Positions 1 to 64,000 of a stretch of 64,000 nucleotides of DNA are shown here, one piece after another. The DNA is taken from the NCBI GenBank assembly GCA_023627715.1, contig JAMAHW010000124.1, positions 1 to 64,000 on the forward strand, written 5' to 3'. The notes under the pieces were generated by a model that was given only the letters and a program-made list of their open reading frames with translations, was not told the DNA's origin and did not search any database. Every line of letters starts with the position of its first letter. Within the stretch, counting starts at the first letter, position 1. This stretch comes from Periconia sp. R9002 (lineage: Eukaryota; Ascomycota; Dothideomycetes; Pleosporales; Periconiaceae). Position numbers and translations under genes: made by a program.

Positions 1-181
1 CGGTATAGATGATCCGTGAGCGTGTAGAGCGCATTGAAATACTATCAAGATCGCTTAGAACTAGCATGAATCGAACAACTAGGGAGCGGTAGCAGCTGTT
101 TCTTAGTTGTAACTTTCTGCAGCGCTGTGTTGTAAGGGGAAAGGGGAGGCTCTTGACTTCTAGATCAGGGGGACGCGGAAT

Positions 182-1503
182 CTAACCGATTATAATTAGC
201 GTCTCCGCTGGATCCTGTCGGTTCGCTGCCATGTAGGTTGCCGTTGCTGCTTCTTCGAACCCAGTCCGTTCTCGATTGATGCTGTTCGCAGCTAAGAATC
301 CAACAAGAATACTATCCGTTGCTTTATTTTTCAGCTTGTGATCGAGCAACGCGATACAAAGCTGGAGGCATAAGTCTTGCCATTCTACATTAGAAATGAC
401 GGCAGCAGCGGTAGTTTTAGAACGGGGGCGGCTGTGGAAGGTCTCCTCTGCAACGGCTGAACGCTGATTGTATAATTCTATACCTTCACTAATAGAATAG
501 CTCGAGGGTAATAATGGTTCCAACTGGTAAAACGCGGAATCAGATGGAGGATTCGGGCTCAAAGGCTCTCTTTCTACTGAACGAGTATGCGACGAAATAT
601 AGGAAAGAGAGCTGGTTGGAAGAGGCGATGGCGGCGACGAGTCGTAAGACAGCACGTTTTTCTTTCTACTAGCATCCTGTAGCCGTTTCGGTGGCACAGC
701 AGTAGAAATTTGTTGCAAAGTCAGTTGTTGTGCAGCAGTTAATATATAGTCAAGATCGGGGCCCTCTCGCGAGATAGCGAGACGATACACATAAGCAAGC
801 AGTCGATGCCAGGTTCTCTGGTAGCGCTTGTAGGTGGATTTAAGGAGATTAGTGTGAAAGGGTTTTCGGAAAGACCAGTGAGGTATAAAACTGTTCACTT
901 GGTGAAGGGCGAAGACGTTTACTTCTTGATTTAGGATGGATTGCCGGGCCTGATGGATCAGTTCGTCAAAAGCTTCTACTAGAGCCTTTAAACCAGGTTC
1001 AGCAGCTGTTGGTGGATCGAGCAGACGCGCAACAGCACGCAAATCCTGTCCCTCCAAGTACACTGGCCAGCCGGTCTTCTCTAGCCAAGCACTCATGTGT
1101 ATGGGGTATCGGGCGAAGTATTAGGTGTAGCTATCGTCTACCGAGTATTGCTGGCGGTGTGCAGCGTGTCAAGCTCTGCCTCCAACTACGCCCAGGTCCT
1201 ACCTCCAACCACATTAGATTGGTTTTGCTTTATACATTGGGCCTGCTGCTTTGGTACTTCCACGCGAAATAGCTCCGCCCCAATGCCAGTCAGCCGGAAG
1301 TGCTGGCAGGGCACGTCCACCTCCCACGGTCGCTCATGTATGTCAGTATTGATAGGGCGATACCCTCGCGAGATAGGATTTACACATTGATGCTGTGCAG
1401 CACAGTGCTTGGCAATTTGTCTATGTTTTCGCTTAATAGTAATGCATCTAGCGCGAATATGGAACTGCCTCGTTCTGACCAGACCGCCTCCCATTTTTGA
1501 CAA
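182..1503 (-). pseudogene. OrsD/DUF3505-like relic (middle portion)
   Basis: Two open stretches on the minus strand (1503-1186, then 1096-182) belong to one decayed gene. The first contains the block VPCQHFRLTG..LFRV. The second begins WLEKTGWPVYLEG and continues through the blocks ILNQEVNVFALH and KRYQRTWHRLLAYVYRL. The same blocks, in the same order, recur on the minus strand at 30.4-31.1 kb, where they follow a Cys-rich start (LVCRACC) of OrsD/DUF3505 type. In fungi such proteins are often found with RecQ-like helicase elements, but no helicase part is visible here. The N-terminal zinc-binding part and any C-terminal part are missing. The family name rests on recognising the sister copy, so the homology between the two copies is surer than the name. 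Confidence 0.5.
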
Positions 1504-3096
1504 ATTGACTTATCGTGAGTTTGTCATACCACCATCAGGTGGCCCAGCTGCTACAGCTGAGAGATTGCTCTTGCTACAACCAAGTAACTGTCTTTGCTAC
1601 AACCGAGTGACTAACCGTGCCATAGCCGAGTGGCTCACCATTCCTCGGCCGAATCAATTGCCGTCTCCCGGGCTGAAATAGACTGCCCTATCACCTTTTC
1701 CGTCTTGCACCATCAGCAGCTTATCAAGTCTCCATTGGCGGTAAGCGTAACGAGTGTTTAGTCTCCGGAGTAGTATCCGTAAGCGGCGTCTGTTCCGCTG
1801 AATCCTTACATTGATGACTTGCGCTTTAGGATAAGCTATACTTTCGCCTATTCTTCCTCTGCATGAACGTGGCTGCGAAAGTACAGGAGCGGCTAGCCAT
1901 TCCTTTGAAGGACGCAAATAAACGGAAGGTCATTTCTTCTTGTGAAGAGTCATTTGAGCAAAGAATAAGCCACTCCACAAGCGGGATTCATTGCACCTAA
2001 GCCAACTTTGCAAGAGCGAGATCTGTGCTTCGAGTGTAGCGCGAGCAGCAACACCGCGCGCTTGTTGCTAGTACAGATTACGATAAGAATCTTATTCTAC
2101 ATATTCGTGCGCGGCAGCACGATGGCGGCCCGGCGTACCAGCAGGCGGACAAGGCCCGCCCCGCAGAAATCCTCGCTAAAAGGCATCTGTGCTCACCGTA
2201 GAAGACGAGGAAGAGATCAAGCTTTACCCACCATAGAATTAGCTTACGGTAGCAGCGTCACAGATAGCTTGCTTGAGCACGCATATGGCAAAGGGACATG
2301 GTCACATGATCAGCTGCATATGCGACGAGGGTAGGAGTAACTCGCTTACCAGTACGCGAGCCGCAGTCTCGGGTAATCTAAGATTGGCGGATAAACCATT
2401 AGGTGAGCAAATCCACGTAACTGCGCTAGTCCATAATAGACAAGAGTTTATAGGTAACGCATTTTCCTCCGCGCTAGTCCCGAGTAGGCGAGCGTAAATG
2501 AGGACAATACTCTCCTAATATTCTGATATATATTATGACAGTGAACCTGCCTCGACACGAACACTTGTATCGCGAACAACACAATAACCACTTTTCGCTC
2601 GGGCTACAAGCCAAACATTGGTAAATGAGCCATCAAATCAGTGAAGCAATGCTCAGATGTACTTTCAGATAGACATGTGGATCTACGCTAACTTTTCTTC
2701 GCTATGTCACCTCCTGCGAGCCCAGTTTTGGTTGACCGACAAAAGGCTTTCCAGCAATTCTGTTCAGTAAACACGTCAAACAACGCGTCTTTAAATGCTG
2801 GAAAGAAGCCTTTGTTCATGCGGAAGGCGTGTCGACGTGCCAAGCTTCGCACGCGCTTCATCAAGCGGCTGCAGGATGTCCGATGAGTGGACTGGCATGT
2901 AAAGAATAACGTTAAAGATCTTTTTTCAAAAAAAAAAAATAGTCCTTGAAATATTGACTGGCATGGTTCTCGTGGCCGTCTAAGATGAGCAAGCGGTAGG
3001 ACCCCACATGACAGGCCTTTGTATGCGCGTCAAAGTGCTTCATCCACTCTAGACCAAGCGGGTTATTTGTCTAGCCATTCTCCGAGACAGAAAGGA
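1504..3096. other. Gene-free stretch
   Basis: No credible gene is visible. Short open frames (for example 2008-2334, basic and Arg-rich) lack recognisable domains and codon continuity. Around 1590-1655 there are short imperfect repeats of the phrase GCCGAGTGGCTC; similar phrases recur near 3735 and 59045, suggesting remains of a dispersed repeat. A short A-run lies near 2928-2939. Confidence 0.4.
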
Positions 3097-3339
3097 TCAA
3101 TTGCACGTCATATATACCTGAGAGTGGATTCCTTTAAGTAGGTCAGAGAGTTGTTGATGATTAACGTTAAATACCTCAGCAGCGCGTCGTTGGCTTCGAA
3201 GTTGGCCAGATGCTAAAGCCTGAAGGGCAGGCTCAAGTCCGCCTTCTTGCTCGGTACTTATCACGTCGTGTTGTCGAGACATGGCGGTGTAGAGGCGGTG
3301 TTCATGATGCCGAGGAAAAGTGGCCGGCTCGGTGATCAT
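3097..3339 (-). pseudogene. pogo-type transposase N-terminal HTH relic
   Basis: The translation holds a helix-turn-helix of psq/pogo type: LEPALQALASGQLRSQRRAAEVFNV followed by HQQLSDLLKG. In pogo/Fot transposases this is the first DNA-binding half, followed by a CENP-B HTH and a DDE domain. Neither follows here, so only the first 50-60 residues survive. It could alternatively be the psq HTH of a domesticated regulator, but the surroundings are transposon debris. Confidence 0.55.
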
Positions 3340-3790
3340 TGACGTAAGTGCGAACGCTGTGACTTTCTCTTCGTCGTCTCATTTTCGGTTCTCCCCTGTA
3401 CCGCTAAGATCTTCCATGTCTCCTCTCACTTTGGTCTTTGTCTTTATCGCTGAGCGTCCTTAACTACTGCCACTTTGGCATAGGACAGTAAGTCACCTCA
3501 CTGCAACAGGGAATGTCGTTGGGTAATATCATAATGATCCGATCGATAGAGGCATGATGAGCCACTGGGCCATCGTATGACAATTCTATCGGCTATGGTA
3601 TAACGGGTCACTCGCCTTGTCCCGACTACTACACCTGTGATTTTTCGATTAGGTGACTCATCATGGCCCGGATATAGAAGCAACAACCGCTCGAGCGGGA
3701 GAATCGCTGGGCCATCACTGGGTGACTAACCTTGCTGCAACTGAGTGGCTAGACTACGAAATCGACACGCCTTCCGAGTTGTCATCCTAG

Positions 3791-4027
3791 AGTAGGACGC
3801 GAAACCGGCACGGAAGGGGTCAAGTCCGCAAGGAGGCAACTGCAGCGCTGGTGAAGTTTCTCAATCCCAACGCTACGGAGAAGAACAAGCAAGTGTTTAA
3901 ACGACGATTAGGCCGAGCGATGTGCTGGTACTTCATTAGTCGGGAGTTGGGCTGGGGCATTGTAACTGTGATACCACACGACGAGATGGCGAATCGTTGG
4001 ATAGAACGCACCTTTCGCGTAGGCTAG
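3791..4027 (+). pseudogene. Unrecognised ORF fragment
   Basis: A 78-codon open stretch reads as real protein (ALVKFLNPNATEKNKQVF, then RAMCWYFISRELGWG and HDEMANRWIERTF) with no start codon. After the TAG at 4025-4027 the same frame continues for 12 residues rich in Lys and Leu. I do not recognise the family. The Trp- and Arg-rich composition and the stop-interrupted continuation suggest a decayed gene from a mobile element. Confidence 0.35.
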
Positions 4028-4317
4028 CTCCATATCCAAATGAAGCTACTTAAGAAAAAGCTTTAAGACCTATGCGCGGCTAGCAAGGCACTTTAGAGCT
4101 GGTTAGGAATTGTTGGCGGGCGCATTGGCGAGAAGAAGACACTAAGCATTAAGGCGGAGGCGCCCGCAACCACCTACGAGGTGGAAGAGATTTAAGACAG
4201 TGAAGACGACGAGACGGACAGCGTTGGGGAGCCACCTCAAGCATTGCTAAAGTATCCATGTTCAAGCTAAAATTCATACGGGCAAAGCAAACAAATCCAC
4301 TGCATTGGTTCGTAGAA

Positions 4318-4960
4318 TCAATGTGAGCCAGCTCTCTCCACGCATACCATCCTTTGTTCCTTCTTCCCAAAACACGCAACCTCATCCTCATTTGTCTTCA
4401 CACTCCCCGTATACACATGTCCCTCACAATCTCTCCTCTTACACAGCCATCGACTAACACTCCCACCCTTTTCTAGCACATAACATCCCTGCTTACACAC
4501 TCTACTGTTGTTCCCCGTGCCAAGCACGTGGTCGCACCGCATGTCGAGTTCAAATTGGCAGGATTTGATCTTCACCGCCTTCTTCTTCATATCGGCGAGA
4601 TCCTTGGCTTCGAAGCAGCCGTAATTCGGTCCATCGTCTGGTGGGCGGATGACGTGGACGGTTGAGACGTAGAGGGGTTTCCGCGTGAAGATGGAGGGGA
4701 TGTAGCTTGGAGGTGGTCGGTCTGGCGAGCACCAAGCGAGTCGGGCTGCATCGGGCCAGTGTGCAATGGCATGCTTTTTTGCAGGTCCCGGCGGCGATGG
4801 GAAGGGCGCTGCGGCGAGGCGCACAAGCAGCGGTAGCTCGCAGGGAAGCTGTGGAGGAAAAGTACCGCAGGTGGAGGAGGATGCGGTTGGTGGACGTGGA
4901 ACTAGGCAGAAGTAAGCGCCGGCCCAACGAATGACACAGGGGGGTGGTGTTAGCGTGCAC
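4318..4960 (-). pseudogene. Small Cys-rich protein with mitochondrial-type N terminus, frameshifted
   Basis: The N terminus (from 4960) is Ser/Arg-rich without acidic residues and contains LRYFSSTASLR, a typical mitochondrial presequence cleavage context. Reading then shifts frame near 4820-4850. The second frame runs from RLAAAPFPSPP through HWPDAARLAWC, PSYIPSIFTRKPLYVSTVHVIRP and a C-terminal part with seven cysteines (CDHVLG, CKQGC, CKRRDCEG and others), ending at 4318. Together they would give roughly 200 residues. No GT-AG intron of workable length bridges the two frames, so either the gene is broken or one base is wrong in the assembly. The family is not recognised; a mitochondrial location is an inference from the presequence alone. 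Confidence 0.45.
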
Positions 4961-5425
4961 GGGGCATAGAAATGCTATATGGGACTGTAGGAGGTGGAAT
5001 AACTGTTAGGGTAGGGTGATCGATCCCTACTGCTGCTTCGACGTAGACCATATCGAAGCATTGCGAAGAGCAGGTTTGATATCGCGGAACGGCACCGTGT
5101 TTGCGCTGACCTGCCACCGATGTTGCGCTACTGTTATTCCTGCCCGTCTACTACCAGGTCGCCGGCGCACACAGCCAAGTTGTCACAAGGCTCTTGCTCT
5201 TCCCTCAAACTCCCAACATAGCGCTTGCGCTGTCTTTGATGAATACAGGACGAAGGCGGTTGTGGAGAGCTACATGACCCCGGACGCCCATATTGATGTG
5301 GGAAAAGAGCTGTGCCCCGCACAGGAATCCAGCATTCGATGCGAGGAGATGGATGATGGCGAACGCGAGGGTGTTGCGAAATCGCTACTGTGGAAAAGAT
5401 GTTATCTTGATACCTACACGAGTGG

Positions 5426-6841
5426 ATGCGCGGAAAAGTATCAGATGGGCATCAGAGAACGTTCTGGCCCTTCAGCATGCTGCAGGATAGCGGAAGCATG
5501 ACGATAGAGACGCATAAAAGTTCAAAAAATCGCGCGAGTGGGCTCCTGTACAGTCAGTTCTATTCTAGCATCGAGGAAATATTTGCTGCAGGGAACGTAT
5601 ATCCCTTCACCAAAGCGGCTATAGAGACTCTGGCACTCGATCCAAAGCTAAGGAAGACGTGGCAACACGTCGGAGCAGGTCTCAGCCACGATCCTGTCGC
5701 ATTGATCTGGGCGTACCTCTATACCAAACTCCGCTGCCATTACGCAATCTCTGGATCAACGCAGAAATGTTTTGGCACGCGGGAGGAACATCGTGTTTCG
5801 AAGAAATTGTTCAGTCAGATCGTTGCACGAATCCAACAACGGCGGCTCGATACGCAACTCTTCCGATCCGCGCATGGCAGCAATCAACCCTACTACACCT
5901 TCTCCACCTCGACTCTGTTGAAGTGGTTGCGATGGAACATCAATAAGTTCTGCGTTGGGTTTGAGATGTTCTACGGCGTAAAGGATCGCCATTTCGTTAC
6001 GTGGGAGCATACTCGGGACATGCTTATGTTCCTGCGATGTCTCCACTTTTCCTATTACTGCGGCCTCATCCAAAAGGCTGGTGGCCTCTGGCAGGACGTG
6101 CAGCTGGCAAACGACGCCGATCAACCAGATGGGCTGCGGCGATACGAGGGCTTAGGCTTTCGTGATAGTATGAGACAATACGGATATGCTTGGTTCATGG
6201 ACAAGACCGACTGGGAAACTATGACGTTCCGGCAGTCGTTTGCTCAGTACATGATGTTCAACAACCCTTCTATGCAATCAGCCTATCATGCACGCTACAG
6301 CCAGATCCGATACGTGCGCATTGATTTCATTCGGGTAGACAAGGCGCGCCAATGGATGACCGAGTTCAGTGCCCTGCCAGCATGCTTGGACCTTTTGAAA
6401 GAATACCTTGAACAGCTCTGCCTCTGTGCTTTCCGCAAAGACGTTTTTTCTTTTATCCGACATCTCTTGCATAAAGATTATGTAAAGGCGGCCTTAGCTG
6501 ACCAGATTCCTCTGTGTTGGCCGAGCGTCAACCAAGCATTGAAAAGCAAGCACCAGCCTCCCAAATTAGCTATGGGAAACAGGTTGGCGGTTAAGAGCAT
6601 CGAAGTCATCTTTTCATGGCTATGGGAGTGGAAGGACAGGCAATTCGAACGTAGAGGTTGGAACGACAAGCCGTGTCGAATGCTGTACCAGCACAGTTTC
6701 AGCATCGTTGAACTGATTCGAGGCAAGACTACGTTTCTTCAGAGCCATGGCATAGAAAAGGACCGGAAGATGTGGGGAAGGCCAAACATACACCAAGGTA
6801 TACTCAAAATGTATGAGCCTAGGCTAAAAAAACTAGAGTAA
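5426..6841 (+). CDS. Hypothetical protein, 471 residues
   Basis: This is an uninterrupted ORF with protein-like composition, rich in aromatic residues (for example LLKWLRWNINKFC, IFSWLWEWKDRQFERRGW). There is no signal peptide, no clear membrane segment and no motif I can name. The start is uncertain: the first Met is at 5426, but the Mets at 5477 and 5498 are alternatives, and the preceding 5016-5501 frame could hold an upstream exon. It ends at a TAA at 6839-6841. The 1.4 kb of intact frame amid decayed DNA suggests it is expressed or recently arrived. Function unknown. Confidence 0.6.
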   Translation: MRGKVSDGHQRTFWPFSMLQDSGSMTIETHKSSKNRASGLLYSQFYSSIEEIFAAGNVYPFTKAAIETLALDPKLRKTWQHVGAGLSHDPVALIWAYLYTKLRCHYAISGSTQKCFGTREEHRVSKKLFSQIVARIQQRRLDTQLFRSAHGSNQPYYTFSTSTLLKWLRWNINKFCVGFEMFYGVKDRHFVTWEHTRDMLMFLRCLHFSYYCGLIQKAGGLWQDVQLANDADQPDGLRRYEGLGFRDSMRQYGYAWFMDKTDWETMTFRQSFAQYMMFNNPSMQSAYHARYSQIRYVRIDFIRVDKARQWMTEFSALPACLDLLKEYLEQLCLCAFRKDVFSFIRHLLHKDYVKAALADQIPLCWPSVNQALKSKHQPPKLAMGNRLAVKSIEVIFSWLWEWKDRQFERRGWNDKPCRMLYQHSFSIVELIRGKTTFLQSHGIEKDRKMWGRPNIHQGILKMYEPRLKKLE

Positions 6842-6983
6842 GGGTAGAACGTACTTATAATGAAGCCTCATTTCAACAATTTACATGCGCTACCGCGATG
6901 AAAGCAATGCTCTGACATTCGGCGCTGGGTTGTCACGGTGTCGATTCTGACGCCAGTTAGGCTGAGGCAGCCCAACCCATCAA

Positions 6984-7410
6984 GTGGCAACGCGTGCTGC
7001 AAAGCCTCCTTCCACATCAAAACGACTGATCCACACGAAAGGCGATATGGCTACTTCGCCAACACGTCAATCGACCAGAAGCAGGTCTCCAACAAAGGAG
7101 ATATTGCCAGCGAAGGAAGTTGCGGTAACAACACAACGAAAGGGACGAACAGAAGAGGCGGAGGCAGGCGTTCAACGAAATACAAACCAGATATTCTCGG
7201 AGAGTGCGCCCTCATTGTCTTTACGCTCTCTATCCTCTCTTTAAGAAAAGGACTGCTTCTACAAAAGACGATTTGGCATACCTCAACCCGAACATTGAGT
7301 TTCTACCTTTGGAACATGTCGAGGATACTGGAATATTGCTTCCAGAATCTCTCACAGAGCAGTGGAGCCGTTGCAAGGTATGAGAGGCGTTTATTTTACT
7401 GGGTTTGGTA
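6984..7410 (+). pseudogene. N-terminal gene fragment cut by a Fot-like element
   Basis: From 6984 a basic, low-complexity N terminus (MATRAAKPPSTSKRL, then TRQSTRSRSPTKE) runs to a stop at 7244. One frame over, a protein-like stretch follows (TKDDLAYLNPNIEFLPLEH, then ESLTEQWSRCK) up to a possible donor GTATGA near 7379. The Fot-like element begins at 7411. The fragment looks like the 5' part of a gene that lost its continuation when the element inserted, plus a one-base shift near 7240. I could not find the continuation after 9211. Family not recognised. Confidence 0.35.
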
Positions 7411-9211
7411 ACGTAGCTGGCAAGCGAGCGGCGTACTTCGTCAACTTTCTGCGACGCGTCACCTACAAACCGCAATGGCTCAATTAAATCTTACTCAATT
7501 GCCAGGCAAAGAAGCAAGTATTGACCTTGTTATCCTCGCTACGAACCAAAGATATAGAGTGGACGACGCGCTGCTGCTACCTACAGCGTACCTGGAAACC
7601 ACGCTCCGCCGCCAACGCGCTGGAATCGCTGCGCAACGCGATTGTAAGACTAAATCAAAAAAGTTTACCAAGCTAGAAGAGGAGGTGATTATAGGGCATA
7701 TACTTGACCCAGATTCGCGAGGCTTTACGCCTACGTTAGGTGCTGTACGAGATATGGCAGACAAGCTGCTCGCTGAGCGTGGCGCTGGGCAGGTTCGCCA
7801 GAAGTGGCCAAAGGACTTTGTCAACCGGACAGATAGCCTTACTACGCGGTTTGATCGACCATATGATCGACAGCGAGCTCTCTGCGAGGACCCAGTAGCT
7901 ATACAAGCCTGGTCCGAGCTTGTAACGCGCACAAAGGCCACATACGGTGTCTGCGATGAGGATACCTTCAACTTCGACGAGACTGGCTTTCTAATGGGCA
8001 AGATATCCTCCCAGCTAGCTGTCACAGGCTCAGAGAGGCGTAGCCAGCCAAAAGCGATCCCGCCAGCCAATCGCGAGTGGGTGACGGCGGTCCACGGAAT
8101 CAACGCTGCTGGGTGGGCTATCCCGCCCTCTATCGTATTCGCTAGCCAGTACCACCTCTCTGCCTGGTACGAGGGCAACGATATACCTAGTGACTGGGCT
8201 ATTGGTCTTAGAGATAATGGTTGGACTACGAACGAGCTTGGTACTGCCTGGCTACAGCACTTTATCAAGCATACAGCAGAGCGTAGGGCAGGCGCGCACT
8301 AGCTACTCATATTTGACGGCCATGAGAGCCATAACTCGCTCGAATTTCAGGAGATCTGCAAGGAGAATAATATATATACTCTCTGTGGGCCGTCACATTC
8401 GTTGCACCTTCTGCAGCCGCTAGATTAGCTCCCCCTCGCCGTTGAAGCGAGCGTACAAGGACCTGATACGCGACCATATCAACCATACTACTAAGCTTGA
8501 GTTTCTTACCAGCATTCCATGCTGCCTACAACTAGTCAATTACAAAGGAGAATATTCGCGCAGGCTTTCAAGGCGCTGGCTCAGTTCTACACAATCCAGA
8601 GGTGGTGATATCAAAGCTTGATGTAAAGCTTCGTACGCCGTCGTCAGTAGCCCTACCAGAGGCTATATGGGAAGCCAAAACACTAAGCAACCAGCGCGAA
8701 ATAGAGGCTCCATCAACCTTGATTCGTAATCGGATTAGCGTGCATAAGAGCTCGTCACCAATTTCTATTATTGAGAGGCTCAACGAGCTAGAGAAGGGCT
8801 CTTCAAAAGCGATGCATCAGATAGCGCTAATGCGCGAGCGAATTTCGAGCCTTGAGAGAGCAAATGAGGCGCGACGGCACGTGAAAAGCGCAAAAAGAAA
8901 CGACTCCAGAAGCGAGGGACTCTATCAAAAGCAGAGGGAGAGGATATTATTACTCAAAAGGCTGTGGAGCAGCAGCTAGAAGGAGAAACACGGCAAGGTA
9001 AGGCGCGGATAGGTACAAACCGGTACGATTCAGCGCGCTGCACGCGATGCAGAGGGCCTGGGCACAACCTACGTACGTGTAAGAAGGCTTCTACAGATAC
9101 TGCTTAATATATTGTAGGTATTATACTAATGGAACATTGATATATTGTAAGTCTATACGCTACAAAAGGCCCAAGGTTTGGTAGGGTGCCCCGCTCATTT
9201 GCCAACTACGT
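7411..9211 (+). mobile_element. Fot/pogo-like DNA transposon with TIRs
   Basis: The ends form an imperfect inverted repeat of about 21 bp: 7411-7431 (ACGTAGCTGGCAAGCGAGCGG) pairs with 9191-9211, with three mismatches by eye. Between them lies a broken pogo/Fot transposase on the plus strand. The element is about 1.8 kb, normal for the family. TA lies immediately to the left; the right flank reads CA, so the expected TA duplication is not intact or the ends are set one or two bases off. Confidence 0.75.
7475..9111 (+). pseudogene. Fot/pogo-like transposase, disrupted
   Basis: The first frame (7475-8302) carries a CENP-B-type HTH region (LEEEVIIGHILD ... RDMADKLL ... RQKWPKDFVNR) and the first catalytic aspartate in FNFDETGF. 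A TAG at 8300-8302 interrupts the domain just before the second DDE motif, LLIFDGHESHNSLEF, which continues in the same frame to LQPLD and another stop. A frameshift follows (SPLKRAYKDLIRDHI), then 8602-8979 gives NPEVVISKLDVKLRTP-like sequence and a coiled coil (RISSLERANEARRHV). A CCHC zinc knuckle (C-x2-C-x4-H-x4-C) is encoded at about 9037-9090. The protein cannot be made as it stands, so the element would be non-autonomous. Confidence 0.8.
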
Positions 9212-9623
9212 CATCTTTTGTTGCTGATCGAAGCAGCGACTTTGCTTTAAGCTCCAGTAGTAAGAATAGTCTGCTGCTCTGGTGTTGCTGGCTACTCTAT
9301 TCCAAATCTACTGAGGATAATGCCGGTGTTAGGTGGATATATACTTGTGGCGGAGAAGGCCTTGACTAGCAAGCGACCACATACATACGCATTCCGTACA
9401 TGTCATGACGGTTATTGTAGGCAACTCACGGCAATCAAGCTCAATAACGGTCGTGCAGGTCTTTCAGGCCGCATGGACCACTCTCCTCACGTGAGCAGGC
9501 GCCAAAGGTCCGTGCCCACAGCGCGTCGGTTGCGTTTTGTTCCACACCAACTTCATGTCGCCACACATGAACCCTCTTGTCGCGTTGCTTGCCGGCCGCC
9601 ACACCTCCTACCGATGAAGACAT
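9212..9623. other. Upstream region of the RecQ helicase gene
   Basis: No gene is visible between the right end of the Fot-like element and the helicase start. The transposon lies only about 0.4 kb upstream of the helicase, so it limits the promoter to this stretch. I see no convincing TATA box. Confidence 0.3.
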
Positions 9624-12600
9624 TTGAACTGGCCATGCGACATGGCTATGCCTCCAAACAACAACCTCGCTGATGAACTTAAGTGGTTGTATGAGCAAAA
9701 GCCATACGTGCCGCCCGCCACTCCGCTCTACGTATATGATCCAAGTGCGCCTATAACCTCGGAGACGAGTTCGTTCGAAGACTTTCCACGAAACGGTGAG
9801 CCAGATCATGCCCTCGTAAAGGCTGTTGCTCATCTAATACCAGCAGTATCGCGTGCAGCCACTCGCACTGTCGATGTACACAAGCCCTTGTTGGAACAGA
9901 ACCGAACGCCCGACATGGCGAGGCTAAGAATGGTGCCTTGCAATAGGAAGCCTTTGCTCGTCATTGCAGGTTTGCAGTCGAAAACCGTGCAAGCAACGCT
10001 CGTGAATCCACAGGTAGGTCTTGCGTCCGACAACCCTAGCTCGCGTAACTTGGTCCCCTCAGCATCGAGGCCCTGGCCCTTGGAGGAAGTAGGTGCTGCG
10101 ACTCAGAACATCGAAGCCATCGATCTCACGGCAGAACCTACGAAACCAACACTGAGTCGCAAGGTCACAAAGCGAAAGAGCGATGAGTTGGATGAGGAAC
10201 ATACCCCTCAGAAATCACCTAGGTCGACCACGAAAGCACCGGTGCTAGTTTCCAGTCCTGAATACGATGGTTTCACACACATTGATGAGATCCTCCTTGT
10301 TTCGGAAAGCCTGCCCTCACCGTACCCGACTACTGTTAATTCACCCAAACAGGGTCTGCGCCCGGCGCCAGCGCACGAGGATAGGGCTGACCGAGCCGGG
10401 TTGGAGCCCACGCCTGTTGCTCCTGGAAAAGAAGCTCCTTTCGTAGAGGATATGAATCTGGAACGGCCTACTGCAAATAGCGGGAAGCGCATGTCACTGA
10501 GTCGTGTACCTTCCGAGACAGATGCACCCGTTACGAAGTTGACAAAACAGTACCGCAGTCCTTTGCTCTCTCGAACTAACCGGGATATTCACAAACAAAC
10601 GACTGTGGAAAGAGCCTGTGATGCCGTGATGGATCATGAAGAAGACTTTGAATCACTGAGTGACATCGATATAGATGATATTCAGGAAAGTGCCAAGACC
10701 CTCGTTACAACAGACACGCTTGCTCGAGATCGTCATACTCCTGTACCAGCGCAAAGGCAATTGCCGGTCGGTTCGCCATCAAAACCCATACAAACGACAA
10801 TGACTCTTGTCGTCGCTGCTTCTGAGAAACCCAATAGCGCACGGAAACAACATGCACCAGTTCCACAAACGCACGTTGCACCTGGTTCAGCACCGGATCT
10901 GCATTGCGATATGCCTTTAGTCTCTCAATCACCGAACGAGGAGATCAGCAACCTTGAGCAAATTATCCAAGTTTTTCTCAAGGCGGAAGGTCGTCATTTG
11001 AAGCATCATGTGCAGACTGCAGTGTCAGCCTTCTCCAAGGCTAAACAGACGTATCTCAAACATGTAGAAGCGGGCACATCAACTGTGGGTCATCAGGCTG
11101 CAGTAACACGCGAGAACGAGAAGAGGAAATCTTTTGAACAAATGATTGCAGCAAAGACTGAGCATGAAGATCTGGAGAAGAAGAGACAGGAGTTAAGGGA
11201 CAAAATGCTTTACGATATGGATAATAGCGATTTCAACGAAAAAGACAGCAAAGCTCTGACGGCTCTTAGCAACAAAGTCAAGCAGGTTCAAATAAGGATG
11301 TATCATTTGCTTGAGCGAACCGGTATGAGTAACTACATGACGCTCACAAGGGCCGAGCGTGATAAGGAAGCCAGTGAAACTGACATCCAGTCTACGCCCA
11401 TAACACCAGTTTCAGAAAAACCTGCAATACTTGGCGATCCAAACTCAAGCCAGATACCTCAAATTCAGTACGAGCAACACAAGAAAGTATCTGTGCGAGA
11501 GGCCTGGACTCCTTCGCGGCAGATTCGGTTCGCCCAGAGCCACACCGTACCAACCAAACCTACCTCGCCGGGTTGGAAATATGCCGTACACAATCATGAA
11601 TCACTACACACTCGTCAACTGAAGTCAACTAGCTCACGCGCTCGAGCGGATCGCACCCGGCCAGCTACCTGCCCGCACCCAGCAAGTATATCAGACGACG
11701 AACACGGTTCTGATTTGCACATCGATGACGTACAGCAATACAGCGAACCTTTAGACAGGGCACAAGAAGTTGGCATTGGAGAAGATGACGTTAGTCGAGA
11801 CTATGATGAATACGGCGACACTGTTTTTAACACGATTGACGAGGTTGGGAATGGGCCGACTGAATTCTCCGATTGGAAAGGAGACAAGGTGACTACTCGA
11901 CATCGCCCGCCAACCGGAGAGGTCTTACGGAACGAGTCTGGAAAGGATGCCAAACAGGCCAAAGCACCATTCCCCTCCAAAAACCCACAGTTCAGTCAGC
12001 CTGGAATGACCCACCCCTGGTCACGCGAGGTCAGACAGGCTCTGCTTCATAAGTTTTACCTTCGAGGTTTCCGTCCTGGACAGTTGGAAGCAATCAATAC
12101 TACTTTGAGTGGTGAGCATTGTTTTGTCCTGATGCCAACGGGGGGCGGTAAATCCTTGTGCTACCAGCTACCTTCAGTCATTTCATCAGGCAGGACAAAG
12201 GGCGCCACAATTGTTGTGTCACCCCTCTTGAGTCTGATGGAGGACCAAGTGGTCGCGTGCCAAGAACGATTTGGTATGCGGGCTTTCCTCATGAATGGCC
12301 AGTCCACGAAGATGCACAAGGATTGGATCATGGATAGTCTACAACAGAGGGAGCCTGGAGACTTCATACAACTTCTCTACGTCACTCCAGAGATGTTGAA
12401 TACAAATCTGAGAATGATTGATGCCCTGCAAGAGATGTACCAACGAAACCGACTCGCTCGCATAGTGATTGACGAAGCACATTGTGTCAGCCAGTGGGGT
12501 CATGATTTCAGGCCCGATTACAAAGCCGTGGGCGACGTTCTGCGTCAATTTTCAGGCGTGCCAATCATTGCTCTTACTGCAACGGCAACTCAGCTCGTGA

Positions 12601-14686
12601 GAACCGACGTCATGACAAATTTAGGCATCAACGGCTGTCGCGTATACTCTCAGAGCTTCAACCGTCCGAATCTTTCGTATCATGTCCTCCCGAAAAAGGC
12701 AAAGTCAATCGAGACCATAGCGGAGATGATCAAATCGCAATACATGCGCAAGTGTGGGATCGTTTATTGTTTATCTCGCGCGGCTTGCGAGAAAACCGCG
12801 GAAAAGCTTGCCGAACTAGGCATTTCAGCATTTCACTACCATGCTGGAATGTCGGCAGAGGAACGGTCTGACGTTCAACGAAAGTGGCAGTCTAACGAGT
12901 ACCACGTGATTGTTGCCACAATCGCCTTCGGAATGGGCATCGACAAAGCCGATGTGCGGTTCGTTATACACCATACTTTACCTAAAAATTTAGAAGGGTA
13001 TTACCAAGAGACGGGCCGCGCTGGCCGGGATGGGAGACGTTCAGACTGCTACCTGCTTTACCAATATGCGGACAGCAAAACCCTGCGAGCAATGATTGAC
13101 GAGGGTGAGGGTAGCTGGGAGCAGAAGCAGCTTCAACGCGATATGCTAAGGCATGTCATCCAATTCTGCGAGAACAAGAGTGACTGCCGTCGGGTCCAAG
13201 TCCTCAACTACTTCGGCGAGTCATTCGACGGTAAGAATTGCAATGAGACTTGCGACACTTGCGCGTCAGGCGTTATGTTCAAGGAGGAAGATTTCAGCGA
13301 ATATGCGCAGAAAGCTATTAGGTTGGTCAGGGCAGTTGAAGAGTCCCAAATGACGGTGTTGCAGTGTGTTGATGCATTTCGAGGGGTCAGCAACGCGAAA
13401 GTAAAAGACGCCCGACTGGACAAGAGATTACTTGGAGCTGGAAGTGATCTGGAGAGGGGGGATGTCGAACGCATTTTCAATCATCTTGTTGAGGCTAATG
13501 CGCTGCGTCTGAAGTCTGTAACCAACAGACGTGGGTTCTCTACCAACTACGTTCACGTAAGTGCAGTGTTCCTTTATCCCATACTCCAGTGATACTCCAC
13601 TGACGGGCTTAGCTTGGTTCGAAGCACCGAGAATTCGAGAGCGGTGCACGACTGTTTAAGATGCAGGTTCGTGCGACAACTCGTAAAGCTGGTATGGTGG
13701 GGCGACAGCCTAAGCGCAAAACTGCCAAGCGCTGTACCGATTACCCATCAACCAACGTTTCTTCATCCCGCCCTGCCGGCAAACAGGGTTGGCAGGATCC
13801 GGCGCGCAATCAAGCCAACAATGAGGATGAGGACGGGGATTACCGGGCAGAACCATCTCACTCAAGGCGGAATCAGAACCAACCTTATAAAGACAGCGGA
13901 TTGGTTGGTCCTAGTGTAAATAAGGACGAGGATGCCGATTTCATATTCGCGCCTTTTCGTGAACCACAGTCTATGCGACAAAAGCGACCAATAACGCTTG
14001 GGACCTCGATAACTACGGATCAGAGGACCTATGCTTTAGCCGAGACCCAGAAAGATCTGCTGGACAGTTTCATGAGAGAAGCGAAAGACAAAGCCAGGAA
14101 GATAAAGATACAGAATAACATGAGAGCTGCGCCTTTTTCAGACACTGTTTTCCGGGAATTTTTCTTTGAGTTACCAAGCAGGTTGGAAGAGATGCGAACA
14201 ATTTCTGGCGCACAGTCTGATATGGTCACCGCATTCGGGAAATTTTTCCTTCCCCTTATCAAAGAGACTAAAAATGTCCTGGGTGGGATGAGGCCTGCGG
14301 CAAGAGATCATGTCACTGCACGTGGACAGCAATCTGCTGGTTTTTATGAGGACGAAGAAGTGGAGAGCAATGATGACGAGAAACCTGTGGACCCCAACCA
14401 TGTGAATGTTATTGATCTGACAGGCGATAACCACGGGTATATTGGTGCACGAGCAGATGTGGGGAGTGAAGATACATTCTCTATGAACGAGAACGAAGAT
14501 GATGGCCAGGAATACACCAGTCATTTCTTCAACCGACCTCCCAAGCGCAAAGTTGTCGAATTCAGCAGGTGTATGAAAGCAATACCGCCGGGCCCGCCGC
14601 GTAAAAGAAGAACTACAAGCATCGCGCCACGAGCTAGACCCTCTAAAGCGAGTTACAGGAAGGACGATGCCGAAAAAAAGGTCTAG
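9624..14686 (+). CDS. RecQ-family DNA helicase, BLM/Sgs1/QDE-3 type
   Basis: A 3'-5' DNA helicase for recombination and replication-fork repair in the nucleus. Exons are 9624-13556 and 13613-14686, with a 56-bp intron (GTAAGT ... CTTAG); the product is about 1668 residues. The first about 800 residues are acidic and disordered, as in Sgs1/BLM. The helicase core shows LRGFRPGQLEAI (motif 0), PTGGGKSLCYQLP (I), DEAHCVSQWGHDFRPDY (II), ALTATAT (III) and YYQETGRAGRDG (VI). A RecQ-Ct zinc site (C..C in CNETCDTCAS) and winged helix follow. Exon 2 encodes an HRDC domain (TYALAETQKDLL...). The start is likely the Met at 9642 or 9648, since NNLADELKWL resembles the N terminus of fungal orthologues. 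A probable A-run frameshift shortens the C terminus (see findings). Confidence 0.9.
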
Positions 14687-14834
14687 GACATATGTGAACA
14701 CAACATACGCTGGCGTAACAAAGAGTGGTGGTAGGGGTTCTCAGCCTGCAAGTGGAGGCAGGTACCGAAAAGGTGGAGGAGGCAATGGCGCCACCGATGG
14801 CGGAGCGAGGCCTATAAGGACGATGCCCGCTTGA
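14687..14834 (+). other. Probable displaced C terminus of the RecQ helicase
   Basis: One frame over from the annotated stop, an open frame crosses the A7 run at 14673-14679 and runs to a TGA at 14832-14834. It is Gly/Arg/Ser-rich (TKSGGRGSQPASGGR) and ends RPIRTMPA. A Gly-rich tail ending in a short MP-type motif is what I expect at the end of fungal Sgs1-type proteins. A one-base length change in the A-run would explain the shift. A very short intron starting GTCTAG is possible but has a poor donor. Confidence 0.5.
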
Positions 14835-16102
14835 AGTGTCGAGTCTGCACGTGTGTTGTGGAGAAGAAATGCGTGAGTGTGTTGTATTTAGTTGAGGGCA
14901 TATGTGGTTTTCATGGGGCCATCGAAAGGAATGCCCACAGATTATGATTATAGGACATGAGAATGATGCAGCGCTTCTCTTGATACTGCATGGATTGTTC
15001 TACGCTGGTCGTGAGGAAATTAAAGAACCCGTCTTCGATGAGCGGTGCTTGTTTCTTGCTTGCTTAAGCTGACATTTCTCTGATTTGATAAGTGGAGTGC
15101 GTGGCCTGATCAGATAAGTCTTCCACTAAAGACGGCACTTACTCTTCCGGTAAGGTGTGTTCCCTTATTTCTTCTTTTCGGAAGCCTTGCTCCTAAGATG
15201 CATTGAGACAGAAGGTTGAGGACCGGGCAACAAGAGTGAGGTGACAGCCGCTACAGGAGCCAGGATGAGAGTCGAGAGTGGTGATTGCGTCGTAGCCACA
15301 AAGATGATTGCAATCGACCAAAAGCTATGTGTAAGGCATGCCTACTCTTTCGCTCTTGAATAGGTGTTACATGCTAAATTGATTGACTGATGAAGCAATT
15401 TTCCTCTACGACCTTGGGAGCGTCCACAGTCTTGTGGTCTCTCGTAAGCTCTGTGGATGCTGGGTGATGGTAGCCAGTTTTGATCTCTCAGCATCGCGGC
15501 GGAGCATATGCTGCTGTGGCCGCTATTCTTGTACCATATTAAATCACGTGATGCTTATGTAACGCCGGGTGTCAAGTCCTTCGCTTAAAGAAGAGGGAGA
15601 ATTGTGTTGCAGGCTGCCTTTGGGGGGAAGCCGCATTCGCTAGCCACTGTACCTAACTCAAAACCTGGAACAGTTTTCTAAAAAGCTCAAATCGGCAGAA
15701 GCTTCGGCCGAAACTCTCGAACTAAACTTGAGGAACATCTAAAATAAAAACCTAAGATATATGATTGAATCATATCAGCCTCAAAATGAAATCAACAAGG
15801 GTGTTGTTCCGCTTTTGGCTAGAACCCCTGCCACGACCCGAAGTAATAGAAAGGCAGCCAATCGACACTACTGCTGAATCCTGCTAATTTCTCCGCAAGA
15901 ACCTATACGACTTTCTCTTTTACGGAGAACTACTACTTCAGCACAATGATCTACTTGCTGTGGGGAATTGTTCCCGGATTATACTGGTTCTTCATGAGCA
16001 TTCAGGTGGATAGCTCATACAAAAACAGAAAGCATTTAATAACTTTGAATTGAATAGTCTGGTAGTACTTTCAGGATTTGTCCTAGAAATCGGCTATATT
16101 TC
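14835..16102. other. Gene-free, partly AT-rich stretch
   Basis: I see no coding frame with protein-like continuity. 15660-16080 is AT-rich with many short stops, consistent with decayed repeat DNA. A CACGTG-like site (ATCACGTGAT) lies near 15542-15551. Confidence 0.35.
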
Positions 16103-16495
16103 TTAATAGGGGGTCCCTTCGAGAAGGTGCTTCAACCCGAGTCGATCATCCCACTCTGAGCTAATGATATGTCGCAAATCAAGTAGGCGACACAGCACCA
16201 AGTCATCTTCCGACAAGGTATCGATGTCTTCTATTGCCAGTCCGACGACGTCAACAATGCAGTCCTGGAAGATAGAGCGATCGTATTAGTCCGATCCAAG
16301 ATGGTCCTCATTTTGATTTGCTTTGAGAGATACCGCATTGGCAAACAAGCAGATCCAGATCAACACAGGCTTCATCAATGTGCCGAAGTCGCTGCTTTGG
16401 CGCTGTTCTGTCGGCCATCCGGCTCGGTAGTCTTTGACCCGTATGCCGTACCTGAAGAGTGGCAGTGGTGCCAGTACCAGCTCATTTGCTCTCAT
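16103..16495 (-). pseudogene. Unrecognised ORF relic with internal stop
   Basis: On the minus strand a 69-codon frame (from 16495) stops at 16286. The same frame then reopens as RSIFQDCIVDVVGLAIEDID, then LSEDDLVLCRLLDLRHI and SEWDDRLGLKHLL, stopping at 16103-16105. The second part has the composition of a folded acidic helical domain. Family not recognised. It looks like the 3' end of a lost gene. Confidence 0.3.
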
Positions 16496-16904
16496 ATTTT
16501 ACGGAGCGGCGTTCCAGTGAAAAAGTGCAATTTCAGGCTTCGTAGCCATTGCATGTCGTGCAAAATTTCGGACATGGGTCTAAGCTGGGAAGTTTCTATC
16601 GTGCTATTGTACGCAAACGAGATGGTGTTCTGCCGAGACTGGCCACGAAGACTAAGTGGCTATTCTGTCCCGCTCAGTTTTATTCTCGGTCACGTCAATG
16701 CTATTTGCCGTTGCCACGGCAGAAGGAGTCTTGCAGCGCGACGCATTGATGGAGTTGACTCACGTACTGACACTCTTTCCAACAGTCAAAGTAAGGGAGC
16801 TGGCGAAAATGGGCAAGCTCATGATGCTGCTGATGGTTTGAATAGAGAAACCGCACGGTAAGAGAAGGGCCGTTGTAGTCTCGGTGATGGCTGAGCGTAC
16901 TTCC

Positions 16905-17100
16905 ATGTTCGATTCTGTAGCCTCCGCTTATGCGCAAGATGATCACTGCAGAAGGGGCTGGGAGTGACCTCGCTTGAAGCCTCCTATTCAGTAAGAACAA
17001 CAGAAGTTACACTACACTTTTCATCGAATGAATGATCCCGATTATTGTGATTTATCAGAATAACGTTACCATCCAATCTGACAATAGTAGAAAGTGGTAG
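16905..17100 (-). repeat. Inverted repeat, left arm
   Basis: Read on the minus strand, this block matches 19740-19912 on the plus strand. Shared phrases include GATAAATCACAATA, GATGAAAAGTGTAGTGTAAC, GGCTTCAAGCGAGGTCAC, CAGCCCCTTCTGCA and CATCTTGCGCATAAGCGG. The two arms face each other about 2.6 kb apart and enclose the small secreted-peptide gene at 18477. Confidence 0.8.
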
Positions 17101-17123
17101 TATTAATAGCTATTCCTGTACTA

Positions 17124-17189
17124 CTATCTCTCTTGAGCGGATGCTACACTTAGGCAAGCGACAATTAGAAGAGGTGTGTGAACTTTCAT
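17124..17189 (-). pseudogene. Signal-peptide-like stub
   Basis: A 21-residue frame starting at 17189 (MKVHTPLLIVACLSVASAQER) has the shape of a fungal secretion signal with an Ala-x-Ala-type site (SVASA), then two TAG stops. A TATAAG box lies about 100 bp upstream. It may be exon 1 of a small secreted protein whose remainder was lost at the adjacent repeat arm, or chance. No good donor site precedes the stops. Confidence 0.25.
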
Positions 17190-17399
17190 AGTGGATGAGG
17201 AAAGAGTATGTTCGGCCGCGTATGATAACTTTAACCCTGTACGAAAAAGTGGAGGGATGAAGTGGACAAAGGAATCAACATACTTATACAGCACTGCCCC
17301 GGATAGAACTGTAGAATATCTTTCCGGCATGTTCGGACCTGCTGATGCTAGAAATAAGATATCTTTTACTATGTTCGGGTCAGCTACGTGTAGAACTAA

Positions 17400-18342
17400 T
17401 GGTTAGTCTAAAAGAATTCATAAGATGACGTAAATACTTCTAGAGTTCAAGGTTCAAAAATCTGATATAACTGATGAATCGCCAAAATGGAGCGATTTGG
17501 GTCCATTTTCGTTGCTGTTTAAGGGTCACCTAAACTCGGTAAGGTCTTCCAGGTTGACTTTGTTTGAGTATAGCTCCTATCCTATACTGTGGAAAGACGT
17601 CTGCTGTCCTTTAACTAGAGCTGAAGATTTTGGTCTGTCGATATAAACATATAGACATACAAGGTTGCCATTCCACATCTCATATATTGAGCGTTGTGTG
17701 CTATACCGCGCGACTAAAGCTCAGACTTTCACATGAAACTCGACGCACATCACCTACGTTCGAACTAGGTGTCAAGGAAGCTGAGGAGATTTCCGTGATA
17801 ACAGGTTAACGTTGCGCGCTGATTGATATTACATGTTGCGTGTCATTTCCCTATACAAAGGATGGCTTGCGTACCATAAGCAATAACAGTGAGCCGGACG
17901 AATTATGCTACAACGGTCTACGACATCCCTCGAAACACCTCTCATACTGCGCTAGGATCTTAGTCACGTCCCCTATTTGGAGAGGGGGCTGGTATACAAG
18001 ATGCACTAGGTTGCATTCCACAGCTGCAGATCTCGATGCGATACCCAATGCACACGGGCTCGACACGCGTTCGGGGAGGGACATGCGTTCCGAGTTAGCA
18101 TCCTAGAGCAGATACCGCTCCGATGTATTTTGAGGCTGATTCACCTCCGATGCTGATGTAGACGTCGACGTATCCGATGCGAATGCTCACAGTGACAAGT
18201 ACACTGCAAGCCAGCATTGAACACACTGATCTAGGCTAGCGTTGCGCGCTCCTTTCCCCTAATGTTGTAGCTTTCGTAAGCGACGGAGGTGACTCGGGCG
18301 AATTCAATCAACCCCAAATAGTAGTATTAGTACGGTTGAAAG
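17400..18342. other. Gene-free stretch with two CGTTGCGCGCT motifs
   Basis: No supported gene. The motif CGTTGCGCGCT, part of the repeat terminus described for R2, appears at about 17810 and 18240 in the same orientation, so this stretch likely holds remains of that element. Confidence 0.35.
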
Positions 18343-18348
18343 TATATA
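18343..18348 (+). promoter_or_regulatory. Possible TATA box for the 18477 gene
   Basis: TATATA in the context AGTATATAGT lies about 130 bp upstream of the ATG at 18477. The intervening leader is pyrimidine-rich and has no earlier ATG. This is a pattern match only. Confidence 0.3.
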
Positions 18349-18476
18349 GTCCACCCGTGAACCGTTTTGCTTGGACAATCAACTCATAATCCTATCTTAT
18401 TCAATCACCTCCAACCCTCACATTCTCGTAACAACTACCTTCTTCAAGCTGTTTCCGGTTTGAAAGCATTGCAAAT

Positions 18477-18676
18477 ATGAACGCCAAAGTTCTTTTGTTG
18501 AGCTTTCTAGTTACCATAGTATCCGCTGGCGTTATTCCGGTGGAGGATACTAGTTGTAACTGTGGTGTAAGTGGTTTCTATGTGCTGTGCCTATCAATAC
18601 GTAGTGTAGAGCTTATCGCATTGTTCCGATACTTTAGGCTAGCTCCCCAGTCGATCCAAATATGAACGGGGTGTAA
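18477..18676 (+). CDS. Very small secreted peptide with CxCG motif
   Basis: Exons are 18477-18566 and 18638-18676, with a 71-bp intron (GTAAGTGG ... CTTTAG); the product is 42 residues. The N terminus is a clear signal peptide (MNAKVLLLSFLVTIVSAG). The mature part holds the block VEDTSCNCG, encoded at the very end of exon 1, followed by a 12-residue tail from exon 2. The plan (signal peptide, Cys-x-Cys-Gly-type block at the first exon junction, intron beginning GTAAGTGGTT, very short last exon) matches the larger tandem-intron gene at 28591, so the two may be related. Function unknown; an effector-like or processed peptide are possibilities I cannot separate. Coding status rests on the signal peptide and intron sites only. 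Confidence 0.45.
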
Positions 18677-18934
18677 CGGGTTGTACCCGGATTAGCACTC
18701 GACTGTGCCTTCGTGAGATTACGGATACTCTGAGGGAGTCCACGAACAAAGGACAGGGCTAGTCATTGGATAGGTCTAGGGTAGTCTTTAGAGGGTCCTT
18801 CTCACACGCTAGACCCTCCGCATGTAATAAGGATAGCGACACTCTGAGCCCTTATAGCTCTCCATCGAATCTATACTTATTCCTTCTAGCCTTCATCCCT
18901 CAGCGGGTTGAGCCCCTCACACGAGGGACTTAGT

Positions 18935-19770
18935 CCTCTTAGGTAGCACGTAGCCGACGCCATCACACTATGGATGAAGACGCCCCACCGCTCATAGTGC
19001 GGGGAAATAAACTGCCTATGTCACACTACTTTCTAACAAGCGTGTAGCCACAGAGCTCCTAGTTACTACCTGCCTCTTCCTACCATCCTTCCTCTTTAGA
19101 ATACTAATATCAACCGTGCGGAGGCGCGCTAATTTGACAGCGACTCTGACCCACCTTAGAAGCCATGTACTTCTGGACATCAAGAAACATGAGAGATGCA
19201 TCACTTTCAGAGCTACATGAAACTGTCAACGCCTTACTATGCACTTCATGAAACGAACAAAGTCATGTTCAGGCTTCTTGTCAACAGTTCGGAAAACAAA
19301 ATCGCGTTTCCTTCTTGTATTGCATTACTTGCACTTACAAATCCTTTTATTTCCTGCACGGAGCAGATCGCCTACTCTATTCTGGACCATCAGAGTTGTC
19401 ATCTGCCTAGCGGATCTTAGACGTGACGACATGCATCGCTGCATGATTGGGAAACTCAGGATCCCTGCTCTTCCATGTAATGGCTTTGCATTCATGCATT
19501 ACCCGTACATGCATGTACAGTTGGCTCGTAAAATGAGACTGCTGCAAGGCCTGGTCTAGATAGTACCGTGGCAGCAAGCTAGTCTGTCTACCAACACCGG
19601 CTGCAGCCTTGCGCACGTGTGTTGTGGAAATTTCGACCAAACTCTTTAGTAGCGTTGCGCGATAGAGGTATTTAATGTAAAGAAGAGTCAAGTATAGGTA
19701 TATAGATAAGTATTTAATAGTAAGTTAAGGTAGTTAGTAAATTTCCTATAGTAGTTGTCAGACTGGATGG
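18935..19770 (+). repeat. Repeat R1, copy 1
   Basis: Homologous to 27666-28365 (inverse orientation) and 49480-50355 (same orientation). Shared landmarks run from GACGCCATC.CACTA..GGATGAA through CTCATAGTGCGGGGAAA, TGACCCACCTT.GAAGCCATG and GGAGCAGATCGCCTACTCTA to GGGAAACTCAG.ATCCCTGCTC. Open frames inside are not conserved between copies, so I treat R1 as non-coding. At its 3' end (19663-19765) this copy differs from 50262-50355 almost only by C-to-T and G-to-A changes. Confidence 0.8.
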
Positions 19771-19912
19771 TATTCTGATAAATCACAATAGTCGGGGTCA
19801 TCTCTTGGATGAAAAGTGTAGTGTAACTGTGTTGCTCTCCCTGGATACGAGGCTTCAAGCGAGGTCACTTCCAGCCCCTTCTGCACTGATCATCTTGCGC
19901 ATAAGCGGATCG
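19740..19912 (+). repeat. Inverted repeat, right arm
   Basis: Plus-strand partner of 16905-17100 (see that entry for shared phrases). Similarity stops at about GCATAAGCGG on this side. It overlaps the end of R1 copy 1 slightly. Confidence 0.8.
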
Positions 19913-20360
19913 TTGCTAAGACTGAGGCTGACATTAAGGCAATGCGGGGTAGCTCTTGTTTGAGTTAGCGCTGCGCGCTGTCCCGCGCTTAGGGTTACCA
20001 ACATGGGCTCGAGCTCGAGCCCCAACATCTGAAAAGAACACACCACCCTTTCAGGTCGCCGACTACAATAGTCTGCAAAGTCTCTCCCGTCTCTTTCTTT
20101 TTTCCTTTTACCGAGTCCTTGCTTTGGACTTGTTGGACGGAGGGATGATCTGATAAGTTTTTGTATTGGGCACCTTCCTGTTTGGAATTGAAGTCCTCTT
20201 GCACGCGTGGCGAAACAATAAGGGGTAGATAACGTGGCGATTTGATTTCGATCGAATGGTGATCAAGGCTAGAGAGTTCTTTCTTTTCCTCAGCTATACT
20301 AGCTGCTCAGAGTTGGATGTAGGCTTGAGTTACTGGTTCCGGTGACGCCGTCGGGGCGGC

Positions 20361-20735
20361 GTGCGATACTCAACGGCAATACGCGATGGTGTGCCGAACG
20401 TCGTCCGCGTGCACAACATGCTGTCGACGCACGCCGTCCTTATCATGACCGAGCGGTTTGCCAGGAACTGGCAGCGGTGCTCCGTCGAGTCGTGGGTGCT
20501 GTCCCGCCATGTTGATGTGTCAGTAGCACTAACTCACCGACTGTATCGAGTGTACGCTCAGCAGACGCCGCTGTTCTATCCGGCTTTGGAGCTGGAGGGC
20601 AACGAGGCGACGCGGCTCGACCTCCAGGGCATCTCAGTTACAGACGAATGGACAGGGTTTTCGGTTGACAGCCCAGAGACAGCCAACCTGAGCTCGGTTG
20701 CTGTCTCCATGGCGCGCCACTCGTTGAGGCCTTAA
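20361..20735 (+). other. Unrecognised GC-rich ORF, 124 residues
   Basis: Open from 20361 to a TAA at 20733-20735, with no stop for some distance upstream, so it may be the C-terminal part of a longer gene. The translation is protein-like (MTERFARNWQRCSVESW, then LTHRLYRVYAQQTPLFYPAL, then LDLQGISVTDEWTGF). No family recognised. It sits next to a GALE fragment, so it may have arrived in the same duplication as the nucleotide-sugar genes; that is a guess. Confidence 0.3.
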
Positions 20736-20988
20736 CCATTGTTGAGCCTCCACTGTAACTATTCACATAAACAATCTTCAGGGTGTTCCATCGTCCATCC
20801 TTTACATGCGTGTGTATGGCTTATTTCCCGGGGTCCCAACGCTTGCAACTGCGGATGGACTGATCTTAGGAATGCCATCTTACCTTGCCTGACTATTTTA
20901 ATCCGGACTTTCGTATTCCACACCTGATCGTTGCCCACATAAAGCCCCTCTACCCTTTGCCCGTACCTCGCCTTTTATAGATGAAATT

Positions 20989-21492
20989 TCATGTGGCGCA
21001 CTGCTCGAGGCTATGCGTTGGGCGCCACTCGAGTTCCCGTTTAGCCCTCTCAATTGCTGCGACGCACACTCTGACGTCCCTAGATCTCCGGCCTGCCCGC
21101 TTGATGGGAACTTTCTTTCCCGAGACTAGCTCCATGTTTGTGGCCGCCTCGAGCACGGCCATCTCACGCCCGATCCCCAGATTGGAGGCGCGGAAGCCAG
21201 CTTTGCTGTGCCCCGTCAATGCAGCAATGTGTTCACACGTCACATCAACCATTGTGACAAAGTCACGCATAGCAGTGCCATCGCGTGTCGGCCAGTCGGA
21301 ACCGAAGATGTCGAGGTGCAAGCGCTCGCCGGTAAGGACCTGCACAATCTGATGCGATGTCCCGGGTCGCCTTGCCACCTCGGCCCCTATTGCTGGCGAG
21401 ATTGTGAAGGCAATGAGCATTACAAACTTATGACGCCGCAGTTGAAAGGTCTTGTTGGATACGTGGAGCAGGGTGGGCAGCTGCGCACCCAC
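20989..21492 (-). pseudogene. UDP-glucose 4-epimerase, C-terminal fragment
   Basis: The frame covers the C-terminal half of GALE. It shares with the complete gene at 24186-25478 the blocks DIFGSDWPTRDGTAMRDFV, HSKAGFRASNLGIGREMAVLE, ELVSGKKVPIKRAGRR..DV, CVAAIERAKRELEWRP and LEQCA. The Rossmann N terminus and the Ser-Tyr-Lys catalytic site are absent, so it cannot be an enzyme. The sequence has drifted well away from the complete copy, so the duplication is old or came from another lineage. Confidence 0.85.
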
Positions 21493-21643
21493 GGGGGAAC
21501 AAGCCGTCCAACCCTACGACCACTCAACCAGTAGCTCCTCCCATACACCGCCTAGCTATTCCTGGCAATTGGTACCTTACAATGTAAGAGTACTGTGATT
21601 GGTAGCAGTCACAAGTTAGTGACTGGGATCTACAGGCGGAATT

Positions 21644-21668
21644 AAAAAAAAAAAAAAAAAAAAAAAAA
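21644..21668 (+). repeat. A25 homopolymer
   Basis: A run of 25 A residues. It directly precedes an open protein-like fragment with no start codon. It could mark the junction of an inserted reverse-transcribed copy (poly-A read on the plus strand, element to its left) or be a slippage tract. Length in the assembly is not reliable. Confidence 0.5.
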
Positions 21669-21670
21669 CC

Positions 21671-21838
21671 TACGAGCTAGCGTTGGCACACGGGCTCGGC
21701 CTGCAGGACATGTACGAGAACCAGCAACCCAGCTTTTTCATTGAGAAAGGCATTAAACAAGGCATTGCCTGTCGATTTGTGCGTGATACTGAGTATTGGG
21801 TCAGGCGATATAAATGTGCTGAGGAGAGGGAGACATAG
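21671..21838 (+). pseudogene. Unrecognised C-terminal ORF fragment
   Basis: Fifty-five residues, no start, opening right after the A25 run and ending at TAG 21836-21838 (LALAHGLGLQDMYENQQPS, then KGIKQGIACRFVRDTEYWV). Protein-like, with balanced charge, but I do not recognise it. Confidence 0.3.
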
Positions 21839-22964
21839 TGCTATTTATACTAAGTAGCTAAGACGTAATCATCCCAAAATTTACAAGTTCGTCTATAATG
21901 ATAGAGTCTAGAAAGTTGGCATTTTGCTATCTTGCAATTTGTCGAATCATCTTCGACTATTCCATCTCTTTCAGAGCCCTACTTATGCAATGTCTCGACA
22001 CAAGAACGCCAAATTCATCCCATAGAAAGACAGCCATTTCTTCCTGGCATAACTCAGGTTTTCCGAGCAAGTGCTCCTGCAAAGCCTGCAGCATAAGCGG
22101 CGTGATTTCCCGACGCCTGCCAGCCCATTGAAAAGTGTTCTCGTGCGGCCGAAGCAGTCGATATTTGTTCGTATCGTTGTGATGGTGCGCTCACTACAGC
22201 CAGTGACTGTGATTATATCACCATTGCTCTCTTTACTAACGATCACGTCGTAGATAAGGTTGCGGTCGGCGAGAGAGAGTAGATGCCACACTATTGCTCG
22301 CCGCAGCAGTATTTCACAATTGAGGAATGTATATTCTTTTCAACGAATGAATTCCTGTGTGTAATCGCTGTGTCAATATCAAACGACTTTTGGCTACAAC
22401 ATTGGACTTTCCAAACCCCGAGAATTGGCAACCAACGGCATGTGCTCAGGTCTCTGTTGAACAATAGACATAGAGGCTTGCATTCTCTGCCAATCTGCGA
22501 CTTTGTCTAGATGTATATGTTACTATGCAGTATATTGACTGCCGCGATTTGTGATTTTGGCTGTGTGCCATTATAACATCACTAGCGCCGATTGATGTGC
22601 TTGTTTTATACTCGAGTTACTGTACAGCAGCCTGTTTTGGTACGATCACGTCAGCAATAACCAAAACCAACAATACGACACTATATGCATTGTAACGATG
22701 GGAGGAGGTGTTACTTACTCACATCCCGGATCCTGATGGCGCCATTCCTGCGAGAAGGCCAAGGGGCTGTCCCAATTGCTACATATGGCCCTCGAGCGTC
22801 GGCTTTATGCGAGAATAGCACCGATGGGCAAATTAAAATAGAGCAAAATATAAGATAAGTTCTGCGAGATTTGACCTCGACCTCTTGTGCACTTTCCCTT
22901 AATTATTATTATCTCCTTAGGGTTGGAGGTTACCACTAGACGCATTCGTGTCACATTCTTCCCA
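21839..22964. other. Intergenic stretch, no supported gene
   Basis: Open frames here (for example 21898-22131 plus, 21983-22291 minus) overlap and none is clearly protein-like. The minus frame contains LADRNLIYDVIVSKESNG, which resembles the start of a transposase HTH region, but no second block confirms it. Confidence 0.3.
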
Positions 22965-24079
22965 ATGGTTCATACTCGAATTATGCGATGGCCCTACTGG
23001 AGACTGGGCATGGTAATTGGCACAAATTCCACTTCTCTGCAGCTTGTTCTGACGAGAAAATAGCTTGTTTTGCAAAATGCAACGTTGAGCTTGGTAATGA
23101 CCGACAACTGGTCTTACGTGACCACGTGCTGAAACACAGCAGTTCATGAAAGCTTCAACGATGCAGAGGACGTTAGGAAAACCGCATTCGCTCTCAAGTG
23201 CCGTATTCGCGGCAGAGTTCATCAAATTTACCATCTGCTATGCAATACTGTTATTCCAACAAAAGAAGCATGACACATTACTCGGGGATCACTTGAAACA
23301 AACGCATTACAGCCCCGTGGATTCGAAAGGGTCTGCAGCTTTTGCCATACCTGCTACCGTATATGTTCTCCAAAATTTGTTGCAGTACGTAGGATCCTCA
23401 CATCTCGATGTTGCCACTTATCAACTTGTCTCCCAATTGAAGCTTTTCACGACAGCTATTTGGGGATATCTGTTGCTTGGGCGAAGACTTTCTTACTTGA
23501 AGTGGCTCGGTTTACTCCTTGCTGCTGTGGGAGTATTCGTCAGCCAGGTATCAATTTCGGATGACAGGACCTACCCAGTGGGAGACAGAGCGCTGGGTAT
23601 GCTTAGCATGATGGCCGCTTGTGTCGCGTCTGGTTTTGCAGGCGTTTATACGGAGAAGCTGCTTAAAAGGTCCCAGGAGAACCTACTCGTCTACAGCGCG
23701 CACATGTCGTTCTATTCTCTCCCTGTGACGCTCATCTCGGCCTACGTCATTGATGGTGCCAGAATTTGGCAAGACGGCTTGTTTCAAAACTTCAACGGCA
23801 CAGTCTGGTTCTGCATCTTGTTACAAGTTATCGGCGGATTTCAGGTATCTTGGTGCCTAAAACATAGTGACAGCAACTCTAAAAACTTGGCAGTCAGCGT
23901 CGCTGTTGTTATTTCCGCTCCCGCAGCTGGGTATTTCTTCAATGAACCAGTCACATGGAAGGTATGTCAATCCCCCACTACATTTCCATGCAATTAAATC
24001 TCACTCAATGCTACGATCATAGTTGCTCGTTGGTGGCGTTTTAGTCATGGCGTCCATCTGGGTATTCGTTCGTGGTTGA
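22965..24079 (+). CDS. UDP-galactose-type nucleotide-sugar transporter
   Basis: A Golgi membrane antiporter of the UDP-galactose/CMP-sialate transporter family. My model has four exons: 22965-23012, 23064-23093 (a 30-nt exon encoding LVLQNATLSL), 23143-23961 and 24023-24079, about 317 residues. Exon 2 has a good acceptor (CTGAC branch, AAAATAG) and supplies the family's LxLQNAxL block, which long-ORF prediction would miss. Exon 3 shows SSAVFAAEFIKF, PATVYVLQNLLQYV, LDVATYQLVSQLKLFTTA and GLLLAAVGVFVSQ. Exon 4 supplies the last helix (LLVGGVLVMASIWVFV). Exon 1 is the weakest part. The gene converges on GALE, 107 bp away, so substrate supply and transport sit together. Confidence 0.75.
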
Positions 24080-24185
24080 GGGTATTTAATGACTGAACGA
24101 CCTGACAAATTTTGCCTGCAATGAGATATAAGTTTCTAGTGAATGCCGTTTACAATCATGTACTTGACCAACTCAGTAGCAGGAC

Positions 24186-25478
24186 TCAGTGCTCACTCTC
24201 AATGTCAACTACCCCAACCCAAGGTTCCGTTCTCTCATAAGCATTTTTGATAAAATTCAACATATCACTCGCGCACCTCTCGATTGTCGTCATTGGCCTC
24301 CAACCTAACTCCCTTTCTGCCCGCTCCGTTGCTGCCACGCATACGCCAACGTCCCCGAGCCGCCTCCCGGCCCATCTGATAGGAATCCGGCATCCCGATA
24401 CTAGCTGTACGCTAGACACTACCTCTAGCACCGTAGCTCCACGCCCGCTGCCCAAATTATACGCCCGGAATCCAGCATTGGGGCGCTTTGCAATCGCGTC
24501 CACGTGCCCGCGAGCCACATCCAGCACGTGCACGAAGTCGCGCACTGCGGTTCCATCCCGAGTCGCCCAGTCGCAACCGAAGACATCTAAGTACTGGCGG
24601 TCGCGGATGAGCACCTGGGCGATCATTGCGAATAGGTTTGCAGGGCACCTGCGTGGATCCTCGCCCAGTAGGCCGGATGGGTGGCACCCGACCGGGTTGA
24701 AGTAGCGCAGTGCTGTAATGTTCCAGGCAGGATCGGCGGCAGCAATATCGGCAAGAATAGCCTCCGCAAAATACTTCGTGCGAGCATAAGGAGAAGTAAG
24801 GACCTCCACAGAAATATCGTTGGAAGGCCCCTGGTGATGCACGACAAGGTCTTCGTCGAGAGGGATGCCCGCGTTGCCTTTGGCGCCATAGACGGCGGCA
24901 GAGGACGCCATGACAAAACGCATAATGTGGTGCTTCTGCAGGAGAAGGAGCAGATCTACCAGTCCGCCCACGTTGTTCTCATAGTACCGAAGAGGGTCGG
25001 CAATGGACTCGGCAATATTCTTGTAGGCCGCAAGATGGATCACAGCCGTAATGCGGGATCGGTGCATCGGCGGCAGCTTCGTAGTTTCAAAATGTGGACT
25101 TATTTCATTCAAAGACGACGATACCAGCGAAAGCGATACTGGTGATGTTTCGTCGTAAAAGTTTAACAGAGCCGCCATCTCGGAGCTGCGATAGTCGACA
25201 TTGTGGAAATGCAACTCTGGCATCTTTCGTGCGGCGGATTTGCAATTCTGTGCTGCTAACTCCCTGAGACACGATAGGACTGAATCTGAGTCGCGGAGGT
25301 TGTCGACTATGATGACGTTGAAACCCTCGTCAAGCAGCGTCAGCGCGGTATGGGAGCCAATATAGCCGAGTCCGCCAATAACTAGGATGAACCGTTTGTT
25401 ACGGCGGGTGGAGGATGGGATATTATCATCCGCCCTAGGTAGCGTCTGTAGAGGATTGAGGGAGGATATGGACGACAT
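24186..25478 (-). CDS. GALE: UDP-glucose 4-epimerase
   Basis: Interconverts UDP-glucose and UDP-galactose in the cytosol (Leloir pathway), using bound NAD. It is a 430-residue single-exon ORF. The NAD-binding motif is GGLGYIGSHTAL (about residue 35-46). The catalytic region has SSAAVYG and the Tyr-x3-Lys motif in YARTKYFAEAIL. The substrate region shows ALRYFNPVGCHPSG, VFGCDWATRDGTAVRDFVHV and YNLGSGRGATVLE. An N-terminal 25-residue extension and an insert near residue 105-130 make it longer than the usual 340-370. All catalytic residues I can identify are present, so it looks functional. A decayed second copy of its C-terminal half lies at 20989-21492. Confidence 0.92.
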   Translation of the reverse strand: MSSISSLNPLQTLPRADDNIPSSTRRNKRFILVIGGLGYIGSHTALTLLDEGFNVIIVDNLRDSDSVLSCLRELAAQNCKSAARKMPELHFHNVDYRSSEMAALLNFYDETSPVSLSLVSSSLNEISPHFETTKLPPMHRSRITAVIHLAAYKNIAESIADPLRYYENNVGGLVDLLLLLQKHHIMRFVMASSAAVYGAKGNAGIPLDEDLVVHHQGPSNDISVEVLTSPYARTKYFAEAILADIAAADPAWNITALRYFNPVGCHPSGLLGEDPRRCPANLFAMIAQVLIRDRQYLDVFGCDWATRDGTAVRDFVHVLDVARGHVDAIAKRPNAGFRAYNLGSGRGATVLEVVSSVQLVSGCRIPIRWAGRRLGDVGVCVAATERAERELGWRPMTTIERCASDMLNFIKNAYERTEPWVGVVDIESEH

Positions 25479-25915
25479 AGAAGGACGATGATGATGCGAG
25501 AAACCGTTGGTGATGTAAGGACCGAGCTGAACTCAAAGAGTTGTGAAGTACAGCTTCTCTGTACCAAGACATAAGCGAAATGTCTATACATGGCAATGCA
25601 TCCCGGTGCGTGACAATGCATAACAGTGCGGTCGCGAGGATCACAATCCGGAGTACTCAGGGATCATTCCCTCGCAGGTGAATAATCCGTCCCTACCGCT
25701 CACAGCACCCTTTGCGCACAAGGATTGGGACTACTGCTTACACTGCCGAAAGGCGGTGTAAGGTGATTAGAGTTTAAAGTTAACATGCATAATCCCTTGA
25801 GAAAGTATAAACACTCCGGCAATATTTATCTACGTTAGAATCCGGCATTCTCTTTTGAAATAATCTCTGCAACGGGCCTGCTTTTATCTTTTGCCAAAGC
25901 TATCGGTTTATAGCG

Positions 25916-26796
25916 ATGACTGGTTGTCGACATTCATATCTTGCCCTCGCCATTCCTGGCCTGGTACTTTGTATCGTACTCAAGCTTCTTCTCGACTCAT
26001 CCGGCGAAAGCTGGGAATCAATCGGGGTTTCGAGCGAAGTAACTCTTGTCACGGCATGGTATCCACATCCAGGTTATAATCCCAAATATCCGAACGAGAG
26101 TCTGTACCGCACTTGGGTACAAGCTCTCTTGAGCCGCATTCATACACCGCTTATGGTTTATACGCCTACTTCCGAAGCCGAGTTTTTACGTTCTTCGAGA
26201 CCGCCCGGGCTGCCGATGTTGCTGAACCATTCATATAACAATGTATGGGATGTGCCTCATCTCACGCCTCTCGTACATTCATTTCACACCGACCAGCGGG
26301 TATTAGCAATCACTAGCGACGATCCGGATGCACCCGAAGATACCGGCCATATGTACGGCGTCTGGAATGCAAAGGTGTTCTTTCTTCAGAATACGGCACA
26401 ACTGAACCCGTTCAATTCTTCCTACTTCTTTTGGTTAGACGTCGCCACATCCTTGCCCTACAATGGCTCCCTGGCAGCATGGCCAGATGTGGACAGGATA
26501 AAACATCTACTTTCAACATCTAGAGGATGGCAGGACAAGTTGTTGGTGAATGCTCGTGACGCCAAACCATGCTACGAGCCAGAGACTTTTCAAGATCGGA
26601 ATGCCCCATTATCGCGCAGCATAGCAGGTGCGTTAAAAATTCGCATTCCAGTCACAATCACTACTAACACATGCTAGGGGTCTTTTTTGGGGGATCTAAG
26701 AAATCGATTGATTGGCTGGCAGATGAATACTACCGAAGGATGAGGCACTACCACTCGATGGGCGAGTTAACTGAGAAGCCTTTCGTCGATTTCTAA
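25916..26796 (+). pseudogene. HtrL/YibB-like glycosyltransferase-type protein, 3' truncated
   Basis: Starts with a signal anchor (residues about 8-24, LALAIPGLVLCIVLKLLL), then a lumenal domain: VTLVTAWYPHPG, NESLYRTWVQALLSRI, PLMVYTP, and later SYFFWLDVA. This pattern resembles the HtrL/YibB family found in fungi. Exon 1 ends at 26627; a 50-bp intron (GTGCGT ... CTACTAACACATGCTAG) joins to 26678, giving GGVFFGGSKKSIDW. The gene runs into repeat R2 at about 26768, and the fused frame stops at 26796, so the expected C-terminal block is lost. The break point is a clean repeat junction, not gradual decay. The family name is moderately sure; the truncation is clear. Confidence 0.6.
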
Positions 26797-27665
26797 TATC
26801 TCTCCTTTTATTGGCTCAAACCAAGATCCGCTCTATCTTTTTCAAGGCGGTTGATTGCGTTACTGTATACGCGGCCCGCTGTTGTTTCAACGCGTGCTCG
26901 CGCACGGATTTTGGTGAGGTAGCCAGAGCCGTGGTGGAACACGTTAGCGTTGCGCGCTATGCTGCAAGGCTTCGGAAGCTAACGCCTTCAGCAACGAGTC
27001 CAGCGTGGCCGTCGAGGATCTCGTGAAGGAATATGATCACGCTCGTGAACGCAGATAGCGGTGAGCACTTCAAGACAATGTGCTTGTCACACGAAGAACG
27101 TCATAACGAGCCTCGGTGCATCAGTAGGACTTAAATCAGTAAGATTTGTAAATGCATGCGTGTTCATGCACGCCAGTGTCGCTAAGCTTAGGTACATTTA
27201 CACAAACAGCCCCACTTACAGTTATAGTTTGACAAGATCAAAGCGGTGCATGGATCAGATCGCTCACAGATGCATCTTGATCCAGTCACGGCTATTGCTT
27301 ACACCAGCTATGCGTTGTAGGGGGATGGCGCGCAACGCTAACCCTACTGCACTTGTCTTTATTCCCCTCAATCACACGTCTTACCAGCTTGTCATAGGTT
27401 TCGCCCCCGGACGAAGTCGTACACAAAATGGCTGGCAGACGGGTTGATGCGCCCGAGCGGGATGTTTGGACCCCTGCCAATCTAGAGCTTAGAGCTGGGC
27501 CGATGTGCGTGTACACGCGTGTACAGTCGCTAGCAAATGCGGCTTTACCATTGCACACAGACGCAACGCTGTAAGCTGCCATCAAATGTGCTTAGCTTTC
27601 CCTGCTGTGCACAGTTTAGCGCCGACTGTTGTTTTGCTGAGCAATGATAGTCAATGAATGAAACA
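26768..27665 (-). repeat. Repeat R2, copy A (truncated)
   Basis: Read on the minus strand this matches 50880-51850 and, over part of its length, 62990-63770. Shared phrases include GGTTTCGCCCCCGGACGAAG / its complement, GCCGTGACTGGATCAAGATG and CGAGTCCAGCGTGGCCGTCG. It starts inside the element relative to copies B and C, exactly where the glycosyltransferase-like gene ends, and runs straight into R1 copy 2 at about 27665. Confidence 0.8.
26943..27342. mobile_element. MITE-like element inside R2, copy A
   Basis: About 400 bp bounded by GTTAGCGTTGCGCGC (26943-26957) and its exact complement GCGCGCAACGCTAAC (27328-27342). The same bounded segment occurs at 51205-51592 and 63107-63510. The end sequence with its TTAGCG start is reminiscent of hAT-type termini, but no clear target-site duplication is visible. 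Confidence 0.65.
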
Positions 27666-28365
27666 CAGACTGGCCCTGCAGCGGTCTCATATTGCGAGTC
27701 AGCTGTACTGTACGCGTAATGCGTGAATGCAAAGCTGTTACATGGATGAGCAGGGATTCTGAGTTTCCCAATCACCCAGCGATGCATGTCGCCACGTCTA
27801 AGGCAAACCGGCCAGATGATACCTCCGATGGTTCAACATAGAGTAGGCCGATCTACTCCGCGCAAGGAAGGAAGAAGTGGATCCGTACGTGCAGGGGACG
27901 CAGTTCAGTAGTGAAATGCGAGTTTGTTCTCCAGCCAGCAGTTGACAAGAACGCTGAACATGACTTTATTCGTTTCCTGAGGTGCATGACAAGATGCTGG
28001 CAGGATCGTGTAGCTCCGAGGACGACGTTTCTCTCGTATTTGTGAAAATCCAGAAGTACATGGCTTCCGAGGTGGGTCAGAGTTACTGTCAAATTGGGGA
28101 TCCCCCACGCGGTTGATAGCAGCATTCTAGGGCGGTGAAGAAAGAGAATGGTAGGAGGAGGCATACAGTAGGAGCCCAGTAGCTACATGCTTGTCGAAAA
28201 GTAGTCTAGCATTGCTAATTTATTTCCCCGCACTATGAGCGGACAAAATTTCTTCATCCGTAGCGTGATGGCGTCAGCTACTTACTGCTTAAGAGAATTG
28301 GATCACTCGTTCATATCTGAGTCGACTAGGGACTCGCCGCAGTGATCATCTCTACAAAACTTTCA
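27666..28365 (-). repeat. Repeat R1, copy 2
   Basis: Minus-strand copy of R1 (see 18935 and 49480). Similarity with copy 3 runs past GGCGTCAGCTACTTACTGCT, GTCGACTAGGGACTCG and TCATCTCTAC.AAACTTTCATAC to about 28365. It ends 226 bp before the start of the tandem-intron gene. Confidence 0.8.
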
Positions 28366-28528
28366 TACCTGCAACCCGCGAACTATACGATCAGATCTAG
28401 AACTCATGCTAATACAAGTGCTGACATTGGTATAGAATAACAGGGAGCTTGGACCATAAGTGTGTAGGATAAGAAGACCTCATTCTGCACAACTGTTGCC
28501 AAAACATCCACAACAGACTGTTCATTCA

Positions 28529-28537
28529 CTATATATT
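28529..28537 (+). promoter_or_regulatory. Possible TATA box of the tandem-intron gene
   Basis: CTATATATT, about 55-60 bp upstream of the ATG at 28591, in an otherwise ordinary leader without upstream ATG. Pattern match only. Confidence 0.35.
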
Positions 28538-28590
28538 CTAACCAGCTCATTGTACAGCTGCTGAATTTACGAACTTGTATCATCATAACT

Positions 28591-29360
28591 ATGCGAACTC
28601 TTGCGATCTTTATTGCCACAATGGTAATTCCAGCAATTGGGGGACCTGTAGCCCCACCTGGCCAACTTCCTACGCTCGACCAACGCCAGACTGTGAGTGG
28701 TTCTCCCTGTCCTGTGCTGGGTACTTGCACGGTATTGGCTAATGCCTGGCATGATCTCGTTGATGGTATAGTGTGTAAGTGGTTCACTCTGTCCTGTGCT
28801 ATATCTGCACGGTATTGGTCAATGACTGACTTGGTTTTGCTTCTGATATAGACCGTAAGTGATTCGCCCTGTCCTGTGTTAAGGACCTGTAGAGTTGGCT
28901 AATATCTGACGTGGTTCTGCTGGTGGTGTAGTGTGTAAGTGGTATTCCCCATCCTGTATTAAGGAATTGCACGGTATTGGCTAATTTCTGACGTGGTTCT
29001 GCTGGTGGCGTAGGTCGTAAGTGGCTCTCCCTGTCCTGTATTAAGGACTTGCACGGTATTGGCTAATGGCTGACGGAGCCTTTCTGGTGTAGCCTGTAAG
29101 TGGTTCTCCCTGTCGTGTCCTATCCTGTATACTTGCGTGGTATTGGCTAATGGCTGACGTGGTCTCGCTGGTGGTATAGTGCGTAAGTGGTTTTCCCTGT
29201 CCTGTGTCAAGGACTTGCACGGTATTGGCTAAATATGACGTGATTTATCTTGGTGGTGTAGGGTGTAAGTGGTCCTCCCTGTCTTATATTATAGGCTTCC
29301 ACTCTCTTGGCTGATGGCTGACGTATCCTCCTCTTGATCTAGCCAGAAAAGGCAGCTTAA
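28591..29360 (+). CDS. Secreted Cys-rich micropeptide gene with seven 3-nt exons
   Basis: Exon 1 (28591-28692) encodes a signal peptide (MRTLAIFIATMVIPAIG) and a Pro-rich stretch to RQT. Then come eight intron-like units of 76-84 bp separated by exactly 3 nt: TGT 28772-28774, ACC 28852-28854, TGT 28932-28934, GTC 29014-29016, CCT 29093-29095, TGC 29180-29182 and GGT 29262-29264. The last exon (29343-29360) encodes PEKAA and a stop. Full splicing adds C-T-C-V-P-C-G and yields 46 residues. Every unit has GTAAGT (GTGAGT in the first), a CTAAT/CTGAC-type branch region and a TAG acceptor. All junctions are phase 0, so any exon may be skipped without changing frame. Role unknown: a secreted Cys-rich or processed peptide is likely. 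That the units are spliced is inference; that they are tandem, related and intron-shaped is directly visible. Confidence 0.6.
28693..29342 (+). repeat. Tandem array of eight intron-like units
   Basis: Unit boundaries are 28693-28771, 28775-28851, 28855-28931, 28935-29013, 29017-29092, 29096-29179, 29183-29261 and 29265-29342. The shared core is GTAAGTGGTTCTCCCTGTCC, then ACTTGCACGGTATTGGCTAA, then GCTGACGTGG and a TAG end. Units 4, 5 and 6 are closest; unit 8 and unit 1 are most diverged. The body of the units varies while donor, branch region and acceptor hold. Confidence 0.9.
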
Positions 29361-29759
29361 GCCTACTTCATCATAAGCAAATTCGGCGATACCTAAGGAG
29401 AAGCAGGTGCTCCATCTTAAATTTCATTTATGAGTACTAATTACTTCTCAGTACCTATCATCGCCTTCTGGAATTGGTCTGTGTAGTATTGATATCTGGG
29501 AGTCTAGTTGCGCGCGTGTGCGCAGAGTGATTAAACGAAATAAGAGCGTTGAGGAAGTCATTCTTTTGCTTGGATTTTATCTTGTTATTCGACTTCGGGT
29601 TGGGTTGTTAGATGAAAGACAATCTATTCTCCTCACTCTACATTTGTATCCATGAACTAAGGAAACTGATAGGTTATAACGTACATGCATAGCGAGCGAC
29701 GCATTTTGCCCCACTTTTATACTCTTCCTCTTTACACCTACTTTTCTCTACATACAGAT

Positions 29760-30260
29760 ATGAGTTCGTTTTTAGACAAAAGCTGCATTTCCCTTGCAAA
29801 TAAAGCTCTTGAAAGAGGCCCTAAATTCTCCGTACGAAAGGCAGCTTCTCTATAATGTTCCTGAAGCAACGCTCCGTCACCGACGCGCTGGACGACTACC
29901 ACGACGTGAAAAGCGTGCAAATTTAATGAAGATGACTATGTTAGAGGAAAGAGTGATTCTTGAACGAATTGTTGACGTAGTTGATCGGGGATTTCCGCCG
30001 CGACGCGAAAATGTGCGAAATATGGCTGATTCTCTTCTCGGGGTACGTCTTCTCGGGGTACGCGACGCGACGCGTGTCGGACCGCGATGGGTGGGAAACT
30101 TTGTACGACGCCAACGCGACCTAACAATGCACTTCCGACGCCGAATCGACTATCCGAGGGCACTATATGAAGACCCTGGGATTATTTGCGCTTGGTTCGC
30201 GCTCGCACGGAACACAGTTGCGAAATACGGTATTCTTCAGTCGGATATTGTCGCACTTTT
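29760..30260 (+). pseudogene. Fot/pogo-like transposase, N-terminal fragment
   Basis: From ATG 29760 the frame gives LANKALERGPKFSVRKAASL and then a stop; the next frame continues without loss as YNVPEATLRHRRAGR, the psq-type HTH. A CENP-B-type HTH follows (MLEERVILERIVDVVDRG, then VRNMADSLL and VGNFVRRQ). The region ends near KYGILQSDI, just before the first catalytic Asp, where OrsD-like DNA takes over. It is a different element from the one at 7.4 kb. Confidence 0.75.
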
Positions 30261-30439
30261 GCATGCGTGAGGTCGTTGTTCACACCAAAAATCAGTGAAT
30301 ACGGTATATTGTGTGTGATCGAGTGTGATGTATGTATGATCACCTTAGCCATTGCTTCTATTCAGGAAGCACAGCAGGCTTACTAATACAGCTAGTTCTC
30401 GCACGTGCTCACAACAGTGCCTGGCCTGCGACACCAAAC

Positions 30440-31559
30440 GTTGGGTAACATTTCCATGCCGCCCTGGGATAGAGAACTTACCTATCGCTTCAAGCTGCGC
30501 CGCGGTTAACACAAAACCTAGCAAAGGTCCCTGGCGGAGTACAACCGAGCGGTATACGAAGCATAGTAGTTTATGTCAGACCTTTCTATACTTCCGGTAC
30601 GTGTCCTCTTGTAGCTTCGTAAGGAGTAGCCGCTTGAAAGGACGGTGGGCGACAAAACTGGCGACGCGGTGTAGAGAGAAAACGTTTACTTTCTCGTCTA
30701 AAATGGATGCACGAGCAGCTTCTACAAGAAGAGCAAGAGCCTGTAGCAGGCATGCAAGCCCTACTTCCTGGGCTTGTGGCGGCGCGAGGAGCTTAGCAAC
30801 CAAGGCGAAGTGGTGACCTTTGAAGGTACCTGGCCGGGCCCGTCTTCTCCAGTCGTGGTGAAAGATGGACAGGGTAGCGAGTTGAAGTGCTCGAATCGGC
30901 CACGTGTTTCGTAACATGCATGTCGAGACAAGCTTCTAGGCTTTCCCATGAACGTAGCATTTGAGCTTCCGCTTTACTTGTTGCTTTCTTTGTATCGTCC
31001 TGAGTGGATAAGCGTACACGACACAGAGAAGAACCGTTTCCTGTGAGGGTGAGGCGTTGGCAAGGTACATTGGATCCCAAGGAAGGTCGTCAGACCGTAT
31101 CGCTTCCGCGTGGGAGGAGAGTCGACCGCGGCTCTGGGGATTCTTTCAGCCATGTTGTATGCGGCAATGACTTTGTATGCTGCGCAGATCTCCGCGAAGC
31201 AGCGTGGTGCATCGCTGCTTGGTGTCTAGGTCGACGTAGCGACATGGTTTGCACGGAGAACGGGCAAATTGGGGATTGGCTAGCAGGGGAAGTAGGTGGG
31301 CGCCAGGCGGAAAGGTCGGCCTCGGTTTGAATGGCGATGGGTTGTAGGGGCAGAAAGACGGCTTCCCAGGCATCCAGCATCCGCTTGCAATCCGCTTTCT
31401 TATATTCATGAGGCTTGTTGCTAAAGTGATTGGGGATGCGACAATGCAGCAAGCCCGACAAACAAGAAAGCAGTGCGGCGCTTTGACGTAAATAATGAGA
31501 TCTTGAAGAAGCTTCGCGTGCTGCACCTGATCAACAGGCCTGCGGATGCGGAATATCAT
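30440..31559 (-). pseudogene. OrsD/DUF3505-like relic, N-terminal half
   Basis: From 31559 the frame encodes a zinc-binding type start: LIIYVKAPHCFLVCRACC, a degenerate Hx helix, then PCRYVDLDTKQRC and IQSHCRIQHG. After frameshifts come VPCQRLTLTGNGSSLCRV (31.0 kb), RSWESLEACLDMH, ILDEKVNVFSLHR and TYRKYRKV. The frame then meets a stop where the copy at 182-1503 has Trp (TGG against TGA), and continues LLCFVYRSVVLRQGP, then LTAAQLEAI. The order matches the sister locus exactly. The gene is non-functional. At its 3' end it abuts the pogo fragment. Confidence 0.6.
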
Positions 31560-31840
31560 AGCATGTGCGACTAACTACGTAGGTGAGGAAGATATAGCAA
31601 GATATAGCAGAACAAGGACGGGTAGGCAACAGATGCAAGCAAATCAGTTGATTACCTATCCAAAGAGAGCACGTCTTGCCACGTGCGTAGCGCGTTCTTT
31701 ACACGTTAGAACGGGGGTCACATCGGATTTTCAGCGGCAGCACGCACTTTACGAAGCGAGAGAAAATCGATTGGGGCAAATCGGTTTTGGTATAACGGGC
31801 AGGATGGTGTATGGTTGGAGGAGTTCGCGTAGCTGCTTGG

Positions 31841-32219
31841 TTATATGCGTGGAATGGTTGTGTTTGTCAACCGCATATCAGCGATCGACTTGTTGGTGCC
31901 ATGGAGAGCAAACCGGCATACGCGACAGATGATGACAGGTTTCGGCTCGTTGACGTGGAGATTGGGCTGCTCCAGAAGCTCTCTCAACCCGAATTGAGCC
32001 GTCATAGCGGGCCCACGGCCAATGAAAATACGAGCGGTACTCAGTAAGATCAAACGAAGGAGCAGGCTGGGTGGTTAGGCGAGAAAGTTGACCGTGATAA
32101 GTTGAGAAGCAAAAACGCGTAGCATGAGAGCGCGTGCAGATGAACGCTAGTAGAAATAAGGGGTTGGCCCAAAGAGGCATGTGTTTCCCAAAGAGGGTTA
32201 GTTGCGGAATAGGGGGCAT
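31841..32219 (-). pseudogene. Second OrsD/DUF3505-like N-terminal fragment
   Basis: The minus frame holds LLEQPNLHVNEPKPVIICRVCRFALHGTNKSIAD in pieces: a Cys-x2-Cys pair followed by an Ala-Leu helix, as expected for the first zinc-binding site of OrsD-like proteins. The His ligands fall after a frame disturbance. It is separate from the relic ending at 31559 and is probably another copy. Short, so the call is tentative. Confidence 0.35.
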
Positions 32220-32281
32220 TCCCGTTCAGCATACCTGAGTAAAGGTCGGTTTGAGTACCAGAATTTAGTGGAGTCTTAACG

Positions 32282-32718
32282 CGAAATTAGACTCCTCAAG
32301 CTGCTTCCGAAGGATAACTAGCAAAACGGATCACAACAACCAGTATGTCGAACCTTCAACACCAGTCTTAATGAATATCCGTCTTTTGTGGCTTGGTCGT
32401 ATGTTTGGGGTAATCAAAAAAGTCATTGGTGGACGAACTTCCTTTCCATGTCACACGCAGCTTGTTCAATGCATTGATAGGGCCCAGGAAAACAGAGGGT
32501 ATAACGATATGGACTGATGCAGTATGCATCAATCAACAAGACAAGGTAGAGAAAAGATGGCAAGTCGAGCTCATGGGCGATATCGACAAGCATCCAAGGT
32601 CATTGCTTGGCTCGGAACATCAGCCGACGATAGCGATACGGTGATCGACTATCTCAACGTACTTGGGGGAATGATCGAAGCCTGTGGCCTTCAAAATGGT
32701 TCTCAAGTGTGTTCGTGA
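32282..32718 (+). pseudogene. HET-domain (heterokaryon incompatibility) relic
   Basis: Three reading frames successively give the start of a HET domain: IRLLKLLP, LNEYPSFVAWSYVWGN, VTRSLFNAL, then IWTDAVCINQQDKVEKRWQV and, after a one-base shift, YRQASKVIAWLGTSADDS. These are the family's conserved blocks (SYVWG, IW.DA.CINQ, WLG). At least three frame changes and the loss of everything downstream make it non-functional. Intact HET proteins trigger cell death on fusion of unlike fungal individuals. Confidence 0.75.
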
Positions 32719-32812
32719 GAGTGGTAAATGATGATAACCACGCCTTCATAGATGGATGATCCGAACAAGGTCATTTTCAAATACCAACTTGACGAAAGGA
32801 TGCTACCAGTAG

Positions 32813-33200
32813 CTAAGCTTGCTCTACAGCGTCCTTTAGATTCATCCAGTGGTTGAAAGTCACAAAATCACTTGCTTCCCACAACTGGTCTAAAGCGGCT
32901 TTTTCTACTGGTGGGGACGATTCTGAGTTCTCCAGGAGAATATCCTCCCGAAACCAAGTCAAAAACCGAGAGAGATCACTACCATGGCCATAATTCATGG
33001 CAAGATTCTAGGTTGCCTTACAGCGTGTAGCCCAGCTATCGCTAGGCTCTTTTCTGGCTCTTAGACTTGCAAAGTTCTTAATCATCTGCCTTGCTGTCAT
33101 AGGGCTTCGCTCTGTAAGCCCTGCAATGTACTTCATCATCCCTGCCTTATTCTGTGGGTGTAATAGTCGTTTTTGAGTGCCCTGGCTTCATGCAGCGCGG
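32813..33200 (-). pseudogene. pogo/Tc5-like transposase HTH relic
   Basis: The minus strand from about 33165 reads GMMKYIAGLTERSPMTARQM, IKNFASLRARKEPSDSWATR, a CENP-B-type DNA-binding half, then a stop and SRFLTWFREDILLENSESS and later WEASDFVTFNHW. The first part is convincing; the second is plausible continuation. It resembles the fragment at 59237-59750 (TREM..NFAS) in the same block. Confidence 0.5.
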
Positions 33201-33204
33201 TTGG

Positions 33205-34012
33205 GCGCTTACGTTGACGCATCAAAGTTGACCGATAACAGCTGCGTTTTCTAGCGAAAGCGGGATGGACAAGATATCCAAAAAGAATAGTGTTCCGCGG
33301 CGTTCACGCCTTTGGTAGTCTATGCCCTGGCAGGGGCAGCGTAGTCATGTGTCCTGTGATGCTCTTTGTGCTCAGCGGTCTTCACAAACACTGAGCGACT
33401 GCGTAAGATATGTATACAGGTGCCTATGACCTCCCCTCTGGACATTTTGCTCAGTCTTCCGTCAACATCTCAGTAAGAGACCTAGATCGCAATCGATACT
33501 TTCGATTACTCTGTAGCTTCTGATATGAGAATCACCCAACACGTTGTCATCACTTTCCCCCCGAACCAAACGGAAACTACCACTTTTGTTATAGAACCAA
33601 CCCACCGCCTCTCTAGGACTTAACACAACCCATAATGACGTTATTGTAATTACGTAAATAATGTAGTCTCCCATTCACAATAGTCTTGTTACGTTGTAAG
33701 AGGTTTTCGGACAACTGGTTACGATTCAAGTAAGAAGAAATACAATCCATAGCCACGGGTGGTTGATTGTCTATCCGAGTCCGCTGAGCAGCTGGATCTC
33801 GTGTTCTAGTACCTATCCACCGCAGAGTCTAACAACTAGGTCCTAGTATATACTCGAACGGCATTAGCGCCGGGAAAACTAGTGAAGGTAACATCCCGCA
33901 AACTCCAAGTCAAATAAGTGAGCTCCCACAGAGAGAAAAGGAAATACAGAGATTGACTGCTAAAAAAGGCGTCCCATCTGACCCGTCTTTCCCCGTACCC
34001 CATGCGGCCTAA
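33205..34012. other. Gene-free stretch downstream of the NRPS
   Basis: No supported gene. The NRPS reads toward this stretch and its stop lies at 34013-34015, so its 3' UTR falls here. I looked on both strands for a cytochrome P450 (haem motif FxxGxRxCxG, ExxR) and saw none. Confidence 0.4.
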
Positions 34013-37000
34013 TCATGTCTGAAGCTCCGTGGACAGCCGAGTAATCGTCTCGCAGAGCTTACCGAGAAGCATGTTGGCGTGATCAACAGTCAGAGTATGA
34101 GTGGTGCCGCTGATTGAGAGTCGAAGCTTGTCGCCCTGCGGATGTGCCAGAACAGAGAAGTAAGGAGGCATCCAAAAGGGATTTCTGAACCATTCAAGCT
34201 TTGTGGCTGTGCCAGCAAACTGGACTTCCGGCTGCTCATCGACGTTCTGATATTGCAGCACAGAATCAAACTCGGTTGCCATTGGCCAGTCCGTGCAGTT
34301 TCGAACGATGTCGTGCAGTCCCATGGAATCCGACTCCTCGAGTGAGACATATTGCTCTTGTATGGAGCGAAGGAGAGAGATGGACGTTGTTTGAGGATGC
34401 ACCAAAGCCCGGACCGGAATGATGTTTAAACAAGGACCGACAATATCTGTGATGCCAGGGAGATCAGCGTTACGACCAGCGACCACATGTCCGTATACTA
34501 CGTCTTCTTCTCCGCTGACATCCGAAAGAACTATTGCCCAGGCGCAGCTGACCAGCGAAGCGACAGTAAGGGAGCTGGGAAGCTGCGGCATGCTGATGAC
34601 GCTCTCGACTTGGACCAGCCGGAGCGGAACGTCTTTGAGTACTTTTGGGTCGAGCTTCGGAGTGGCCTTGGTCATACGCGAGCAGCTGAGTAGCTTCCGC
34701 CAATAAAGAATGGAAGCAGATTGTCGGCGTTGTGCATTTGCGACATAGGTAGAAAAGCTTGGGGCGGGGTGCAACGGCTCCTCGCGGTAGATGGCAAAGA
34801 GCGTATTGAAGACGGCCGGGAGGCAAATGCCGTCATACTGAGCGTGAGAAAGGCGAAGTACCAATCGGTGTTCGCGGAGGTGATTTCGTATGAGAAAGAA
34901 TGAGGTAGGCAGGGCAGCAGGGGATGAGTTCTCCGCATCCTGCAGGCAGATTGCGTGTGACGCTTCCGGTAACGTCGTATCTACCTCGAACATAGAAAAA
35001 GCAAGCTCTGGGTCGCGAATAATAACCTGCCATAGATTTCCCTCCACGAACACGAACCGCGTGCGAAGGATTGGAAGGTGGTTCAGAAGGTCACGACAAC
35101 TTCTTTCGAGACGCTGCACGCTCAGAAGGGAGCCCATATCGAGAAATAGATAATTGAAAGCTTGGAGCGGATGCTGAATACCGTGGGTGATATATAGTTC
35201 TTGCACGTATGTGGCCGGCACGATATCAAAGATGTTGTTGACATGAATATCAGACAAGTTGGCTTTGATATCGGAAAGGGTGTGACCCTTTGTGGCTGGC
35301 GAGACAAGAGAGAAAGGTGGGATCTGCTCCGGCGTTGAACGAAGGGTGGGTTGTGAGCAGAGGACTAGAGAGGAAAGACGTGGTGACCGGAAAAGATCTG
35401 CAACCTTTAGGGAGATACCTTCCTTGCGCGCCTCGGCCACCAGCTTCATCGCCGCGATCGAGTCGCCGCCCAACCGGAAGAAACTGTCGTCCAGCCCGAT
35501 GCTGTCGGGCTCGATCCCCAGCACCCGCGCCCACAGCTGCTGCAGTGTCTTCTCCATCTCCGTCCGCGGTTGTCGCTTCGGTCCCTGGCTCTGTGTCCGT
35601 AGCTCCGCGAGCTGCTGGACTGAGAACGAGGCCCCCATCTCACGCAGCCGCCGCCTGTCCGTCTTGCCGGACGTCGTCATCGGAAGTCCGGCCACGGAAA
35701 AGTAGACCACGGGCACCATGTGGTTCGGCAACTGCGCAGTCAGTTTATCATCTGCTTCCGCTGGGAAGAACACCTGCGCCGCTGCCTCGTCCTTCCCAGC
35801 GGCTTTGCTGTCCGGCAGCAGCGCATTCCGCCTGCTTTCGTCCAGCTGCGCGAACGCCGCTACCATGACCTTCTCTTTCTCTCCCGCCGGCGCAATCACC
35901 TCAACTGCCACCTGTCTGGCCTCGGGCAGGCACGCGCTGATGTGGTGCTCAATCTCGCCCAGCTCCACCCGCTGGCCTCGGATCTTGACCTGACTGTCTT
36001 TGCGGCCCACGTATACCAGGTTCCCGTCCGACTCGTACCGCACCAGGTCTCCCGTCTTGTACAGCCGGCCCCGTCGTCCTGCATGCTTGTCGCTGCCTTG
36101 GAGTAGCCAGGCCGGGTCGCTGATGAAGGCAGCCGCCGTCTTGTCCGCGTCGTTGAGGTAGCCGCGCGCTAGGATCGGCCCCTCCACGAGGAGCTCGCCT
36201 ATCGACCCCAGCGGTGCCAGCTTGTCGTGGTTGTCCGGGTCGACCACCCAGCTGACCGAAGCTACCGCCTTGCCGATCAGTCCCGTTTTGAAGCCCTGCG
36301 TATCTGAGAACACGCAGCACGTGACGCAACACTCTGCCGGCCCGTAGGCGTTCATGGTACGGACATGGCCTTGCCACCTCTCCCAATCGGCAGCCATAAC
36401 CTGCTCACCTATGAAAGCCAGCGTCTTCAGTGGGGGCACACCGGCAGGATCAAGTAATCGCGCTATGGACGGAGTGAGAAACGCCCAGTTTACGGTCATG
36501 TCATTGATAGCCTGATCGAGGTCGTCTCGTCTGTTGCCCTCGGACGGAACGCAGACACAGCCACCATATAGAAGTGTTGTAAGAATGTCAGTGATACAGA
36601 CATCAAACGAGTAAGAGGAAAACTGCAGAGCTCGTGTATGAGATGAGAACCCCAGTGTTCTTCCATGACTCAGACAGCTTGTCGAGACCGCCCCGTGTTC
36701 CACCACGACTCCTTTCGGGATTCCAGTGCTCCCGGACGTGAAGATAATGTATGCCGTATGGGCCGGACGTGTCTTTGAAGGTACGAAGCGGTTCGTGTTG
36801 GGCAGGCCCTGCATCGACGCCTCGCTCACTGCCACCACCATGTGGTTGGAGCCCGGCCACAGGGTCGCGTGTTGCGCCGAAGTGAGCACCACCTTGGCCT
36901 CCGTCTGCTCCAGCACCTCCTGGTGCCGGCTGCGTGGATGCTCCGGGTCCAAGGGTGCGAAGGCCCCGCCGGCCTTGAGCACCGCCAGCATCGCGACCAC

Positions 37001-40000
37001 CGTCCACATCGACTTCTCGAAGCACAGCGGCACCATGCCTTCGGGTCCGACGCCTAGCTCAACGAGGTGGGCCGCTAGCTTTGTTGACAGCTCGTCCAGC
37101 TCGCTGTACGTCGCCTCGCCGTCCCAGGCGCAGATGGCCGGCGCGTCAGGCTGCACATTTGTCTGCTCGACGAACAGCTCGTGGATGCATCGCTCGACCG
37201 CTGGCGGCACCTCGCCATTCCACATCCATAGCATTTGCCGCTCCTTGGGTGTAAGCATTTCCATGTCCCCGATGACCGTTTGGTCGTTTGCTCCAGCCAG
37301 CTGCTGCATGACGAAGCTGAGCTGGCCCAGCATCCTCTCCACCTGCTGCTGCTCAATAATCCGCGAGTCGAAGCTGGCCGTAATGTGTACGCCTTTGGCA
37401 GTTAGCGTACACTGCACCATCAAGGCATGCGTGGTGAAGTTCTGCTGCTCCGAGCTGCCCCGCCACGTCCCCGGCATCCCGTCATTCACTAATCCGTGGT
37501 CTGCAGTCTGCACCACCAGCAGTGTTTGGAAATTGCAAGCCTGACGAGCGCCTGGGCCCATTTTAGCGATCTGCTGTAGCCCTGTCTGCTCGAAGGGGAT
37601 CATGTCGGTCGCTTGTTGTTGCAGCCCTTCTAGGTATGCGGGTACTGTCTGGTTACTTGCCACACGGACTCGCACTGGCACAGTCGCAATTGTCGGCCCG
37701 AGTATGTCCTCGATACCGGCAACGGGTGCGTTACGCCCTGTAACAACAGCACCGAATATCACATCGTCGGAGTTTGTGTAGCGGCTGGCGAGGATGGCCC
37801 AGGCGGCACGGACAAGTGTTGATTTCGTTGCGTTGAAGAATTCTTTGGGAAGAGGTGGGCACCGATAATGCACTGTTGTGTCTGGTACAAGTTGCTGCAC
37901 GGTTGGCGGTGGCGGTGGAAACGGCGTCGCTTGGCAGTTAGCTAGAGTGCTCTGCCAGTACTCCACTGCTGACCCTTGGTCTTGCTGGCCGAGATACTTG
38001 ATGAAAGCTTGAAAGCCAGGCTGTCCTCCGGCAATGCCACCTCCATATACGGTTTTGACTGCTTCTGAGATGCGAGGTAGCGACCAACCGTCATATAGCG
38101 AATGGTGGATTGTCCACACAAACCAACGCTTACTTTCCTTGTCTTCCCGGACCAGAGCATACCGTACGAGGTGTTCACCAAGCCCCATCGAGACTTCCTG
38201 GTCCTGTTTGAGATAGTCATCCAGTCCATCTGCATGAGTCCATTGGATGCTTTCAGCCGTCACAGCCTGTAGTAGGCCAAGCTTACTGTGCAGCACAATC
38301 CTTGTGCGCAACACCTGTGTTGACTGGACGACTTGGTCCCAGGCGGCCCGGAAAGCTTCTTCGTCTATGTCTTCCCGCAGTTCCAGAACGGCTTGTATGA
38401 TATAGTCTCCTGCTCTCTTAGACGTCAGCGACATCAGTCCTTCCTGGAGCGGTGAGCACGGGTAGATGTCTTCGATAAGACTTGCATCGACGCTGCAGCT
38501 AGCAGCCACTTCCTCGCGAACTTGTGTCACATCTGTGCATTCACCTAGTAAAGAGAAAGCCGGGATCTCCTCGGCTATGTCGTTACTGTATCTGCAGTCT
38601 AAGCCAGCTAAGGCGACTAGCTTTGGGTTGCGAAAAATGTCCGCGACGGTCAGTTGAAGGCCTTCCTTGCGGGCCTCGGCCACCAGCTTCATCGCCGCGA
38701 TCGAGTCGCCGCCCAGCCGGAAGAAGCTGTCGTCCAGCCCGATGCTGTCGAGCTCGATACCCAGCACCTGCGCCCACAGCCGCTGCATCGTGCGCTCCGC
38801 CTCCGTTGACGGTTGCCGTATGGATCTTTGGCTGGTCGTTCGGTCTTGCATTCTTTGTGCGAGCGCACGCCGATCTACCTTACCGTTCTCGTTGATTGGA
38901 AAGTCATCGAGAACATTGACCGATTGAGGAACCATATATTCTGGCAGCTGAGCCCGCAGAGCCTCTTCGAGTTGGTGCTGAACTTCTTTGGCATACTGTT
39001 GTCGCAACGGCTTGCTGCTGAAGCTGTGCTGTGGTCGATCCGCATGGTCGGCAGGGAACCGGAACATCACTCTGCTTTCCTGGGTCTCGGATTGGCACTG
39101 GTAAAAGACAGCATCGAGACCACCGTGCTGGGAGTACTGCCTACTCCAGCTGATTTCGACACGGCAGCCTGCTTCTTCCGCGAGCTCCACCAAGTCGACG
39201 GCAGAAAGCGACGGTGTCTGCTCCGCTGCTTGGCGAATCGAAGCGACCCATTCCCTTTGGTCCAGCGCTCCAGCTTTGTTATCGTCCAGAGCACCTATAA
39301 GGCCTCTGCTGAAGATGGTCTTGCTGTGGAGGATGTTGCTTATGGCTATGGCAGACGAGCTTGAACGACTCTCCAACCGCTGCAGGAGAGACTGGCGGTT
39401 CAGCTTGTGCTCTTCAAAGTCCACCCATTCGTCGTGACCAATGTGCCGAATCTCTCGCGCTGGCTGCCCTTGGCCTTTAACGTGGATGACGGCAGCATAG
39501 CGGTAGCAGCTCAGTTCGTTGGTTGCCTTCATCCGCTTTGGCAGAATCTCCACATGCTCCACGAGATCGGGAAAGCGGCTCGGTAGGGCTGTAAAGAAGC
39601 CAGGGTCGACCAACAGCTCCCGCTCCACCTGCTCCATGTCCTCCACCATGCGTCGGATGTCTTCCCTGGTCGCTCCATCGCCGGCCATTCGCAGCGCTCT
39701 GCTTGCCAGGAACTCGCGGTGTAGTGCGTACGAGCGGACGTCGCCAAAGAACATTGTCTGCACCCCTTTGAGTCTGAGAAGCCCTTGAACAACTTGGAAA
39801 AGGTACTCCTGACTGGGGAAGTACTGTACTACTGAGTTGAGCACAACCAAATCTACCGATCCTGTCAGCTCTATGCGACCGATGTCTGTCGCTGTGGCCT
39901 TGTACATGCGGACCTTGTCAGCAAGCGAAGGGATGGATTTGGCTGCTTCCTCGATGAATCGTACTGCCCTTCCGGATGGATCCAGCCCAACGTAGCTTTC

Positions 40001-43000
40001 TAGGCCCTCGAGCAGGTTCAACAGGACCATACCGGTCCCCGACCCGATTTCGAGGACGTTTCCCGGCCGCCCATGGACAGCTGTATATATTGTACGCATC
40101 GTGTCGTCCAGCCACTCGTTCATCTCCATCTTGTCGATCTCGCTGCCATCGTACATAGACGTCCAGCCGACGAAGTCTCTTCCAATGGCTTCAGGCTGGA
40201 GGTTGTCAATCGGTGCGTACGTCTCCGAATCAAAGCGGTCCTCCCACTCATCCACGTGCTGCGACTGGCCGGCGCCTCCCAGCGGTTCATCTGATCCATC
40301 AGATCCTTCCTCGAGCGTCACATATCCTACTAGTTTCGGATCATCGTTGTCTCTTTTGCTCGTCACGACCACTGCATCTTGCACGGATCCGTGGCTGCGA
40401 AGCACATGCTCGATCTCTCCCAGCTCGACGCGGTGACCTCGGATCTTGACCTGTCCGTCCATTCGTCCGAAAAACTCTAGCTGGCCATCCTTGGGTCGGT
40501 AACGGACCATGTCGCCTGTTCGGTAGGCTCGCATCGTCTCATCTCCAATCCTGACCATGACGAAGCGGCCGACGTCGCGCGCAGGATCAGTGTACCCTCT
40601 TGCGAGGCCATCCCCAGTCACTACCAGCTCTCCGATGACCCCGAGCGGAACGAGTCGCTGCTTCTGATCCATGACGTAGGCGCCGGAGTTGCTGATGGCC
40701 CGGCCTATGGGCACGCCGTTCGTGCACTGCTCCTTCTGATCCCAGTGGAATGTCGTGCTGACTGTCGTATTCTCTGTCGGGCCATAAGCGTTGATTACAT
40801 TGGTTGTGACGAGCTCTTGGGCAGCAAACAAATCATTCTTATCAGCTCGGTCTCCACCCACGTAGAGCGTATCCAGCGTGGTGAGAGTGAATGGTGATGC
40901 GAGCAGACATTGCTTGAGGAGAGCAGGTGTAAACACAGCTACAGTGATCATTTCGCTTGCAAAAATGCTTCTGAGAGCGGGGTAATCTAGAACGGTCATG
41001 TAGTCAATACAGACCAACGTGCCACCATTCAGAAGCGCAGCATAGATCTCCAACGTCGAGGGGTCGAACGCAAGGTTTACCATATGAGCCATGACCCCAG
41101 AAGGTGGTAAAAGCTGTGCAAGGTTTCCATCCTTCACCAGTCGCACGATCCCACGGTGCTCGACCATGACCCCCTTCGGCTGGCCGGTGGAGCCTGAAGT
41201 GAACATGACATATGCGAGGCTGGTAGCTGAAGGTTTGACAGGTGCCTTTGATTGCTTGACGATGGACTGATCGCTGGCACTTTCGGCGAGGGCTTCTGCA
41301 ATCTGCACAAACTCGACATTGTCAAGACTAAGCTTGGGAAGTTGGACACTGTCCCCTATCAAGACTAGCCTCGATCCTTCGGTGGATGAGAGGATAGTGT
41401 GCATCCGTGCCCCTGGAATCTTGACGTCGAACGGCAGATATGCCAGCCCAGCTTTGAGGATGGCCAGCAAAGCGACGATTGCCTGGCAGCTGCGGTCTGC
41501 AAAGACGCCAACCAGCGCCTCGGGGGCAAATCGCCGCGTTTCCAACCATCGGGCAAGCCTGTCCGATGACTCGTCGAGTTGAGCGTAGGTCATCTCCCCT
41601 GACAAGTCTTTGACGGCGACCCTAGAGGGATGGGCAGTGACTTGCCCACGGAAGAGGTCGACGACGCTCGATTCTCGTGGATAAGGGGTCTGATCCATCC
41701 GAATGAGGCCCAGCTGATCGAGCTGAGCGTAGGTCTCGGTGGTCAACATTGGTATAGACGCGACCTTCATCTTCGGCTCGTCGAGACACTTGTCGAGGAT
41801 TCTCTGGAACACAGATACCAAGGCAGATATGGTTTCGGCGGCGTAGAGGTCGGTAGAGAAAAATACCTGTCCTTGGAGACCATCTTGTACCGGAAAGAAG
41901 TGGAACTCAAGATCGAATCGTGAAGTTGCTGAGCCGTGCACAGCCTCCACTTCCACGCCCTCCAACGATAGCTTCCCTAGATCCTTCTGCGAATGGACAG
42001 CAAAAACAACCTGCACAATAGGGTGGCGAGAAAGGTCTCTGTCCCTTTGCAATCTAGACACAATCTGTTCGAAGGGAACGTCCTGATTGGCAAGCGAAGC
42101 AACTGCTGCTGTGTTAACCTGCTCAACCAGCTCCTCAAAAGACCCATTACCAATCTTGATCCGGAGACACTGCATGTTGACGAAGAAGCCAATCATATCT
42201 TTGAGTTCCCAGCGGTCCCGATTGGCGTTGGGAGCGCCAATGGTCGCGTCGTCTTGGCCCGTGAGGTGGTAGTGCGCAGCTCGGAAAGCTGCCAGCAGGA
42301 CGACAAATTGAGTCACTCCGCGCGCTCTGCAGAACTGCTGCAGTCTGTTGTACAGCTGACCGTCGATTGTGAGCTGATGCGTGCCTGCTTTGCCAGACAA
42401 GGTAGCCGGTCGAGTGTAATCGCACAGGAACTCGGCTGGCCGGCTGGTTTGCAGTTCGATGATCCAGTAGTCGAGCTGCCGTCGATGTCCTTCAACCTGC
42501 TCCTGCTGCCTCTGCCACACAGAGAAGTCGCGATACTGGACGGATAATGGCGGTAGGCGGGAGATGGGATCCTGGCCCCGGATCGCGGCAGAGTATAGCG
42601 TGCTCAGTTCTCTCTGAAACACATCTTGTGACCAGCCGTCCGAGATGATGTGATGCATGACGATTGACAACACGTGGTTTTGTTCGTGAAGTCGGTAAAT
42701 GCATACCCTCCATCCTGGCTCGCTGTGCAGGTCGAACGGTGTTGTTTGATCTCGTTGCAAGGTATCGAAAAGGCCTTGCTCATTGTCTAACGAAATGTCG
42801 ACAATATTCAACTCTCTAGCACGGAAAGGGTGGACCTTCTGCATAGCTAGACCATCATTGGTGAAAAAAGTCGTCCGCAACGTTTCGTGCCGGTGCTCTA
42901 CTGCCTGCAGCGCAGCTTCAAGTGCATCGAGTTGGAGAGCGCCCGTAATGCGCACTGCAAATGGCATGAGGTACCATTCCAGTGCTGGGTGTAACTCTTC

Positions 43001-46000
43001 CAAGAACCAGAGCCGGCCCTGGGCGAACGACTGAGCGATGGGCCCGGAGTGATCCATGCAAGGAATGGTTCTTAGCGCATTGTTCTGCGGGCGGCCAGTT
43101 TGATCGGCCAAGTGGCCCAACTGCGGAGTGCGAAAGACATCTGCGACCGCTAGTTGAAGGCCTTCCTTGCGGGCCTCGGCCACCAGCTTCATCGCCGCGA
43201 TCGAGTCGCCGCCCAGCCGGAAGAAGCTGTCGTCCAGCCCGATGGTCACAGGCTCGATGTTCAACACCCGCGCCCACAGCTGCCGCAGTCTCTTCTCATT
43301 CTCCGTCCGCGGTTGTCGCTTCGGTCCCTGGCTCTGTGTCCGCAGTTCCGCCAGCTGCTGGGCCGAGAACAAGGCCCCAATCTCGCGCAGCCGCCTCCTG
43401 TCCGTCTTGCCAGACGTCGTCATCGGGAGCTGCGACAACACAAAGTACACGTCAAGAATCATGTGACGAGGCACGCGTTCGGCCATTCTGGCATCCACGT
43501 CGGCCAGGAAGACCATCTGCACTGGTGAGCTGTTATCAAGCGCGTTGCCCGCTCGAAGTACAGCACGCCCCTCCGTGTCCAGTTGCAAGAAAGCTGCCAG
43601 CGTTGCATGTTCTTTCTCTTCGTCTAGTAGGATCACCTCGACCGCAACCTGCTGCGCCTTTGGAAGGCACTCCCGTACGTGGTACTCGATCTCGCCCAGC
43701 TCCACCCGCTGCCCCCGGATCTTGACCTGGTTGTCCTTGCGGCCTACGTAGATCATGTTGCCGTCTTCATCGTACCGCACCAGGTCGCCCGTCTTGTACA
43801 GCCGGCCTCGTCGTCCTGCATGCTTGCCGCTGCCTTCGACTAACCAAATCGGGTCGTGGATGAAGGCAGCCGCCGTCTTGTCCGCGTCGTTGAGGTAGCC
43901 GCGCGCTAGGATCGGTCCCTCGACCAGAAGCTCGCCTATCGACCCCAGCGGCACCAGTTTGTCGTGGTTGTCCGGGTCGACCACCCAGCTGACCGAAGCT
44001 ACCGCCTTGCCGATCATTCCCGATCTGAAGCCCTGCGTATCTGAGAACACAGAACACGTGACGCAGCACTCTGCCGGCCCGTAGGCGTTCATAGTACGGA
44101 CGTGTCCTTGCCACCTTGCCCAATCGACAACGCTGGACTGCTCCCCGCCAAGAACCAATTTCGTGAGTGGTGGGACGGTCCCGGGGATGAGCACTCGCGC
44201 CACAGATGGAGTGAGTAACGCCCAGTTTGCGCCCATGTCGTTGATAACCTGAGCCAAGTTGTCCCGTCTGCTGCCCTCGGACGGAACGCAAATACAGCCA
44301 CCGTACACCAACGTCGTGAGAATCTCTAGAATGCAAGCGTCGAATGAATAGGAGGCAAATTGTAGGGCTCGCGTGTGAGATGAGAATTCAAATGCTCTCC
44401 CGTGACCCAGACAGCTTGTTGAGGCCGGCCCGTGTTCCACCACCACTCCTTTTGGAGTTCCAGTGCTCCCGGACGTGAAGATAACGTACGCTACATGGCT
44501 CGGACGTGCTCTTGAAGGTATGAAGCTGGCAGTGTTTGGCAGATCTTGCATCGAGGCCTCGCTCACTGCCACCACTGTGCGGTCGGAGCCTGGCCACAGG
44601 GTCGCGTGCTGCGCCGAAGTAAGCACCACCATGGCACCCGTCTGCTCCATCATTTCCTCATGTCGGCTGCGTGGGTGGTCCGGGTCCAAGGGTGCGAATG
44701 CTGCGCCGGCCTTGAGCACCGCCAGCATCGCCACCACCGTCCACATGGACTTCTCGAAGCACAGCGGCACGATGACTTGGGGTCCGACGCCTAGCTGAAC
44801 CAGGTAGGCAGCTAGCTTCGTCGACAGCTCGTCCAGCTCGCCGTATGTTGCCTCGCCGTCCCAAGCGCAGATAGCCGGCGCGTCAGGCCGCGCATTCGCT
44901 TGCTCGACGAACAGCTCGTGGACGCATCGCTCCACCGCCGCCGGCACCTCGCTGTTCCACTTCCACAGCTGTTGTCGGTCCTCGGTCGTCAATACCTCGA
45001 TGTCCGCAACGACTGTTTGACTGTTTGCTCTAGCTAGCTGCTGCATGACGAAACTGAGCTGGCGGAGCATCTTCTCCACCACCCACTGCTCGGTGACTCG
45101 AGAGTCAAAGCTTGCCGTCATCCCTATTCCGTCTGGACCCAACGTGCACTGTATCGTCAGTGCATATGTTGCGAAGTTACGTACCTCTTGGTAGCTCTGC
45201 CATTCTCCCAGCAAGCGTTTGCTCCCGAGCATGTCGTCTCCCGGCTGCACCACCAGTAGGGTCTGGAAATCGCAGGCCCGTCGGCCATCCGCCCCCATCT
45301 TGGCGATCCGATGCAAGCCTGTCTGCTCGAAGGGGATCATCTCCGCCGCTTGCTGCTGCAGTGTCTCTAGGAATGCAGAGACCGCCTGGTATCTTCCTGC
45401 GCGCACACGCACCGGTACCGTTGCAATCGTCGGCCCAACCATGGCCTCGATGCCGGCGACTGGCGCATTCCGGCCCGTCAGAGTAACCCCGAACACTACA
45501 TCCTCAGAGCCGGTATAGCGGCTGGCGATGATGGCCCAGGCTGCGCGTATGAGCATCGACGTCGTCGTGTCTGAAGCCGCTTTGGCCAGCGGCGCGCACT
45601 GATACTCGACCGTTCCGTCTGCCACGGGCTGCTGCACTGTGGACGGCAACGGTGGAAACGGTGCCGCCGTGCAGTCGGCTAGGCTGGTCCGCCAGTACGC
45701 CGCTGCCGCCTCTTGATCCTGCTGGCTCAGGTAGTGCACGAAAGCCTGGTAGTCGGGCTGTCGGGCAACACATCGCCGCTGTATGCCAATTCGACGTTCG
45801 CTAAGATCTGGGGCAGCGACCATCCGTCGAACAAAGCGTGGTGGGCTGTCCACACGAACCATCGTTTGGTTCCGTGGGGCTCCCGAACCAGTGCATAGCG
45901 CACAAGGGGTTCGCCGAGCCCCATCGAGGCTGCCTTGTCCTGCTCGAGGTACTCGGCCAGTCCCTCTGCCTGCATCCACTGGACGTCGTCCTTGATGACG

Positions 46001-46078
46001 GCCTGGAGCAGGCCCAGCCCGCTGGTGTGCACGATCCTCGTGCGAAGGATGGCCGCAGACTGCACCGCTCGCTCCCAA
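34013..46078 (-). CDS. Tentoxin-synthetase-like NRPS, modules 2-4 and terminal C domain
   Basis: Large part of a nonribosomal peptide synthetase; the open frame gives up to 4021 residues, but real coding starts near 45765, where the frame from 45727-49530 crosses over. By residue of this frame: rest of C2 (from about 105), A2 (YVIFTSGSTG near 538), T2 (LGGDS near 957), C3 (HHIISDG near 1144), A3 (FTSGSTG near 1629), N-methyltransferase (EIGSGTG near 2014), T3 (2457), C4 (HHSLYDG near 2661), A4 (FTSGSTG near 3117), T4 (3537) and a final condensation-like domain with SHAQYDG (3745), typical of fungal cyclising C domains. Modules 1 and 3 methylate. The architecture matches that described for tentoxin synthetase (cyclic tetrapeptide, N-methyl at positions 1 and 3). 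The actual substrates cannot be fixed by eye. It acts in the cytosol and needs a phosphopantetheinyl transferase. Confidence 0.85.
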   Translation of the reverse strand: MGASGAVCGHPSHEDRAHQRAGPAPGRHQGRRPVDAGRGTGRVPRAGQGSLDGARRTPCALCTGSGAPRNQTMVRVDSPPRFVRRMVAAPDLSERRIGIQRRCVARQPDYQAFVHYLSQQDQEAAAAYWRTSLADCTAAPFPPLPSTVQQPVADGTVEYQCAPLAKAASDTTTSMLIRAAWAIIASRYTGSEDVVFGVTLTGRNAPVAGIEAMVGPTIATVPVRVRAGRYQAVSAFLETLQQQAAEMIPFEQTGLHRIAKMGADGRRACDFQTLLVVQPGDDMLGSKRLLGEWQSYQEVRNFATYALTIQCTLGPDGIGMTASFDSRVTEQWVVEKMLRQLSFVMQQLARANSQTVVADIEVLTTEDRQQLWKWNSEVPAAVERCVHELFVEQANARPDAPAICAWDGEATYGELDELSTKLAAYLVQLGVGPQVIVPLCFEKSMWTVVAMLAVLKAGAAFAPLDPDHPRSRHEEMMEQTGAMVVLTSAQHATLWPGSDRTVVAVSEASMQDLPNTASFIPSRARPSHVAYVIFTSGSTGTPKGVVVEHGPASTSCLGHGRAFEFSSHTRALQFASYSFDACILEILTTLVYGGCICVPSEGSRRDNLAQVINDMGANWALLTPSVARVLIPGTVPPLTKLVLGGEQSSVVDWARWQGHVRTMNAYGPAECCVTCSVFSDTQGFRSGMIGKAVASVSWVVDPDNHDKLVPLGSIGELLVEGPILARGYLNDADKTAAAFIHDPIWLVEGSGKHAGRRGRLYKTGDLVRYDEDGNMIYVGRKDNQVKIRGQRVELGEIEYHVRECLPKAQQVAVEVILLDEEKEHATLAAFLQLDTEGRAVLRAGNALDNSSPVQMVFLADVDARMAERVPRHMILDVYFVLSQLPMTTSGKTDRRRLREIGALFSAQQLAELRTQSQGPKRQPRTENEKRLRQLWARVLNIEPVTIGLDDSFFRLGGDSIAAMKLVAEARKEGLQLAVADVFRTPQLGHLADQTGRPQNNALRTIPCMDHSGPIAQSFAQGRLWFLEELHPALEWYLMPFAVRITGALQLDALEAALQAVEHRHETLRTTFFTNDGLAMQKVHPFRARELNIVDISLDNEQGLFDTLQRDQTTPFDLHSEPGWRVCIYRLHEQNHVLSIVMHHIISDGWSQDVFQRELSTLYSAAIRGQDPISRLPPLSVQYRDFSVWQRQQEQVEGHRRQLDYWIIELQTSRPAEFLCDYTRPATLSGKAGTHQLTIDGQLYNRLQQFCRARGVTQFVVLLAAFRAAHYHLTGQDDATIGAPNANRDRWELKDMIGFFVNMQCLRIKIGNGSFEELVEQVNTAAVASLANQDVPFEQIVSRLQRDRDLSRHPIVQVVFAVHSQKDLGKLSLEGVEVEAVHGSATSRFDLEFHFFPVQDGLQGQVFFSTDLYAAETISALVSVFQRILDKCLDEPKMKVASIPMLTTETYAQLDQLGLIRMDQTPYPRESSVVDLFRGQVTAHPSRVAVKDLSGEMTYAQLDESSDRLARWLETRRFAPEALVGVFADRSCQAIVALLAILKAGLAYLPFDVKIPGARMHTILSSTEGSRLVLIGDSVQLPKLSLDNVEFVQIAEALAESASDQSIVKQSKAPVKPSATSLAYVMFTSGSTGQPKGVMVEHRGIVRLVKDGNLAQLLPPSGVMAHMVNLAFDPSTLEIYAALLNGGTLVCIDYMTVLDYPALRSIFASEMITVAVFTPALLKQCLLASPFTLTTLDTLYVGGDRADKNDLFAAQELVTTNVINAYGPTENTTVSTTFHWDQKEQCTNGVPIGRAISNSGAYVMDQKQRLVPLGVIGELVVTGDGLARGYTDPARDVGRFVMVRIGDETMRAYRTGDMVRYRPKDGQLEFFGRMDGQVKIRGHRVELGEIEHVLRSHGSVQDAVVVTSKRDNDDPKLVGYVTLEEGSDGSDEPLGGAGQSQHVDEWEDRFDSETYAPIDNLQPEAIGRDFVGWTSMYDGSEIDKMEMNEWLDDTMRTIYTAVHGRPGNVLEIGSGTGMVLLNLLEGLESYVGLDPSGRAVRFIEEAAKSIPSLADKVRMYKATATDIGRIELTGSVDLVVLNSVVQYFPSQEYLFQVVQGLLRLKGVQTMFFGDVRSYALHREFLASRALRMAGDGATREDIRRMVEDMEQVERELLVDPGFFTALPSRFPDLVEHVEILPKRMKATNELSCYRYAAVIHVKGQGQPAREIRHIGHDEWVDFEEHKLNRQSLLQRLESRSSSSAIAISNILHSKTIFSRGLIGALDDNKAGALDQREWVASIRQAAEQTPSLSAVDLVELAEEAGCRVEISWSRQYSQHGGLDAVFYQCQSETQESRVMFRFPADHADRPQHSFSSKPLRQQYAKEVQHQLEEALRAQLPEYMVPQSVNVLDDFPINENGKVDRRALAQRMQDRTTSQRSIRQPSTEAERTMQRLWAQVLGIELDSIGLDDSFFRLGGDSIAAMKLVAEARKEGLQLTVADIFRNPKLVALAGLDCRYSNDIAEEIPAFSLLGECTDVTQVREEVAASCSVDASLIEDIYPCSPLQEGLMSLTSKRAGDYIIQAVLELREDIDEEAFRAAWDQVVQSTQVLRTRIVLHSKLGLLQAVTAESIQWTHADGLDDYLKQDQEVSMGLGEHLVRYALVREDKESKRWFVWTIHHSLYDGWSLPRISEAVKTVYGGGIAGGQPGFQAFIKYLGQQDQGSAVEYWQSTLANCQATPFPPPPPTVQQLVPDTTVHYRCPPLPKEFFNATKSTLVRAAWAILASRYTNSDDVIFGAVVTGRNAPVAGIEDILGPTIATVPVRVRVASNQTVPAYLEGLQQQATDMIPFEQTGLQQIAKMGPGARQACNFQTLLVVQTADHGLVNDGMPGTWRGSSEQQNFTTHALMVQCTLTAKGVHITASFDSRIIEQQQVERMLGQLSFVMQQLAGANDQTVIGDMEMLTPKERQMLWMWNGEVPPAVERCIHELFVEQTNVQPDAPAICAWDGEATYSELDELSTKLAAHLVELGVGPEGMVPLCFEKSMWTVVAMLAVLKAGGAFAPLDPEHPRSRHQEVLEQTEAKVVLTSAQHATLWPGSNHMVVAVSEASMQGLPNTNRFVPSKTRPAHTAYIIFTSGSTGIPKGVVVEHGAVSTSCLSHGRTLGFSSHTRALQFSSYSFDVCITDILTTLLYGGCVCVPSEGNRRDDLDQAINDMTVNWAFLTPSIARLLDPAGVPPLKTLAFIGEQVMAADWERWQGHVRTMNAYGPAECCVTCCVFSDTQGFKTGLIGKAVASVSWVVDPDNHDKLAPLGSIGELLVEGPILARGYLNDADKTAAAFISDPAWLLQGSDKHAGRRGRLYKTGDLVRYESDGNLVYVGRKDSQVKIRGQRVELGEIEHHISACLPEARQVAVEVIAPAGEKEKVMVAAFAQLDESRRNALLPDSKAAGKDEAAAQVFFPAEADDKLTAQLPNHMVPVVYFSVAGLPMTTSGKTDRRRLREMGASFSVQQLAELRTQSQGPKRQPRTEMEKTLQQLWARVLGIEPDSIGLDDSFFRLGGDSIAAMKLVAEARKEGISLKVADLFRSPRLSSLVLCSQPTLRSTPEQIPPFSLVSPATKGHTLSDIKANLSDIHVNNIFDIVPATYVQELYITHGIQHPLQAFNYLFLDMGSLLSVQRLERSCRDLLNHLPILRTRFVFVEGNLWQVIIRDPELAFSMFEVDTTLPEASHAICLQDAENSSPAALPTSFFLIRNHLREHRLVLRLSHAQYDGICLPAVFNTLFAIYREEPLHPAPSFSTYVANAQRRQSASILYWRKLLSCSRMTKATPKLDPKVLKDVPLRLVQVESVISMPQLPSSLTVASLVSCAWAIVLSDVSGEEDVVYGHVVAGRNADLPGITDIVGPCLNIIPVRALVHPQTTSISLLRSIQEQYVSLEESDSMGLHDIVRNCTDWPMATEFDSVLQYQNVDEQPEVQFAGTATKLEWFRNPFWMPPYFSVLAHPQGDKLRLSISGTTHTLTVDHANMLLGKLCETITRLSTELQT

Positions 46079-49000
46079 GCGGCCCGGAAGGTGGTCTCGT
46101 CAAGGTCGGCTCGCATCTCGAGCACGTATCGCATGATGTAGTCGCCTGCGTTCTTGGAAGTCAACGAGACCAGCCCTTCCTGCAGTGGAGAGCAAGGATA
46201 GACGTCGTCGATGGATTGCACGTCCACGCTACAGGCCGCAGCCACTTCTTCGCGGATTTGTGCTGCATCCACGCTTGGGTCTAGCAGCGAGAAGGCGGCC
46301 ATCGGTCCGGTTGAGGACTCGACCGCCCTGCTCCTCAGATGGGCCTGGTCGACCAGCTTGGGATGTCGGAATATGTCTTCGACGGTCAGCTGGACGTCGT
46401 GCTTGCGAGCCTCGGCTACCAGCTGCATGGCCGTGATGGAGTCACCACCCAGCCGGAAGAAGCTGTCGTCCACACCGATGCTCTCGGGCCTGATGTCCAG
46501 CACCCGCGCCCACAGCTGCTGCATCGTCCGCTCTCCCTCCGAGGTCGGCTGCCTGCCGGTACTTGGGCTCGGCTTTTCATCGACGGTGTATGCTTCGAGT
46601 GCCTTGCGGTCTCTCTTTCCGCTTGTGTTCAGAGGGATCTTATCCAGCTTCGTAATCCACCGAGGGATCATGTAGGACGGTACTCGCGCCTGCAGCGTCT
46701 CGCGCAGCTTCCTCTGCACCTTCCGCCACACCTGTTCTTCCAGCGGCTTGCTGGTGATTCCGTTGGGCCGCCCTTCGTGATGGTCATCGGGAAACTGGAA
46801 CACGGTCCTAGGGCTTCCGTCGATGGACGGGGTCCGGTGGAAGATGGCATCGAAGCCACCGTGCTGCGAATACTGCCTGCTCCAGCTAACCTCCACGCGA
46901 CAGCTCGCTTCGCGCGCCAGATCAACCAGATCCATAACAGAAAGCGATCGAAGTTGGTGGGCCGACTTTCCCACCGACAGCAGCCAGTCTTCCTCCTTGG
47001 CCATCATTTCACTTGTGTCCTCCAGGGAGCGAAGGAGGCACTGGCTGAAGGCGGTTTTGCTGTGCGGGATGTTGCTCACAGCTACAACACTCGAATCGGT
47101 GACATGCTCGAGTCGCTGTGCGAGCGATTCGCGTTCCAGTTTACTCTCGGCAAAGTTGATCCAGCTGTCGTGACGAACACGTTGGAACTCATGAAGCGGC
47201 TGGTCTCCTGTCCTCGCATGGACCACGGCAGCATAACGATAGCAGCTGAGCTCGTTGGTTGCCCTCATCTTCTTCGGCAATATCTCGACGTGCCTCACAA
47301 GGTGCGGCAAGCGACTGGGAAGCGCGGTGAAGAATGCTGGGTCGACCAGCAACTCCATGTCTGCTTGTTCCATGTCCGCCATAATCCGTAGCACGTCAGC
47401 CTTCGTTGCGTGCTGGCCCGCCACGCGCAATGCTCTGGTGGCCAGAAACTGTTTCTGCAGTGCGTGAGAGCGGACGTCCCCAAAGAACAGAGTTTTGACC
47501 CCCTTTATCTCCAAAAGGTCTTCTATGACCTTGAACAGATACTCCTGGCTGGGAAAGTACTGCGCAACCGAGTTCACAATCACAAGGTCGGCGGTGATCG
47601 AGTGGGCGAACACGCCGATGTCTGCTGCGGTAGCCTCGTGCATGCGAACCTTACCTGCGAGCGCAGGAATCGATTTCGCAGTGGTTTCGATGAATTGCAC
47701 CGCGGTCATCGATGGGTCCAGGCCTACGTAGCTTTCGAAATTGGCGCCCAGGTTGAACAGGATCATACCGGTGCCAGACCCGATCTCGACAATGTTCTCT
47801 GGCTGGCCATTACTCAGTATCGTATCGATGGTATCGTCCAGCCACTCGTCCATTTCTCCTCTGTCGATCACGTTGCCATCTTGCATCGCGGTCCAGCCAA
47901 GGAAGTCTCGACCAATCAGGTCGGATCGGAGGGTATGCACCGATGCGTACACGTCGGAGGTAAACCGCTCTTCCCACGTGTTCACGTGCGCATCGACCAC
48001 GGCGTTATCCAGAGAAAGGGTAACAAACGCCGCCAACTGGGCTTCTCTTCCGTTGCGACGTTGTAAGACAACGATGGCGTCGCTGACTTCCTCTTGACTG
48101 GCGAGGACGCTCTCGATCTCGCCCAGCTCGACGCGCTGCCCCCCGATCTTGACCTGGTTGTCCTTGCGGCCTACGTACACCAGATTGCCGTCCGGCTCGT
48201 ACCGCACCAGGTCTCCCGTCTTGTACAGCCGGCCTCGTCGTCCTGCATGTTTGTCGCTCCCTTGGAGTAGCCAGGCCGGGTCGCTGATGAAGGCAGCCGC
48301 CGTCTTGTCCGCGTCGTTGAGGTAGCCGCGCGCTAGGATCGGTCCCTCGACCAGAAGCTCGCCTATCGACCCTAGCGGCGCCAGCTTGTCGTGGTTGTCC
48401 GGGTCGACCACCCAGCTGACCGAAGCGACCGCCTTGCCGATCACCACAGACTTCCAATCCTGTGTGCTAGTGAAACTAATACAAAATACACAGCACTCTG
48501 TAGGTCCATAGCCATTCATCGTACGCACACGCCCTTGCCACCTCTTCCAATCGGTAACACTAACCTGCTCACCGCCAAGAACTAACGTCGTGAGTGATGC
48601 GACCGTACTAGGGTCGAGCAGCCGCGCCACAGATGGAGTGAGAAAGGCCCAGTTGACGTTCATGTGGCTGATAGCCTGAGCCATTTCGTTTCGCCTGCTG
48701 TCTTCGGAGGGTATACAGACACAGCCCCCATACAGAAATGTCGTGAAGATCTCAGCAATGCAGGCGTCAAAGGCATAGGAGGCAAACTGCAAAGTTCGGG
48801 TACCGGAGTTAAATTCCAGAATCTTGCCATGGCCTATGCAGCTTGTAGATACGGCTTTGTGTTCCACAACCACTCCTTTCGGGACTCCAGTGCTCCCGGA
48901 CGTGAAGATAATGTACGCAGCATGGCCCGGCTCTGCTGCGGAACGGGCCGAGCCGACAGTGCTTGGCAGGTCCCTCATCGATGCCTCGCTCACTGCCACC

Positions 49001-49530
49001 ACTATGCGGTCGGAGCCCGGCCACAGTGTCGCATGCTGCACCGAAGTGACTACCACCTTGGCCTCCGTCTGCTCCAGCACCTCCTCGTGCCGGCTGCGTG
49101 GATGCTCCGGGTCCAAGGTTGCGAAGGCACCGCCGGCCTTGAGCACCGCCAGCATCGCCACCACCGTCCACATGGACTTCTCGAAGCACAGCGGTACGAT
49201 GGCTTCGGGTCCGATGCCTAGCTCAACGAGGTGACTGGCCAGCTTCGTCGAAAACTCGTCCAGCTCGCGGTACGTCGCCTCGCCGTCCCAGGCGCAGATG
49301 GCTGGCGCGTCAGGCCGCGCATTCGCTTGATCGATAAACAGCTCGTGGATACATCGCTCAACCGCCGGCGGAACAATACTGTTCCAGTTCCATATCTCTT
49401 CGATCTTGCTATTCATGCTGTCTGGTGGCATGTTCACGTCCTCTATATTCAATTGATCGAAATCTAAGTGCTTTGCAAGTATGAAAGTTTCGTAGAGATG
49501 AGCACGGCAACGAGTCCCTAGTCGACCCAA
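45727..49530 (-). CDS. Tentoxin-synthetase-like NRPS, module 1 and start of C2
   Basis: N-terminal part of the same synthetase. A1 spans about residues 50-500 (YIIFTSGSTG near 213, LYKTGDLVRY, RVELGEIE), an N-methyltransferase is inserted (EIGSGTGMI near 586), T1 follows (LGGDS near 1028) and C2 begins (YPCSPLQEGL; HHALFDG near 1232). The frame then breaks near 45765 and the C2 domain continues in the neighbouring frame. The first about 20 codons lie in repeat R1 sequence, so the Met at 49431 or 49416 is a likelier start, with A1 directly at the N terminus and no loading C domain. A1 reads KIGGQRVELGE where A2-A4 have KIRG. The break is a net one-base difference; whether it is natural or an assembly error decides if the synthetase is functional. 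Confidence 0.85.
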   Translation of the reverse strand: MGRLGTRCRAHLYETFILAKHLDFDQLNIEDVNMPPDSMNSKIEEIWNWNSIVPPAVERCIHELFIDQANARPDAPAICAWDGEATYRELDEFSTKLASHLVELGIGPEAIVPLCFEKSMWTVVAMLAVLKAGGAFATLDPEHPRSRHEEVLEQTEAKVVVTSVQHATLWPGSDRIVVAVSEASMRDLPSTVGSARSAAEPGHAAYIIFTSGSTGVPKGVVVEHKAVSTSCIGHGKILEFNSGTRTLQFASYAFDACIAEIFTTFLYGGCVCIPSEDSRRNEMAQAISHMNVNWAFLTPSVARLLDPSTVASLTTLVLGGEQVSVTDWKRWQGRVRTMNGYGPTECCVFCISFTSTQDWKSVVIGKAVASVSWVVDPDNHDKLAPLGSIGELLVEGPILARGYLNDADKTAAAFISDPAWLLQGSDKHAGRRGRLYKTGDLVRYEPDGNLVYVGRKDNQVKIGGQRVELGEIESVLASQEEVSDAIVVLQRRNGREAQLAAFVTLSLDNAVVDAHVNTWEERFTSDVYASVHTLRSDLIGRDFLGWTAMQDGNVIDRGEMDEWLDDTIDTILSNGQPENIVEIGSGTGMILFNLGANFESYVGLDPSMTAVQFIETTAKSIPALAGKVRMHEATAADIGVFAHSITADLVIVNSVAQYFPSQEYLFKVIEDLLEIKGVKTLFFGDVRSHALQKQFLATRALRVAGQHATKADVLRIMADMEQADMELLVDPAFFTALPSRLPHLVRHVEILPKKMRATNELSCYRYAAVVHARTGDQPLHEFQRVRHDSWINFAESKLERESLAQRLEHVTDSSVVAVSNIPHSKTAFSQCLLRSLEDTSEMMAKEEDWLLSVGKSAHQLRSLSVMDLVDLAREASCRVEVSWSRQYSQHGGFDAIFHRTPSIDGSPRTVFQFPDDHHEGRPNGITSKPLEEQVWRKVQRKLRETLQARVPSYMIPRWITKLDKIPLNTSGKRDRKALEAYTVDEKPSPSTGRQPTSEGERTMQQLWARVLDIRPESIGVDDSFFRLGGDSITAMQLVAEARKHDVQLTVEDIFRHPKLVDQAHLRSRAVESSTGPMAAFSLLDPSVDAAQIREEVAAACSVDVQSIDDVYPCSPLQEGLVSLTSKNAGDYIMRYVLEMRADLDETTFRAAWERAVQSAAILRTRIVHTSGLGLLQAVIKDDVQWMQAEGLAEYLEQDKAASMGLGEPLVRYALVREPHGTKRWFVWTAHHALFDGWSLPQILANVELAYSGDVLPDSPTTRLSCTT

Positions 49531-50355
49531 TTATGAACGAGCGACCCAATTCTCTTGAGCAGTAAGTAGCTGACGCCATCCCACTACGGATGAAAGAGCT
49601 CCGACCGCTCATAGTGCGGGGAAAGGAACTAGCAATGCTAGACTACTTTTCGACAAGCATGCCTCTTCCTGCCATCCTCCTTCTTCACCGCCCTAGAAAT
49701 CTGATATAAACCGTGTGGGGGGCCCCAATTTGACAGTAACTCTGACCCACCTTGGAAGCCATGTGCTTCCGGATTTTCACAAATACGACAGAAACGTCGA
49801 TATCAGAGCTACACGATCCTGCCAGCACCTTGTCATGCACCTCATGAAACGGACAAAGTCATGTTCAGCGTTCTCGTCAAGTGCTGGTTGGAAAGCAAAC
49901 TCGCATTTCACTACTGAACTGCGTCTCCTGCACGTACATATCCACTTCTTTCTTCCTTGCGCGGAGCAGATCGCCTACTCTATGCTGGACCATCGGGGAT
50001 ATCATCTGGCTGGTTTCCCTTAGACGTGGCGACATGCATCGCTGGATGATTGGGAAACTCAGAATCCCTGCTCATCCATGTAACAGCTTTGCACTCACGC
50101 ATTACGCGTACAGTACAATTGACTCGCAATGTGAGACTGCCGCAGGGCCCAGTCTATGTAGCACCGTGGTAGCAGGCTGGTGTGTCTACCAACACCGACC
50201 GCAGCCTTGCGCAGGTGTGTGGTGAAAATTTCAACCAACCTCTTAGGTAGCCTTTTGCGGTACTGTTATTGAGGGCAGAGAGGAGTAGAGTATCGGCACA
50301 TGAAGGAGCATACAATGGTAAGTTGAGATGGCTAGTGGATTCCCCACAGTAATAC
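49480..50355 (+). repeat. Repeat R1, copy 3
   Basis: The longest and least mutated of the three copies (see 18935 and 27666). It overlaps the first codons of the NRPS frame and therefore includes or replaces the NRPS promoter. Its right end, from about 50035, is repeated in part at 52475-52620, upstream of the ABC transporter. Confidence 0.8.
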
Positions 50356-50703
50356 ATGCAGCGCAACGTCCAGAGCAAAACGGCCTGCCTAAAAGATACA
50401 ATTGTGAACATTCGCAAAGACAGGAAGAAACTCCACGGCGCACCTATGATTGGCTCGGTATGGACGAAGGCCTTTGATGATACCGCACTCGTGCACAGAG
50501 CGGCTCGGAGCTGGCGCCAGCGTATACCTCCGAGTATTGGTCCGAAGCTCTTTTCCAGATCCTACATCGGTTTCCGCATTCGTCTCGGTAGCTCTCTGGT
50601 GCATTACGTTCATTCGACTGCTAGTATGGCACGTGCCTGCGAGCAGATCTGGCGTTTTGGCCCTTGTGTTGGCTATTGTAGGCATCTGACCTTTCAACGC
50701 TAA
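50250..50703 (+). pseudogene. Duplicated 5' end of the ABC-C transporter gene
   Basis: This block matches 52540-52935, which is the promoter, leader and first codons of the transporter. Shared phrases include GCCTGCCTAAAAGATACAA, CACGGCGCACCTATGATTGG, GGTATGGACGAAGGCCT and GATGATACCGCACT. The transporter's start (MARVCNADLLFGPSVGSC) is recognisable as MARACEQIWRFGPCVGYC at 50623, and the frame stops about 25 codons in. The copy therefore carries a promoter-like region with a truncated start, pointing toward R2. Confidence 0.8.
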
Positions 50704-50879
50704 AGGATGCAGTGATCGCTCAAGGAGTTGCGGTCATCTGAACATAGGACTGTGTATCGTCGATAGGTGTCGATCTTTGTTACTTGAGTATGCTCCCAAA
50801 GCATTATCGCTTCGTCAGCAACCCTCAATCAATCCACCTTGTCGAGGGCTCACCCAGTAACCTAACGACATGTGACCTC

Positions 50880-52240
50880 CTTGTTTCATTCATCTACTAT
50901 CAATGCTCAGCAAAACAACAGTCGGCGCTACACTGTGCACAGGGGAGAAAGCTAAGCACATTTGCTGGCAGCTTACAGCGTTGCGTCTGTGTGCAATGGC
51001 AAAGCCGCATTTGCTAGCGACTGTACATGCGTGTACACACACATCGGCCCAGCTCTAAGCTCTAGATTGGCAGGGGTCCAAACATCCCGCTCGGGCGCAT
51101 CAACCCGTCTGCCAGCCATTTTGTGTACGACTTCGTCCGGGGGCGAAACCTATGACAAGCTGGTAAGACGTGTGATTGAGGGGAATAAAGACAAGTGCAG
51201 TAGGGTTAGCGTTGCGCGCCACCTCCCCACAACGCATAGCTGGTGTAAGCAATAGCCGTGACTGGATCAAGATGCATCTGTGAGCGATCTAATCAATGCA
51301 CCGCTTTGATCTCTCGCCAAACTATAACTGTGGGTGGGGCTGTATGTGTAAATGCACCTAAGCTTAGTGACACTGGCATGCATGGACACGCATGCATTTG
51401 CAAATCACACTAACGCACGGAGGCTAGTTATGGTGTTCTTCGTGTTGACAGGAAGATCATCTTGAAGTGCTCACCGCTGTCTGTATTCACGAGCGTGGCC
51501 ATATTCCTGCATGAGATCCTCGACGGCCACGCTGGACTCGTCGCTGAAGGAGTTGGCTTCCAAAGCCTTGCAGCATAGCGCGCAACGCTAACTTACGGTA
51601 GCTAAACAACAAGGCGGCAGGGCATCTGGTAAGCACGTGCGGGACTCTGCCCGATGCCAGCGCGCAACGCTAACGTGTTCCACCACCCTGGTCACCTCAC
51701 CAAAATCCGTGCGCGAGCACGCGTGGAAACAACAGCGGGACGCGTATACAGTAACGTTATCAATCGCCTTAAGCAAAGATAGAGCGGATCTTGGTTTGAG
51801 CCAATGAAGGGAGATATATTAGAAACCAACGAAAGGTTTCTCAGTTATCCCTCCGAAGCCGCCTCGAAGGTACCCTCCTACAAGCGTGATCCATCAACGA
51901 CAACGTATGCTGTGCGTTCACGACAAGCACAGCTCTGATAAGTGACTGAGCTACTTTATTCTTCACTGCTGTTTCCCTATGTGGAAGAAACTTCCTTCCG
52001 TATTCTGGTAGGCGCACCCAGTTGGTGCCTGCTACCATGCTTCTTCCACACCAAAAGCGGTCATAATACGGGCTCGATCTCTAGCTAGTATGAGCCGCCA
52101 CAACTTCCTTGGGAACATGGTGCTCCTTCTCAAGATAGGTGGCAAACCTGGACTGTGTAGAGTGACAGGGCATACTTGCACTTGTGACGACAGGGCAATC
52201 GAAGCTAGATACACCAGTCAGAACCGGCGAAACTGTAACA
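50880..52240 (+). repeat. Repeat R2, copy B
   Basis: The most complete copy. It matches 27665-26768 (minus) over its left two thirds and 62990-64000 over its right part, including CACAGCTCTGATAAG and the CTCGATCTCTA block near 52075. Minus-strand frames in its right part (52214-51841) and in copy C (63965-63780) share SLIRAV.V and LKDHAC/LMDHAC, so R2 may carry the remains of a gene. The family is not recognised. Confidence 0.75.
51205..51592. mobile_element. MITE-like element inside R2, copy B
   Basis: Bounded by GTTAGCGTTGCGCGC at 51205-51219 and its complement ending at 51592. A third motif in the complement orientation ends at 51674, 82 bp further on; that extra spacer plus motif is also in copy C but missing from copy A. 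Confidence 0.65.
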
Positions 52241-52474
52241 TCGGGAATGCTCAATAACCTTTGGGATAGTCAGCAGATGGTGCTTCTCCTGTATCTAGAT
52301 GCTTAAGCGCTGTATCAGATTTCAGCCTTCTCAGGTCAGAGGTAAGTAAAATGTAGAACAGTGTGTGTGTGCTGATCTATCTATCTGTCGACACCACCTG
52401 GGGAACGTATCTGGTTCCTAGGATTGCCTACTTTATATCGGGGCACTGGATTTGTTATCTGGCTAACTGACAGA

Positions 52475-52935
52475 CGTGCTAATATGCATCACTGCATGAT
52501 TGAGAAACTCAGCCCCTGTGCTCATCTACGTGACAGTATTTAGGTAGAGAGGGGTTAACGTCAGCGCATGAATGACTGTATAGCGGCAAGCTCGGGTGGT
52601 TGGTGGATTTTGTGCGATAGTACGTGCAACGCAACGTCCACAGTAAAACTGCCTGCCTAAAAGATACAAGGATGAACATTCGCAAGGACAGAAAGGAGAT
52701 CCACGGCGCACCTATGATTGGCTTGGTATGGACGAAGGCCTGTGATGATACCGCACTTATGCACGGAGCGTCTCGGTGCTGGCGCCGGCGTATACCTCCG
52801 AGTACTTGTCCGAATCTCTCTTTGATATCTTACTCGACTTGCACGTTCGTCTCGCTGGCCCTCTGATGCTCTACGTGCATTCAACTGCTACTATGGCACG
52901 TGTCTGCAATGCCGATTTGTTGTTCGGACCTAGCG
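52475..52935 (+). repeat. Second copy of the R1-end plus transporter 5' block
   Basis: The block starts with a remnant of R1 (ATGCATCACTGCATGATTG, AGAAACTCAG..CCTGTGCTCAT), shortened by deletions, and runs through the transporter leader into its first about 15 codons. It is the direct-repeat partner of 50035-50690. R2 copy B lies between the two copies. Confidence 0.75.
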
Positions 52936-55900
52936 TCGGGTCTTGTGATCGATTCGATTTTACGCTTTTTTTCGAAGATGCCATACTTGGCTTCCTACCT
53001 CATACTGCTCTACTGCTCCTGGCTCCTATCCGATTAGCCGCTCTTCGATTACGGCATGATAGAGTTCAACATCTGCACTGGGGTTCTCTGAAAACGGTAT
53101 GGTTCTTAAATAGATCGCCTTACAAGTTCTAGAACTCACCACCAACAGATTGCGGGGGTTGGTTACACTTCGTCGTCGATTGTGCTACTAGCAATATGGA
53201 TCAGGCTAGACATGTTCAAGACAAGGCTCTCGATTGCATCGGCATCTGTGGAAGCTCTCGGCTCTTTGTTCATCGTCGCCTTATCCCAGCTGGAACACAA
53301 GAAAACCGTGCGACCAAGCTATCTGCTACAAGTCTTTTTACTGGTCTTGCTTTTATGTGACGCTGTCCGCCTACGTACTTTGTTTTTGATGGACTACCCC
53401 CTATCGCTAGTCTCCTCGAAGTCGATTCGCACCATTTTGACTGGTTTGCTACTACTGTTGGAGTCCATCAATAAGCGCATGCTTTTTTACTTCGAAGAAG
53501 ACCGTTGCCTGCAGCCCGAGGAGACTATTGGAATATTTCAAAGATGCCTTTTCTGGCACCTCAATGGACTTTTCAAAGTGGGCTACCGGAAAGTACTCCA
53601 ACCAGCGGACTTGTACGGGATGGATGCAGACCTTGCTTCCAAAGAGCGAGAGGCACTCTTCCAGGCTGCTTGGGCGAACCAGGACAAAATGAAGTCTGCA
53701 CCTCTGATACGATCGATCCTTAGCGTCTTCTGGTGGGATATGCTTCTACCGGCCTTTCCGCGGTACGGTGATTCTTGACGGCCTGTTACTAAGGAGATGG
53801 GACTGATCAGTGACCTACAGATTAGTCCAAGCCGCAACTACTCTCAGCCAACCGTATTTAATCACTGCCATGATTGGCTTTATCCAAGATCGAGATAGGT
53901 CCAGTTCACGCGACAAGGGCTACGGTCTGATAGCTGCCTTTGCACTCAACTATGTCCTCCTCGCAGTCGCTTCAAGCTGGTGCTCCCAAAGCATCGCGCG
54001 GTTCTCAACCAAGCTTCGTGGCTGCCTTATATCGACTCTTTTTGAAAAGACGTTGCACACCTCGTCCAAAGATATAGACTTGGGTAAAGCCACGGTTCTC
54101 ATGTAAGTATCATTGCCCTTCTTGTGATCAGCAATAGAGACCTACACATCGCTGGTGATAAGCCTCCACTAACTGTAGATTAAACGAGAGCATTTGGGGA
54201 TCTCCTCTCATGTTTTTGGAAATCAGTACTGATTGGAGAAGGAATGTCGATGTAGAGAAGCTGCTCTTGGGTTGCAAGCAGATCCATGAAATATGGGCCA
54301 CATTGATCAGTCTCGCTGTCTCTCTCTACATACTCTACACCCATTTGGGTAAGTCAACAAATACGAGCTCTTTGCGCATCAGCATGCTGATCGCCCCTTC
54401 TAGGCGCGGCTTTCATTGCACCGTTTCTGACCGTCATCATCGCTACTATGATTAGTATGTGGCTTGGTATCAGCGTGAGAGCGCGTCAGTTACTTTATGC
54501 TACCGCGACAGAACGGCGTGTGTCAGCTATTGTACATGTCGCTGGCAAAATGAAGGAAGTTCGGATGCTTGGGCTGTCCGAAGCAGTCTTCAAGACGCTA
54601 ACAACACTGCGAGACATGGAAGTGGCTGCACAAGTCGACATTGAGAAAATACTCGTTTGGGTATCACTGATCGCCAACGTTATGTTCCAGCTAACAACTG
54701 TGGCAACTTACGTTACTTTTGGGCTCATAATGCTGTCCCAACGCCACGAGGGGAGCCTTGATCTGAATCGGTTATATGGTTCCTTATCAGCGCTTAAGCT
54801 TGTCACGTCGCCGCTTGTCATTGTCTTACAGCTTATACCGGCTTTCCAATCCTGTCATAGCTCCGTCAAACGCATCGAAGAGTTCCTCAAGTGGGATTCT
54901 GTTATAAAGACAGAAGAGGTGGATCAGAATTCCACCGCGCCCGACGAGGGTACCGAGCTACTTTCTCTCCACAACACGGACCGTACTGTAATGATTTGGA
55001 TGGAGAAGGCCAACTTCGCTATCAACAATCAGACACTACTGTTCGACCTAAATGTTCAAATTCGAAGCGGCACCTTCACAATGGTCGTTGGAAAAACCGG
55101 CTCAGGGAAGTCGATTTTTCTACGCTCTATTGTGGGTGAGACTGAATTGTACGGAGGTCAGTTCAAACCTTCCTTGTCCGGCGACGCTTTCTGTGCTCAA
55201 GAAGTCTGGCTGCGAAATGTCACAATACGAGACAATATCATCGGTGAAAGCCGATATGACGAAGAATGGTATAAGACAGTGCTTTGGAGCTGCATGCTCT
55301 TCGCAGATTTGCAACAGATGAAACGAGGAGATAACACAATGGTTGGCTCACAGGGCGTTTCGTTATCTGGAGGCCAGAAGAACCGCCTTTCTCTAGCGCG
55401 AGCCATCTACGCTAGAAAGCCAGTTCTTGTCATCGATGACATGCTTGCAGGATTGGACAATACGACTGAGCAGCTGGTGTTTGATCGTGTCTTTAGTAAA
55501 AGCGGCCTTCTCCGGAAATCCAATGCCACGGTCATCCTAGCTACACATGCTATCCGTTACGCTAGTTATACAGATCAGATCCTTCTCCTATCCGATGGGC
55601 GTATCGTTGGGAAGGGAAGATATGAAGAGCTAGTCGTCGGGAATCTTCATTTTCAAGATTTCAAAAGTACCAGGCAAGACAAGATTCGGATTGAACGTGC
55701 CATGGAATACGACAAGTCAATGCTCAATGGTGGCACGATCCTTCTTAGACCAGGGCAAGACGTTATTGTAGAGGAAGAACTAGACGGCGTGCATCAATCT
55801 GGAGACAAGCGAAGTCTACTAGTTTTCATGAAAGCTGCCGGCCTCCTGCACATGATGCTGTACTGGGTAATCTTGGTGTCAGGCATAGCCATGACCCAAA

Positions 55901-57775
55901 TCCAATATCTATGGCTGAAATGGTGGGCCGAATCGAAAGATCAAAGCAGATCGGCTACCACCCGTCAGATTTACCTTTTCATAATTGTTACCTTGGTCAA
56001 CATCCTGATCTACCTAGCCAGCTTCTCCCATTTTTCCCTATGGTTCACTCCAAGAGTGAGCCTGAATCTGCACGCCAGCCAACTCATGGCTCTTATGCGC
56101 GCCAGTTTCTCATTCTTAACATCCACGGTAAGCCAAGATCTTATTGCTGAACCTCCGCGGTCTTCGAAATGGGCTTGAGCCTTCCTCCTTGGCATTACTT
56201 CTCCTTAGATTAAACTGACCACAACATTGCTAGGACACGGGATCCATAACCAATCGCTTTTCCCAAGACATCATGATAGTGGATCTCGAGTTACAGAATG
56301 CATGGCTGAACATGACATTTGAGGTACTTAGCTTAGTCTGCTCGATGGTCATCATGGCTATCGCCACACCACCCGCTGCCGCTACGATTCCTCTACTAGC
56401 TATTGTGGGATATCTTATTCAAAGGGTGTATCTTCGAACTTCGAGACAGGTCCGGCTCATGGATATTGAGTCCAAGGCGCCGCTCTGTACCCATTTCCTG
56501 GAAACGCTGGCCGGGATAGTTACTGTTCGTGCATTTGGATGGGTTGCAGCGTATCGAAAGAGAAAGAATGCCCTCCTGGACCAATCCCAAGTCCCATACT
56601 ACCTATTAGCCACGATTCAAAATTGGCTGGCTCTGGTGCTCGGGCTCTCCGTTGCAGGCTTGATCACGTTGATGGTTGGCCTGGCCGTTGCGCTTCGCAC
56701 ACAGATTGATCCGGGCTATTTGGGTCTTGCATTAGTGTCTGCTGTACGTTACCTAGATGCTGGTGCCTGACAATATACTGATAGTAGTAGATGGACCTTG
56801 GATTCAATTTTCGCGTCATCATCTTTTTTTGGACCCAACTCGAGACTTCTCTCAGTGCCATTACCCGCATCCGCCAATTTGCTGCTGCGCCCCCAGAACA
56901 ATCAGAGACCACCGCTACGGACGTACCGGAGTCGTGGCCCAAAGATGCCTCCATCCTGTTCAGGGATTTCACGGCAAGCTATACTGATGGCGGGAATACG
57001 GTTGTAAGGGGAATCGACCTCGAAATTCACGCTGGCGAAAAGATCGGTCTTTGTGGTCGAACCGGAAGTGGGAAGTCTAGTCTCGTCGCTGCACTCTTTG
57101 GCTTGCTTCATCAGCAATGTGGCGATATTAGCATCGGCCACATTTCCACGACAGATGTTCCGCTGTCTGTACTTAGGTCGAGGATAATATCAATCCCACA
57201 AGAGCCCTTCTTTCTCAGCGGCACAGTTCGGCACAACCTTGCGCCCTGGCAGCGGGAAGAGAAGCAGCCCGTCGTCTCAGACATACGGATGAAGGAAGCA
57301 CTGCAAAAAGTGCAGCTCTGGGACAAGCTGAGCAATGCATCTGGAGACGTGCAGTCTGCTCTTGACCTGAGCCTCAATAATGTAGAAAGCTGGCTTTCGC
57401 AAGGCGAGAAGCAGCTGTTCTGTCTGGCAAGAGCACTCTTGATGAACGGGAAGATTCTGGTTCTCGACGAACCGACTAGCAGGTAATGTCTTTCTCTCTT
57501 ATGGGAATTTCCCTTGTCGGTGTGCAGGACCTGAGCTGATAGCATTCCAAAGTGTCGATGCTCGGACCGATGCGCTCATGCAGCGTGTGTTGCGCAATGT
57601 CCTTTGGGATCGCACCGTTATAGCTATTACACATCGCCTGGATACCATTCTAGACTTTGACCGTGTGGTCGTCATGGATGCAGGCCAGATTGTTGAAATC
57701 GGGGATCCCGCAGAACTCATGCAGTCAGAAGGGAGCCTATTCAGAACGCTGGTGGAGTTACAGGGTAAAGAGTGA
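52893..57775 (+). CDS. ABC-C (MRP-type) multidrug/peptide exporter
   Basis: ATP-driven exporter in the plasma or vacuolar membrane. My model has eight exons: 52893-53096, 53149-53762, 53821-54102, 54242-54348, 54404-56127, 56234-56743, 56791-57482 and 57553-57775. All phases fit, giving 1451 residues, normal for the family. The N-terminal TMD0 shows FGPSVGSC and FEDAILGFLP. TMD1 follows, then NBD1 with GKTGSGKSIFLRS, LSGGQKNRLSLARA and VLVIDDMLAG. TMD2 is followed by NBD2 with GRTGSGKSSLV, LSQGEKQLFCLARA, LVLDEPTSS and ITHRLD. NBD1 has Asp where a catalytic Glu is usual, a known ABC-C asymmetry. It lies 3.4 kb beyond the NRPS 5' end and is divergently oriented, so export of the NRPS product is a reasonable role but is inferred from position only. 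Confidence 0.88.
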
Positions 57776-58780
57776 TTTTCGAAGTTGAAGTTTCCTGCAC
57801 CTACGAAGCTGGTGAGCAATTACTATATATACGAATGTCAGATTTCATAGTGTGTTGTAGTGAAACGCAGTAGTTGGAGGCGCTCCTCATTAGTAGTGGA
57901 GACCAAGGGGCGAACGTCACATGAAAGCAACATCGTTTGCTTATCTGATATTGCGGCAGGGCTTGGCAATTCTGAGGTTGGTCGTCCAGCACTATATGTA
58001 TCACATTTGTCTCATTCAAAAAAGGACACTACTGCTTCTTATTCTCTACCCACAGGAGCATGGATAAGCTTGAATGCAAAATAGCAAACACCTTTCAGAT
58101 CCAGCCTTTTGGAATACGTGACAACTGACATCGGCATTGTAGAATGTAACGCAGCTGTGCACTACGCACGGGTTGTTTAGGGGCATAAAACATTGAAGAT
58201 TTTTATACAAAACGACAGTCCTCCTGGCTAGCGATTACAACGGACAGATTATGGTACCCCTATAGAGTGAAAGAACATTGTGCTGATCTGTCGGTTTCGA
58301 TGACGCCGTGGTCATCGCTTGGCAAGCGCTGGGTGAATGCGTGTCATCGGTTGCCTGCATATTGCCTCCATACGGTGCTTACCTATCCAATGTAAGGCAG
58401 AATGTGGAATGCGCCCGATGATGGTTTTCCATATCGTGGAATTCCACATAGGCTGATAGCCCTGCAGTGGATAGCCACGAGCAACGATCAGGGTTCAGCT
58501 TTACCGGTCTACCGGAAGCGGCTTGTGAGCGTGATCGGTAATCGTCATCGATAGAATGCGCATTTGCGAAGTCAGCGTCCAACGATTTGCAGAACACAGA
58601 AGGGCCCTCGTCTGCTGACAACAATGCACATGGCCATGGTCACATGGATGGTCTTCACTAAGAAAGCTTACAGCTCGTCTGCGGCTGGGTGTTGAGTCTT
58701 TTACTCGTAGCTTGTTGTCATGACTGTGCAGATTGTAAAATTTCGCGCGAACGTGCGTCAAAGCGTACAGATAGGCGCTT
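57776..58780. other. Gene-free stretch up to the gap
   Basis: No supported gene. Short frames on both strands overlap one another and lack motifs. The transporter's 3' UTR falls in the first part. Confidence 0.35.
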
Positions 58781-58880
58781 NNNNNNNNNNNNNNNNNNNN
58801 NNNNNNNNNNNNNNNNNNNNNNNNNNNNNNNNNNNNNNNNNNNNNNNNNNNNNNNNNNNNNNNNNNNNNNNNNNNNNNNN
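58781..58880. other. Assembly gap (100 N)
   Basis: Exactly 100 N, the conventional length for a gap of unknown size. It ends directly at the start of an 8-bp tandem repeat, so the repeat probably stopped the assembly. Order and distance across it are not certain. Confidence 0.98.
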
Positions 58881-58972
58881 TTATTGATTTATTGATTTAT
58901 TGATTTATTGATTTATTGATTTATTGATTTATTGATTTATTGATTTATTGATTTATTGATTTATTCATTTAT
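58881..58972 (+). repeat. Microsatellite (TTATTGAT)n
   Basis: At least eleven head-to-tail 8-bp units, near-perfect until TTATTCATTTATTTAG at the right end. It abuts the N gap, so the true length is unknown. Confidence 0.97.
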
Positions 58973-59236
58973 TTAGTTAGTTTTTTGCTCGCCTCGACAA
59001 GCGTCGCATTTGCATCTTACCACGAGTGACTTATCATATTGTAGCCGAGTGGCTCGCTATGGTAGACAAACTACGTCATCAACTCAAAACGCTCCTTTTG
59101 CGCGTCGTCAGCAGCTTAGCAACTTTGCTATGGCGGCAGGTCGCTTATACCCGCTGACTCGGCGTGGACTGGACCGAAGCGCCAGGTTGGTCCTCCTCGG
59201 TGCTTACTTCCCCGAAGCGCGTAAGCGAGGAAAGCC

Positions 59237-59750
59237 TCACGATGGAAGCTCCGCTGATCTAGTGCATGGGTACCGTTTGTGGATTTCCACTAGAAATTGC
59301 ACACTCGATGCGCTTACCGTTACTGTGGAGTTGCTAAGCCGCTGATGATGCACAATGAAAAAGCGCTTTGAGGTGATGGTGCGGTCCATTTCAGCAGTCC
59401 GGTGTGATTCAATATCCTTCCGGTGGTTGATAAACAGGATAACCCATGCCTTTCCCATATCCTGTTTCGCAATGGTAGAAGCGAAATTCTGTGCCATCTC
59501 CCTTGTAGGCTGTAGACGACGAGCTATAAGACCTTCTATGTATTTGACAAGCTCTGCCTCTTGGTGTAGATTGAGCCTCTGGGTAGGTACGTGAGAAGCT
59601 GCTCTTGAGGCTGTGATCCCTTTGTCGTCGCATGTGTGGTACGAATCGCCCCTTGATTTTTCGCAGTCTTGGCATAACAGAAAGTTTTGCCTTGTCCTAA
59701 GGATATAATTTCTTCAATCGCTTTATCAATCGGACCCGTATTGATGGAGC
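59237..59750 (-). pseudogene. pogo-type transposase, N-terminal half
   Basis: The minus strand from about 59750 reads GPIDKAIEEIISLGQGKTF and YAKTAKN, the psq HTH. After a frameshift come AQSTPRGRACQIHR-like remnants and then, in a third frame, YKGDG..., REMAQNFASTIAKQDMGKAW, matching the CENP-B-type HTH of this family. No DDE domain follows. At least two frame changes. Confidence 0.6.
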
Positions 59751-59999
59751 TGTGGGTCAGTGAAGATGGTGGGTTGGTTGAGGGGTAAGCTACTAGCGCG
59801 TGCATTACCCGTCTCTTTGCGGACAGTGCGCATGTTCGCGTAATGTCCACCTTAGCTCCCAACCATCTCATTTTCAAATGGTGATAACCCCACCAAAAGT
59901 GGATGTTTTTATTAGAAGTAAACGGTGATATCATGGCAAGAGAGTAACAGTCAGTTTTCAGGTGTTCAAGCTCATGTATATCGTCGTAGAAGGTTGATA

Positions 60000-61290
60000 T
60001 TGCGCCCTCGTCGCGATATACGCGGGGGAGCCTTAGTATGGGCTTGCCTTAGTATGGGCTTTCTCTTTCTTAATTGGGATGATCGTATATTAGCCTTTTG
60101 GCGTCACGAGCTCGTTGTTTTGCTTCTTTTCAGCCTGTTTCCCGGCCTTCTCCTCCTCCCTGGCCACCCTGGCTTCCTCGCGTTGTATACGCTTCCGTGT
60201 TTCTCTTTGTCGATTTGCTCTCGTCATTGTTTGGCCTCCTTCACCTTCTTAAGTGACCAGAAGACAGCTCCTCCAGTGTATTTCCCCTGTGTCTCCAACG
60301 GCAGCGTCTCAGCAGCTTTTCTATGCTCTTTTATAGCATTCACGGCTTTAATAAGGCCGTTGATTTCATGTTTGTACAGCTCGTTTTGGGCTGTAAGGTG
60401 GTGTATACATCGCGCAAGCTTCCGCGCAGCGTTGGCGTCGCCAACGTCCGATTTTCAAATAAAGGTATGGACTTTGGGCCAATCGTCGCCAGGATAATGT
60501 GAAACTCAGCTTCCTTGTGACTGTGAGAGCGAGCGTTGTTTACCGCGGAATCGATCAATTGCAATAGCAGGGTTGAAGGGCGATAAACCTGTGTTTCTGA
60601 ACGAGCTTAGTGTCCTTTCGGAAAGCTTTTACCCACGCCGCCCAGAAAATGGGGAAGAAATCGCCTATTTTTACTGGTACAATGCCCATGGGTCGGTTTA
60701 TGAAGTGGAGTTCCTCGTTATACGCAGAAGACAGGGGTTTGAAACAACACACATCCAACGGTTGTGCTGTGTGGGTGTGGAGGAAGCATTGCAAGTAATA
60801 TAAGTTGTTTGTCGCAATATTCAATTTTAGTAATCGCCAGCTTCTACACCTATTCAACCCACGATAATCCGACATCATTGATCGTCCACCCAGAGAGCGA
60901 GGTTGTAAAATACACCTTATGCTTGTCCGGACCGAATTTGTCAGCCCAGCTTCGTGGTATGTTTTGTCCTGTTGTGGGCTGAGTTGCTCGACTGGGTTTT
61001 GCCTTGGTGGCGGCGCGCGAGAGTTCGACGCTCAACACCATATTTTCTCGCGATTTCACGTCAATAGATGGCATTTTCATATAATGGCAATGTTCTGAAA
61101 TTGACGCGTTTTTGTTTAGGGTGGACATTACGCGAACATGCGAACTGTGCGCACAAACGCGGTAATAAACTTGGAGCAGCTTGTTGAATCAGGATGCATT
61201 TGGATTTGAGAAGAGCAACTTGAGAGCATGGGTTGGTGGGTCTCACACGGATGTACGCCATGGCACCTAATTTAGACAAATTATATTGCA
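60000..61290 (-). pseudogene. pogo-type transposase, C-terminal half
   Basis: Pieces in several minus-strand frames appear in correct order: SLSGWTINDVGLSWVE (about 60.9 kb, part of the DDE domain), HTAQPLDVCCFKPLSSAYNEEL and KIGDFFPIFWAAWVKAF (60.7 kb, the conserved block after the last catalytic residue), then TGGAVFWSLKKVKEA (60.25 kb) and a Lys/Arg-rich tail, the usual C terminus. It lies upstream of the N-terminal fragment at 59.2-59.7 kb in the same orientation, so these are two different broken copies, not one gene. Confidence 0.65.
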
Positions 61291-61339
61291 ATTCACACCT
61301 TGAATCTCGCTAGACCTATATAGTCGTCCGAGTCGCATT

Positions 61340-61440
61340 GCGACTCGCAATGCATCTTGCACCAGGATTCAGTCACGTGACTCGCTTACGTGTCGAGATT
61401 GTGCTCGGCTTCAGGTCCCAGATCCCAGTCCTCGGCTTCA
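61340..61440 (-). repeat. Flanking repeat of the gag region, distal copy
   Basis: The phrases CACGTGACTCGCTTACGTGTCGA and TTGTGCTCGGCTTCAGGT recur, slightly changed, at 62910-62960. The two blocks are direct repeats flanking gag, as LTR remnants would be. Here the second phrase is tandemly doubled and overlaps the 3' end of the gag frame. Confidence 0.55.
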
Positions 61441-62582
61441 GGTCCCAGATCCCAGTCCTCGGCTAGCCTGTCATGCATCGAGCGCGGGAAATATTCGCTT
61501 CCTTGTTTAGCCGAAAGATGTGTGAGGCATGTATCATCGGCACAGAATGTCCAATGTAACCCGTCATGCTCCTTACTAACTGCTAACTTTCCGTTCTTCT
61601 CGAGTGCTTCCTTTCCTTCTTGGGGGTTCTCTTCTCTCTTTCGACAGTCCCTAGCGAAGTGCCCTTTCTTGCCGCATCCATAGCAAGCACCTTCCTTGCG
61701 TCTCTGAATCTTCCAAGGGTTCTGACCTTCTCGTTGATAACCCATTTCTTCCTTTGCGTCTAGCACCATTGGTTCGCTTTTGTCTCGTCGTTCCCTACGC
61801 TTGTCGCGGTTTTCTTGGCCCTTGTTTTCCTGCCGCTCCATGTGTAATTCATCGTCCACGCGTATGGCCTGGGCTATCATAGCCTCTAGAGTCGCCGGCC
61901 GCTCCCTACGCATCATTTCATAGTGAATCTCCTGTTTCAGTCCTCGACGAAACTGCGCCACCAAGGCTGCTTGGTTCCAGTCGACATTGGTGGCGATATG
62001 TTCGAATGTCGAAACATACGCCGTAACTGTCTTGGTCTGTTGTATGTTGAGCAGTTTTCTTTCCGGGATTCTCTCAGCGTCCAAGTCCCCGAACAAGGCT
62101 CTGAGTTTCTCGGTGAAGTAAGTGTAGTCGTTGAAGATGAGGTTGGTCTCGGGCCTTCTGTCTTCGGGTTGATTGAGTTGGAAGTCGGTCAAGTAGGCTT
62201 CAAACCAGTCCATGGCTTTTCCTTCGAAGTGGGTGGCGACGTATCCCATCTTCTCACTTCCATTCTCGAAGTAGCTCCTATTGGTTCCGAGGTAGATCGC
62301 CATGGACACCAGAAAGCTACGGAGCTTGTCGCGCTGTCCACCAAACTTCGCTGATTTTACGAGCTTGAAGTCCCAGGTCTTTATTGACAATTCCCTTTGT
62401 GCTGCAAGGAGTGCTTCGATCTGAGCGCTTAATTGTTCTATTGCTTCTCTGGCTTTTGCCTGATCCTGAGTCAGGGAGTTGACCACTTCTTTCATACTTC
62501 TAATATCTGCTGGGTCTGATTCGTGTGCGAACAGCAGGGTGTTGCCCATTTGTCCTGTTTGGGAACGCTCTGTGGCCATCAT
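61386..62582 (-). CDS. Gypsy-type retrotransposon gag, without pol
   Basis: A 398-residue frame. After a coiled-coil start (residues about 25-65) comes the retrotransposon gag core (KSAKFGGQRDKLRSFL, GKAMDWFEAYL, TVTAYVSTFEHIA, LVAQFRRGLKQEI). A charged linker and one CCHC zinc knuckle follow (CYGCGKKGHFARDC, C-x2-C-x4-H-x4-C). The protein ends with a doubled nine-residue unit, DWDLGPEAE, encoded by a 27-bp direct duplication, then HNLDT. Gag packages element RNA in virus-like particles. No protease, reverse transcriptase or integrase follows, so the element is not autonomous here. The intact frame in a decayed setting is notable. Confidence 0.85.
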   Translation of the reverse strand: MMATERSQTGQMGNTLLFAHESDPADIRSMKEVVNSLTQDQAKAREAIEQLSAQIEALLAAQRELSIKTWDFKLVKSAKFGGQRDKLRSFLVSMAIYLGTNRSYFENGSEKMGYVATHFEGKAMDWFEAYLTDFQLNQPEDRRPETNLIFNDYTYFTEKLRALFGDLDAERIPERKLLNIQQTKTVTAYVSTFEHIATNVDWNQAALVAQFRRGLKQEIHYEMMRRERPATLEAMIAQAIRVDDELHMERQENKGQENRDKRRERRDKSEPMVLDAKEEMGYQREGQNPWKIQRRKEGACYGCGKKGHFARDCRKREENPQEGKEALEKNGKLAVSKEHDGLHWTFCADDTCLTHLSAKQGSEYFPRSMHDRLAEDWDLGPEAEDWDLGPEAEHNLDT

Positions 62583-62990
62583 TCAGTTGGAACAGGATAC
62601 ACTTCCGCTCTCACTCTTCCGGAACCTGATCGCCAAAGTGAGAACAGGTCGACCTCAAGATCAAATTATGCTAAACCGTGGGTTGGGTGCAAGGAAGGTT
62701 GGACGGAAGAACAACAGCGCCGAGGGAACGCCCGAGGTTGACCGATAATGAATCACAATGGCAATTAGTCCTGTTAAGATGCTTTAAATGTACTACTGAA
62801 GGAAAAGACTTGGATTGACGATAGCGACTATCGACTGAGCTTGTACGTTCCTATGTATCTGAGGATTGCTAGCGACTGTGTCGCTCTGCATGCAGAGTCA
62901 AGGATTGAGTTACGTGACTTGCTTACCTGTCGAAATTTGTGCTCGGCTTCAGGTATCAGGTCCCAGCGCTCCTCATCCGCCACCACTCGT
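62583..62990 (-). mobile_element. Presumed 5' leader and LTR remnant of the gag element
   Basis: In the gag direction this lies upstream of the start codon. It includes the proximal flanking repeat (about 62880-62980), partner of 61340-61440. I could not define LTR ends (TG...CA) or a primer-binding site with confidence. Confidence 0.4.
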
Positions 62991-64000
62991 CCCGACCGCC
63001 ATTCGCTGGTCTCTCCCTTCGCACGACGATTGGCCTCCATGACGGGCATTTGTAATGCTATGGGAGCAGCGGGGTTGAGTGATTGAATAGGGACAATTGC
63101 AATGCAGTTAGCGTTGCGCGCTACCTCCTTACAACTTATAGTGGGTGTGAGCAATAGTGACTCGATCAACATGCATTTACAGTATGAGCGACCTGATCCA
63201 TTCACCGCTTTATTCCCTCACCAAACTATAACTGTAGGTGGGGCTGTATGTGTAAATGCACCTAAGCTTAGCGACACTGGTGTGCATGGACACGCATGCA
63301 TTTACAAATCCCACTGATATAAGTCTTACTAATGCACCGAGGCTCGTTATGACGTTCTTCGTGTAACAAGCACATCGCCTTGAAGTGCTCACCGCTGTCT
63401 GTATTCACGAGCGTGGCCATATTCCTGCATGAGATCCTCGACGGCCACGCTGGACTCGTCGCTGAAGGAGTTGGCTTCCAAAGCCTTGCAGCATAGCGCG
63501 CAACGCTAACTTACGGTAGCTAAACAACAAGGCGGCAGGGCATCTGGTAAGCACGTGCGGGACACTGCCCGATGCCAGCGCGCAACGCTAACGTGTTCCA
63601 CCACCCCGGTCACCTCACCAAAATCCATGCGCGAGCACGCGTCGAAACAACAACGGGCCGCGTATACAGTAACGCAATCACTCGTCTTGAAAAAGATAGG
63701 GCAGATCTTTTTTCTAGCCAATGAAAAGCAAGATATTGGGAATCACCGGAAGGCTTCTCAGTTATCCCAAGTTCCCCACTCAAGCCTCGAAGGTCCCCTT
63801 CTTACAAGCGTGATCCTTCAACGTCACCATAAGCTTTGCGTTCTCGACAGGCACAGCTCTGATAAGACGTCGGACTATTGCATTTTTCCTTATCTCCTCC
63901 GTACATGGAAGAAATCTCCTAGCCTCATGTGCTAGCACGCTCTTTCCACACGAAAGGTCGTCCAATACGGCCTCGATCTCTAAGTAGTGGGAGCCCGCCG
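62991..64000 (+). repeat. Repeat R2, copy C (runs off the window)
   Basis: Nearly identical to copy B over 63370-63660, looser elsewhere. It includes the segment CGTGCGGGACACTGCCCGAT between the two complement-oriented motifs ending at 63510 and 63592. The copy continues to the window edge, so the right boundary is unknown. Confidence 0.8.
63107..63510. mobile_element. MITE-like element inside R2, copy C
   Basis: Bounded by GTTAGCGTTGCGCGC at 63107-63121 and its complement at 63496-63510. It aligns with copies A and B over its whole length with scattered substitutions. Confidence 0.65.

Follow-up and report, generated by a model that had tools for sequence, protein, structure and literature searches.

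Can a fungal gene be divided so finely that successive codons each form an exon of their own? The question is raised by a locus in the window, that is, in the whole stretch of 64,000 nucleotides of the Periconia sp. R9002 genome that was analysed, where eight similar introns follow one another head to tail with exactly three bases between neighbours. With a probability of roughly three in four, we take this locus to be a gene of a small secreted peptide, a short stretch of which is encoded by exons of one codon each. Ordinary intron definition would remove the sister introns stepwise, and the inclusion of the exons is probably variable.

Structure and splice signals of the locus

The locus occupies positions 28591–29360 of the forward strand, and direct reading reveals a first exon, eight introns, seven exons of 3 nt, and a closing exon with a stop codon. 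The first-pass annotation had described the same layout, namely a signal-peptide exon, eight units of 76–84 nt with 3-base gaps, and an in-frame last exon, and the reading confirms it. A putative TATA box (TATATA, 28530–28535, forward strand) is located about 60 nt upstream of the start codon and is the sole TATAWA hexamer in 28441–28590. Exon 1 (28591–28692; 102 nt, 34 codons) has a signal-peptide-like N-terminus, the hydrophobic core of which ranks in the top 1.1–1.2% when compared with the open ATG frames from 275 kb of the genome. The codon use of this exon is unremarkable, with 27% of the open ATG frames scoring equally high, and a search of the whole genome found no second match to it at E ≤ 10.

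The introns lie, all on the forward strand, at 28693–28771 (79 nt), 28775–28851 (77 nt), 28855–28931 (77 nt), 28935–29013 (79 nt), 29017–29092 (76 nt), 29096–29179 (84 nt), 29183–29261 (79 nt), and 29265–29342 (78 nt), the eighth being one of the most diverged units in the unit alignment. The one-codon exons between them are TGT (Cys, 28772–28774), ACC (Thr, 28852–28854), TGT (Cys, 28932–28934), GTC (Val, 29014–29016), CCT (Pro, 29093–29095), TGC (Cys, 29180–29182), and GGT (Gly, 29262–29264). The last exon (29343–29360, 18 nt) adds five codons and the TAA stop in frame. The lengths of the introns modulo three vary; the exon length is constant at 3 nt. A donor marks one end of the array and an acceptor the other, and the end of exon 1, CAG ACT before GTGAGT, resembles one further junction. 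Retention of a single intron would introduce an internal stop in six of the eight cases, while retention of intron 1 or intron 7 would lead to a shifted, longer frame.

The array is detected by Tandem Repeats Finder. In a sample of 274,598 bases, comprising the window and 210,598 bases in 22 stretches of the same genome, it is the only case of a run of at least three GTRAGT motifs spaced 50–130 nt apart, and also the only run of YAG-NNN-GTRAGT junctions with this spacing. Folding of the array was considered as well; it showed no excess over shuffled sequences (z 0.39). The unspliced 86-aa frame has no relative at E ≤ 10 among about 5.8 billion proteins of a collection that hardly covers fungi, as can be judged from a conserved gene of the window, for which it contained a single hit at E ≤ 1e-20.

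Elsewhere in the window, a large non-ribosomal peptide synthetase (NRPS) region occupies 34013–49530 of the reverse strand; its two overlapping frames show four AMP-binding and two methyltransferase matches. Transposon-like frames are found at 7475–8302 (DDE_1 endonuclease), at 29794–30270, just 3′ of the array (a Tc5 DNA-binding match below the cut-off), and at 61386–62582 (Gag-like retrotransposon protein). A near-perfect octamer array, TTATTGAT, is present at 58881–58973 in 11.6 copies.

The donor is GTAAGT in seven of the eight introns and GTGAGT in intron 1, and the acceptor is TAG in all eight, exactly as had been claimed. A branch region had also been claimed for each unit; a CTRAY motif is indeed located 19–29 nt from the 3′ end of seven introns, but intron 7 contains CTAAA only. 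The introns were compared with the U2-type pattern of filamentous ascomycetes, defined here by a GTRNGT donor, a CTRAY branch motif 8–45 nt before a YAG acceptor, and short length. All eight donors and acceptors and seven branch motifs correspond to it, and excision of these introns is predicted on this basis.

Reference introns were obtained from the same genome by restoring coding frames. The strict search yielded 7 introns and the relaxed one 16, with none in the decoy search; this is a small sample that serves as a guide only. Since the search required the GTRNGT, CTRAY, and YAG patterns, only the choice among their variants is informative. GTAAGT is the commonest donor of the 16 introns (5/16), the acceptors are CAG in ten and TAG in six, and the branch motifs are CTAAC (7), CTGAC (5), CTAAT (3), and CTGAT (1). 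Their median length is 57.5 nt, and three of them reach 76 nt or more. The introns of the array, with their 76–84 nt, fit the signals of the genome but belong to the long part of the size range.

Recurrence of the arrays in the genome

The genome, of the type found in filamentous ascomycetes and comprising 42,939,567 bases (42.9 Mb), was searched with two junction patterns. The pattern built on Cys codons was found at 33 places versus 37 in the control, hence without a genome-wide excess. Three of these matches are in the window, and among the other 30, all of which were inspected, one (on contig C142) had further 3-nt junctions. The second pattern, 12 bases long, was found at 65 places versus 111 in the control, again without an overall excess; 23 of the 65 matches lie in or beside four arrays, with six in the window, three in C142, six in C197 (one of them 687 nt away), and eight in C211. 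The remaining 42 are single matches, of which 31 were left out of inspection, so that the number of places in this genome with arrays of one-codon exons is given as at least four. Because the same layout recurs at no fewer than three other places, the array of the window is not a chance repeat.

In the four arrays, the introns are 66–84 nt long, and their mutual likeness inside the arrays is 69–91%. The exon upstream of each array meets the first donor in phase 0; it is an ATG exon in three arrays and an ankyrin exon in the fourth. The hydrophobicity of the ATG exons places them in the top 1.1% (window), 9.2% (C142), and 1.8% (C197) of open ATG frames, and by this measure the signal-peptide likeness of the C142 exon appears weak.

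The second array (C142:19873–20395, reverse strand) follows a signal-peptide-like exon of 36 codons, with junctions 71 nt apart and introns of 68 nt. Its codons are GGT, GGT, CAA, GCT, and TGT, and the acceptor at the second GGT is altered to TAA. By eye, the likeness of its first intron to the repeat units is confined to the 3′ part. The first exons of the window and C142 genes gave no alignment at E ≤ 100, and paralogy of the two is unsupported. The third array (C197:15700–16329, reverse strand) follows a signal-peptide-like exon of 32 codons, which in frame has no protein family match at E ≤ 1. It contains at least six one-codon exons (TTC, GGT, GTT, GGT, TTC, and GAT) and continues past the stretch analysed; judging from a further junction match at 15162, it may hold about eight more units.

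The fourth array (C211:9110–11350, reverse strand) lies behind an ankyrin-repeat exon (Ank_2, E 2e-13) and, as its spacing suggests, includes about 24 one-codon exons. In the part analysed, the codons are AGC, CCT, CCC, GAC, AGC, ATT, TAT, GAC, GGC, TAC, CGT, CCT, CCC, AGT, and ATT; three further codons are provided by junction matches, and GTT is found at the end of the array. The array overlaps itself with 82% identity at a shift of 712–717 nt, about nine units, which corresponds to a partial internal duplication. Downstream, a phase-0 frame of 22 codons ends with TAA; it is weakly ankyrin-like (Ank, E 0.16, below the cut-off). This TAA can be explained either by damage or by the beginning of another intron. 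All four arrays are situated on rather short contigs (C124, 74.6 kb; C142, 52.5 kb; C197, 18.8 kb; C211, 15.8 kb), which perhaps represent repeat-rich or end-of-chromosome regions.

Conservation and codon history within the arrays

In the window array, identity to the majority base averages 0.986 over the nine columns of the donor and acceptor versus 0.814 over the other intron columns. Nine columns drawn at random reach this level with p 4.5e-5, and among 79 contiguous blocks, only two are equally high, the block itself and its neighbour. The exon columns show the opposite, with mean pairwise identities of 0.19, 0.33, and 0.43 versus 0.74 in the intron, and none of the 77 neighbouring intron triplets is as variable (p 7e-4). 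The C211 array, with 14 aligned units, is similar in both respects: the intron identity is 0.805 and that of the splice columns 0.984 (p 9e-4), and the exon columns are at 0.22, 0.21, and 0.46, with 0 of 74 triplets as variable. In C142, the introns are at 0.907 and the exon columns at 0.17, 0.17, and 0.50 (0 of 66 triplets as variable), and the conservation of the splice columns does not exceed that of the other intron columns (p 0.71). In C197, the splice columns are at 1.0 (p 4e-4), and the variability of the exon columns is non-significant, with a mean of 0.467, a level reached or undercut by 16 of 75 triplets (p 0.12). Overall, conservation peaks at the splice sites in three of the four arrays, and variability peaks in the one-codon exons in three of the four. 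The most and the least conserved bases adjoin at the exon edges, which is not expected for a repeat drifting as a whole. Both this pattern and the three further arrays support the gene model of the first-pass annotation, its splicing being a prediction.

The composition of the codons is also unusual. Of the 23 codons on which the search patterns had imposed no choice, 22 are NNY versus 53% in long ORFs (p 1e-5). Possibly, and this is a guess, the NNY rule reflects a splicing constraint on the last base of the exon; in the 16 reference introns, the last base of the upstream exon is C or T in six. In diversity-generating retroelements, NNY is reached via AAY template codons. Cysteine accounts for three of the seven codons in the window (p 0.001); its enrichment as a general rule was rejected, the four arrays having 4 Cys in the 34 codons read.

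The array 28693–29342 might, alternatively, leave as one 650-nt intron with an internal satellite, the triplets never being exons. The outer donor and acceptor are mutually in frame, and such skipping would be possible with these sites; however, the inner splice sites would then be free to drift, although they show the strongest conservation of all columns in the window array and in two others. Likewise, the triplets should drift like the intron, whereas in three of the four arrays their variability far exceeds that of the intron, and they are nearly always NNY. Given, in addition, that the layout is present at four places, we regard the single intron as improbable.

Slightly less probable again is an unexpressed minisatellite or decayed pseudogene whose unit happens to contain GTAAGT and TAG. 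The damaged acceptor in C142, the possible stop behind the C211 ankyrin array, and the transposon-like frames close by in the window would suit such an origin, but the array is bounded by splice sites and open frames, and in three of the four arrays the codon columns differ in behaviour from the other columns of the unit. The absence of stop codons among the 34 array codons is a weak counter-argument, since it would occur by chance in about one case in five. None of the conservation, the recurrence, and the NNY pattern would be explained well by a passive minisatellite or by a single large intron. Recursive splicing, in which the 3-nt junctions would be ratchet points (the junctions used in this process) for the stepwise removal of a long intron and the triplet would be incidental, is very improbable: an acceptor–donor gap of 3 nt does look like a ratchet point that leaves 3 nt behind, but a 650-nt intron should not require ratchets, a remnant kept in the message is an exon anyway, and incidental triplets would be expected to evolve no faster than the intron.

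In 15 units of the C211 array, the agreement of codon bases was compared with the identity of the introns. The agreement is 7/18 at an intron identity below 0.75, 28/96 at 0.75–0.80, 38/147 at 0.80–0.85, 16/45 at 0.85–0.90, and 7/9 at 0.90 and above. Four mutual-best pairs, chosen by the intron alone, keep 3, 3, 1, and 1 codon bases (8/12), and five pairs that line up with the partial duplication of a block keep 12/15. Apparently, the codons of this array are alike in the most recent copies only and near random otherwise, with introns about 80% alike; retention of codons is only slightly supported. This can be explained either by codons that were in place before the introns spread or were homogenised, or by codons that change much faster than the introns, through selection or mutation.

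Between different arrays, the relatedness of the introns is weak and uneven: the consensus cores give z 1.5–4.1, with 0 to 49 of 400 shuffles as good. We can suggest, tentatively and as a less than even chance, that introns multiply in place between codons, every 3 nt and in phase 0 after a pyrimidine, turning genes of small secreted peptides and of repeat proteins into codon-by-codon cassettes. The introns might have spread into existing codons or been homogenised around them, or the codons might have diversified under a stop-free NNY rule, and stochastic pairing of splice sites might then generate peptide variants differing in single residues.

Known systems, proposed splicing, and significance

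Introner-like elements are near-identical introns that have multiplied in fungal genomes and dispersed to new positions. A genome-wide search, with very common words skipped, used the introns of three arrays (window, C142, and C211) as queries and found matches at their own loci only; an introner or dispersed sister introns can be rejected for the window introns, of which no copy was found elsewhere in the 42,939,567 bases. A stwintron was rejected as well, as each of the eight introns of the window has an intact donor and an intact acceptor, with 3 nt between neighbours. Sister introns and stwintrons are comparable to the arrays in that near-identical introns have multiplied in fungal genomes, while those described in the cited sections are dispersed or nested and the introns here stand head to tail every 3 nt (PMC8469720, PMC7138796).

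The micro-exon genes (MEGs) of Schistosoma mansoni, to which the locus had been likened, encode signal-peptide proteins and have many tiny exons, mostly multiples of three, with frame-neutral skipping (PMC10526429). According to the part of that source used here, their exons measure 6–81 bp, mostly 15 (3–81 in the abstract), and their introns 0.1–5 kbp (PMC10526429). In the predicted window gene, too, a signal peptide precedes many tiny exons whose lengths are multiples of three, and to this extent the parallel holds. It does not extend to the sizes: the window array has only 3-nt exons between sister introns of 76–84 nt, outside the ranges of 6–81 bp and 0.1–5 kbp, for which reason the gene is not classed as a MEG. 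Schistosomes, moreover, are animals. Aphid bicycle genes likewise combine many small internal exons of one phase with fast-evolving secreted proteins; these are also animal genes, nearly all of their internal exons are in phase 2, and one-codon exons are unmentioned in the cited text (PMC9168663). The SP7-like genes of arbuscular mycorrhizal fungi encode secreted repeat proteins with a conserved intron before the first repeat, but belong to another fungal group, and the sections cited report no one-codon exons in them (PMC11333574). As far as these sources go, the schistosome MEGs and aphid bicycle genes are nearest in layout, and sister stwintrons are nearest in intron multiplication.

Exons of similar size are described in the cited parts of two reports on filamentous ascomycetes: in the Fusarium gene CYP621A, a 1-nt exon that has transcript support and is described as the smallest in fungi (PMC12940212), and in lipS of Dactylellina haptotyla, two 3-nt exons (PMC5639578). 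These spliceosomal exons of 1–3 nt are comparable to ours in size but are isolated, and neither sister-intron arrays nor variable codons are reported for them in those parts (PMC12940212, PMC5639578). A search of the open-access literature found no report of serial one-codon exons.

At least 152 HET-domain matches are present in this genome. Abundant HET domains are, we assume, a mark of Pezizomycotina, and what is known of this group was applied here. Splice sites in Pezizomycotina are paired by intron definition, as stated in the cited part of PMC5639578, and in that case no minimum exon size for bridging would be expected. The special splicing mechanism that the first-pass annotation called for was overstated in view of this and of the two 3-nt exons of D. 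haptotyla described there (PMC5639578).

In the preferred reading, consecutive codons in a short stretch of the coding sequence would be separated by sister introns about 78 nt long, each of which carries a complete set of donor, branch region, and TAG acceptor. They would be excised one by one via ordinary intron definition, most simply in the 5′-to-3′ direction on emergence, and each step would extend the upstream exon by 3 nt, which would now adjoin the next GTAAGT. Given that all introns are in phase 0 and the splice sites are near-equal, any pair of a donor and a later acceptor would leave an open frame. Skipping would keep the frame and permit up to 2^7 = 128 exon combinations, and some variable inclusion is likely. 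The conclusion that the one-codon exons are spliced appears well supported by the sequence patterns described, from which we infer the splicing itself, the order of removal, the inclusion of exons, secretion, and function.

If spliced as predicted, 7 to about 24 serial one-codon exons would be an extreme test of the lower exon size of the spliceosome, and intron definition, splicing order, and skipping would be measurable directly on one amplicon. The arrays are also informative about the multiplication of introns, since the introns within an array are sisters and the intervening codons are mostly unlike, and there is a real chance that this mode of multiplication is new. Exons so small are easily overlooked by annotation; thus, comparable genes may lie unannotated in other fungi.
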